Assembly (NCBI RefSeq): GCF_000732605.1
Contig: NZ_JPME01000009.1
Location: 1 to 35,416 of the forward strand
DNA from: Lacrimispora celerecrescens
GTDB lineage: Bacteria; Bacillota; Clostridia; Lachnospirales; Lachnospiraceae
Length of the DNA stretch: 35,416 nucleotides
Direction of reading: 5' to 3'
This document shows positions 1 through 35,416 of this stretch, piece after piece. Both the position numbers and the translations under genes were made by a program. Below the pieces are notes generated by a model. It was not told the DNA's origin and searched no databases. It saw only the letters and a program-made list of their open reading frames with translations. Within the stretch, counting starts at the first letter, position 1; every line of letters begins with the position of its first letter.

Positions 1-225
1 CCACAGTTTCTGACGAACTTCCGGAAACTCTTTCTTAATCAGTCGGCTGCTGGCACTTTTATAAGCATTGATAAACTTACTGATTTCGGTTTTGGGATGG
101 GCACGAAATAAAATATGGATATGGTCTGCATCATGACTCCATTCCATAAGTGTTATATGGTAGTTCGGTGCGATGTACTCAAAAATCTCCTTCGCACGAG
201 ACGATATAAGGTTATCTAAAACCAT
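1..225 (-). pseudogene. tnpA: IS200/IS605-family transposase TnpA (Y1 HUH), partial, N-terminally truncated
   Basis: The reverse strand encodes a Y1-transposase segment with the HUH metal-binding signature DHIHILF and the downstream family block SKFINAYKSASSRLIKKEF. It runs off the window at base 1, so the catalytic Tyr helix is not visible. The ORF opens at ATG 225, with an in-frame TGA 21 bases upstream. Family members carry about 25 more N-terminal residues (a YHLVxVxKYRRK block) before the LDN..SxRAKEIFE segment that starts here, so the 5' end appears lost or replaced. A ribosome-binding-like AAAGG lies 9 bases upstream, so a short protein could still be made. The imperfect palindrome at 299-340 lies just outside and fits an IS200/IS605 end. 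Identification is secure; activity is doubtful. Confidence 0.8.
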
Positions 226-298
226 AGTATCACCAGCCTTTCATTCTATTCGACTGAATATACTATATCGCAAAAATTGATTTGTATTAAGAGATTAT

Positions 299-340
299 AG
301 CGATTCATCCCACCACCTTAGAGGTGGGGGAATTCTCGCT
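299..340. repeat. Imperfect palindrome, IS200/IS605-type element end
   Basis: The sequence folds into a hairpin with outer arms AGCGATTC (299-306) and GAATTCTCGCT (330-340), and an inner stem CCACC (313-317) with GGTGG (323-327) around the loop TTAGA; three G-C pairs with one bulged A extend the inner stem. Subterminal hairpins of this kind are what TnpA of IS200/IS605 elements binds as single-stranded DNA. Its position about 75 bases upstream of the truncated tnpA supports this reading. It could also be the end of a lost tnpB-type element. Confidence 0.6.
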
Positions 341-378
341 AATATATGTTAAATCAGGCTTAAATGAAAATCGCATGA

Positions 379-729
379 TCATTTCTGATTGAATGATAAA
401 GAAGGGGTTCCAGTGATCGTGATTTCTCCACCGACACGGCAGCACACCGATCCGCTTTCCGCAATAATAAAACCTTGTACATCGCTCACATCGTCTGTAT
501 AGATTTTTCTGCATGTAATATCTCCTGTAACATGAGAATGGTATAGCTGCACTTGATTCGCCCGGATATTTCCGGTGATGGTACCGCTGCAGTAAACTGT
601 CCCTCTGCAAAAAACATCACCATTTATCTCACCTCGGATGAGCAGATCATCACTGCTTTCAAGATATCCATATATTTCATCGTTTTGCATATCATTGAAC
701 TTTTCGGATTGAAAGAATTTTTTATCCAT
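379..729 (-). CDS. Bactofilin-like polymer-forming protein
   Basis: About 116 residues. The central part (roughly residues 25-95) consists of short hydrophobic/glycine turns typical of the bactofilin right-handed beta-helix (RGEINGDVFCRGTVYCSGTI, then GNIRANQV and SHVTGDI). Bactofilins polymerise without nucleotides and act as cytoplasmic or membrane-associated scaffolds for cell shape or wall enzymes. Start choice: a longer reading would begin at GTG 741, but that codon is part of the Shine-Dalgarno GGAGGTG. ATG 729 sits 9 bases after it and is preferred. It is monocistronic and divergent from the ibr-like operon, with a perfect TATAAT -10 on the minus strand near 790. Several Cys residues in the repeat core are somewhat unusual. 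Specific role unknown. Confidence 0.8.
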   Translation of the reverse strand: MDKKFFQSEKFNDMQNDEIYGYLESSDDLLIRGEINGDVFCRGTVYCSGTITGNIRANQVQLYHSHVTGDITCRKIYTDDVSDVQGFIIAESGSVCCRVGGEITITGTPSLSFNQK

Positions 730-967
730 TCCATCAATCACCTCCTTTTCACACTATTCCTTAATCTGGTACCTGATTTGATCAATATTATATGGTTGTT
801 TTATCTTACCTAAGTAAATATCGTTCCTAACTGGCTGTATCTTGTATCAAACAAGAATTAGTAACCATCGGTGACCAATTTTGGAATATTTTGTGAATCA
901 AGAACATTATACTGGCATTTTGGAACAAATTATGCTAGAAATATTTTCAAAGTGCTATATTTAAAGC

Positions 968-2365
968 GTGAAATTAGGCAAACATGCGGCGCTCCCGCCA
1001 CTCATCCTGCCAATTTTATCAGCACACGAAACGGAGGTGGTCTGTATTCCCAAGATCTATTCATCGGAAGACGTTTTAAATGCAGCAATGGAACGAATTA
1101 ACATCGCATTCTCACATTTCTCCCATCTTTACCTCTGCGTATCCGGCGGCAAAGATTCATCTGTTATGCTCCAGCTCTGTGCGTACGTAGCCCGGCAAAG
1201 GGGCATGAAATTCAGCATTCAGTATATTGACCTGGAAGCACAATATCAGGCAACCATTCAGCATATTGAAGAACTGCGCAGGATGACGGCAGATGTCGTC
1301 GACAGGTTTTACTGGTGCTGCCTGCCTCTGTCACTTCGTAATGCGGTTTCCGTCATACAACCTAAATGGATTTGCTGGGACCGCAATGATCAGGATAAAT
1401 GGGTGCGGGATATGCCTGATTACGAATGCGTGATAAACGAAAACAACCTGCCAGAGGATTGGACATGGTTTTACAAAGGCATGGAGTTTGAGGAATATAC
1501 ATACCGGTTCAGTCAATGGTTCCAAAAAATTCATGGCGGTACTGTTGGCGTAGGCATCGCCATCCGGAGCAATGAGAGCCTTAATCGTTTTAATACCATC
1601 ATCAATAAAAAGAAGGAACGGTTTCAGGAATATGGTTGGACTACAAAGTTACGTGTTTCTGATCCCAATTGCGAGATTTATCATTTCTATCCCTTATACG
1701 ATTGGCGAACCGAAGACATATGGGGCGCAGTAAGCCAGCTGGATCTTGCCTTTAATGAAATTTATGAACTGATGTACAAGAACGGGCTGAGCATCCATCA
1801 GCAGCGGCTTTGCCAGCCTTATGGAGATGACCAACGCAACGGGCTGAACCAGTTCCGTGCATTGGAACCGGAAACCTGGGAGCGGGTGGTCAATCGAGTT
1901 CATGGCGTGAATTTTGGAAATATCTATGCCAGATCATCACTGCTCGGTAACATAACATCAGAAAAGCCCGGGGAAATGACCTGGCAGCAGTATACTGTAT
2001 TATTACTTGAAAGTCTCGGCCTATATTCACCTGAACTGAGGGATCACTACTACCGTAAAATCAATACGTATATACAGTGGTGGGCCACACGCGGATTCCC
2101 GTTAGAGAAGATACCTGACGAAGCAGACCGGAAGCTGGAGACAAAAAAACAGGTTCCATCCTGGCGGAGGATTGCCAGAGCTATCGAAAAGAACGATTTT
2201 TGGCTGCGCCGGCTCAGCTTTGCGCCATCAAAGTCAGACGTAAAGCTTTTGACGCAGCTTAGAAAGCAATATAAGAATTTTATAAATTTTGACGACGCCC
2301 AGGATAAGCAGATGCGTAAGATCATTACCGAGGAGGAGGACGATGGAGCAGATACAATGCTTTGA
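968..2365 (+). CDS. IbrA-like PAPS reductase/ATP-pyrophosphatase family protein (DUF3440)
   Basis: The N-terminal part has the PP-loop SGGKDSS (residues 59-65 of the longest reading), which binds the pyrophosphate of ATP in the adenine-nucleotide alpha-hydrolase superfamily. It is followed by YIDLEAQY, a CCLP motif, WICWDR, the DWRTEDIW block and a CQPYGDDQR block typical of IbrA/DUF3440 proteins. E. coli IbrA acts with IbrB to raise expression of eib immunoglobulin-binding genes; the chemistry is unknown. The first 26 codons from GTG 968 have no ribosome binding site and look non-coding. A good site, ACGGAGG (1031-1037), points instead to ATT 1046, giving about 439 aa beginning IPKIYSSEDVL. 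The 3' end overlaps the GNAT gene by 23 bases, so the genes are translationally coupled. Confidence 0.85.
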   Translation: MKLGKHAALPPLILPILSAHETEVVCIPKIYSSEDVLNAAMERINIAFSHFSHLYLCVSGGKDSSVMLQLCAYVARQRGMKFSIQYIDLEAQYQATIQHIEELRRMTADVVDRFYWCCLPLSLRNAVSVIQPKWICWDRNDQDKWVRDMPDYECVINENNLPEDWTWFYKGMEFEEYTYRFSQWFQKIHGGTVGVGIAIRSNESLNRFNTIINKKKERFQEYGWTTKLRVSDPNCEIYHFYPLYDWRTEDIWGAVSQLDLAFNEIYELMYKNGLSIHQQRLCQPYGDDQRNGLNQFRALEPETWERVVNRVHGVNFGNIYARSSLLGNITSEKPGEMTWQQYTVLLLESLGLYSPELRDHYYRKINTYIQWWATRGFPLEKIPDEADRKLETKKQVPSWRRIARAIEKNDFWLRRLSFAPSKSDVKLLTQLRKQYKNFINFDDAQDKQMRKIITEEEDDGADTML

Positions 2366-2810
2366 AGGGAACTATGATAAGGCGCTTTTCTATTCAAAGA
2401 TGGGGCGCTTTTTCGCAGAGGAGCGATACATTCGTCAGATGCCCTACCTGCGCAATGAACCTGACCGTGTCTGGTTCCTGATTGAAAAAGAGGGGCAGGT
2501 CGCCGCTTTTTCCTCTCTGGTGATTAAGGAGGAATACATTTTATTTTCTACAGAATATGTGGAGATAAGATACCGCAGACAAGGCCTGTTCAGTGCCTTA
2601 ACAGATGCCCGGTTCGAATATTGCCAGGAAATCAAAATGCCTGTTCGCACCTCGACCAGCATCGAATTGGTCAAAGATTACTATATGCGGCGGGGATTTG
2701 CAGTATATAGAAAAACAAAAAACTACTGGTTTTTATCCGGAAAGATTCAGGAGGTTACCTATGATATGCAAGAAAGAGAAAACAGCAGAAACCTGCTATT
2801 CGGAGCTTGA
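2343..2810 (+). CDS. GNAT-family N-acetyltransferase
   Basis: 155 residues. The segment around residues 62-85 (VEIRYRRQGLFSALTDARFEYC) matches GNAT motif A, with RRQGLFSAL as a variant of the acetyl-CoA pyrophosphate-binding R/Q-x-x-G-x-G/A loop. It is followed by a SIELVKDYYMRRGF segment typical of motif B, where Y and GF close the acetyl-CoA site. Start ATG 2343 is preceded by GGAGGAGG. The start lies inside the end of the IbrA-like gene, and its last 50 bases overlap the start of the ParB-domain gene. This places the acetyltransferase between the two ibr-like partners in one coupled operon. The substrate is unknown; a modification step in the same pathway is inferred from context only. Confidence 0.82.
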   Translation: MEQIQCFEGNYDKALFYSKMGRFFAEERYIRQMPYLRNEPDRVWFLIEKEGQVAAFSSLVIKEEYILFSTEYVEIRYRRQGLFSALTDARFEYCQEIKMPVRTSTSIELVKDYYMRRGFAVYRKTKNYWFLSGKIQEVTYDMQERENSRNLLFGA

Positions 2811-3432
2811 GGCTTGTGTTGAAAAAATGACACAGCTCATTAAAACAATGAGATTACATGAAAAAGTGCAGGCACTAAATAAAATTCGACGCGCGTTAAG
2901 TGAATGTTCTCCGTTTCAAGATCCCGTAGATCTCGTGGAGTGGATTCCTGCACAAAAGGTACAGGCAAATGATTATAATCCCAATAAGGTTGCTCCGGAT
3001 GAAATGGAACTGCTTTACACATCGATCCGTCTGGATGATTTTACCCAACCAATTGTATCCTATCGTATCGACAATGATCACTATGAGATTACAGATGGAT
3101 TTCACCGTAACAAAATTGGCAGATATCCCGAAATTGCGAGAAAGCGCCATGGCTACCTGCCTTTAACCATCATAGATAAGCCTCTGGACGAGCGCATTGG
3201 CTCTACGATCCGCCATAACCGGGCAAGAGGAACCCACCAGATCCGTTCCATGAGTGAGATTGTTGTCGGCCTGGCATCCATGGGGTGGTCAGATGCTAAA
3301 ATAGAAAAAAATCTGGGTATGGAATTGGATGAAGTCATTCGGCTAAAACAAATCAGCGGATTGAAAGAAGCCTTCCAAAACCACGAGTTTTCAAAATCGT
3401 GGAACGAATTTGAATATAAATATTTTAAATAA
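2761..3432 (+). CDS. IbrB-like ParB N-terminal-domain protein
   Basis: 223 residues. After a charged N-terminal helix (1-60), a ParB/Srx-type domain covers about residues 60-165: VEWIPAQKVQANDYNPNKV, then DDFTQPIVSYRID, ITDGFHRNKIG (the GxHR-like core) and IRHNRARGTHQIR. In ParB and Srx folds this region binds nucleotides. A C-terminal helix-turn-helix-like part (MGWSDAKIEKNLGMELDEVIRLKQISGL) resembles the ParB DNA-binding region. ATG 2761 follows CAGGAGG. It overlaps the GNAT gene by 50 bases and ends the operon. The pairing with a DUF3440 protein upstream identifies it as IbrB-like rather than a chromosome-partition ParB. In E. coli IbrAB acts as an activator of eib genes; here no eib gene is visible. 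Confidence 0.85.
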   Translation: MICKKEKTAETCYSELEACVEKMTQLIKTMRLHEKVQALNKIRRALSECSPFQDPVDLVEWIPAQKVQANDYNPNKVAPDEMELLYTSIRLDDFTQPIVSYRIDNDHYEITDGFHRNKIGRYPEIARKRHGYLPLTIIDKPLDERIGSTIRHNRARGTHQIRSMSEIVVGLASMGWSDAKIEKNLGMELDEVIRLKQISGLKEAFQNHEFSKSWNEFEYKYFK

Positions 3433-3434
3433 AA

Positions 3435-3464
3435 GGCAGCTTCCATCTAGATGAAATCGCCGCC
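3435..3464 (-). terminator. Terminator between convergent IbrB-like and sensor kinase genes
   Basis: On the minus strand GGCGGC pairs with GCTGCC (one G-U), enclosing a second stem TTTCATC/GATGGAA around TA. TTTTATTT follows in the direction of the kinase transcript. It lies 5 bases past the kinase stop and may also slow readthrough from the plus-strand operon, although that side has no T-run. Confidence 0.6.
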
Positions 3465-3469
3465 TCATT

Positions 3470-4804
3470 CTATACTGTTTCGTTTGCTTTTGAGCGGGGA
3501 TTTATAGGTATGCAGCTCTTTATTTTAAATATCCCCTTTTCACTGTCCGGTTCAATAAATACCAGTCCACCCATCCCCTCAATCGTCTCTCTTATGATTT
3601 GCAATCCAAAACCATGATAGTCCTTATCTTTCTTTGTAGTCTTCGGTTCACCGTTCGCAATTAACAGCTCTCCGTTAAAGGAATTGGTTACCTCAATGAT
3701 TGTCCAATCCTGAGTGCTGTTGCTTGTTACCTCAATAAAACGTTCGAATTCGGATACCTTATTACAGGCTTCTATGGCATTGTTAATGATATTGGAAAAA
3801 ACTCGGACAATTTCCAGCTCTGTCATTGACGCAGATTCAGGAAGATGTGCATGTGCCTGGAAACGGATATTCTTTTCTTCACAGACATCGGCGGCATCCT
3901 GCAATATGGCATCCAGGACAATATTATCGGAATAGTCTTTGTGAATCTGCACGCTCCGCTGCATCGTATCGTGAATGTCATCCAGCAATTTGATTGCCTT
4001 TTTATATTCCTGGCGGCGCATTAAAGTTTTTAAAGAACCCATCAACTTTTCATAATCATGACGAAAGGCCCGATAGCTTTCTGTAAATTTACGATAGGAT
4101 TGATAGTGACGCATTTGGCGGGAAAGCTGTTCTTGTAATTGATGAGTAAATAATTCGTATTCAAACAATTCTGATATCCTTGATGCATGATTCAGGATAA
4201 CCAGCAGCCATAAGTTACTTATGATGCAGGAGCCCATATAGAGAGTAGAATACCAATTTTGCCTGACATCATCATAGTAACGTCCATCATTAATAAGCGT
4301 GAGAAACAGCCATTGAAAAAACAGATAAATGACAACAAATTTCAGCTGGCCTTGATTATTCATTAAATACCTGGCCTTTTGTCTGGGAACGATGACATCG
4401 CGGATCATCAAAAAGTAAAAAATTGAAAGAAGTACTGCTAATACAGAAATTATATCATCATGCTGCTGTAGAACATTTTTAATGCTTGTATGTAAGGCAA
4501 TAGAATAGATGGAAAAGACAATTCCCCGGCTGGAATACAAGGAAAACAAATAAATACTGCCCGCATAAAGTGTTTGAGTTGTGGTTCCGCTAAATAATAA
4601 TCGGAAAGATATCATAAATGAAACAAATACCATATATACAGCGAACCTTGAATCCAACAGTATATAGGCTGCTGCTGTTATAATAGCATTTATAGCAATT
4701 GCAATAATAAAATAAATCCAATGGTCCCTTTTCAACTGAAACAGCTTTTTAAAACGCAGAAGAGTAAATATATCATATGTAATCAGCGAAACAAGACTTA
4801 TCAT
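3470..4804 (-). CDS. AgrC-type membrane sensor histidine kinase (GHKL)
   Basis: 444 residues. About six hydrophobic segments fill residues 1-205, followed by a coiled region (205-245) and a DHp-like H-box FRHDYEKLMGSL with phosphoacceptor His249. The ATPase domain shows the N-box NIINNAIEAC and the G-box YHGFGLQIIRETIEGMGG. This arrangement is that of AgrC/ComD-like kinases that sense peptides through the membrane domain and phosphorylate a LytTR regulator. The regulator gene lies 9 bases upstream on the same strand. No AgrB protease or AgrD pro-peptide gene is adjacent, so the ligand is unknown. The ATG at 4804 follows an AGGAGAAT-type site. Confident in family, not in stimulus. Confidence 0.9.
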   Translation of the reverse strand: MISLVSLITYDIFTLLRFKKLFQLKRDHWIYFIIAIAINAIITAAAYILLDSRFAVYMVFVSFMISFRLLFSGTTTQTLYAGSIYLFSLYSSRGIVFSIYSIALHTSIKNVLQQHDDIISVLAVLLSIFYFLMIRDVIVPRQKARYLMNNQGQLKFVVIYLFFQWLFLTLINDGRYYDDVRQNWYSTLYMGSCIISNLWLLVILNHASRISELFEYELFTHQLQEQLSRQMRHYQSYRKFTESYRAFRHDYEKLMGSLKTLMRRQEYKKAIKLLDDIHDTMQRSVQIHKDYSDNIVLDAILQDAADVCEEKNIRFQAHAHLPESASMTELEIVRVFSNIINNAIEACNKVSEFERFIEVTSNSTQDWTIIEVTNSFNGELLIANGEPKTTKKDKDYHGFGLQIIRETIEGMGGLVFIEPDSEKGIFKIKSCIPINPRSKANETV

Positions 4805-4813
4805 GATATTCTC

Positions 4814-5560
4814 CTATCCGCAATCGTGAATGTTGGTACGGCTGATATAATTGGCAAAAACCTGTTTCATCTGCTTCATATAAGTTGCACCGATCGGAAT
4901 CTTTTCACCTGTTTTCAAAATTAAAACATTCTGTTCAAATTGCATAATATATGACATGTTCACAATATATGAACGGTGAATGCGAACGAACCCTCTATGG
5001 AGTAATTGATTCTCTATCTGCTCCATTGTTGAATAAAATTGAAATACTTCCCCTCCATTATAGTGAACGGATATAATTCGTTTCCAGATCTCGAAGAAGG
5101 AGATTTCCCTGAACGGAATCACTTTTCTAATATTATTTTTCCCTGACTCACAAAGGAACATATCATTTTCTTTTTTTGAGACCAAAGTAATAGCTCTGTT
5201 AAATATTTCCTCAAATTTAGCAGTAGTAATTTTTGATTTTATTAAATATTGGATAGGAGAAATATCATAAGCATCGAAAACATAATCTTCACTTGTAGTC
5301 AAAAAGATAATTTCTGAACTGCAGCCAAGTTCCCGAAGCCTCTTCGCCGTGTCCAGCCCATTCAGCTTGTTCATCAATATATCCAGGTAGATGATGTCTG
5401 CCTGGTTTGGTGAATCAGCTAAAAAAAACAAAAGTTCTTCTCCGCTTTTGAAATAGGAAATGGTGATTTCCACCTTGTTTTTCTTTGCAGCCTTTTTAAT
5501 CAACCCGGCATATTGAGCACGGGCATCCAGATCATCATCACACAAAAATATCTTCAACAT
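4814..5560 (-). CDS. LytTR-family response regulator (AgrA-like)
   Basis: 248 residues. The receiver domain (1-130) has the acidic pocket CDDD (7-10), phosphoacceptor Asp60 in IIYLDI, the conserved switch residue region IIFLTTSEDYVF and a K in LIKSK. A LytTR DNA-binding domain follows (about 145-240) with IRKVIPFREISFFEI, FVRIHRSYIVNMSYI and GEKIPIGATYM. LytTR proteins bind pairs of short direct repeats upstream of -35 boxes. A strong promoter (5668-5696) and three phased repeats (5696-5764) lie upstream of this gene, suggesting autoregulation. It is first in an operon with the kinase. The next operon downstream of the repeats on the same strand is the pilus cluster, a plausible but unproven target. 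Confidence 0.92.
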   Translation of the reverse strand: MLKIFLCDDDLDARAQYAGLIKKAAKKNKVEITISYFKSGEELLFFLADSPNQADIIYLDILMNKLNGLDTAKRLRELGCSSEIIFLTTSEDYVFDAYDISPIQYLIKSKITTAKFEEIFNRAITLVSKKENDMFLCESGKNNIRKVIPFREISFFEIWKRIISVHYNGGEVFQFYSTMEQIENQLLHRGFVRIHRSYIVNMSYIMQFEQNVLILKTGEKIPIGATYMKQMKQVFANYISRTNIHDCG

Positions 5561-5667
5561 GACTGTTCACCAACCTTTCTCCAAGGTAATCCATCTCATC
5601 AAAGCCTTAATCTTGTGTATTGGCCCTGCACCATACTCTTCCCCCGGTTTCATGAAAATGTATTAAT

Positions 5668-5696
5668 AGTATAACACTCTGTAATTACTTTTTCAA
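5668..5696 (-). promoter_or_regulatory. Promoter of the LytTR two-component operon
   Basis: On the minus strand TTGAAA (5696-5691) and TATACT (5673-5668) are separated by 17 bases, and TGT immediately before the -10 gives an extended -10. It lies about 108 bases upstream of the response-regulator ATG. The -35 touches the first of three 26-bp-spaced repeats. Confidence 0.7.
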
Positions 5697-5764
5697 TTAT
5701 ATAATATATTCCATTGTATGTATTATATAAAGAATTTCATTGTTGGTATTATATAATATATTCC
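5696..5764. repeat. Three helically phased direct repeats upstream of the two-component promoter
   Basis: The core ATTATATAA occurs at 5696-5704, 5722-5730 and 5748-5756, exactly 26 bases apart. The outer two copies are identical over 17 bases (5696-5712 and 5748-5764), and 5712-5729 matches 5738-5755 at 16 of 18 positions. The array directly abuts the -35 box at 5691-5696. LytTR regulators bind direct repeats in this position, so these are candidate AgrA-like binding sites, although A/T richness makes chance similarity easier. The rest of 5561-5972 holds no convincing gene: only 9-10-codon ORFs near 5790 and 5830, and the terminator. Confidence 0.6.
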
Positions 5765-5895
5765 TCTGAATCATGTAAAAGAAAGGAATGAATGAACATA
5801 AACTAATCAGAGGATAACCTTTAGAAAAATGCATACTGAAATAATAAGAGGAAATAAATGAGGTAAATATAAATGATCTAATAAAGAGTATTTAA

Positions 5896-5933
5896 ATAAA
5901 AAAGCGGCCTCAGAAATATAACTTTCTGAGGCC
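5896..5933 (-). terminator. Intrinsic terminator of the pilus operon
   Basis: An 11-bp perfect stem, GGCCTCAGAAA (5906-5916) with TTTCTGAGGCC (5923-5933), is followed on the minus strand by GCTTTTTTATTT. It lies 39 bases past the last gene of the pilus operon and shows that transcription normally ends before the two-component operon. Confidence 0.85.
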
Positions 5934-5972
5934 TAATTCATTCATGAAGCTTACTGCCAGAGCTTCAGATTC

Positions 5973-6488
5973 TTAACCTTTATTAATTGTTTCAATTGGG
6001 AAGAGCACCAGCCCCTGTACATCACTACATAGTACGCTTTCAATGAAATCCCTCCGTCCTACTACATGAAACCCTTGAACACCTGCCAGAGAAAATACCT
6101 TTTTATCACCGATTTTGGAAGCATCTATAACTGCCTTTTTAATCACACTGTGATCCGGATTGAGCTTGCTTTGTTCGGTCAGGCAATCCACTTCATGTAA
6201 CTCTGGGCAAAAGTACAATTCTGCAAGTTCATTAAACGTATCCATCAAAACAATTTCCGTAAAGACGGTGTCAGGTTCATATAATGCAATAACACTTTGA
6301 ATTTTCTCTGATACCAGCAAGAAAGGCTGGAGTAGAATATCATGAAAGGCCGTGTAGGAGTTTCCGTGGAAAAACAGTAATTCACGCCCCGGAAGTTTAT
6401 GAGCCCAGTCCTGTTTTATATCCCAGATATCAAATGGGCTTACTGCAATAGGTATATCTGTGTCAGCCATAATTAAGTAATATTCCAT
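5973..6488 (-). CDS. Uncharacterised protein, possibly Imm11 (DUF1629)-like
   Basis: 171 residues, soluble, no signal peptide or membrane segment. The C-terminal half (VFSLAGVQGFHVVGRRDFIESVLCSDVQGLVLFPIE) resembles Imm11/DUF1629 immunity-type proteins, in which a phrase of the form vSe-x-l-x-x-x-l-x-x-x-x-x-x-G-l-x-F ends the fold. The match is by eye and weak. ATG 6488 has AGGAGG 8-9 bases upstream. It is the last gene of the pilus operon, 34 bases after the Sel1-repeat gene. Sel1-repeat plus Imm-like neighbours are common in polymorphic-toxin and contact systems, but no toxin domain was seen. Function unknown. Confidence 0.6.
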   Translation of the reverse strand: MEYYLIMADTDIPIAVSPFDIWDIKQDWAHKLPGRELLFFHGNSYTAFHDILLQPFLLVSEKIQSVIALYEPDTVFTEIVLMDTFNELAELYFCPELHEVDCLTEQSKLNPDHSVIKKAVIDASKIGDKKVFSLAGVQGFHVVGRRDFIESVLCSDVQGLVLFPIETINKG

Positions 6489-6522
6489 CCTATTCCGCCT
6501 CCTGATATTATGTATTTATGGT

Positions 6523-7167
6523 TCAGGTATAATCTTTTCTGTTATATAAGTTGTTCTCAAATATTTCCGCAAGAGCTTTCGTCGAAAGTTCATTACCATC
6601 ATTAGAAGCTATCTGATAATGATATACCGCTTTCTCTATATCTTTTTTAACGCCCCAGCCATTTAGGTATAGATCGCCCAAGTGCTTGTGCGAAGTTGAG
6701 CAGCTGTTTTCAATGGCTTTTTGGAAGTATTCACTTGCTTTCTGATAATCCTGGATGACACCCAATCCTGTTTTATACATCCAGCCTAAATTATTTAAAG
6801 CACTTCCATTGTTATTTTCTGCTGCCTCCATAAGGTATATGAAGGCTTTGTGATAGTCCTTTCCAGCGCCTTTCCCATTGAGGTACATTGCGCCCAGCCT
6901 CGCCTGAGCATCATCTTTGCCTTGTTCCGCTGATTTTTCATACCATTTACGTGCCATCAAATAGTTCTTATTAATCATAACTCCATAATAATACAAGTTA
7001 CCGATTAAATATTGAGCGTCAGCATTTCCTTCATAGGCAGCTCTTAAATACCATTTGAATGCATCTTGTTGTTGTGAATGTTGTGAGTGTTCATCTAAAG
7101 ACATTTCATATAAATTGGAAATGTCCTGGCAAACATCTATAAGTATATCTCTCTTTGTATCCTTCAT
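6523..7167 (-). CDS. Sel1-like repeat (tetratricopeptide-type) protein
   Basis: 214 residues made mostly of Sel1-like repeats from about residue 35 to 205. Successive units carry the A-x-x-x-L-G-x-x-Y-x-x-G-x-G-V pattern: AQYLIGNLYYYGV, AQARLGAMYLNGKG, ALNNLGWMYKTGLGV and SHKHLGDLYLNGWGV, each followed by KAxxYxxxA. Such alpha-solenoids are protein-protein adaptors. No signal peptide is visible, so it is probably cytoplasmic. Its ATG overlaps the stop of the acidic secreted protein (ATGA), which suggests translational coupling; no separate ribosome binding site is evident. The partner is unknown, but its fixed place in the pilus operon suggests a role with the membrane or secreted products upstream. 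Confidence 0.85.
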   Translation of the reverse strand: MKDTKRDILIDVCQDISNLYEMSLDEHSQHSQQQDAFKWYLRAAYEGNADAQYLIGNLYYYGVMINKNYLMARKWYEKSAEQGKDDAQARLGAMYLNGKGAGKDYHKAFIYLMEAAENNNGSALNNLGWMYKTGLGVIQDYQKASEYFQKAIENSCSTSHKHLGDLYLNGWGVKKDIEKAVYHYQIASNDGNELSTKALAEIFENNLYNRKDYT

Positions 7168-8102
7168 CGGTCCAAAAGCAGTTCATTGACCTTATCTCTG
7201 TTCTCGTTAGAAATGAGTGTTTTAAAAACCTTTTTCTCAGAACCGGACATGGAATGTACATCCTCACCTGACAGCCGTGCTACGCGGATAATTGATTCTT
7301 CTTCGTTTTTGGCTCCGCTTATCCTGTTCAGGCTCCAATAGATGGATTGAAGCTCATCAAAATCGGCCTCGCCTGTTATTTCCACCTCATACGGATAATT
7401 CCTGGTCTGATTATGTTTTATAGCATAGACAGCAAGCGCTTCGCTAAAATTATCCTCTCCCTCTATGAGCGTATAATCATCAGAAATATCAAGCAGACCT
7501 GCAATATAATCAATGTGATCAAAAAGAGCCGTGTGCGCGGCTTCCATGGCTGCTGCAACATCAGGATTGCCTTTGCTTTCACCTGGAACTTTTGTTTCAG
7601 CCTGGGCCTGGCTTTCCTCCGGAATCTTACTTTCCCCATCTTTGCCGGTATCTGTCTGCAGCTCTTCCTCTTCCTCTTCCGTCCCATCGCTTTGTTCAGG
7701 TTTGGAGGCATCGGATCCATCAGAACCGCCAGAAGGTTCCTGTTCAGTTGAATCCTTGGAAGATTCTTCATCGCTATCCTCCGGCTCTGACACAGACGTT
7801 TTCTGTTCATCACCGCCCAAGGTATCTGAAGGATTATTGGAAGCTTCTGTATCTTTTTCGTTCCCGGCACTATCCTCCTGCTCCGCGTTGTCTGCCTGTT
7901 CCGTATGATCTTCCTGCTCTATGTTATCTTTCTGTTCTATCTTATCTTCCTGTTCCGTATGATCTTCTTGTTTTACATGATCTTCCTGTTCCGATTCTTC
8001 TACACGCACTTCCTCCTGTTGTGCATATGCCCGAACAATCTTCCCGGTAATCAGGCTGGTGCAAAGTACCGCAGAAACAAGAAATATTGCATACCTTTTC
8101 AT
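7164..8102 (-). CDS. Secreted acidic repeat protein of the pilus operon
   Basis: 312 residues. Residues 1-26 form a signal peptide (MKRYAIFLVSAVLCTSLI, then VRAYAQQ with cleavage after AYA). Residues 30-180 are highly acidic low-complexity sequence, with about eight imperfect EQEDH/T-type heptads followed by Ser/Glu/Asp-rich stretches. A folded C-terminal domain starts near residue 185 (NPDVAAAMEAAHTALFDHID) and has no family I recognise. No sorting motif or C-terminal membrane anchor is present, so it is released or held by charge. ATG 8102 follows AAGGAGGAG; a longer in-frame reading upstream overlaps the DivIVA-like gene and is not favoured. Its stop overlaps the Sel1-repeat gene. Confidence 0.8.
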   Translation of the reverse strand: MKRYAIFLVSAVLCTSLITGKIVRAYAQQEEVRVEESEQEDHVKQEDHTEQEDKIEQKDNIEQEDHTEQADNAEQEDSAGNEKDTEASNNPSDTLGGDEQKTSVSEPEDSDEESSKDSTEQEPSGGSDGSDASKPEQSDGTEEEEEELQTDTGKDGESKIPEESQAQAETKVPGESKGNPDVAAAMEAAHTALFDHIDYIAGLLDISDDYTLIEGEDNFSEALAVYAIKHNQTRNYPYEVEITGEADFDELQSIYWSLNRISGAKNEEESIIRVARLSGEDVHSMSGSEKKVFKTLISNENRDKVNELLLDR

Positions 8103-8115
8103 TCGATACTCCTCC

Positions 8116-8538
8116 TTATTTTGATATAGCCGTCTCCCTCTCTGACGCCTCATCTGATTTTGAATCCCCCAGCAGTTTTTCCAAGTCTCTTCTGATCTTC
8201 TCAATTTCCAGAATCTTATACTTTTCAAGACTGGATATCTGTTGCTGCAGTGTGATTTTATGCTGCTGCAGCGCCGTCAGTTCGTCATCACATTTACTCC
8301 GGGTCTGCTCAAGCATTTCCTTCGCTGTCTGCTGGGCAGCCAAAAGAGCTTCTGAAATCTGATTCTTCATCTGGTAATATTCCGTGCGGATGCTGCGAAG
8401 CTGTTCCAGTTCCCTGCACTGCTTTTCAGCCGCCTCCCCTATCTCATCAAGAAGGCTATCCACTTCCTGAGCATCATAGCATTTCCCGAACTTTTTTGTC
8501 AGCTTTACCATATCGATCGTTTCTTTCGTTAATATCAT
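8116..8538 (-). CDS. DivIVA-like coiled-coil protein
   Basis: About 140 residues. The N-terminus (TIDMVKLTKKFGKCYDAQEVDSLLDEI) matches the DivIVA/GpsB membrane-curvature domain, with the usual phrase F-x-x-x-x-x-G-Y-D-x-x-E-V-D-x-F-L. The rest (residues 40-130) is one long predicted coiled coil rich in Q, E and L. DivIVA proteins mark septa and poles and recruit partners. ATG 8538 is preceded by GAGGAGTGAG and starts 4 bases after the sortase stop. A DivIVA-like gene inside a sortase/pilin operon is unusual and could place the assembly machinery at a pole or septum; that is inference. Confidence 0.78.
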   Translation of the reverse strand: MILTKETIDMVKLTKKFGKCYDAQEVDSLLDEIGEAAEKQCRELEQLRSIRTEYYQMKNQISEALLAAQQTAKEMLEQTRSKCDDELTALQQHKITLQQQISSLEKYKILEIEKIRRDLEKLLGDSKSDEASERETAISK

Positions 8539-8542
8539 TTTC

Positions 8543-9340
8543 TCACTCCTCTCCTCTGCCCAGCTGGCTTCCTGATTCCGGCCGCAAAACACCGATTACG
8601 ATATACCGGGCATCGTCAAATTCATAGCTGCATGTGGAAAGCACAAGGAAACTGTCGTCATCTCCATATTCTGCGGCACTTTTAAATGTCGTTTTCGTTG
8701 AGGCATAAGCTAACAACGCATCTAAATTCACCTCATACATAAACGCCCGGTCACGCCATTCCCCTGCACTGATGACGCAGCCATATTTTAAATCAACCCG
8801 ATAATTGCCTTTCTCTGTGTATAGAAACATATAAGGGTGTTCATCAAAATAATCCTGTTTCTTATAGCCTGTCAGGGAACCAAACATCCTGCCGGATTTC
8901 ATATGGTGTCCGTAAATGATACTTAAATCTCCGAGAAAGTCCTCTGGGCAGTTAGGATCAAGAAATAATGTTCCATTTGCATTACTGGAACCATCCGGAA
9001 GATGATGGAGATACCAGTCATAATCATCTGCGCGCATAACAGGATAATCAATTGCAGTATCCGGGCAATACAGCCATGCGGCAGTGTCAGGATTGATTTT
9101 ATTTAACCACTCGAAATCGATAAAGACGGGCGGTATATTGCCTGACAGCAGCTCCCCTCCGGACTCACTGCCGCTTTCCCGGCGATGTGCCTGCTCCTTT
9201 AGAGTCTCATAACTTTGATTTCCTGCTTCATAAATCTGCAGACTTTTCTTAAGCTGATATCCAGAAAATATGATGACGCAGATTGAGCCGGTCAGAAGGA
9301 ACCATACTGCTGTTGTAATGATCTTTTGCCTTTTCTTCAT
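8543..9340 (-). CDS. Class B sortase (candidate anchoring or basal sortase)
   Basis: 265 residues. An N-terminal membrane segment (about 7-28) is followed by a SrtB-type catalytic domain: YGHHM with His145, LSTCSYEF with Cys237, and DARYIVIG with Arg245, plus the WLNKINPDTAAWLYCPDTAIDYPV block seen in class B enzymes. There is no C-terminal anchor, unlike the second sortase of the operon. Sortases cleave LPXTG-like signals between Thr and Gly and transfer the substrate to an amine. It lies 3 bases past the VPKTG pilin gene, and a pairing with that substrate is likely but inferred. The alternative is that both sortases share all substrates. Confidence 0.88.
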   Translation of the reverse strand: MKKRQKIITTAVWFLLTGSICVIIFSGYQLKKSLQIYEAGNQSYETLKEQAHRRESGSESGGELLSGNIPPVFIDFEWLNKINPDTAAWLYCPDTAIDYPVMRADDYDWYLHHLPDGSSNANGTLFLDPNCPEDFLGDLSIIYGHHMKSGRMFGSLTGYKKQDYFDEHPYMFLYTEKGNYRVDLKYGCVISAGEWRDRAFMYEVNLDALLAYASTKTTFKSAAEYGDDDSFLVLSTCSYEFDDARYIVIGVLRPESGSQLGRGEE

Positions 9341-9343
9341 GCT

Positions 9344-10645
9344 TCACCTGTCATTTTGCCTGAGATTTCCGTTTCTTTTTCTTTGTCTGGCAGCAAGAAT
9401 GAGGTAAATCATGGAGCCAGCCGCTACAACAGAAGAAACCCAAAGCATTCCCTCATATCGTTGATAGTTGATTTCATCACCGGTTTTGGGTACGCCTATT
9501 ACACCGGAAGCATTGCTGCCGCCCCCTGCTTCACTTCCGGGGCTGCCATCGAAGCCGGTTCCAAAGTCAGGTCCGTCATTTGGCCGGAGCCCGCCATCAG
9601 GGCCGGGGCCGCCACCGTTTCCTGATATCCCGGGCCCATTACTGCTTCCCGATACTCCAGGCCCATTACTGCTCCCTGACACGCCGGGCCTGCCGGGACC
9701 GCCGCCGCTGCCTGATCCACCGCCATCGCTGCCTGATCCACCGCTCCCGCTTCCGCCGTTGTACTTATTGATAAAAATGCAGGACTCTACCTGCTTATTT
9801 GCACCATTTGTCACTGTCCGTGTAACTTCAAGCTGGCCGTCTATGTCTCTTACCACATCAGTGATCGTGTATACGGAACGGTCATAAGTATAGTTTGTTC
9901 CTGCAGCCACTACTTCAGAGATCGTATAATAATAAGTTCCTTCCCGGGTATAGGACCATGTACCGAAATCCTCTTCTCCGGATCCGTAAATGGTTATGTG
10001 CTTGATACCGTCTGCACTTCCCTCCGGCATGGGATTTGTCTTATCCTGGGCTGTTAATGAAAAAGTAAAATTGGAAGCAGCAGACGGATTGCCGGAAACC
10101 GTCTTTTTCACCGGCGGGTCCACCATGATATCAGGGTCGCTTGCAATGGGAGTATACATGTTTACAAATCGAATGCTTCCCGCTTTGCTGCCATCACTTT
10201 TTTTAACTACGATCTCAGCCGAAAGGTTCACCCCTGTCTGTGTCACATAGACCGTTACGGAATAGACCTGTGTATCATAAGAATATCCCCTGGCAGGGAC
10301 TGATTGGTTCCCTTTGATTTCGTAACGGTATATACCGGTGTCTGAAAAGGTGATGGGACCGATATCTTTCACACCTGTCCCAGCGGCCGTAAAGGAATAG
10401 ATACTATTTAAACTCGCCTGCGGCATAGGATTTCCCGTATCCAGAGAAATGAGGTCATACGAAAACACATGATTCACATCGGAAGCCGAACTGTTTTTTA
10501 TAAAAACCTGATCTACATATAACGTAACGGCAGCCGAATCCGCTTCTGCGTAAACATTCAAGGGGAATCCGATGACCAAAAGGCAGAAGAGAAGCAGGCG
10601 CCGCACAGTAATCCATTTATTCTGCACCTTATTATTTGAGTTCAT
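9344..10645 (-). CDS. Pilin with FctA-type isopeptide domains, Gly-rich stalk and VPKTG sorting signal
   Basis: 433 residues. A signal peptide covers 1-33 (RRLLLFCLLVIGFPLNVYAE). Two Spy0128/FctA-type domains follow (about 38-165 and 175-296). The second keeps the isopeptide Lys in VKKTVSG (180-181) and Glu in YYYTISE (244). The first has TLYVDQVF and YRYEIKG at these places and appears to lack both. A Gly/Ser/Pro-rich stalk spans 297-380 with a repeated PGVSGSSNG unit. The C-terminus is a wall-sorting signal: VPKTG (385-389), a membrane segment (about 400-418) and RQRKRN. Start ATG 10645 follows AAGGAG at 10 bases. The long stalk and single-copy position suggest a basal or ancillary pilin. 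Confidence 0.87.
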   Translation of the reverse strand: MNSNNKVQNKWITVRRLLLFCLLVIGFPLNVYAEADSAAVTLYVDQVFIKNSSASDVNHVFSYDLISLDTGNPMPQASLNSIYSFTAAGTGVKDIGPITFSDTGIYRYEIKGNQSVPARGYSYDTQVYSVTVYVTQTGVNLSAEIVVKKSDGSKAGSIRFVNMYTPIASDPDIMVDPPVKKTVSGNPSAASNFTFSLTAQDKTNPMPEGSADGIKHITIYGSGEEDFGTWSYTREGTYYYTISEVVAAGTNYTYDRSVYTITDVVRDIDGQLEVTRTVTNGANKQVESCIFINKYNGGSGSGGSGSDGGGSGSGGGPGRPGVSGSSNGPGVSGSSNGPGISGNGGGPGPDGGLRPNDGPDFGTGFDGSPGSEAGGGSNASGVIGVPKTGDEINYQRYEGMLWVSSVVAAGSMIYLILAARQRKRNGNLRQNDR

Positions 10646-10652
10646 ATTTTCA

Positions 10653-11594
10653 TTACTCCTTTTCGTGTTTCCTTCTTTTTCCTCTGCATTTATAATAAAC
10701 TGCAATCATAAACAGAATCAGCATCATAACAGGCAGTAAGATTTGCAGCCACCGGGGAAGGCTTTCCCACTGGCCGGCTTGCCGGTCCACTGATACTGTG
10801 TTTGCATTGCTTGATTTTTCCTCATCAAATGGATTGCTGTAACATTCTTTTGTAATTCTCGCAGCCAGGATATCTCTCCCATTGGTCGCATCCGTAGAAC
10901 AGGTAGTCAGAAGCAGAATATGATCCTCCTCCGTTACCCCAATCCCGCGTGTATATACTGCCTTATCCAACAGGGACTTTAAATACGCCTTCTGCGCCTC
11001 TTTGCCCTGGACGTGGGGGGCAAACACACTTCCGTCATAGGCATCTGTTTTAATAAAAGCAAAAAATTCCAGTCCGTGATCTTTCCCGTCATAATACAAA
11101 TTGCCGTATTGGTGGCTTTCAAAAAAGCTTTTGCTGCTGAATGATCCAAGCTCTCCAAACATTGTTTGTTTTTCCATGTGATGTCCATACAAAATGCTAT
11201 TAAAATCCTGAAAGTCCTGGCGGTTGGTATAATCTAAAAAAATAGCTCCTGAAAGGGAATACTCTCCTAATGCATTGGTATTTACATATTTCCAGTTGTC
11301 CTCTCCCTGTGTTACCGGATAGTCGATATTCGTGCCATAAACCGTAAGCCAGCCAAACACCTCCGGATTAAGCTCCTTAAGCTGTTCAAATGACAGACCG
11401 CCTTCTGCTGAATCCGGTTTATAGACTGAGTATTGGGAAGCGTCCGCTGCCCGATATACCTGGTCAGAGTCCCATATGGAATAGACAGCCACAGCAACCA
11501 GCAGTAGAATAACAGCCAGTACCATAAAGTCCATGATACTGTTTACAAATCTTACTGCTATTCTGCCTGCTTTTTTTAATGATGCTGTGTTCAT
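10653..11594 (-). CDS. Class B pilus sortase with C-terminal membrane anchor
   Basis: 313 residues. The N-terminal membrane segment (about 19-40) and a second near the C-terminus (286-301, LLPVMMLILFMIAVYY) followed by KCRGKRRKH bracket the SrtB-type domain. Catalytic residues are His138 (LYGHHM), Cys232 (LLTTCST) and Arg240 (NGRDIL). A C-terminal anchor is typical of pilus-polymerising sortases (class C, and the class B enzymes of FctA-type pili). It sits just after the major pilin gene and 7 bases before the second pilin, which fits the polymerase. Expected substrates are the VTPTG and EVPTG proteins of this operon. Confidence 0.9.
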   Translation of the reverse strand: MNTASLKKAGRIAVRFVNSIMDFMVLAVILLLVAVAVYSIWDSDQVYRAADASQYSVYKPDSAEGGLSFEQLKELNPEVFGWLTVYGTNIDYPVTQGEDNWKYVNTNALGEYSLSGAIFLDYTNRQDFQDFNSILYGHHMEKQTMFGELGSFSSKSFFESHQYGNLYYDGKDHGLEFFAFIKTDAYDGSVFAPHVQGKEAQKAYLKSLLDKAVYTRGIGVTEEDHILLLTTCSTDATNGRDILAARITKECYSNPFDEEKSSNANTVSVDRQAGQWESLPRWLQILLPVMMLILFMIAVYYKCRGKRRKHEKE

Positions 11595-11668
11595 ATGAGC
11601 CCTCTTTCCGGTACCTTTAAATACTTGTTAAGATTTTTCTGGTTTTATCACCGCCCTGCACTAAAAGA

Positions 11669-12952
11669 TTAAGCACGGCTGCGTTTTTTACGGGATTTTA
11701 CTGCTACAAATGCTATGAATGACCCTGCTGCCAGAATCAAGATCATAACAAAAGGAAGGTTGTTAATGACCACACCTGTAGGGGTAACGGTCTGGTATTC
11801 ATTCGTAAATGCTGCACTATTTTGGTCTTTTCCAATAAGAATATTGCTAATACCGAATTGCAAATTGCCTTCAGTATTGCTGGTAGACTCCGGAGTTCCC
11901 CCATTTACCACGTACGCCAATGATGCTTTATAATTTTGCACTGCCGTTTCTGTTACATCATAGCTTGCACCTATATGAAGATCCGTGAAGACCAGCCTCT
12001 GGTCATGTTTGAGATTGACCGTCATAGGGGTTCCTGCAGAAAAGCTAATATAAGATTTGCTATTGCTATCTGTCTGCAGTGTCATATAATTTTCTGTTGA
12101 GGTAACAATATTATTAGATGCATCCAGGACATATGCCTTATATGTAACATCGCCTGGTATTACCTCCGGCTTCCTCGCAGCCACATCAAAAGCAAAATAT
12201 CTGGTCCTATCCGCATAATCCCCAGTAACAGTCTTGCTTATGGTGAGGGCCTTGTCAGTTGGGTCTGTTGAGTCAACGCCGCCAGCAGTTTTGGAATAGA
12301 TGTTGGTAAAGATCATTTTGCTGTAGTCGCCTTCAATGTTAGGATCACCATCCGGAGTCGGGTCCACCTTATCACCCACTACAGAGTTGCCGTTACTGCT
12401 GTCAAGTGCTACGATTTGTGAAGCAACAGCAGCTACGTACAGACCGTTGGTGCCGTTTTTTACATAAGCTGTTAATGTATACTCTGCATGAGAAAATATA
12501 TAAGCTTCGTTTGCGGCGGGTGCATATCCTGACACAGCTTCTTCCTCCGTAACCTTGTATACATATTTGCCCGCATGTGGAAAGGTAACACTGGAAAACA
12601 GATTATCAGTTTGCTTAACTATGGTCTTTGTGTTGAGATTATCGGCACCAGCTTCGTTGGCAATGAATGCAATGTTCTTGTCACCAAGGGCTGGCATAGT
12701 TGCTAAATCCCCCGGCACAGAGCTGTCATCGACGCTTATCGGCTGAACATGGAAAGTAAACGTTGCAGCAGGTGTTGGAGTACCTATGGGCATGGTTAGT
12801 TTTTTTGTAATTGCAGCCTGTGCAGGTGTTGTTTCTGTACCATAAATCGGATTACCGGCTGCAAATGCAGATGTAGCAGTTCCCATGCTCATAACCACAG
12901 CAAGAGCAATAGCCGGCAGCCTCCTTCGTAATTCTTTTAATCTTTTTTTCAT
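11669..12952 (-). CDS. Major pilin (FctA-like) with VTPTG sorting signal
   Basis: 427 residues. A signal peptide covers 1-32 (cleavage near AFAAG). An FctA/Spy0128-type domain (about 45-220) has ITKKLTMP with candidate isopeptide Lys50/51, FTFHVQP and YVYKVTEEE. A DUF7601-type beta-sandwich domain (about 234-385) begins LTISKTVTGDYADRTRYFAFDV and ends AAFTNEY. The sorting signal is VTPTG (389-393), then a membrane segment (399-417) and SRKKRSRA. The xPTGV form matches the EVPTG/QVPTG signals used by class B sortases of streptococcal FctA pili. A 138-base gap upstream contains AAGGAG before ATG 12952 but no clear hairpin. Likely the shaft subunit, by size, domain make-up and place next to the anchored sortase. 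Confidence 0.9.
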   Translation of the reverse strand: MKKRLKELRRRLPAIALAVVMSMGTATSAFAAGNPIYGTETTPAQAAITKKLTMPIGTPTPAATFTFHVQPISVDDSSVPGDLATMPALGDKNIAFIANEAGADNLNTKTIVKQTDNLFSSVTFPHAGKYVYKVTEEEAVSGYAPAANEAYIFSHAEYTLTAYVKNGTNGLYVAAVASQIVALDSSNGNSVVGDKVDPTPDGDPNIEGDYSKMIFTNIYSKTAGGVDSTDPTDKALTISKTVTGDYADRTRYFAFDVAARKPEVIPGDVTYKAYVLDASNNIVTSTENYMTLQTDSNSKSYISFSAGTPMTVNLKHDQRLVFTDLHIGASYDVTETAVQNYKASLAYVVNGGTPESTSNTEGNLQFGISNILIGKDQNSAAFTNEYQTVTPTGVVINNLPFVMILILAAGSFIAFVAVKSRKKRSRA

Positions 12953-13090
12953 GTCTTACACTCCTTTTTGATAGTTTTCTTATTTTGAACATATATTACA
13001 AGATTTCCGGTCGTTTAACCGTCCTGTAATTAAAGATCAAACATATTGGATTTTAAATACTAACAAGATAAATACCATAAATGCTATATT

Positions 13091-13642
13091 CTATATATTT
13101 CTCCGTCTGAGAACCGTCATCACTTTTCCCAGTGTATCTTTCACCTTTACCGCTCCGTAAATGCGGCTGTCCGTGGCATTTACCCTGCTGTCGCCAAGAA
13201 CGAACACTTCTCCTTCGTTCAATGTAAGGGGAAATTCTGCGCCATTTTCATATCTCTGGGTAGGTGAATAGATCTCCGGTTCCTGTTGGAGTGCACCGTT
13301 GACCAGCAGCCCTTCCTCCGTAATATCCACGGTATCACCGGCTGTGGCAACCACCCGGCGGATCTGTTTCTGTCCTTTAAATTCCAGCACAAGGGCATCC
13401 CGGGCTATATAGTTTTTGTCCAGGCGGTAGAACATCACCAGGTCTCCGTCTTTCACGGATGGACCCATGGAGGCATCCTGATTGCGGCAAAGCCCAAACA
13501 GAAACGTGAATACCAAGAGGAAAGCAAGAATAATCCCTGCAATTTTTGCCAGAAGAAACAGAATTTCCTCTCCAAGAGAGTATTCTTTCGTAGATTCGTG
13601 ATTTTTGCCTGCTGCTTTGATTTCCTGCTGAATTTCAGCCAT
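13091..13642 (-). CDS. SipA-like signal-peptidase homologue lacking the catalytic Lys
   Basis: 183 residues with one N-terminal membrane segment (about 27-51) and the signal peptidase I (S26) fold. The Ser region is present, ASMGPSV (Ser58), and the late motif VLGDSRVNATDSRIYGAV is conserved. The box that normally reads (Y/V)(I/V)KR(V/I) is QIRRVV (94-98), so the general-base Lys is Arg95. In streptococcal pilus operons the equivalent SipA/LepA protein has also lost catalytic residues and acts as a pilus-assembly chaperone. That role is likely here and is supported by a second, complete signal peptidase in the same operon. It starts 1 base after the adhesin stop (TGATATG) and uses GAGG. Confidence 0.85.
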   Translation of the reverse strand: MAEIQQEIKAAGKNHESTKEYSLGEEILFLLAKIAGIILAFLLVFTFLFGLCRNQDASMGPSVKDGDLVMFYRLDKNYIARDALVLEFKGQKQIRRVVATAGDTVDITEEGLLVNGALQQEPEIYSPTQRYENGAEFPLTLNEGEVFVLGDSRVNATDSRIYGAVKVKDTLGKVMTVLRRRNI

Positions 13643-13643
13643 A

Positions 13644-16631
13644 TCACAAACCTCGCTTTCTGCGGGAATGAATCATACCGGCACCTGCAATCACCATCAG
13701 CAGAAACATGGACAGTCCCAGAAGAACAGGTCCCTGCATGCTTTCTGCCTGTACACCGGTCGGTACCTCCTCATTTCGTGTGTTTCTAAAATCAAATCGG
13801 CTATTTATTTCTTCCAGGATGACCGGACCGGTATTCGAACCGTCTACTGACTGGCCTAAGTTAACCGCAAAAGACACTCTATAATTGGAGGGGCTATCTT
13901 CTGTCACACGGATACTGCCCTGCGGTACCGCCATAATGGTGATCTTCTGGCCATGTTTCAGCCTGAAAACAGCTTCTCCATTCTCACCCAGCGCCAACAT
14001 TCCATCGGCCGGTGCCTCTGAACCGGGCAAGGTTCCGCCTTTATACTGCAGCTGGGTCCCCTCGGCGAGGGAACCCCCTTCGCTGTCCATGAAGTATGCC
14101 GTAAACAAAAAGTCCCTTGTTTTGTCAGCGTAAGAGCCGATGACTTCCTGGGATACCGTGACATTTCTCATTTCGTATGCCAGATAAATGTCCGTATCAG
14201 CCAACACTCTGGCAAGTTCGACCGGGGAAATTTCTTTCCACTCTTCGTTTTCGTTTTCGTGTTCTTTCCAACCCACGTACACATAGCCTGGGATGGGTGG
14301 GATTTCATCATCCGGAAGGGTAAATGAGTCTCCCAAAACTGCGGCGTATGCAGCCGGGCCTAATCCATCTATGGGCCTCATACTCCGGTCTACATAATAA
14401 ACCTTCACGATTAGCACGTTAATATCGAAGTTGTTGAGCGGGTAGTCGTAGACGCTGCTTTTAACTTTCGCTATTTTATCGCGATACATGTTCGGGAGCG
14501 GTTTAGCATATGCCCTTGCCTCATTGCCCTCGAACGTAACCTCATTGTAAACAGACAATTTCGTAAGGTCTTTGGTGTAGATGCCGCCGCCATCATCTGT
14601 TGCTATATTGCCAGATATTGTTCCGGCTTTAATGATGACTGTGCTGTCAGAAAAAATACCGCCGCCATTGCCTCCAGTGGCTTTATTGCCGCTGATTTCG
14701 CCACTCTTCATGGTGAAGTCAGCATTGGACATTACATACGCACCGCCGCCTGCGGTATTCGATATATTGCCAGAGATGGTGCCGCCATCCAAGGTGACGC
14801 TGGAGTCGTTGGCATATATGCCGCCACCGGATGTGCTTGCTGTGTTATTCTGGATTTTGCTGCTGCCCATAACCTCTATTGTACTCCTGACATTCTTGTC
14901 GGTACTGGCGTATATACCACCCCCAAACTTTGCCCGATTGTCCGATACAACGCTGTTTGTGATGGTGATTGTACTACCTCCGGGGGTACAAAGACCGCCT
15001 CCTCTAGTGGTTACCTCATTATCGATTATATTGCTGTCAATAACATTTACAATAACTTGTCCTTTGTTCCCCCAAGCCATAATTCCACCACCCTGCTCTC
15101 CCCCTTTATTATGAGAGATTTCACTATTTTTAACAGTGAGTGACGAACTAGCAGCATTGTCATTACTAGGAAAGACATATACGCCGCAGCCACTCCAGGG
15201 CGAGCTATTATTTGAAACTACACTATTTTGTATCGTGGCTATGCTTTTATTAACATATATACCACCACCGCTTCCGTTCCCACCTGAACGATCACGATTC
15301 ACCCAATTTTCTTTAATCTCACTGCCATCATCTATAGTGAGGCGGCTGTTAAATACACCGAGACCGCCACCGTAGTAATAGGACTCATTCTCATAAAACT
15401 TGCTGTCAGATATCTCGACTGTGCTATTATTCTCGGCATATAAGCCGCCACCTCCGACGGTAGCTCCCCCAGTCGCCGTATTGTGAGAAATCATACTGCC
15501 TTTAATGATAATGTTACTGTTATCGACATAAACAGCACCACCCTTTTCCGCCTTACAATTTTGTATATTTGCTCCTCCCATCGTAAAGGCTGCTCCCGTT
15601 TTGACCTCAATCCCGCCGCCTGTACCGCCGCCGTCCAGTATGACGTTATCAAACGTAAGCTCGGCGTTGCTGCCCGAGGGAATAATGAAATGGCGCTGAT
15701 TCTTGGAGGTAAAGGTAACGGTACCTGAACCCGAGGCCCTAAATGTCAGATTTTTATTAATCGTTAGTGAGCTGGTAAATACAATGTTCGCACCATCAGC
15801 AATAATTATGGTGTCCCCTGAATGTACTTGATTATAGTTAATGAGCATTTGTATGGATGAAAAATCATCGACCGTTACTTCCAAAAACGGCTTAATGCCC
15901 TCCGGCAGACGCATACCTGCGTCGATGCCGGTAACCGCCGTGTCCTCCCCAATCTCCAGCGGGACGGACCATGAGGCCGCGGCTTCCTCGTCCATCGCAA
16001 ATTTGTTGTCATTCCCAATGGTCAGTGGCAGTAAGTACTCCGTTCCGCCAATGGTTTCGGAGGAAACTTTTACCACATAGCTGCCGGGTTCCATACCCTC
16101 AAACCGATAGGCACCATCCGTCTTGGTTAAGGTAGTCTGAACCTCGGTAATAAAGTCGTCCTCCGCATAGAGCGTGACGGGGTATCCGGCAATGCCGGTT
16201 TCACCCACATCCCTTATACCATCGCCGTTTTTATCCAACCAAAGCTCTCCGCTGATATGCCTATGACTGTCTGGATGAACTACTGTTACAACAGCAACAG
16301 GACGGGCTTGCGGATAAATCCAGGTCCCAATATCGGCGGTAAACAAATACGTTCCTGCTGCCTCCTGATGATACCCGTCAGATTCCCAGGTTACGGGTAT
16401 GTCTTGAACAGTGCCTCCATCCAGCGTTGCCGCCAGAGTTTCAGGCAATGGAATGTCTTCGATATTCGTACCTAATGGCACAGTGAGTTCCGTTACAGGC
16501 ATGTCAAAGGACATGATCACTTCTTTTTCACTGTCATTCTGCGCGATTCCTGCAACAGGCAGCAATCCCGCTAACAGCAATCCTATTAGCAATAGAGAAA
16601 AGGCAATGTGCCTACTGCTTCTTTTTCCCAT
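13644..16631 (-). CDS. Large beta-helix surface adhesin, putative pilus tip, EVPTG sorting signal
   Basis: 995 residues. Order: signal peptide (1-30); bacterial Ig-like domain (about 40-118); SdrD B-like/Cna-B repeat (about 126-240, with the Ca-binding phrase DKNGDGIRDVGETGI); right-handed beta-helix (about 255-705) with many GGGIY/GGGLY turns and N-x-A/S-x-x-x-G-G-G rungs; an InlB-type linker (SFTLPDDEIPPIPGYVYVGW); a DUF7601-type domain (about 800-950, VTVSQEVIGSYADKTRDFLF) like that of the major pilin; then EVPTG (955-959), a membrane segment and HSRRKRGL. The EVPTG signal is that of streptococcal FctA-type pilins. Beta-helix rungs of this type occur in adhesins and polysaccharide-binding or -cleaving proteins. 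It precedes the pilin genes, as tip adhesins usually do. ATG 16631 follows AAGAAGAGG. Confidence 0.9.
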   Translation of the reverse strand: MGKRSSRHIAFSLLLIGLLLAGLLPVAGIAQNDSEKEVIMSFDMPVTELTVPLGTNIEDIPLPETLAATLDGGTVQDIPVTWESDGYHQEAAGTYLFTADIGTWIYPQARPVAVVTVVHPDSHRHISGELWLDKNGDGIRDVGETGIAGYPVTLYAEDDFITEVQTTLTKTDGAYRFEGMEPGSYVVKVSSETIGGTEYLLPLTIGNDNKFAMDEEAAASWSVPLEIGEDTAVTGIDAGMRLPEGIKPFLEVTVDDFSSIQMLINYNQVHSGDTIIIADGANIVFTSSLTINKNLTFRASGSGTVTFTSKNQRHFIIPSGSNAELTFDNVILDGGGTGGGIEVKTGAAFTMGGANIQNCKAEKGGAVYVDNSNIIIKGSMISHNTATGGATVGGGGLYAENNSTVEISDSKFYENESYYYGGGLGVFNSRLTIDDGSEIKENWVNRDRSGGNGSGGGIYVNKSIATIQNSVVSNNSSPWSGCGVYVFPSNDNAASSSLTVKNSEISHNKGGEQGGGIMAWGNKGQVIVNVIDSNIIDNEVTTRGGGLCTPGGSTITITNSVVSDNRAKFGGGIYASTDKNVRSTIEVMGSSKIQNNTASTSGGGIYANDSSVTLDGGTISGNISNTAGGGAYVMSNADFTMKSGEISGNKATGGNGGGIFSDSTVIIKAGTISGNIATDDGGGIYTKDLTKLSVYNEVTFEGNEARAYAKPLPNMYRDKIAKVKSSVYDYPLNNFDINVLIVKVYYVDRSMRPIDGLGPAAYAAVLGDSFTLPDDEIPPIPGYVYVGWKEHENENEEWKEISPVELARVLADTDIYLAYEMRNVTVSQEVIGSYADKTRDFLFTAYFMDSEGGSLAEGTQLQYKGGTLPGSEAPADGMLALGENGEAVFRLKHGQKITIMAVPQGSIRVTEDSPSNYRVSFAVNLGQSVDGSNTGPVILEEINSRFDFRNTRNEEVPTGVQAESMQGPVLLGLSMFLLMVIAGAGMIHSRRKRGL

Positions 16632-16663
16632 ATTTTACCTCTTCTTTTTATGATTTTTCAAAT

Positions 16664-17218
16664 TTATGGCCTGCCACGGAAAATAAAGACCGCTTTTCCA
16701 TGTATCTGTTCTTTGCCTATCGCGCCATAGTTACGGGAGTCCAGGGAATCGCTTCGGTGATCTCCCATAACGAAATATTGATTTACAGAAAGTGTGAGCG
16801 GATAACTGATTTTCGTCTTCCCATAAATCTTCCCATAAGTCTTTTCATAGATATGCGGTTCTTTTTGTACCTCCCCGTTTACAAGGAAAAGCCCGTTATC
16901 ATCATCAAATTCCAGGACATTGCCGGGTATACCGCAGATACGCTTGACATAATCTTTCCGCCCATGTGCCTTAATAAAAATAATGTCTCCTTTTTCATAC
17001 AAACTGGAATATTTCCAGAATACGATTACATCTCCATCATAAAGGGCCGGTTCCATCGAAGTCCCTGATACAACCCCAATGCCAAACATCGTATTAAAAA
17101 TCAACGCTGCCGCTGCTGCAATTACTGCACTTTTTATAAGAGGGAACCAGAATGACCGGCTGATGTAATCCGTTGCTGCAGCATGTTTTGGATAATATTT
17201 TTTTCCTGATCTCTCCAT
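16664..17218 (-). CDS. Signal peptidase I (catalytically complete)
   Basis: 184 residues. One N-terminal membrane segment (about 24-45) precedes the S26 catalytic domain: SGTSMEP with nucleophile Ser54, DYVKRICGIPGN with general base Lys92, and MGDHRSDSLDSRNYG. It should remove signal peptides of the pilins and adhesin at the outer face of the membrane. It lies 32 bases before the adhesin gene. The ribosome binding site before ATG 17218 is weak (AGGA about 19 bases away), and the gene overlaps the small upstream ORF by 85 bases, so initiation may be coupled. Contrast with the Lys-less homologue at 13091. Confidence 0.9.
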   Translation of the reverse strand: MERSGKKYYPKHAAATDYISRSFWFPLIKSAVIAAAAALIFNTMFGIGVVSGTSMEPALYDGDVIVFWKYSSLYEKGDIIFIKAHGRKDYVKRICGIPGNVLEFDDDNGLFLVNGEVQKEPHIYEKTYGKIYGKTKISYPLTLSVNQYFVMGDHRSDSLDSRNYGAIGKEQIHGKAVFIFRGRP

Positions 17219-17352
17219 GTTATTGCTTGAACCTGCTTCCTCTTATTCTTTGTAATGCGGGCCTTTATTTCTTTTTCTATGGTCTGTATTGATATTTCAT
17301 CTGAATTGGCTGATATCAGACCGAAATCATTCATGTGCATTTCCTTGTTCAT
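17134..17352 (-). CDS. Small basic ORF at the head of the pilus operon
   Basis: About 72 codons from ATG 17352. GGAG lies 12 bases upstream; ATG 17334, with AAGGA 8 bases upstream, is an alternative. The product (KARITKNKRKQVQAITWRDQ, then EKNIIQNMLQQ) is hydrophilic, basic and helical, with no family I recognise. It ends 85 bases inside the signal peptidase gene in another frame. It could be a translational leader or an artefact of a longer signal-peptidase 5' region. A perfect TATAAT -10 at 17436-17431 on this strand lies upstream, with no good -35. Confidence 0.4.
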   Translation of the reverse strand: MNKEMHMNDFGLISANSDEISIQTIEKEIKARITKNKRKQVQAITWRDQEKNIIQNMLQQRITSAGHSGSLL

Positions 17353-17759
17353 CCCTGCATCTTTCTCCAATCAGCTGCATCGCAGAAATAACCAGGGGTT
17401 TATTTTTATTATATTTTTTGAAAAAAATCTATTATAATGTTCCAAAACACAAGTTTCATGTACTGATTTTCCATTTTAATATTTCCTCCTGGATTTACAG
17501 ATACCCTAGATTGCAGATACCAGATTGGCTGTCTTCGCATGCAATTCAACCCTATGTTTCTTTCCGTTTAGATAGTTCGTTAGAAAGGCCAGAAATTTTA
17601 TTATTTATTATTAATATTTTTCATCAGAAAAGTCTTTTTAAATGTTCCAAAACATGAGATTATTGTCCTAAATTTCTTGCTGCTGAAGCTTTTGCTGATA
17701 CATCGCTCAGCCGTTGATATTTCGCACGATTTGCGAGCTCAACAGGGTCACGACCCATA

Positions 17760-17791
17760 AAAAATAGAGGTGCAAAAAATACACACCTCTA
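17760..17791 (-). terminator. Intrinsic terminator after a decayed minus-strand gene
   Basis: TAGAGGTG (minus strand) and CACCTCTA form an 8-bp stem around an 11-base loop, followed by TTTTTTATGG. It sits 12 bases past the TAA of the coding fragment at 17803-17937, supporting that fragment as the true 3' end of a former gene. Confidence 0.7.
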
Positions 17792-17986
17792 AGCCGAGTC
17801 ACTTAACTATTTAATTCACTGCAATAACACTCTGATAAGACCATAGCCCTCTTGAGCGTTCCAAAGGACATGTCTGCATAGTCTGCGGCTGCCCTCCTTC
17901 GTGTCAATACAACGTCCCAAACAGATAGCTGCCTATACTTCTATATTATCTATGTTCAATCTAGTTCATGGGTTTTTCCTATCTTA

Positions 17987-18019
17987 TTGTTTTTTCAAAT
18001 CACACTAAAATCAATCATT
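17987..18019. repeat. Left copy of 33-bp att-like direct repeat
   Basis: The first 24 bases (TTGTTTTTTCAAATCACACT then AAAA) are identical to 19034-19057. After a 4-base difference both continue TCATT, giving 29 of 33 matches. The right copy covers the stop codon of the GH31 gene. Confidence 0.75.
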
Positions 18020-18044
18020 GACATTACAACAAATTTGTTGTAAT
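18018..18044 (+). promoter_or_regulatory. Promoter and 22-bp palindromic operator of the toxin-antitoxin remnant
   Basis: A consensus -35 TTGACA (18018-18023) runs into a perfect 22-bp palindrome at 18023-18044 (half-site ATTACAACAAA). The -10 would be TAATAC at 18041 with 17-base spacing, partly inside the palindrome. Antitoxins with XRE domains repress their own operons through such palindromes, so the downstream HigA-like protein is the likely ligand. Confidence 0.65.
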
Positions 18045-18072
18045 ACGTATATATGATAATACCGATGGATGA

Positions 18073-18229
18073 TATTGTAAGCGTGGTGGTGCAAGAGTTA
18101 TCTATGTAGATAGAAATAAAGGAATGTATTTACCTTCTAAACGTATATGCAAAGAATGAACAAACCGACCTATCTGATAAAGAAAAGAAAATGTTGAAAA
18201 AATTGATTGATGTTTTAAAGGAGGAATAA
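18073..18229 (+). pseudogene. RelE/HigB-type toxin remnant, truncated and frameshifted
   Basis: The frame from 18073 reads CKRGGARVIYVDRNKGMYL and then stops at a TGA. The frame from about 18125 continues as IYLLNVYAKNEQTDLSDKEK and ends in TAA at 18229. Together these give the C-terminal half of a RelE/HigB-type mRNA interferase (G-x-RVIY ... IYLL-x-x-YAKNE pattern), but with a one-base frame change near 18120 and no N-terminal half. The fragment ends 2 bases before the antitoxin ATG, the normal order for this type II family. Toxin activity is almost certainly lost. Confidence 0.75.
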
Positions 18230-18231
18230 TT

Positions 18232-18555
18232 ATGGGATTCTATGAAGACATCGAAAAAAGTTTATTAGAAGCCATAGAAATGGAAAAAGGCAATATTCCT
18301 ATGGCTCAAAAAGAGAATATGCCAGCTCCTACGTTTGTTGCTTCTGATAAAGAAAAGGAATTGATTGATGAAGTAGTTAATTTAAGAAAAGAACAGAATA
18401 TATCTCAGAACCATTTAGCTAAACTTACCGGAAATAAACAACAGGCAATATCAAGGATAGAAAAGAAAGAAAACAGTCCATCTTTAAAACTATTTTATAG
18501 TATGGTAAATGCTCTGGGATATGATATAAAGATTGTAAAACAAGGTACATTATAA
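18232..18555 (+). CDS. XRE-family HigA-like antitoxin
   Basis: 107 residues. The C-terminal half (about 43-102) is an XRE helix-turn-helix: LRKEQNISQNHLAKLTGNKQ, then QAISRIEKKENSPSLKLFYS and MVNALGYDIKIV. The N-terminal 40 residues are the toxin-neutralising tail typical of HigA-like proteins. ATG 18232 follows AAAGGAGG at 7 bases. It is intact although the toxin upstream is broken, so it is an orphan that could still repress its palindromic promoter or neutralise a related toxin. A good terminator follows at 18649. Confidence 0.85.
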   Translation: MGFYEDIEKSLLEAIEMEKGNIPMAQKENMPAPTFVASDKEKELIDEVVNLRKEQNISQNHLAKLTGNKQQAISRIEKKENSPSLKLFYSMVNALGYDIKIVKQGTL

Positions 18556-18648
18556 AAGTATAAATACCCAAAAGTAATGGAAAGAAAAGACCATTAGGAA
18601 TCCCCACAGTGACTTCATACTACACACCTCCCAACGATGTTTTAGAAT

Positions 18649-18682
18649 GCTGCCTTTAAGTGCCATAAAGGCAGCTGATTTT
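18649..18682 (+). terminator. Terminator downstream of the antitoxin gene
   Basis: GCTGCCTTTA (18649-18658) and TAAAGGCAGC (18666-18675) form a perfect 10-bp stem with a 7-base loop, followed by TGATTTTATG. Confidence 0.6.
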
Positions 18683-18720
18683 ATGTATATAGAGTTTTTA
18701 TAGATTCTAAGTTGGTATCA

Positions 18721-19033
18721 TCAATCAATATCTCCCAGGGCCACCCAGGGTGCTGCTTCCTGGCGGGGATCCGGCCCACAAAAAATGCCGTATCAGACCT
18801 TTCCGGTAGATATACCGAGCAGGCCGGCGGCTTCAGCGACAGAAATACCCTGATGGTTTCTCTGGTATGGGCCGGAAATAGCTTATTTGTAACGAATCCA
18901 TCTGACACCGGCATTAGTAAAGCTTTTTCCTTCCGGGGTGGTCAGACCGCCCTGATTTAAATGGTTGGCGATTTCATAGTCATCCATCGATGAAGATTGG
19001 TCATTCTGATTACGGCGTATCCATTCCAGAATG
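18721..19033 (-). pseudogene. Serine recombinase C-terminal remnant
   Basis: One minus-strand frame reads ILEWIRRNQNDQSSSMDDYE, IANHLNQGGLTTPEGKSFTN, AGVRWIRYK, stop, ISGPYQRNHQGISVAEAAGL, LGISTGKV, stop, then further sequence to a double stop. The D-x-EIA-x-x-LN-x-x-G-x-x-T-x-x-G-x-x-FT-x-x-x-V-x-WIR block followed by an HTH (ISVAEAAGLLGISTGKV) is typical of the C-terminal half of large serine recombinases of mobile elements. There are two in-frame stops and no catalytic N-terminal domain. The frame enters directly from the right 33-bp repeat at 19034, where the recombinase gene of an integrated element would sit. Confidence 0.7.
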
Positions 19034-19066
19034 TTGTTTTTTCAAATCACACTAAAACACCTCATT
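19034..19066. repeat. Right copy of 33-bp att-like direct repeat, overlapping the GH31 stop codon
   Basis: Matches 17987-18019 at 29 of 33 positions, the first 24 identical. It includes the last Phe codon and TAG stop of the glycosidase gene on the minus strand. Confidence 0.75.
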
Positions 19067-21223
19067 CCTTACCTTGTTCCAGTCAAGTTCTTTCGTATTC
19101 TGTGCCAGCTCAGCCATCTGAATCCGGCTTCCCTTTTTCACAAGTGCAATTCCAGATAAGGTCCCCGACCTTATTTTATGCCATCTTCCGCCCTGGTAAA
19201 CGGACTCTTTATTCTCAATGTCGACCCAGCTGCCTTCCGGCAGATACACCGCTCTTTCTGTAGCATAGTCTTCAAATAAAGGGGCCACCAGAATTGATTC
19301 ACCAAACATGTATTGATCCTCAAGCTCCAAACAGGTTTTGTCATCCGGAAATTCAAAGAACATCGCCCGCATCAGAGGCCAACCATTTTCAGCGGATATT
19401 TGGCTTTCTTTATAGATATATGGGAGAAGCTGGTATCTGAAATTTACCTGGCTGCGAAATCGGGATAAAAATTCTGCCGAATAATTCCACGGTTCTTTCG
19501 GCGGTGCTCCGTGACAGCGGATGTGGGAAGAAAAGATACTCATAAACATCCATCGCTGATAGAGCTCTTCCGGGCTTTTATGGACGAATCCCCCAGCATC
19601 ATGACTCCAAAAGCTAAATCCTGACATACCCAGAGAAAGCCCGCCCCGCAGAGAACACAGCATTCCCATATTAGTATTTTCTGCATCACCGCCCCAGTGA
19701 AGCGGGTAACGCTGACTTCCTGCCCATGCACTTCTGGCCCAGATGATGGAAGCTCCGGTTCTTGCTTTGGTAATATCAGAAACCGCTTTATTATACCGGA
19801 GAGGATAAAGATTATGTTCAAGCATTCCTGGCTTGCCGGAAGCATAGCTCCCATGAAGCGGTGCCGCTTCCCCGAAATCTGCCTTTATGGCGCTCACTCC
19901 CATATCCAGCAGTTTTTGAAGCTTCCTCTGATACCATGCTACCGCCTCCTGATTGGAAAAATCCAGTATCGCATCATCGGTCGGCAACCCTCCGGCACCA
20001 TCGCTGACGGCATACCCTTTTTCAATAATTTCCCGATATAACTCATTGCCTGGAGTAAAGTAAGGGATCTGCCATAAGCTGATGTGAAAACCGTCATCCT
20101 TTAAATCTTTAAGCATTTTTTCAGGATCAGAAAAACGCGTTTGAGAAAACTTATAATTACAACGCCAGTCCTGTTCAAACCAGCCGGTATCCAGATGAAT
20201 AACATCACAGGGAATCCTAAAATCCCTCAACTTTCTGGCAGTTGCTCTCACCTCTTCCTCGGATTTATAAGTAATGCGGCTCATCCACAGGCCGAAACTC
20301 CAAAGTGGCGGAACCGTACTTCTTCCGGTCAGGGATGTATATCCTTTTAAGATCTCTTTTGGCGTTCCCGTAATCACAAATAAATCTACGATATCTTCGC
20401 CGATAAAAATAGTCTGGGCTTCCTGATAGTTATAACCGAAATCAAACGTTACCGGTGCGCTGGTATGGGTAAAAATACCGTATCCTTTTGAGCTTAGATA
20501 GAATGGAATTGGTTTGTACATTTCCCTTGTTTCCGCTCCATGAGGGTCTTTTGTCCATAAGACGGTCTTGGTCCCTCTTTTATCCAGTCCGGTAAAACTC
20601 TCGCCGCAACCGTAGAAATGTTCGTCATAACTGACAGAAAAGGAAGCCGCTGCATACTTTTTCATGTCTTCCGTCCTTCTCACATAAGAAAAAGGAAGCG
20701 GATTACAGTTTAAAAGGCATTCGCCATCAGTCAGATTCAACGTTTTCGTTAAACATTTACCATTCTGATCAATTACTTTAATCGAAAATGGTTCAAATGC
20801 AATCTCTGCTGCTATTTTTTCAGCAGCTAACATCACGCCATCGTTTCTTTTTTCGATTTTAACAGCGGTTTCTTTCATCTCCCCAGATAACATAAGTGAA
20901 TCCTGCTCAGGTTCTCTGGTTCCTAAGTTCATCCGTATTCTTAGAATATTATCTTCGTAAAAAGTCAATTTCACCGGATAATCAGGATTATCCGGGTAAT
21001 CCGGCGGAAAACACCAGGAGGAGGATTTCTCAAATGGATAAGAGCCACCATTAAAGGCAGTCCGGCTTTTTCTAGTGTACCGTTTAAAGGATACTCTCCC
21101 GCTTAAAGTACGATCATCGAATTCCGTCATTTCAGAAATATTAAAATAGGTATTTCCGATGGAATAAAAATCTTCACTGCAATCAAATGGTTCCCCTAAA
21201 TAAGCACTTGTACTGGTCTTCAT
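19052..21223 (-). CDS. Glycoside hydrolase family 31 alpha-glycosidase (YicI-like)
   Basis: 723 residues, cytoplasmic (no signal peptide). An N-terminal beta-sandwich (1-300) is followed by the (beta/alpha)8 domain: PPLWSFGLWMSRITYKSEEE, CDVIHLDTGWFEQDW, and IKADFGEAAP with nucleophile Asp449; HWGGDAENTN carries the acid/base Asp513. GFSFWSHDAGGF and RCHGAPPKEPW follow. The KADFGE form and the LWMSR start fit the YicI-like alpha-xylosidase branch, though alpha-glucosidase is possible. ATG 21223 has GAGAGGAAA upstream. It is last in an operon with two ABC permeases and a binding protein, so it probably hydrolyses the imported oligosaccharide. The last codons lie in a 33-bp repeat shared with 17987. 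Confidence 0.92.
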   Translation of the reverse strand: MKTSTSAYLGEPFDCSEDFYSIGNTYFNISEMTEFDDRTLSGRVSFKRYTRKSRTAFNGGSYPFEKSSSWCFPPDYPDNPDYPVKLTFYEDNILRIRMNLGTREPEQDSLMLSGEMKETAVKIEKRNDGVMLAAEKIAAEIAFEPFSIKVIDQNGKCLTKTLNLTDGECLLNCNPLPFSYVRRTEDMKKYAAASFSVSYDEHFYGCGESFTGLDKRGTKTVLWTKDPHGAETREMYKPIPFYLSSKGYGIFTHTSAPVTFDFGYNYQEAQTIFIGEDIVDLFVITGTPKEILKGYTSLTGRSTVPPLWSFGLWMSRITYKSEEEVRATARKLRDFRIPCDVIHLDTGWFEQDWRCNYKFSQTRFSDPEKMLKDLKDDGFHISLWQIPYFTPGNELYREIIEKGYAVSDGAGGLPTDDAILDFSNQEAVAWYQRKLQKLLDMGVSAIKADFGEAAPLHGSYASGKPGMLEHNLYPLRYNKAVSDITKARTGASIIWARSAWAGSQRYPLHWGGDAENTNMGMLCSLRGGLSLGMSGFSFWSHDAGGFVHKSPEELYQRWMFMSIFSSHIRCHGAPPKEPWNYSAEFLSRFRSQVNFRYQLLPYIYKESQISAENGWPLMRAMFFEFPDDKTCLELEDQYMFGESILVAPLFEDYATERAVYLPEGSWVDIENKESVYQGGRWHKIRSGTLSGIALVKKGSRIQMAELAQNTKELDWNKVRNEVF

Positions 21224-21245
21224 TTTCTTTTCCTCTCATCAACTT

Positions 21246-22076
21246 TTATCCTTTTAGTCCGCTGGTGGCTATCCCCTGTACAAAAAAGCGCTGAAATGCC
21301 AGAAAAATAACAAACACCGGGATTAGTGCAACCACGCTGGCTGCCATAATCAGTCCATATTCTGTTGAATATTGACCGATAAACATGCGAATCCCCAACT
21401 GGATTGTCTTTAAGCCGGTGGTATTAAAATATATCATCGGTCCCATAAAGTCATTCCAAATGGTAACAAAGCTAAAGATCGTCAAAGTGGCCAGACTTGG
21501 TTTCGATAAGGGCAGCACAATCCTATAATAGATACCGTATTCATTTAACCCATCGATTCTTGCAGCTTCTAAAAGTTCATCAGGAATTGACAGATAAAAT
21601 TGCCTCATCATAAAGACACCAAACGCAACAAAGCTCTGCAGCATAACATACCCCATATGGCTGTCCACTAAATGAAGTTTATTCATGATGCTATACTGAG
21701 GCAGCATATAAACCTGCCAGGGAATCGCAATGGTGGTCACATAGCATAAAAACAAAAGATCCCTGCCCTTAAATTTACACTTTGAAAATCCGTAGGCAGC
21801 AAAGCTGGACGTGATAATCTGGATCACGGTTATCATAACAGTCAGCTTCAAAGTGTTCCAGGTAAACCTCCCTAAAGGAATTTTATTCCATATTTTAATA
21901 TAATTGCTCCACTGGGGCAGTTCCGGAATCCAGCGGATGGGTAGCGAGAACACTTCGCTATCTGTTTTTAAGGAGGCACTGAGCATCCAGATTAAGGGGA
22001 GAAGTGTTAACAGTGTGATCAGCATTAGCCCTATATATGTAAGCACTTGATGGCCCTTCTTTTCTTTTACAATCAT
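21246..22076 (-). CDS. Carbohydrate ABC transporter permease (MalG/AraQ-type)
   Basis: 276 residues with six predicted membrane segments. The EAA loop reads EAARIDGLNEYGIYYRIVLP, the contact site for the ATPase. The N-terminus (MLITLLTLLPLIWMLSASLK) and C-terminus (RFFVQGIATSGLKG) are typical of MalG-like permeases of CUT1 transporters. ATG 22076 is 40 bases after the partner permease. No ATPase gene lies in the locus; CUT1 systems of clostridia usually share an MsmK-type ATPase encoded elsewhere. Confidence 0.92.
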   Translation of the reverse strand: MIVKEKKGHQVLTYIGLMLITLLTLLPLIWMLSASLKTDSEVFSLPIRWIPELPQWSNYIKIWNKIPLGRFTWNTLKLTVMITVIQIITSSFAAYGFSKCKFKGRDLLFLCYVTTIAIPWQVYMLPQYSIMNKLHLVDSHMGYVMLQSFVAFGVFMMRQFYLSIPDELLEAARIDGLNEYGIYYRIVLPLSKPSLATLTIFSFVTIWNDFMGPMIYFNTTGLKTIQLGIRMFIGQYSTEYGLIMAASVVALIPVFVIFLAFQRFFVQGIATSGLKG

Positions 22077-22116
22077 AACTTACCTCCTTTCACTGATTCA
22101 TAGATACAATCATAAC

Positions 22117-23022
22117 TTACATGTAACTGAGCCATTTTTTCTCGACCTTAAACTGGAGCACAGTTATAGTACCAACGATTAAAAATAGAATCATCGCTGC
22201 AGCACTGGCTTTTCCATAATTCCATGAAATAAAAGCCTGGTTATAAATATACTGGCTTAACATCGTAGAGGCATTACCCGGGCCGCCTTCCGTCATCATA
22301 TAGACCAAATCAAATATCTTAAAGGAATTGATGGTCAGCATCATTAACACGAAAAATGTACTGGGAGCGAGTAGCGGAAAGGTAATACTGAAAAACTGCT
22401 GACTTTTGTTTGCACCGTCAATCGTAGATGCCTCGTATAAGGAATAGGGAATATCCTGTAAAGCAGCCAGATAGACAATCATAAAATACCCCATATTCTT
22501 CCAGACACTGACAATGATCAGAGCCGGTATCACCCAATCCACACTCGCTGTCCAGCCTGGCGGTTTGGCTATTCCGATCATTTTAAGAAAACCATTGATG
22601 GGTCCAAAGTCCTTTTGAAATAATGCATTCCAAACTACTGAAACAGCTACAATTGAGGCTACATAAGGAAAGAAAATAGCACTTCTGAAAAAGCCCTTTC
22701 CCACTAATTTTTTATTTAGCAAAACCGCCAATCCCAAAGAGGCGCTGAGAGAAAGAAGAACTGTAAATAAAGAATAATATCCGGTTTTCCAGATTGCACC
22801 GCGAAATACCCGGTCTTTAAAAATAGTAATAAAATTTTCAAACATGATAAATTTCATTGGGTTAAAACCATCCCATTCCATAAAACTGAGAATCAGTGAA
22901 AATATTACAGGTATGAGAATGAAGATAAAAAAACCGATAAAATTAGGCAGTATAAAGGAAAGCCCGACCAGAGTATTTCTTGTACTCAGCTTTAGTTTGA
23001 CTGTTTTAGTTTTCTGTTCCAT
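22117..23022 (-). CDS. Carbohydrate ABC transporter permease (MalF/UgpA-type)
   Basis: 301 residues, about six membrane segments starting at residue 20 (LSFILPNFIGFFIFILIPVI). The EAA loop is YEASTIDGANKSQQFFSITF. The phrase VYMMTEGGPGNASTMLSQYIY is characteristic of MalF-like sugar permeases. It forms the transmembrane pair with the downstream MalG-type gene. ATG 23022 has AGGAGG upstream. A stem-loop separates it from the binding-protein gene, probably lowering permease output relative to the binding protein. Confidence 0.92.
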   Translation of the reverse strand: MEQKTKTVKLKLSTRNTLVGLSFILPNFIGFFIFILIPVIFSLILSFMEWDGFNPMKFIMFENFITIFKDRVFRGAIWKTGYYSLFTVLLSLSASLGLAVLLNKKLVGKGFFRSAIFFPYVASIVAVSVVWNALFQKDFGPINGFLKMIGIAKPPGWTASVDWVIPALIIVSVWKNMGYFMIVYLAALQDIPYSLYEASTIDGANKSQQFFSITFPLLAPSTFFVLMMLTINSFKIFDLVYMMTEGGPGNASTMLSQYIYNQAFISWNYGKASAAAMILFLIVGTITVLQFKVEKKWLSYM

Positions 23023-23065
23023 CTAGTTGTTTCCTCCTGACACTTAATTTCCCAATATAAGAAAG

Positions 23066-23093
23066 GAGGAGCGGTTGTGTGATACCACTCCTC
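23066..23093 (-). terminator. Stem-loop between binding-protein and permease genes
   Basis: GAGGAGCGGT (23066-23075) pairs with ACCACTCCTC (23084-23093) with one C-A mismatch and an 8-base loop, starting 8 bases past the binding-protein stop. There is no long T-run, so it is better read as a partial terminator or mRNA-stabilising hairpin, as is common after binding-protein genes of sugar ABC operons. Confidence 0.5.
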
Positions 23094-23101
23094 AATTGTC
23101 T

Positions 23102-24442
23102 CTACTTTCCCTGAATCTCCTTACTGCGTTCCGCCATTTCAGCAAGCCCCTCCTCTATGGTTGACTCCTCCAGCATAATCAGACTGTGCACCTCACCAAG
23201 CATCTGATTCACTTCACCGGTCTTCTCGTCAATAGGGCGATCCAGAGTTATATTTTTTACAGCAGTTAAGATATCAAGTGCATGTTCCGGCATTCCTTTG
23301 GTATCAGCAACTACGCTCATCGATTCCTGATTCACTCTCGAAGGAATCAGCCCTGCCTCCGCCTGAATCACAGCCCCTTCTTCGCCGCAGACAAAATCAA
23401 CAAATTTCCATGCCGCTTCCTGTTTTTTTGATGCCGCATTAATGGCAATTGGAGTAACAGATCCTACCGTCCAGCCAGCTTCGACACCTTCCGGGTGAGG
23501 AAGCAGTGCCATCCCCCAATTCACATCACTTTCTCCGGCATTGATTTTTTCAATTAATGTCGCACAGAACCAGGTCCCCATTGGCAGCATTGCCACATTG
23601 CCTTTCAGGAATGGACTGGAATAATGGATATTACCTGTTTTTAGTGTGGAATAGTCCATAATTGTTCCCTCTGCCTGCATCCTGAGAACCATCTCGTAAG
23701 ACCATTTCATAAAAGAATAGTCGGTGTCCATAATGGTATGTTTTCCATCTTGGACTGCCCAGTTCTCAACACATGCCTGCCAGGTATGGAACAGAGCGCC
23801 ATAAGTTTTATCAGCACCTTCTCCTTTGGTAAGCTGTGCTGCCAGTGTTTCAAACTGGCTCCAGGTCATGTCATTGCCAGGATATTTTATTCCAGCTTCG
23901 TCAAAAATATCTTTATTATAAAATAACACATAAAAACTGGAGTTTGCCGGCAAAGCCATAATCTTATTGTCATTCGTCACAAAATTATCAGCCAGCCCGT
24001 TAAATACATTTAAGTCAAGGTTGTCCTTTGTGACAAAATTGCTTAAGTCGGCTAACTGGCCTTTGTTTTCCAGTCCTTTGATGGTATCTCCGTCTTTGAT
24101 CCAGAACACATCAAGATCATTGCCACCATTCAGCATAATGCTTAGTTTATTTGTATACTCAGAAGATGGGATATCAATCAGCTCCACAGTAATATCAGGA
24201 TACTCTTCCATAAATCTGGCGGCTATTGTTTTGGCAGAAACAGAACTGGTATCCAGATCCCAGATCGAAGCTTTGATGGTAATCTGCCCATTGCCGGCAG
24301 GGGCATCCTGTGATTGTGCGGCAGCAATCTGCCCGCCCTCTGCGCTGCTGCCCTCTGAATTTTTTGTCTGCCCACAGCCTGACAGCAATACCGCTGACAT
24401 TGCTATTGCTGCTGTGGCAAACCGTAATGTTCTGGTTTTCAT
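23102..24442 (-). CDS. Extracellular sugar-binding lipoprotein of a CUT1 ABC transporter
   Basis: 446 residues. The lipoprotein signal MKTRTLRFATAAIAMSAVLL ends in the lipobox LSGC, followed by a Ser/Gln/Gly-rich linker. The mature part is a family 1 solute-binding protein: ASIWDLDTSSVSAKTIAARF, MEEYPDITVELIDIPSSEYT, NKLSIMLNGGNDLDVFWIKD and the C-terminal AAWKFVDFVCGEEGAVIQAE. ATG 24442 follows AAGGAGGATTTT; a longer reading starts within that leader. It is first in the operon with two permeases and the GH31 enzyme. Substrate inferred only: an alpha-linked oligosaccharide. Confidence 0.92.
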   Translation of the reverse strand: MKTRTLRFATAAIAMSAVLLSGCGQTKNSEGSSAEGGQIAAAQSQDAPAGNGQITIKASIWDLDTSSVSAKTIAARFMEEYPDITVELIDIPSSEYTNKLSIMLNGGNDLDVFWIKDGDTIKGLENKGQLADLSNFVTKDNLDLNVFNGLADNFVTNDNKIMALPANSSFYVLFYNKDIFDEAGIKYPGNDMTWSQFETLAAQLTKGEGADKTYGALFHTWQACVENWAVQDGKHTIMDTDYSFMKWSYEMVLRMQAEGTIMDYSTLKTGNIHYSSPFLKGNVAMLPMGTWFCATLIEKINAGESDVNWGMALLPHPEGVEAGWTVGSVTPIAINAASKKQEAAWKFVDFVCGEEGAVIQAEAGLIPSRVNQESMSVVADTKGMPEHALDILTAVKNITLDRPIDEKTGEVNQMLGEVHSLIMLEESTIEEGLAEMAERSKEIQGK

Positions 24443-24639
24443 AAAATCCTCCTTTATCATGTTCCTATGTGTGATGAGTTTATTATAATCGGGTTTTGTT
24501 TTTTATGAGAAGAAAATTTTTCAAATAAACCCGACTATTTTGCACAAATTATTATTTTAAACTCTTTGACTTATACTATTTTTAGATTTAATACTATTTA
24601 ACGCTCTTTTGCTCTTTTATTTTTTTACAAAGGGAACTG

Positions 24640-24648
24640 TGTTATAAT
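24640..24648 (+). promoter_or_regulatory. Extended -10 element for the yesM-yesN pair
   Basis: TGT-TATAAT lies about 37 bases upstream of the kinase ATG; the -35 at 17 bases is only a T-run, which an extended -10 can tolerate. Between the divergent starts an inverted repeat CGGGTTT (24490-24496) and AAACCCG (24527-24533) also occurs, a candidate operator for the binding-protein operon. Confidence 0.5.
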
Positions 24649-24684
24649 TTATTATACTAATTCTGTTTGGAAAGGTCTGTGAAG

Positions 24685-26427
24685 ATGAAGAAAAATAAGA
24701 TAAAAATGAAGATCCTGATATCCACCTCCCTGTGTGTTCTCCTTTTTAGCCTGGTGAGTAATTTATTTCTCTATAGCTATTTAAGCCGGATTATATTTTC
24801 TAAATCAGCGCAGTTAGACCGCCAGTACATTCAGATCATTCAAAAAGAAATGGAACAATATATCAGTGAGACCAGCAACCTGGGACTAAACTGTGCCTTT
24901 GATCCCAATATTACCAGGGCACTTTCATTGTCAGGCAACGACTCTGTCTCTGACCGCCATCAGTTGCGCATTGCTCAGGAATCTTTAAACACTTATTTAT
25001 CAGCTAGCAGGAATCAGGAATTTGTAAACCGGCTGATTGCTTTCCGCCCTGATGGTGTTCTTATAGAATCCACCAATGGGATGGTCACTGGTTCCCTTGA
25101 TACCGAACAACAGCTCCGTGATTCTTTCCTGATGAAGCAGTTGGAGCAGGGTAAATTTGACACAATTTACAGAATCTCCCCCGCACTCTCCAATCACCAG
25201 GAAGAAGTCCTCACTTTTCTTTGTACTGCGGTGCAGATTCACACCGGAGCAATCGTGGGATATATTTATATGGAAATCGATCCGAAGATGATCTTGTCTC
25301 AGTTACATAACTCCCGTCAACTGGATAATATTTTCGTGGCTGATGCTGCCAATCACTTTTTTATTACTGCCGCCCCCTCGCTCACGCAGGCTGCTTTTAA
25401 CTCCTCTCTTCCGAGAGATGGAGAGACGATCCGGTTAGATAAAAACAAATATTACGTGAATGCCCTTGCACTCTCCCGGTTTGATTTATCCATCTACAGT
25501 TTATCAAATATCAAACCTATCGGAGATGAAAACGAAAAGATGTTTTTTGTGCTGGCAGTTATTTTGACTACAACCATCTGCGTGGGATTTATGGTTGCTC
25601 ATATTATATCTAACAGCATAACAAAACCAATACAGATATTAATTAACAGAATCGAGAAAATTTCTCATGAAAATGACTTCTCTGTTGATCCTCAAATCGA
25701 GGCCTCTAAGGATGAAATCAGTGAGATTGGAAAAGTGGTCAATTCCATGTCTGGCAATATCAACAATCTTTTAAAACAGACTGAAGAAATGTACGAGCAG
25801 AAAAAGAACATCGAAATGGCACTATTGCAAAGTCAGATAAATCCTCATTTTCTTTATAATACACTTGATTCGATCCGCTGGATGGCGGTGATCCAGAAAT
25901 CCACCTCCATCTCTGATATGATATTGGCACTTGAACATCTGTTACGGAATGTTGCCAAGGGAACAGGGGAAAAGATCACGCTGCAGGAGGAGGTTTCTTT
26001 GCTGGAGGATTATATCCACATCCAGTCCATCCGGTACGTGGAAGTTTTTCAGTTCTGCAATCAGCTTCCAGAGTCCCTGATGCAATGTAAGATCGTGAAA
26101 TTCACGCTTCAGCCGCTGGTGGAAAATGCTATTTTTCATGGTATTGTTCCGACCGGCAGATATGGGAATATTGTCCTTTCAGGCAGGGAAGAAAACAACC
26201 GTTTATCTTTGATAGTGGAGGATGACGGGGCTGGCATGTCTCAGTCGGCATTCACTGCTTTTTACCAGCAGGGGGCGGCATCTCATAAGGATTCCTTAAG
26301 CAGCATGGGAATCAAAAATGTAGATTCCAGGTTAAAGATGGTGTACGGACCGAAATTCGGACTCACCTTTGAAAGCCAGGAAGGCTATTATACCCGGGTC
26401 ACTATCCACATACCAAAGGAGGAATAG
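24685..26427 (+). CDS. YesM-type sensor histidine kinase
   Basis: 580 residues. A membrane segment near the N-terminus (KILISTSLCVLLFSLVSNLF), an extracytoplasmic sensor region (about 40-285) and a second membrane segment (MFFVLAVILTTTICVGFMVA) lead to a HAMP domain with NSITKPIQILINRIEK. The His-kinase domain shows QSQINPHFLYNTLDSIRWM with phosphoacceptor His388, and a GHKL ATPase with LQPLVENAIFHGI and EDDGAGM. YesM kinases sense extracellular sugars or their binding proteins. ATG 24685 is preceded by AAAGG at 9 bases; a TTG 18 bases upstream is less likely. The stop is 5 bases before yesN. Confidence 0.92.
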   Translation: MKKNKIKMKILISTSLCVLLFSLVSNLFLYSYLSRIIFSKSAQLDRQYIQIIQKEMEQYISETSNLGLNCAFDPNITRALSLSGNDSVSDRHQLRIAQESLNTYLSASRNQEFVNRLIAFRPDGVLIESTNGMVTGSLDTEQQLRDSFLMKQLEQGKFDTIYRISPALSNHQEEVLTFLCTAVQIHTGAIVGYIYMEIDPKMILSQLHNSRQLDNIFVADAANHFFITAAPSLTQAAFNSSLPRDGETIRLDKNKYYVNALALSRFDLSIYSLSNIKPIGDENEKMFFVLAVILTTTICVGFMVAHIISNSITKPIQILINRIEKISHENDFSVDPQIEASKDEISEIGKVVNSMSGNINNLLKQTEEMYEQKKNIEMALLQSQINPHFLYNTLDSIRWMAVIQKSTSISDMILALEHLLRNVAKGTGEKITLQEEVSLLEDYIHIQSIRYVEVFQFCNQLPESLMQCKIVKFTLQPLVENAIFHGIVPTGRYGNIVLSGREENNRLSLIVEDDGAGMSQSAFTAFYQQGAASHKDSLSSMGIKNVDSRLKMVYGPKFGLTFESQEGYYTRVTIHIPKEE

Positions 26428-26432
26428 AAGGA

Positions 26433-28019
26433 ATGTACCAGGTACTGCTCGTTGATGATGAGACCATCATTCTATCCGGCATCAAGTTTCTAATCGACTG
26501 GGAAAAACAAAACTGCAATATTATCGGGAGCGCCAGAAATGGCCGGGATGCTCTGGAAAAAATCAGGAATCATACACCTGATATAGTATTTTGTGATATT
26601 AAGATGCCTGTTATGGATGGGATGGAGCTTTTGCAGATTGTCAATGAAGAGTTTCCATCGGTGGTCTTTATAATGCTTACTAATTTTCAAGAATTCAGCC
26701 TTGCCAGAGAAGCACTTCGCCTCCACGCTGTTGATTATCTGCTAAAAGCCCAGTTAGAGGCAAATGCGCTGATAAAAAGCCTATCTAATGCAAAGAAAGA
26801 ATACGATAACCGAGCAAAACTTTTTAAATCGGAATCTCTCGCTCGTTATCTTGATGTCAAAAATAAAGAGCTGTTACAGGATGCCTGTTTAACATTGATC
26901 TTTGAGACGGATCAGAAGGCCTTTATGGCGGCCTCTGGCATTCTGCAAAATCATCATATGCTTTCCGGCTATTCTTTCCTATACCTCCCCTTTGATCTGT
27001 CTGAGATGCCCGATGCCCTTCTGTTTAACCAGAAAGACAGAAGACAGATCCAGGACTGGATCAGGGAACTGGCTCAGCGGATTTCAGAGCAGATCTTCGG
27101 CGAACAAGCACTGTTTGTAGCTACCGGGCAGACCGACTGTCTAATTCTCTTTATCTGGGGACAGAAGGAAAAAGCACCGGCTTCCATTGCACTCTTTCAG
27201 AAAAAATTATCTGCAACGCTAAGCAAAATAGTGCAGGCCAAGTGTCTGACTATAAATACTGGTCTGTATTATGGAGAACAACAGCTTCTTTCCTGCCGGG
27301 AAGAACTGTTAAGCATAATCGAGTGTTATTACATGGGAATAGAGCCAGATACAGAGCAGCCGAAACGGCCTGATTTTAAACCGCTGGGACTTTCCGGAAT
27401 TGGCGATCGTCTCTTTGCCGAGATTAATTGTCACAATGTCACTGGAGCAGTTCTGCTTCTTGAAAAAGCAGAGGAAAGCATCCGGAGTACCATCCATCAA
27501 AAAAGTCAGGCAATCTGGCTTTGCGGCGAATTATTTCGTGCTGTGGGTAAAGCAATTAACAAGGAACAGGAATCTACTATGGGATTTCATGAAATTGATA
27601 ATCTTATGACCAGACAGCAGGTACTTTTCTGGCTTGAGAAAACGAAAAAATACTTAAAGGAAATGATGTGTCAAAACCCTTTGGGCTACTCAGAGCCAGT
27701 GGAAAAGGCCAAGCAGTATATTGAAGAGCATGTGGAAGAACATATCAGACTTCAGGAGGTAGCTGACTATGCAGCGATATCTCCGGCCTATCTCTCTTCC
27801 CTTTTCAAGAAACAGAGTGGACAGAGTTTTATTGATTTTGTCAATCAAAAGAAAATAGAAAAGGCACAGCAGCTGATTCACGAGGGGAATTACAGGATCA
27901 ATGAAATCGCATATCAGCTCAGCTTTGAAAATGCTTATTATTTCACAAAGGTGTTTCGAAAATTTACCGGGACGACTCCCAGCAATTACCAAAAGAAATA
28001 TTGTAAGAACGATCGATAA
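26433..28019 (+). CDS. YesN-type AraC-family response regulator
   Basis: 528 residues. The receiver domain (1-120) carries VDDE (7-10), phosphoacceptor Asp55 in IVFCDIKMPVMDG and the Lys in YLLKAQL. A long helical central region follows (about 130-415). The C-terminal AraC domain (about 425-525) has both HTH units: LQEVADYAAISPAYLSSLFK and INEIAYQLSFENAYYFTKVF, ending RKFTGTTPSNYQKKY. It forms a pair with the upstream kinase and should activate the divergent binding-protein/permease/GH31 operon. ATG 26433 follows AAAGGAGG. A strong GC-rich terminator lies 117 bases downstream. Confidence 0.93.
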   Translation: MYQVLLVDDETIILSGIKFLIDWEKQNCNIIGSARNGRDALEKIRNHTPDIVFCDIKMPVMDGMELLQIVNEEFPSVVFIMLTNFQEFSLAREALRLHAVDYLLKAQLEANALIKSLSNAKKEYDNRAKLFKSESLARYLDVKNKELLQDACLTLIFETDQKAFMAASGILQNHHMLSGYSFLYLPFDLSEMPDALLFNQKDRRQIQDWIRELAQRISEQIFGEQALFVATGQTDCLILFIWGQKEKAPASIALFQKKLSATLSKIVQAKCLTINTGLYYGEQQLLSCREELLSIIECYYMGIEPDTEQPKRPDFKPLGLSGIGDRLFAEINCHNVTGAVLLLEKAEESIRSTIHQKSQAIWLCGELFRAVGKAINKEQESTMGFHEIDNLMTRQQVLFWLEKTKKYLKEMMCQNPLGYSEPVEKAKQYIEEHVEEHIRLQEVADYAAISPAYLSSLFKKQSGQSFIDFVNQKKIEKAQQLIHEGNYRINEIAYQLSFENAYYFTKVFRKFTGTTPSNYQKKYCKNDR

Positions 28020-28135
28020 GGGATCTTCTGACTTAAGTGCAACATCGATATGCTCCCTGGGGTATTCGGTGCCATACGTAAATCCCTCCAGCGGGGTTCC
28101 CTCCTGTATGGTCTGGTCCCATATGGAGAGAATAT

Positions 28136-28175
28136 CCCCGCCGGCTTCCAGGAAACCGGCGGGGAGGCTGTTTTA
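28136..28175 (+). terminator. Terminator of the yesM-yesN transcript
   Basis: A perfect 9-bp stem CCCCGCCGG (28136-28144)/CCGGCGGGG (28156-28164) with an 11-base loop is followed by AGGCTGTTTTAATTT. It lies between the convergent yesN and LURP-one-like genes; the 117 bases before it hold no convincing gene. Confidence 0.65.
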
Positions 28176-28191
28176 ATTTATAAATTTATAT

Positions 28192-28668
28192 TTAGCCTTT
28201 GTTTTTGCTGCATTTAACCGCATCGATGGCAAGGACCACCATAAGTGCTAAAAGGCTATCCTGCCCATCACTTACATCGATCAAGTAGGTGTCAGTAAAA
28301 TGAAAAAGCTGCTTTTCAATCCGGGCCACAACGCTGCCGTTCTGGGAAAGAATGCTGTAATCCCATTCCAGGAAACTGCCTTCCACATGCCAGCCATTGC
28401 AGTCAACAGAAAAAGAGGGCTTGAAAAAAGTAAAATCCTTGGTGATGGTCCCCACCGTTTGGCCGCCGATCTGGATGGTAAACCTGGGCAGGAAGGTCAG
28501 TACCTGTTCCCTTAACGTGGCCAGGTGATTGCCATTGCTATCATAGATTTCCAGCTTGTGACCCCAGGCAGGCTTACCGCAGACCGTATATACGGCGGCT
28601 CCGCTTTCGTCATAAATATCGTAGCTGTCAAACCAGGAAAAAAAGCGTTGCTTAAACATTAGCTTCAT
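28192..28668 (-). CDS. LURP-one-related (LOR/DUF567) family protein
   Basis: 158 residues, no signal peptide. The sequence shows the tubby-like beta-barrel pattern of LURP-one-related proteins such as YxjI: MFKQRFFSWFDSYDIYDESG at the start, then repeated YxV.G / ifD..G hairpins (LEIYDSNGNHLATLREQVLT, FTIQIGGQTVGTITKDF) and a terminal helix DSLLALMVVLAIDAV. Biochemical role in bacteria is unknown; phospholipid association has been proposed for the fold. Its ATG overlaps the nth stop by 4 bases (ATGA), making it the last gene of the repair operon. Confidence 0.82.
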   Translation of the reverse strand: MKLMFKQRFFSWFDSYDIYDESGAAVYTVCGKPAWGHKLEIYDSNGNHLATLREQVLTFLPRFTIQIGGQTVGTITKDFTFFKPSFSVDCNGWHVEGSFLEWDYSILSQNGSVVARIEKQLFHFTDTYLIDVSDGQDSLLALMVVLAIDAVKCSKNKG

Positions 28669-29321
28669 GATATCTTTCTATCTCCTTTTTCGTCTTTATC
28701 TATTACTTGTTCACACCATTCCCTTAGCATGCATTCCCCGCATTTGGCCTTCCTTGCCGTGCAGATTGCCCTGCCATGATAAATCAGTTGAAAATTGATC
28801 CGGTTCCAGTGGTCTTTTGGGAGTACTCTTTGCAGTTCCACTTCTACCTCCGCCGGATTTTTCCCAAATGCCCAGCCCAGTCGTCTGGCAATGCGGAATA
28901 CATGAGTATCCACCGTGACCCCCGGGATACCGTAAGCATCTGCCAAAAACAAGGTGGCGGTCTTTCTGCCAACTCCGGCCAAAGTCAGGACCCCGTCCAT
29001 ATCCTTTGGCACCTCGCCTCCATATTCCTCTGCTATTTGACTGCAGCACTTTTTTAAATTCTTTGCCTTATTCTTATAAAGCCCGATGGAGCGTATGGAA
29101 TCCTCGATTTCCTCCAGCGGCGCTTCTGCCATCTGCTCTACAGTCTGAAAGCGCTGAAACAGCTGGGGAAGCACCTCCTCCACCTGTTTGTCAGTGCTTT
29201 GGGCGCTGAGCATAATGGCCGCCAGAAGCTGCCAGGGCTGCTGATGGTAAAACCCTTCTTTCGTTACACCGTAAACCTGGTCCAATTTATCAAGGATGTT
29301 GCTGACATTTCTCTTTCTCAT
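28665..29321 (-). CDS. nth: Endonuclease III
   Basis: 218 residues, the usual size. It shows the helix-hairpin-helix LAGVGRKTA (114-122) with catalytic Lys120, VDTHVFR with catalytic Asp138, and the [4Fe-4S] loop C-x6-C-x2-C-x5-C (Cys187, 194, 197, 203). It is a DNA glycosylase/AP lyase that removes oxidised pyrimidines in base excision repair. It sits 29 bases after the endonuclease Q gene and overlaps the LURP-one-like gene by 4 bases, so repair functions are grouped in one transcript. Confidence 0.95.
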   Translation of the reverse strand: MRKRNVSNILDKLDQVYGVTKEGFYHQQPWQLLAAIMLSAQSTDKQVEEVLPQLFQRFQTVEQMAEAPLEEIEDSIRSIGLYKNKAKNLKKCCSQIAEEYGGEVPKDMDGVLTLAGVGRKTATLFLADAYGIPGVTVDTHVFRIARRLGWAFGKNPAEVEVELQRVLPKDHWNRINFQLIYHGRAICTARKAKCGECMLREWCEQVIDKDEKGDRKIS

Positions 29322-29350
29322 CCGGTATTTCCCAACCTTCCGCCACTGTA

Positions 29351-30607
29351 TTAATCTGCTGCCATCTCCTCCGGCTCAAACAGCCGTATGATCCCGTATT
29401 CTCCGTCATATCCGGGACTGCAATGTACTTTCCCCTCTCTTAACCGTCTGATCCCCTCTGATATCATATTACCGGAAGCATGCCTGATATCCTCCAACGG
29501 CAGCTCCCTAAGGATATGAAATTCCGGTCCTAAATCCCTTATCATGGATTCATACTGGTTCTTGACTTTCTTGCTTGCGGTAGTATATCCGATAGAAGCC
29601 GCAATCACTTCATTAAGAGGAACCAGATTCTCAAATGGCTTTCCCCCGGGAAGAACAAAACCCTGACTGCGGTCAGCCAGCTGTTCGATCCTGTGAGACA
29701 CGCCTGTGGTCAGTTTTCGGCCGCATACCGGGCATTTACCGGAATACCGTTTCGCTTCTGACGGAGAAAGGCAGAGATTGCATTTCCGGTGGCCATCATA
29801 GTGATATTTTCCCTCTTCCGGAAAAAACTCTACGGTCCCCTCTAATCCCTCTCCCTTTTGTATGGCATTCCACAGCCCGGTATAGGACAAGTCGATATCC
29901 AGAAGATTGGCTTCCCTGCCAAGCTTTGAAGGAGAGTGGGCATCAGAGTTGGATACCAGCTGAAAACAGTCCAGAGCCGACAAACGCCATATCATAGAAG
30001 GATCGGAAGAAAGTCCTGTCTCCAATGCATGCACATAGGGAGTTAAATCCTCAAAGCACTCCTCAATCGTATCAAAACCGGAAAATGCCCCAAACACTGA
30101 AAAATGCGGCGTCCAGATATGTGCCGGGATATAGATAGCCCTGGGGCATAATTCCATCGTGATTTCCAGAAGGTCATGACAGTCCAGTCCCAATATGGGC
30201 CTGCCGTCCGAATGAAGGTTCCCAATGGTTTCCAGCTTCTTTGAAATCCTCTCTGCATCCTCAATACCCGGAAGCAGAATGACGCTGTGAACCTTTCTAA
30301 CTTTCCCGTTTTTCTTATAGATCGAGCTGATCTCTCCGGAGACCACAAACCGGGGAGTGCTGGCTTCCGGCCCGGCTCCCTTGTCCAAACGGTATTCTTC
30401 TTTTAATATGTAAAGCCCTTCCTCAGCAGGAATCAGCTTTTCCTTTAACTCCTCACGCCAAGCCGGGTGGGTAAAATCACCGGTCCCCAGGATCCCGATC
30501 CCTTTGCGCCTCGCCCATAAGTCCAAATATTCCAGCGAACACTCCTTACTGGTCGCTCTGGAATAGTGGGAATGGATGTGTAAATCTGCTATATACATAA
30601 ATTTCAC
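29351..30607 (-). CDS. Endonuclease Q family PHP-domain protein
   Basis: 418 residues. The N-terminal PHP-type metal-dependent domain shows ADLHIHSHYSRATSK, GILGTGDFTHP, VSGEISSIYKK, HSVILLPGIE, PAHIWTPHFSVFG and SNSDAHSPSKLGREAN, giving the His/Asp set for three metals. A zinc-finger-like CNLC ... CPVC follows (about 285-305), then a C-terminal helical part. Endonuclease Q cleaves DNA 5' to deaminated bases (uracil, hypoxanthine) and AP sites; it is common in Thermococcales and some Firmicutes. The position next to nth supports a repair role. ATG 30607 is 14 bases after the WYL regulator. Confidence 0.88.
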   Translation of the reverse strand: MKFMYIADLHIHSHYSRATSKECSLEYLDLWARRKGIGILGTGDFTHPAWREELKEKLIPAEEGLYILKEEYRLDKGAGPEASTPRFVVSGEISSIYKKNGKVRKVHSVILLPGIEDAERISKKLETIGNLHSDGRPILGLDCHDLLEITMELCPRAIYIPAHIWTPHFSVFGAFSGFDTIEECFEDLTPYVHALETGLSSDPSMIWRLSALDCFQLVSNSDAHSPSKLGREANLLDIDLSYTGLWNAIQKGEGLEGTVEFFPEEGKYHYDGHRKCNLCLSPSEAKRYSGKCPVCGRKLTTGVSHRIEQLADRSQGFVLPGGKPFENLVPLNEVIAASIGYTTASKKVKNQYESMIRDLGPEFHILRELPLEDIRHASGNMISEGIRRLREGKVHCSPGYDGEYGIIRLFEPEEMAAD

Positions 30608-30621
30608 CTGCTTTTGTCAAT

Positions 30622-31584
30622 TTATGTTTTATTATAGCTTTGTTTTCTATGGGTTGCAAGAAGCGGGTCATTCCTTTTACCGGCATATTTCTCATAAATT
30701 CCCATGGCAAGCTCTGCCATGTCCCTTCTGAATTCCGCCGGTTCCGTTAGTTCAATCTGATCACCCATACTTAACAGCCAGCCAAAAAGATTCTCCTTGC
30801 TGGAAAAATCAAACTCAAACAATAGCTTTCCATCCTCCCGTTCCCTAAAACTGTTCATTCCAAACTCCTCGATCAGATGCCATTTTATCTCCGGTTCACA
30901 AACCGCAGTGATATGAAATTGTCTGGGGTACGGATTTTCCGGAAAGTACTCGATGGGAGGTAAGGGAAGCTTTTCATAATGGTCCCCGGTGTCCGAAAGC
31001 TCCTGGATCCGGTTTAGCTTGAACATGCGGAAATCTTTCCTGCCCCTGCAATATCCCCACACATACCAGGAGGACCATTGAAATACCAAAAGATAAGGGT
31101 CAATCGTTCTCACTGTTTCACCGCTTGGAGCATAATAGCAAAACTTTACCGAATGGCCTGCTTCAATGGCTTTCTGGATCAGATCGATCTTAGGGGACAG
31201 GGAGGTTTTATACCAGGAGGAAAGGTTGATCATGATATGGCTTTCCGGGACCTGCACCGATGCCTGGTCTGATGACAGTTTTTTCATCAGCTGCTGGTAC
31301 CGGTTCGTCCCCGCCACACTGTCTAAGCTCCTAAGTCCGGTCAGAATGGACTGCATTTCAAAGGAGGTCAGCACGGTCCGGTCAATCCGGTAAGCCGGCA
31401 TGATAGATATTCCCCCGTTCTGTCCCTGTGAAGTGGTAAGGGGAATGCCTGCCCTTAACAGGGCCTCTACATCCCGGTTTATGGTCCGTCTTGAAACCTC
31501 AAAGATCTCCGCGAGATAAGCGGCTGTTACCTTTTCCTCCTGAAGCAGGATGGATAAAATTCCAATAAGTCTGTCTATCTTCAT
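30622..31584 (-). CDS. WYL-domain transcriptional regulator (YafY-like)
   Basis: 320 residues. The N-terminal HTH_11 domain (about 1-58: RLIGILSILLQEEKVTAAYL, AEIFEVSRRTINRDVEALL) is followed by the PAYRIDRTVLTSFE linker. A WYL domain (about 145-225) carries SSWYVWGYCRGRKDFRMFKL with W-Y-V in place of W-Y-L, then a WCX-type C-terminus. WYL domains bind nucleic acid or nucleotide ligands and often control DNA-damage genes. ATG 31584 follows AAAGGAACG; an upstream in-frame ATG reading runs into the promoter region. It leads the operon with endonuclease Q and nth, which it may control. Confidence 0.88.
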   Translation of the reverse strand: MKIDRLIGILSILLQEEKVTAAYLAEIFEVSRRTINRDVEALLRAGIPLTTSQGQNGGISIMPAYRIDRTVLTSFEMQSILTGLRSLDSVAGTNRYQQLMKKLSSDQASVQVPESHIMINLSSWYKTSLSPKIDLIQKAIEAGHSVKFCYYAPSGETVRTIDPYLLVFQWSSWYVWGYCRGRKDFRMFKLNRIQELSDTGDHYEKLPLPPIEYFPENPYPRQFHITAVCEPEIKWHLIEEFGMNSFREREDGKLLFEFDFSSKENLFGWLLSMGDQIELTEPAEFRRDMAELAMGIYEKYAGKRNDPLLATHRKQSYNKT

Positions 31585-31662
31585 AGGCGTTCCTTTCTTT
31601 GCTGCCCTTATTATATCACGGCAAAAGGTCCCGGAAAAGACCGTTCTTTCCATCGTCACTCA

Positions 31663-31691
31663 TTGACTCCTTTTTCTATTTATGCTAGGAT
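31663..31691 (+). promoter_or_regulatory. Promoter of the small unknown gene at 31726
   Basis: TTGACT (31663-31668) and TAGGAT (31686-31691) are 17 bases apart, about 35 bases before the ATG, which has GAAAGGACC upstream. The divergent WYL gene has a minus-strand TATAAT near 31610. Confidence 0.6.
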
Positions 31692-31725
31692 ATGCCTAAT
31701 GACCAAGAAAGAAAGGACCTGTTAA

Positions 31726-31953
31726 ATGAACTTAATGAACCTGATGCAGTTAAAGGAATCCTGGGCTGTTTTTAAAAATAACCATCCTAAATTTCCTCTG
31801 TTCCTGAAAGCAGCCTTAAACACCTCTATAAAAGAAGGAAGTGTGGTGGAAATCCATATTACGCCGCCGGAAGGAAAGACTCTTACTACTAATTTAAAGC
31901 TCAAGGCTTCTGATCTGGAGATGTTTGAACAGTGGAAGGACTCCTTAAAATAA
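31726..31953 (+). CDS. Small conserved-looking protein of unknown function
   Basis: 75 residues, no signal peptide or membrane segment. The phrases SWAVFKNNHPKFPLFLKAAL, IKEGSVVEIHITPPEGKTL and LKLKASDLEMFEQWKDSL suggest a small alpha/beta fold. It is bracketed by its own promoter (31663-31691), a GAAAGG ribosome binding site 6-7 bases before ATG 31726 and an intrinsic terminator at 31975, so it is a real monocistronic gene. I do not recognise a family. It is divergent from the WYL regulator and might be its target. Confidence 0.75.
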   Translation: MNLMNLMQLKESWAVFKNNHPKFPLFLKAALNTSIKEGSVVEIHITPPEGKTLTTNLKLKASDLEMFEQWKDSLK

Positions 31954-31974
31954 AAAATAATCCCTAATAAAAAT

Positions 31975-32015
31975 CCAGCCGGATTGTCATTTCAGACTTT
32001 CCGGCTGGGTTTTTA
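31975..32015 (+). terminator. Intrinsic terminator after the small gene
   Basis: CCAGCCGGA (31975-31983) pairs with TCCGGCTGG (32000-32008), followed by GTTTTTAG. Confidence 0.85.
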
Positions 32016-32053
32016 GCAGGTCATATTGTTAAATATTCATCAATGTCGTACGG

Positions 32054-32121
32054 AACAAGAAAATCACTGTTTGGAACATGGGCAGCATTTTCTTGTTGTA
32101 TTTACCAAAATATGGTACAAT
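32054..32121 (+). promoter_or_regulatory. Promoter overlapped by an 11-bp inverted repeat
   Basis: TTGTTG (32093-32098) and TACAAT (32116-32121) are 17 bases apart, 88 bases before the wall-binding protein gene. A perfect inverted repeat, AACAAGAAAAT (32054-32064) and ATTTTCTTGTT (32087-32097), ends inside the -35. It could be an operator or a hairpin in a readthrough transcript. The spacer contains TGTTTGGAACA, close to the repeated 14-mer of the 17.4-17.65 kb region. Confidence 0.55.
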
Positions 32122-32208
32122 GGACGAATCAATGCAATAGACCGGAAGCTTTGTCCAAGCCTTTCTTACGATAAAGGCGAATATAACAAGCAGGAGGAAT
32201 GAAAAAGC

Positions 32209-33219
32209 ATGAAAAAAATTATAAAATTATTTGTTGTCGCTTCACTTTTATCCATAACTATGGCATCAACCGCCCATGCGGGAGTTTGGAAGCAGGACAG
32301 CCATGGCTGGTGGTGGCAGGATGGAGATAAATCCTATCCCTCTTCCACATGGAAATGGATTGATTCTGATGGGGATGGAATGGCAGAATGTTATTATTTT
32401 GATGAAAATGGTTATCTTTTGACCGGGGCCACTGCACCCGACGGCAGCACGGTCAATGAATCCGGCGCATGGACCGACCAGGGTATTGTCCGCCAAAAGG
32501 CTGCTACCCCTGCCGCTGCAAGGACCATAAACAAGAAGGGAATGGAGCTTTACCAGGAAGCAGATCAGAAAAGTTCCGGGCTGCCCGGCCTGGATATCAC
32601 CGCAGACATCCAGATGAACCTTTCTTATGACTGGATGAATATCCCGGTCTCTATGAATATGCAGCTAAAATATCATGACCTAAACACTCCAAACATGGAA
32701 TTTCTATCCCATACCAGTATGGATATGCTGGGGATCAGCAGGTCAGAGACTTCATTCTACACCAATGGCTGCTATTATCTGGATGCGGGGATGTATGATA
32801 AGTACAAGATGAATATCGGATATGCGGACATGACAAGAAACATCACGTTGGGAGGGCTGACCGGACAGTTTGGTGCATTCCTGGATAACGTCCAGATCGC
32901 AGACGATGACGCCGGAGATAAAATCCTTATGTATTCCAGCAAAGCAGAAGGCCTTGAAACATATCTCACCAGTTTCTACGATGAGATTTGGCCGACTCTT
33001 TCTTATTCCGATTATAAGATCGATTGGATCGACGGAAAAGCAGTCTTCAGCCCGGAAGGCTATTTTTCCAAGGAGGCCATTTCTATTTACATGACCATCA
33101 CTGAAGAGGGAGAAACCATGGGCATGCTCATGAATATGAATCTGGATTATAATAATCCTGGGAAAGCCATTTCCATTGAATTTCCTTCCACAGAAGGATT
33201 TGAAGAAGTCATCTACTAA
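32209..33219 (+). CDS. Secreted wall-binding-repeat protein with DUF6612-like domain
   Basis: 336 residues. A signal peptide covers 1-24 (MKKIIKLFVVASLLSITMAS, cleavage near AHA). Choline-binding-type repeats follow (about 26-88): GWWWQDGDKSYPSSTWKWID, DGDGMAECYYFDENGYLLTG and the TAPDGSTVNESGAW ending common in Lachnospiraceae secreted proteins. The rest (about 105-335) is a beta-rich domain (DITADIQMNLSYDWMNIPVS, SFYTNGCYYLDAGMYDKYK) resembling DUF6612 lipoprotein-like domains, though no lipobox Cys is present. ATG 32209 follows CAGGAGG. Monocistronic, with its own promoter and a terminator. Probably attached to the wall through the repeats; ligand unknown. Confidence 0.82.
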   Translation: MKKIIKLFVVASLLSITMASTAHAGVWKQDSHGWWWQDGDKSYPSSTWKWIDSDGDGMAECYYFDENGYLLTGATAPDGSTVNESGAWTDQGIVRQKAATPAAARTINKKGMELYQEADQKSSGLPGLDITADIQMNLSYDWMNIPVSMNMQLKYHDLNTPNMEFLSHTSMDMLGISRSETSFYTNGCYYLDAGMYDKYKMNIGYADMTRNITLGGLTGQFGAFLDNVQIADDDAGDKILMYSSKAEGLETYLTSFYDEIWPTLSYSDYKIDWIDGKAVFSPEGYFSKEAISIYMTITEEGETMGMLMNMNLDYNNPGKAISIEFPSTEGFEEVIY

Positions 33220-33220
33220 T

Positions 33221-33263
33221 AAAAAAGAAGGAGGGAAAACCACTTACGGCTCCCTCCTTCTCT
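33221..33263. terminator. Bidirectional terminator between convergent genes
   Basis: GAAGGAGGGA (33227-33236) and TCCCTCCTTC (33251-33260) form a perfect 10-bp stem. The minus strand has TTTTTT after it and the plus strand TCTTTTATT, serving both the wall-binding protein and GyrI-like genes. Confidence 0.85.
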
Positions 33264-33267
33264 TTTA

Positions 33268-33726
33268 TTAATCCTTTAAGCCTATATAAATATGGACCAG
33301 TGCATCTTCCATGTCCCCGTTCTGATATTCTTCAAAATCGCAGACAAAAGTTCTTGGCAGATCCATCTTCCAAAGCTCCTGCCAGAATTCCGCTACCGCC
33401 TTTATCATGTTTCCCCTTACCACAAACTTAGCATACGTTCCTGCCGGAATAGTCCTTACCACCGTCCCTTCCGGGAGCTCATCCGCTTCTTCCACTTCAC
33501 AGGCCACGATCACACTGTAATCATCCAATTCATTTCCTGCATAATCTGTATAAATCCCCAGGGCCTTTTCATTACTCTTATTTTTAATACCGGAATAGAT
33601 CCCCTTTCCGTAAAAGTTCTCCCAAAGGCCGCCGATCACATTGCCTATATCCGGTGACGCATTGTTTGTCCGGGCCAACAGCCCCACTACTTTTTTTTCC
33701 TTAAGCTTAATCCTCTCAATGTCCAT
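33268..33726 (-). CDS. GyrI-like/effector-binding-domain protein
   Basis: 152 residues with no DNA-binding part. The sequence matches the stand-alone AraC effector-binding (GyrI-like/Cass2) domain: an early VVGLLARTNN strand, a central LGIYTDYAGNELDDYSVIVA and VRTIPAGTYAKFVVRG, then AVAEFWQELWKMDLPR and a final DALVHIYIGLKD. Such proteins bind or hydrolyse hydrophobic small molecules or inhibit gyrase. It lies downstream of the MFS transporter on the same strand with a 107-base gap holding an inverted repeat, TGACAT/ATGTCA (33828-33843). A link to export of a small molecule is possible but inferred. Confidence 0.85.
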   Translation of the reverse strand: MDIERIKLKEKKVVGLLARTNNASPDIGNVIGGLWENFYGKGIYSGIKNKSNEKALGIYTDYAGNELDDYSVIVACEVEEADELPEGTVVRTIPAGTYAKFVVRGNMIKAVAEFWQELWKMDLPRTFVCDFEEYQNGDMEDALVHIYIGLKD

Positions 33727-33833
33727 CTTTTCTTACCTCTTTTCCTCTTTCTTACCTGAACTGCGGCTTCATGGGTCACCTGCCAGGCATTACTTTCTAT
33801 GGTAAGTGGATTGTAACATACCGAATATGACAT

Positions 33834-35060
33834 CTATATGTCACAATTCATCTGTTCCTGATTATTTTTTATGAAGCCTTCCGTATTTCTATCCGATCTG
33901 TAAAAACGGATCAGGGTGATAACCAGAATAATGGGAAACAGGACCGCCCCTAATATTCCTATTTTTAAGTTGTTCCCAAAATATCCGGAAACAACGCCTA
34001 CAAAGGTAGGCCCACCGGAACAACCAAGGTCTCCTGCCAGAGCCAAAAATGCAAACATTGCGGTTCCTCCTCCCCGTATGGAAGCAGAAGCCATACTAAA
34101 GGAACCGGGCCACATAATTCCCACAGACAGGCCGCACAGGCCGCAGCCCAGAAGGCCCAGTGCAGGAAAAGGAGAAAGAGCGATCAGAAAATAAGAACCT
34201 ATGCATAGGATTCCGCTTGCAATCATCATCTTTTTTAAGTTCACCTTTTCTCCGTATTTTCCATAAAACGCCCTTGAGATTCCCATCAGCGTGGCAAAGA
34301 GCATGGGGCCAGCAAGGTCCCCAATGGCCTTACTTACTCCCAGTCCCCTCTCTGCAAAAGCGGATGCCCACTGGCTTACTGCCTGTTCGCTGGCTCCGGC
34401 ACATACCATGAGAAGCATGAATCCCCAGAATATCCGTTTCCTGATGAGTCCCTTTAAGGAAAGGCCTTCTTCCTCTTCCACCAGCGGTGCAATAGGTACC
34501 TTAAAAAATAAAAATATGTTGATAAAAGGAATCAGCGCCCAGAAAAGCGCCAGCAGCCTCCAGTTTTTTAATCCTGCAATGCTGAAAAAAATGGTGGACA
34601 CCAGGACAACCCCTACATGACCCCAGCAATAAAAGGAATGAAGCATACTCATGGCTTTTTCTTTATTATCCGTTGGACAAGCCTCTACAATGGGGCTTAC
34701 CAATACCTCAAGAAGGCCGCCTCCGGCCGCATAGATAACCACTGAGGCAAAAAGTCCGATCCATGCCTGGGGAAACAATCCGGGCAGAATGGTCAGGGAC
34801 ACCAGCCCTACTGCTGATAAAATATGGGCCGTTATCATAGAAGCCCGGTAACCGACCCGGTCAACAATGCCTGCAGACAACAAATCCACAATCAGCTGAA
34901 TTCCAAAATTAAAAGTCACAAGCATGGTAATCCTGGATAAGGAAATGCCGTACTCGGACTGAAATGTAAGAAATAAAAGAGGTACAAAATTGTTAATGAT
35001 CGCCTGCACGATATAGCTCATAAAACAGGCGTGGACGGTTTTGGTATAATCTTTATTCAC
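33834..35060 (-). CDS. Major facilitator superfamily transporter
   Basis: 408 residues with about 12 hydrophobic segments, beginning ACFMSYIVQAIINNFVPLLF. Typical MFS features include VDLLSAGIVDRVGYR between segments 2 and 3 (a D-R-x-G-x-R variant of motif A), GGLLEVLVSPIVEACPTDNK and a CGLCGLSVGIMWPGSF segment in the C-terminal half. The sequence resembles the FucP/YfmO-like branch that includes sugar and drug transporters; the substrate cannot be told. Start is GTG 35060 with CAGGTG upstream. A minus-strand TATAAT near 35090 is a probable -10. Confidence 0.85.
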   Translation of the reverse strand: MNKDYTKTVHACFMSYIVQAIINNFVPLLFLTFQSEYGISLSRITMLVTFNFGIQLIVDLLSAGIVDRVGYRASMITAHILSAVGLVSLTILPGLFPQAWIGLFASVVIYAAGGGLLEVLVSPIVEACPTDNKEKAMSMLHSFYCWGHVGVVLVSTIFFSIAGLKNWRLLALFWALIPFINIFLFFKVPIAPLVEEEEGLSLKGLIRKRIFWGFMLLMVCAGASEQAVSQWASAFAERGLGVSKAIGDLAGPMLFATLMGISRAFYGKYGEKVNLKKMMIASGILCIGSYFLIALSPFPALGLLGCGLCGLSVGIMWPGSFSMASASIRGGGTAMFAFLALAGDLGCSGGPTFVGVVSGYFGNNLKIGILGAVLFPIILVITLIRFYRSDRNTEGFIKNNQEQMNCDI

Positions 35061-35116
35061 TGTATTTCACCTGCTATTCATTTTTTTGTATTATACCGCA
35101 TATTTTTTTCAAAATC

Positions 35117-35146
35117 TTGTAAATTACCGCCAGTTTGTGATACAAT
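35117..35146 (+). promoter_or_regulatory. Promoter with extended -10 pointing out of the window
   Basis: TTGTAA (35117-35122) and TACAAT (35141-35146) are 18 bases apart, with TGA just before the -10. It is divergent from the MFS gene. AAGGAG (35161-35166) follows, but no substantial ORF opens inside the window. Confidence 0.5.
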
Positions 35147-35213
35147 CTAGCCAGCAACCAAAGGAGAAGCTTAATTGTAAAACCAGATGCTCGTTTGAAT
35201 CACGAGATGCAAC

Positions 35214-35303
35214 TTTTGTAACCAAGTAGTTAACTTTTGTAAACGAAATGCAGCTTTTTCACCTTTTTGTAAACGAAATGCAGTTTTTGTAAGCGAAACG
35301 CCA
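35214..35303. repeat. Phased repeats of a TTTTGTAAACGAAATGCAG unit
   Basis: Two identical 19-base copies lie at 35235-35253 and 35265-35283, a variant (TTTTGTAAGCGAAACGCCA) at 35285-35303, and a shorter copy from 35214. Spacings are 21, 30 and 20 bases. The whole 355-base end of the window (35061-35416) has no convincing gene beyond this and the promoter. Confidence 0.65.
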
Positions 35304-35416
35304 TTTGCTTTTTGACTTTATCCGCGTTATGATAGAAAAAACTGTATGCCAAACAGAGCACAATTCTCTTCCGCATTTTTTTGTAAGCTGAGAATCGCCC
35401 CCTTATTATGCTTTAT

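Follow-up and report, generated by a model that had tools for sequence, protein, structure and literature searches.

The window analyzed here is a stretch of 35,416 nucleotides from Lacrimispora celerecrescens. It carries a tight run of minus-strand genes from 17218 to 5973, in which pilus genes are followed by four further genes and then by a terminator. The features of the locus, given by their positions in the window, are as follows.

17431..17459, minus strand: promoter-like site preceding the operon, ATGAAA-17-TATAAT, 10/12 consensus
16664..17218, minus strand: SipA1, signal peptidase I (TIGR02227, 110.5 bits; cut-off 47)
13644..16631, minus strand: large surface protein/adhesin with SdrD_B and DUF7601 domains and an EVPTG sorting signal
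13091..13642, minus strand: SipA2, signal-peptidase-like protein (PF10502, 77.9 bits)
11669..12952, minus strand: FctA1 pilin with FctA and DUF7601 domains and a TPTG sorting signal
10653..11594, minus strand: SrtB1, class B sortase (TIGR03064, 197.1 bits; cut-off 153.75)
9344..10660, minus strand: FctA2 pilin (PF12892, 101.7 bits, 2 stretches) with a VPKTGD sorting signal
8543..9340, minus strand: SrtB2, class B sortase (TIGR03064, 143.1 bits, below the cut-off of 153.75; PF04203, 29.2, above 26.6)
8116..8538, minus strand: DivIVA-like protein, 140 aa (PF05103; predicted-structure plan)
7164..8102, minus strand: secreted acidic protein with a signal peptide, an acidic repeat region and a conserved C-terminal domain
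7164..7568, minus strand: C-terminal domain of the acidic protein, similar to one located ahead of CHAP in a hydrolase from a conjugative element
6523..7167, minus strand: Sel1-repeat protein, judged a passenger (PF08238, 130.1 bits, 5 stretches)
5973..6488, minus strand: Imm11-like protein (family-level call), judged a passenger
5906..5933, minus strand: intrinsic terminator with an 11-pair stem, 6 GC pairs and a T-run
4814..5560, minus strand: LytTR response regulator, downstream (PF04397, 75.2 bits)
3470..4804, minus strand: GHKL histidine kinase (PF14501, 80.2 bits)

Organization of the pilus operon

A sequence-only reading had recognized a pilus locus of the SipA, FctA and class B sortase type, and this was confirmed, with genes, strand and order as described there. 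Both FctA-type pilins matched PF12892 (101.7 and 31.5 bits; cut-off 22.1), and the sorting signals EVPTG, TPTG and VPKTG lie close to the C-termini. SipA1 keeps the Ser and Lys of the catalytic dyad (motif identified by eye). In SipA2, the catalytic Lys position is Arg in all seven double-sortase loci of the genus described below, and the Ser position is replaced in two of them, those of genomes G003 and G011 (positions assigned by eye). SrtB1 ends in a hydrophobic stretch and a short basic tail, as judged by eye, and the start of FctA2 is uncertain, being either TTG 10705 or an inner start. As far as the sequences indicate, the genes have the attributes of an FCT-type locus, namely a class B sortase, FctA-type pilins with sorting signals, and a SipA without the Ser-Lys dyad.

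The close spacing reported beyond the second sortase also held. On the minus strand, gaps of 3 bp between FctA2 and SrtB2, 4 bp between SrtB2 and the DivIVA-like gene, and 13 bp between the DivIVA-like and acidic genes are followed by an ATGA overlap joining the acidic and Sel1 genes and a gap of 34 bp before the Imm11-like gene. The start of the DivIVA-like gene was corrected to ATG 8538 (140 aa) and that of the acidic gene to ATG 8102 (312 aa). The terminator claimed for the end of the block was borne out at 5933-5906, the best minus-strand candidate by stem and tail; a second 11-pair stem inside SrtB1 (11541-11517) contains 3 GC pairs, and its tail is poor. Because the scan returned 21 terminator-like sites against 11.4 expected, weak candidates carry little meaning.

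The upstream limit given by the same reading, 17352, was not upheld: this position matches an internal Met within a frame of 78 aa (17370-17134), and we set the operon start at SipA1 (17218). The 78-aa frame was rejected as a gene, since it overlaps SipA1 and a similar frame was seen by eye upstream of SipA1 in none of four relatives. The promoter-like site at 17431..17459 is a consensus match only, from a scan that found 41 sites against 35.7 expected. Another promoter-like site lies within the DivIVA-like gene (8502-8473) and is seen again in three relatives, yet it is spelled by conserved codons, and nothing is therefore inferred from its recurrence. Downstream, the LytTR response regulator is a possible regulator of the locus, with the GHKL histidine kinase as its probable partner.

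Distribution of the DivIVA-like and acidic genes

The survey covered 25 genomes of the genus and 299 of the family. Seven pilus loci with two class B sortases were found across the genus genomes, and in five of them the DivIVA-like and acidic genes directly follow the second sortase. The DivIVA-like gene occupies five places in 4 of the 25 genomes, each time between SrtB2 and the acidic gene and in the same nine-gene order, and no intact pair was found away from pilus loci in either the genus or the family genomes. The gap between the two genes is 13 bp in four of the five loci, the fifth being called with an upstream alternative start. Genome G020 carries two pilus loci that have diverged from each other, and both have a pair of their own.

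In G003 and G011, the pilus core occurs without the pair; SrtB1 with the positively charged tail is present in both of these loci as well. These two loci branch apart from the five pair-bearing loci in the phylogenetic tree (support 0.977). The five may derive from one gain, or the other two from one loss, so the association would represent one event that was kept and not several.

In G007, a 15-pair terminator stands directly after the acidic gene, which argues that the pilus unit comprises nine genes. Between the window's genome and locus a of G020, synonymous divergence is 0.16 (0.11-0.22) for the pair and 0.33 (0.30-0.37) for the core, while the values for the regulator (0.14) and the kinase (0.15) are close to that of the pair. 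Because the pair is less diverged than the core, core alleles seem from these sequences to have recombined against it.

Features of the DivIVA-like and acidic proteins

PF05103 matched the DivIVA-like protein in all 18 scanned family members at E ≤ 0.01 (best 6.9e-8); the window protein scored 26.9 bits, below the cut-off of 28, and the cut-off was exceeded in 2 of the 25 genus genomes. Six PF05103 places were found across these genomes, five being the DivIVA-like genes of the pilus loci and the sixth weak and partial. Apart from the genes for the DivIVA-like protein, no clear DivIVA-domain gene was found in these genomes. Across 18 aligned sequences, the N-terminal motif CYDA.EVD.LL does not vary, and dN/dS values against the window's gene (0.33, 0.15 and 0.31) indicate purifying selection.

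Known DivIVA and GpsB structures consist of a short N-terminal helix, a loop and a long coiled coil. The predicted model suggests a DivIVA-type plan, with a helix at residues 5-16, a loop and a helix at residues 23-122; the block means of pLDDT, 55 and 50 over residues 1-20, rise to 94-98 in residues 31-120. A sequence search of the PDB returned GpsB as the only DivIVA-family chain (E 0.054), with a designed coil scoring better, and a Foldseek search with the model gave no PDB match. Other coiled-coil families match the protein weakly. Scans of genome contigs with protein and alignment queries gave no relatives; since relatives exist in the genus and the scan may omit near records, these empty scans support no inference. 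The family was not found in viral contigs, nor the window protein in plasmids. Nine family-wide matches beyond the window's own (E 8e-4 to 0.09) were set aside as partial and mostly coil, judged by their ranges alone.

The acidic protein has a signal peptide, identified by eye, and a net charge of -53. Its acidic repeat, noted earlier from the sequence, is real and consists of 5.7 copies of an 18-bp unit (7891-7992). The C-terminal domain shows a moderate sequence likeness to the domain of a CHAP-bearing protein: starting from a match at E 10, hhalign gave 58.5% and 71.3%, and the score of 35.0 compares with maxima of 20.7 for 100 shuffles and 21.7 for an unrelated family. None of six members had a Pfam match in this domain. 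Its dN/dS values against the window's gene (0.17, 0.27 and 0.26) indicate purifying selection, and those of the whole gene are 0.43, 0.36 and 0.31. The AlphaFold model of the domain has a mean pLDDT of 53.8, PDB searches with the acidic family and with the Monoglobus domain yielded nothing useful, and the C-terminal family was not found in viral contigs. Eleven family-wide matches to the whole protein beyond the window's own were rejected; their ranges end at or before position 129, in the signal-peptide and acidic part.

The Sel1-repeat and Imm11-like genes

The window Imm11-like protein had no Pfam match at E ≤ 1. Two orthologues scored 20.8 and 19.3 bits with PF07791 (cut-off 22.1), a relative in G003 scored 24.2, and one relative in the database has PF07791 as a precomputed assignment.

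The sequence-only reading had taken all four genes after the second sortase as one device, to be sought beside class B sortases in relatives. Its DivIVA-like/acidic half stands, with conserved order in all five loci that have it and with the pair in 5 of the 7 loci and none apart from them, whereas the Sel1/Imm11-like half does not: these genes follow the acidic gene in two of the five pair-bearing loci, in one of which Sel1 is cut to 46 aa, and are absent there in the other three. At the same site in G020, the Imm11-like gene is intact and Sel1 is a remnant. G007, which has the pilus and the pair, gave no Sel1 match, and its Imm11-type matches are all distant (best 5.6e-20); G019 keeps both genes at the site without pilus genes, another pilus locus lying elsewhere in that genome. 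The four best-matching Imm11-like places of the genus (E below 1e-90) divide evenly, two following a pilus operon and two not.

That all four genes and the pilus form one device is therefore very improbable in our judgment, even though the tight spacing, the ATGA overlap and the single terminator at the end in the window's genome speak for it. So does co-occurrence at the genome level: each of the four genomes with a close Imm11-like gene (the window's, G003, G019 and G020) also contains a double-sortase pilus locus at some place, and a full-length Sel1 orthologue occurs in two genomes (the window's and G019), both with a pair-bearing pilus locus. Since G019 has another pilus locus, its Sel1 and Imm11-like genes could act on the pilus in trans; the co-occurrence is explained by common descent. 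For the suggestion that the immunity protein protects pilus-linked cargo, no support was found.

The balance tips slightly toward a polymorphic-toxin immunity pair left at a chromosomal site and independent of the pilus. The same site is occupied in the window's genome, G020 and G019; the Imm11-like relatives in G003 and G011 adjoin DUF4280 and phage-baseplate-type genes; and Imm11 is described as an immunity family in passages of two papers (PMC12077181, PMC3482391). Weighing on the other side, no toxin gene was recognized beside the Imm11-like gene among the window neighbors scanned with Pfam, DUF4280 had no match in the window's genome while the same search was positive in all five relatives tried, the role of Sel1 as an immunity partner is our own supposition, and the Imm11-like gene co-occurs with pilus loci as noted above. 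The two genes are probably passengers of one chromosomal site, an orphan immunity pair without its toxin, and we judge from sequence comparison that they are not linked to the pilus in general.

A possible positioning scaffold for pilus assembly

We favor, at a probability of roughly 0.45, a nine-gene pilus unit with a dedicated inner DivIVA-like scaffold and a wall-side acidic partner that place or support pilus assembly. This reading builds on gene content, order, conservation and domain types, and on the terminator observed in G007; the placement, the partners and what the acidic protein does are proposals. The unit would consist of SipA1, the adhesin, SipA2, FctA1, SrtB1, FctA2, SrtB2, the DivIVA-like protein and the secreted acidic protein. 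The sortases would polymerize and anchor the pilins, and SipA2, with its broken catalytic dyad, may have an assisting role like that of SipA in Streptococcus pyogenes. In this scheme, a cytosolic coiled-coil scaffold dedicated to the pilus, the DivIVA-like protein, would bind curved or otherwise marked membrane. By gathering sortase, pilin precursors or Sec translocons there, it would direct the building of pili to defined places. Once exported, the acidic protein would ease fiber passage or anchoring from the wall side, with its C-terminal domain as the probable active part. In one study, Bacillus subtilis DivIVA was recovered with SecA in cross-linking, and its binding to the membrane depended on SecA, a dependence that the authors regard as likely indirect (PMC3924036). 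More tentatively, the pilus operon may have captured a DivIVA-domain protein as a positioning scaffold together with the secreted acidic partner, forming an inside-outside pair that sets the sites of pilus assembly. The bacteria concerned are ones in which no other DivIVA was recognized.

The DivIVA-like protein might instead be a small division or wall-synthesis regulator of the GpsB/DivIVA type, which tunes wall synthesis during pilus production and does not place pili. Its domain class, the lack of another clear DivIVA gene found in these genomes and the appearance of GpsB as the sole DivIVA-family chain in the PDB search agree with such a role, which we nevertheless consider unlikely, given that all five genes stand beside SrtB2. 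Its presence in no more than 4 of the 25 genus genomes means that the protein does not serve the genus as a general division factor. Somewhat less likely again is a role as a generic coiled-coil adaptor, such as one regulating sortase or the export of the acidic protein, with no DivIVA-type membrane targeting. The low confidence of the first 20 model residues, the weak matches to other coiled-coil families and the designed protein as best PDB sequence match would fit it; the invariant N-terminal motif and the PF05103 matches in 18 of 18 members argue against it.

Comparison with known systems

The Imm11-like protein resembles Imm11 immunity proteins (DUF1629) in that its relatives match PF07791 and two of them lie in PAAR-like or baseplate-type clusters; it differs in having no recognized toxin partner and in following a pilus operon. 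The C-terminal domain of the acidic protein shares the motif LAVY..K...EV...L..I.W..N with a CHAP-type hydrolase of a conjugative element in Monoglobus (NZ_OY725736), where the motif domain precedes CHAP, with a class B sortase directly upstream and a VirB4-type ATPase before that. In contrast, the acidic protein lacks a hydrolase domain, and no conjugation gene was seen beside its gene.

The DivIVA-like protein is comparable to the DivIVA/GpsB family in its PF05103 match along the protein and in its modeled short helix, loop and long helix, and is set apart by its 140-aa length, its place in a pilus operon, its patchy distribution and its score below the Pfam cut-off. The locus as a whole is similar to FCT-type pilus loci in its class B sortase, FctA pilins and SipA without the Ser-Lys dyad, and SipA-bearing pilus operons are reported to use a class B sortase (PMC4049620). 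The locus differs in that SipA-like proteins, class B sortases and FctA pilins each occur twice, with one of the SipA-like proteins keeping an intact dyad, and in having the DivIVA-like and acidic pair, which the source passages on the FCT-type system do not mention.

How Gram-positive cells choose the sites at which sortase-assembled pili are built is unsettled. In Enterococcus faecalis, according to one report, sortases are enriched at the septum but pili are found in other places, for which its authors invoke cell maturation or additional localization factors (PMC10107303). The DivIVA-domain gene that this pilus operon brings along is a candidate for a localization factor of that kind, and the natural loci without this gene provide controls.

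Organization of the extended pilus operon

The window, from a genome of 5.0 Mb in 89 contigs, carries a run of eleven genes that extends a pilus locus and ends at a terminator, with the genes and their order as the sequence-only reading had described them:

17218-5973, minus strand, eleven-gene run: SipA1, adhesin, SipA2, FctA1, SrtB1, FctA2, SrtB2, DivIVA-like, acidic (secreted protein), Sel1-repeat, Imm11-like
5933-5906, minus strand, terminator after the Imm11-like gene

Close protein relatives with a named organism belong to Lacrimispora or Clostridium, on which the window is assigned to Lacrimispora (Lachnospiraceae). No tRNA and no Rfam family at the gathering score was found in the window. 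About 10 kb (18232-28019), containing transporter-like, sensor-like and regulator-like frames by eye, lies between the operon and a LOR-domain gene (28192-28668); this segment is absent from the corresponding sites in two compared genomes, G020 (locus L022) and G019 (L138), where the LOR gene adjoins the pilus or its remnant. A GHKL kinase, with a weak MapZ_EC1 match, and a LytTR regulator (3470-5560) lie downstream of the pilus in the window's genome, in locus a of G020 and in a third genome, G007, and also remain at a G019 site without pilus genes; they are candidate pilus regulators. A second class-B-sortase locus of the window's genome (L085; G000:C31:1-15000) encodes, by eye, a distant relative of the adhesin in a frame of 3,299 aa and two lipoprotein-like proteins, and similar loci occur in G005, G007, G019, G020 and G057.

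Conservation and distribution of the DivIVA-like/acidic pair

A profile of the DivIVA-like protein detected five places in 4 of the 25 genus genomes, own included, and the order SipA1-adhesin-SipA2-FctA1-SrtB1-FctA2-SrtB2-DivIVA-like-acidic was kept in all five loci (the window and four fetched loci). Sel1 and Imm11-like genes follow the acidic gene only in the window and in locus a of G020, where Sel1 is a 46-aa remnant and the Imm11-like gene is intact. In locus b of G020 and the pilus locus of G019, the acidic gene is followed by other genes, encoding proteins of about 200 aa and about 465 aa (in G020, without a Pfam family and PTS_EIIC, respectively). In G007, a 15-pair terminator lies directly 3' of the acidic gene, and past it are relatives of the window's response regulator and kinase. 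The proposal that the four genes after SrtB2 form one dedicated device is supported in part: the DivIVA-like/acidic pair is pilus-linked in 5/5 loci of the genus, the Sel1 and Imm11-like genes in 2/5. The operon extension is a pilus-linked pair plus, most likely, an unrelated Sel1/Imm11-like pair.

SrtB2 orthologues of at least 59% identity were found at seven places in 6 of the 25 genus genomes. Two of these seven loci, in G003 and G011, have adhesin-SipA2-FctA1-SrtB1-FctA2-SrtB2 and lack both genes of the pair; because the unrooted SipA2/SrtB1/SrtB2 tree places them together (support 0.977), one gain or one loss of the pair explains the pattern. In 6 genus and 8 family regions around SrtB2 relatives of lower identity (34-44%), neither family of the pair was matched at E<=1, and the frames of all fetched loci gave no match outside pilus loci at E<=10. 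Of 299 family genomes, each from a different genus and own among them, 270 had SrtB2-like matches; the neighbourhoods inspected were those fetched regions and the short loci returned. Against the same 299 genomes, the whole acidic protein had 11 matches beyond its own, with ranges in the signal-peptide/acidic part, and the DivIVA-like profile had nine weak and partial ones; none were counted as relatives. The protein database held 40 DivIVA-like and 36 acidic entries, possibly including the window's own.

Synonymous divergence between the window and locus a of G020 was 0.33 (0.30-0.37) in the seven core genes (SipA1 to SrtB2) and 0.16 (0.11-0.22) in the pair. It was 0.14 in the regulator, 0.15 in the kinase, 0.24 in the Imm11-like gene and from 0.22 to 0.68 in three genes upstream; pooling all seven non-pilus genes gave 0.24 (0.21-0.27). 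The excess of the core over the pair suggests recombination of the core, with a breakpoint close to SrtB2/DivIVA-like; the pair tolerates different core alleles.

Sel1 and Imm11-like genes apart from the pilus

The Sel1 and Imm11-like genes also occur apart from sortase genes. In the 25 genus and 299 family genomes, no intact DivIVA-like/acidic pair was found away from the pilus loci. A second site in G019 corresponds to that of the window, with flanking genes on both sides 87-95% identical; the site lacks the genes from SipA1 through DivIVA-like and the 5' part of the acidic gene, and keeps an acidic C-terminal remnant (126 aa), Sel1 (82%), Imm11-like (87%), regulator and kinase. Here dN/dS against the window was 0.32 for Sel1 and 0.25 for Imm11-like, pairwise values that include the time before the loss. 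G019 is not pilus-free: a further locus (L020) carries both pilus and pair, so the Sel1 and Imm11-like proteins of G019 may act in trans. G007 gives a clearer picture, with pilus and pair present, no Sel1 match at E<=0.001 and distant Imm11-type matches only (best 5.6e-20). Against the reading of the two genes as passengers, a close Imm11-like gene (E below 1e-90) occurs in four genomes (own, G003, G019 and G020), each of which has a double-sortase pilus locus somewhere; in G003 the gene lies about 20 kb from it on the same contig. The wider Imm11-type family is common in the genus, as matches at E<=0.1 were found in 22 of the 25 genomes. We retain the unrelated Sel1/Imm11-like pair as the most likely reading.

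In G003 and G011 (L139, L141), the Imm11-like relatives are neighbours of DUF4280 and several phage-baseplate-type proteins, in clusters resembling an effector-delivery locus. The G019 acidic-gene remnant (L138:11244-11624) is an open frame with 94% identity and dN/dS of 0.10 against the window; it may have been truncated recently or may still be in use. Three short proteins near these loci (L019:14588-15193, L140:9119-9769, L138:19114-19620) are alike near their starts by eye, with no Pfam match above cut-off.

Features of the two proteins

PF05103 at E<=0.01 matched 18/18 DivIVA-like members (best 6.9e-8), the window's copy scoring 26.9 against a cut-off of 28, and all 18 aligned members share the motif CYDA.EVD.LL without change. 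The predicted model has a helix (5-16), a loop and a long helix (23-122), a layout that may be the DivIVA/GpsB plan. Its block means of pLDDT were 94-98 for residues 31-120 but 55 and 50 for the blocks within residues 1-20. Foldseek with the model gave no PDB match, and a PDB sequence-profile search ranked a designed protein (E 0.0087) above GpsB, which was reached only at E 0.054. Across the genus, PF05103 (E<=0.01) matched six places in 5 of 25 genomes, five being the pilus-locus genes and the sixth (G018) partial and weak; it found no other recognisable DivIVA in the 25 genomes, a search that may miss a diverged one.

A signal peptide is recognisable by eye in the acidic protein, which also contains a variable, acidic stretch encoded with an 18-bp repeat and a C-terminal domain that is conserved; this domain had no Pfam match in 6/6 members, and no sorting signal was seen. 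The protein's net charge is -45 to -55 in five loci (called frames, signal peptide included). We suspected that the C-terminal domain is related to one in hydrolases of conjugative elements. A tblastn search (limit E 10) listed five plasmid records, one being a Monoglobus CHAP protein at E 10, whose gene directly follows a class B sortase gene. Profile comparison of the two domains gave probabilities of 58.5% and 71.3%, and 69.0% (score 35.0) in the control run, against at most 3.0% and 20.7 for 100 column-shuffled controls, 4.5% and 21.7 for the Imm11-like family and 0.2% for the DivIVA-like family. Their relation is probable rather than proven, because the compared domains were picked from a search, and it suggests a wall-side role for the acidic protein. 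In the Monoglobus locus (L162; NZ_OY725736, 448339-454470), the class B sortase gene is flanked by the genes for a VirB4-type conjugation ATPase and for the CHAP protein whose domain resembles the acidic C-terminus, a sortase-domain link outside pili.

Possible role and comparison with known pilus loci

From gene content, we infer a mechanism of pilus placement in which, on the cytosolic side, the DivIVA-like coil would label a site on the membrane and retain sortase, pilin precursors or translocon, and the acidic protein would work on the outer side, at the wall. The hydrophobic stretch and short basic tail at the SrtB1 C-terminus do not alone call for a DivIVA-like protein, because they also occur in the two loci without the pair (G003, G011). 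Membrane binding of B. subtilis DivIVA depends on SecA, probably in an indirect way (PMC3924036). The pilus-linked pair gives a testable hypothesis on pilus placement.

A literature search, with most subscription journals outside its scope, found no description of DivIVA being encoded within a sortase pilus operon, and the term DivIVA does not occur in PMC10107303. FctA domains, class B sortases and VPTG-like sorting signals mark the pilus part as the SipA/class-B-sortase type. PMC4049620 describes for this type a SipA that has lost its catalytic dyad; here, SipA2 has arginine at the position of the catalytic lysine in 7/7 loci (read by eye). Set against this known type, the DivIVA-like/acidic pair makes the locus an apparently new variant.
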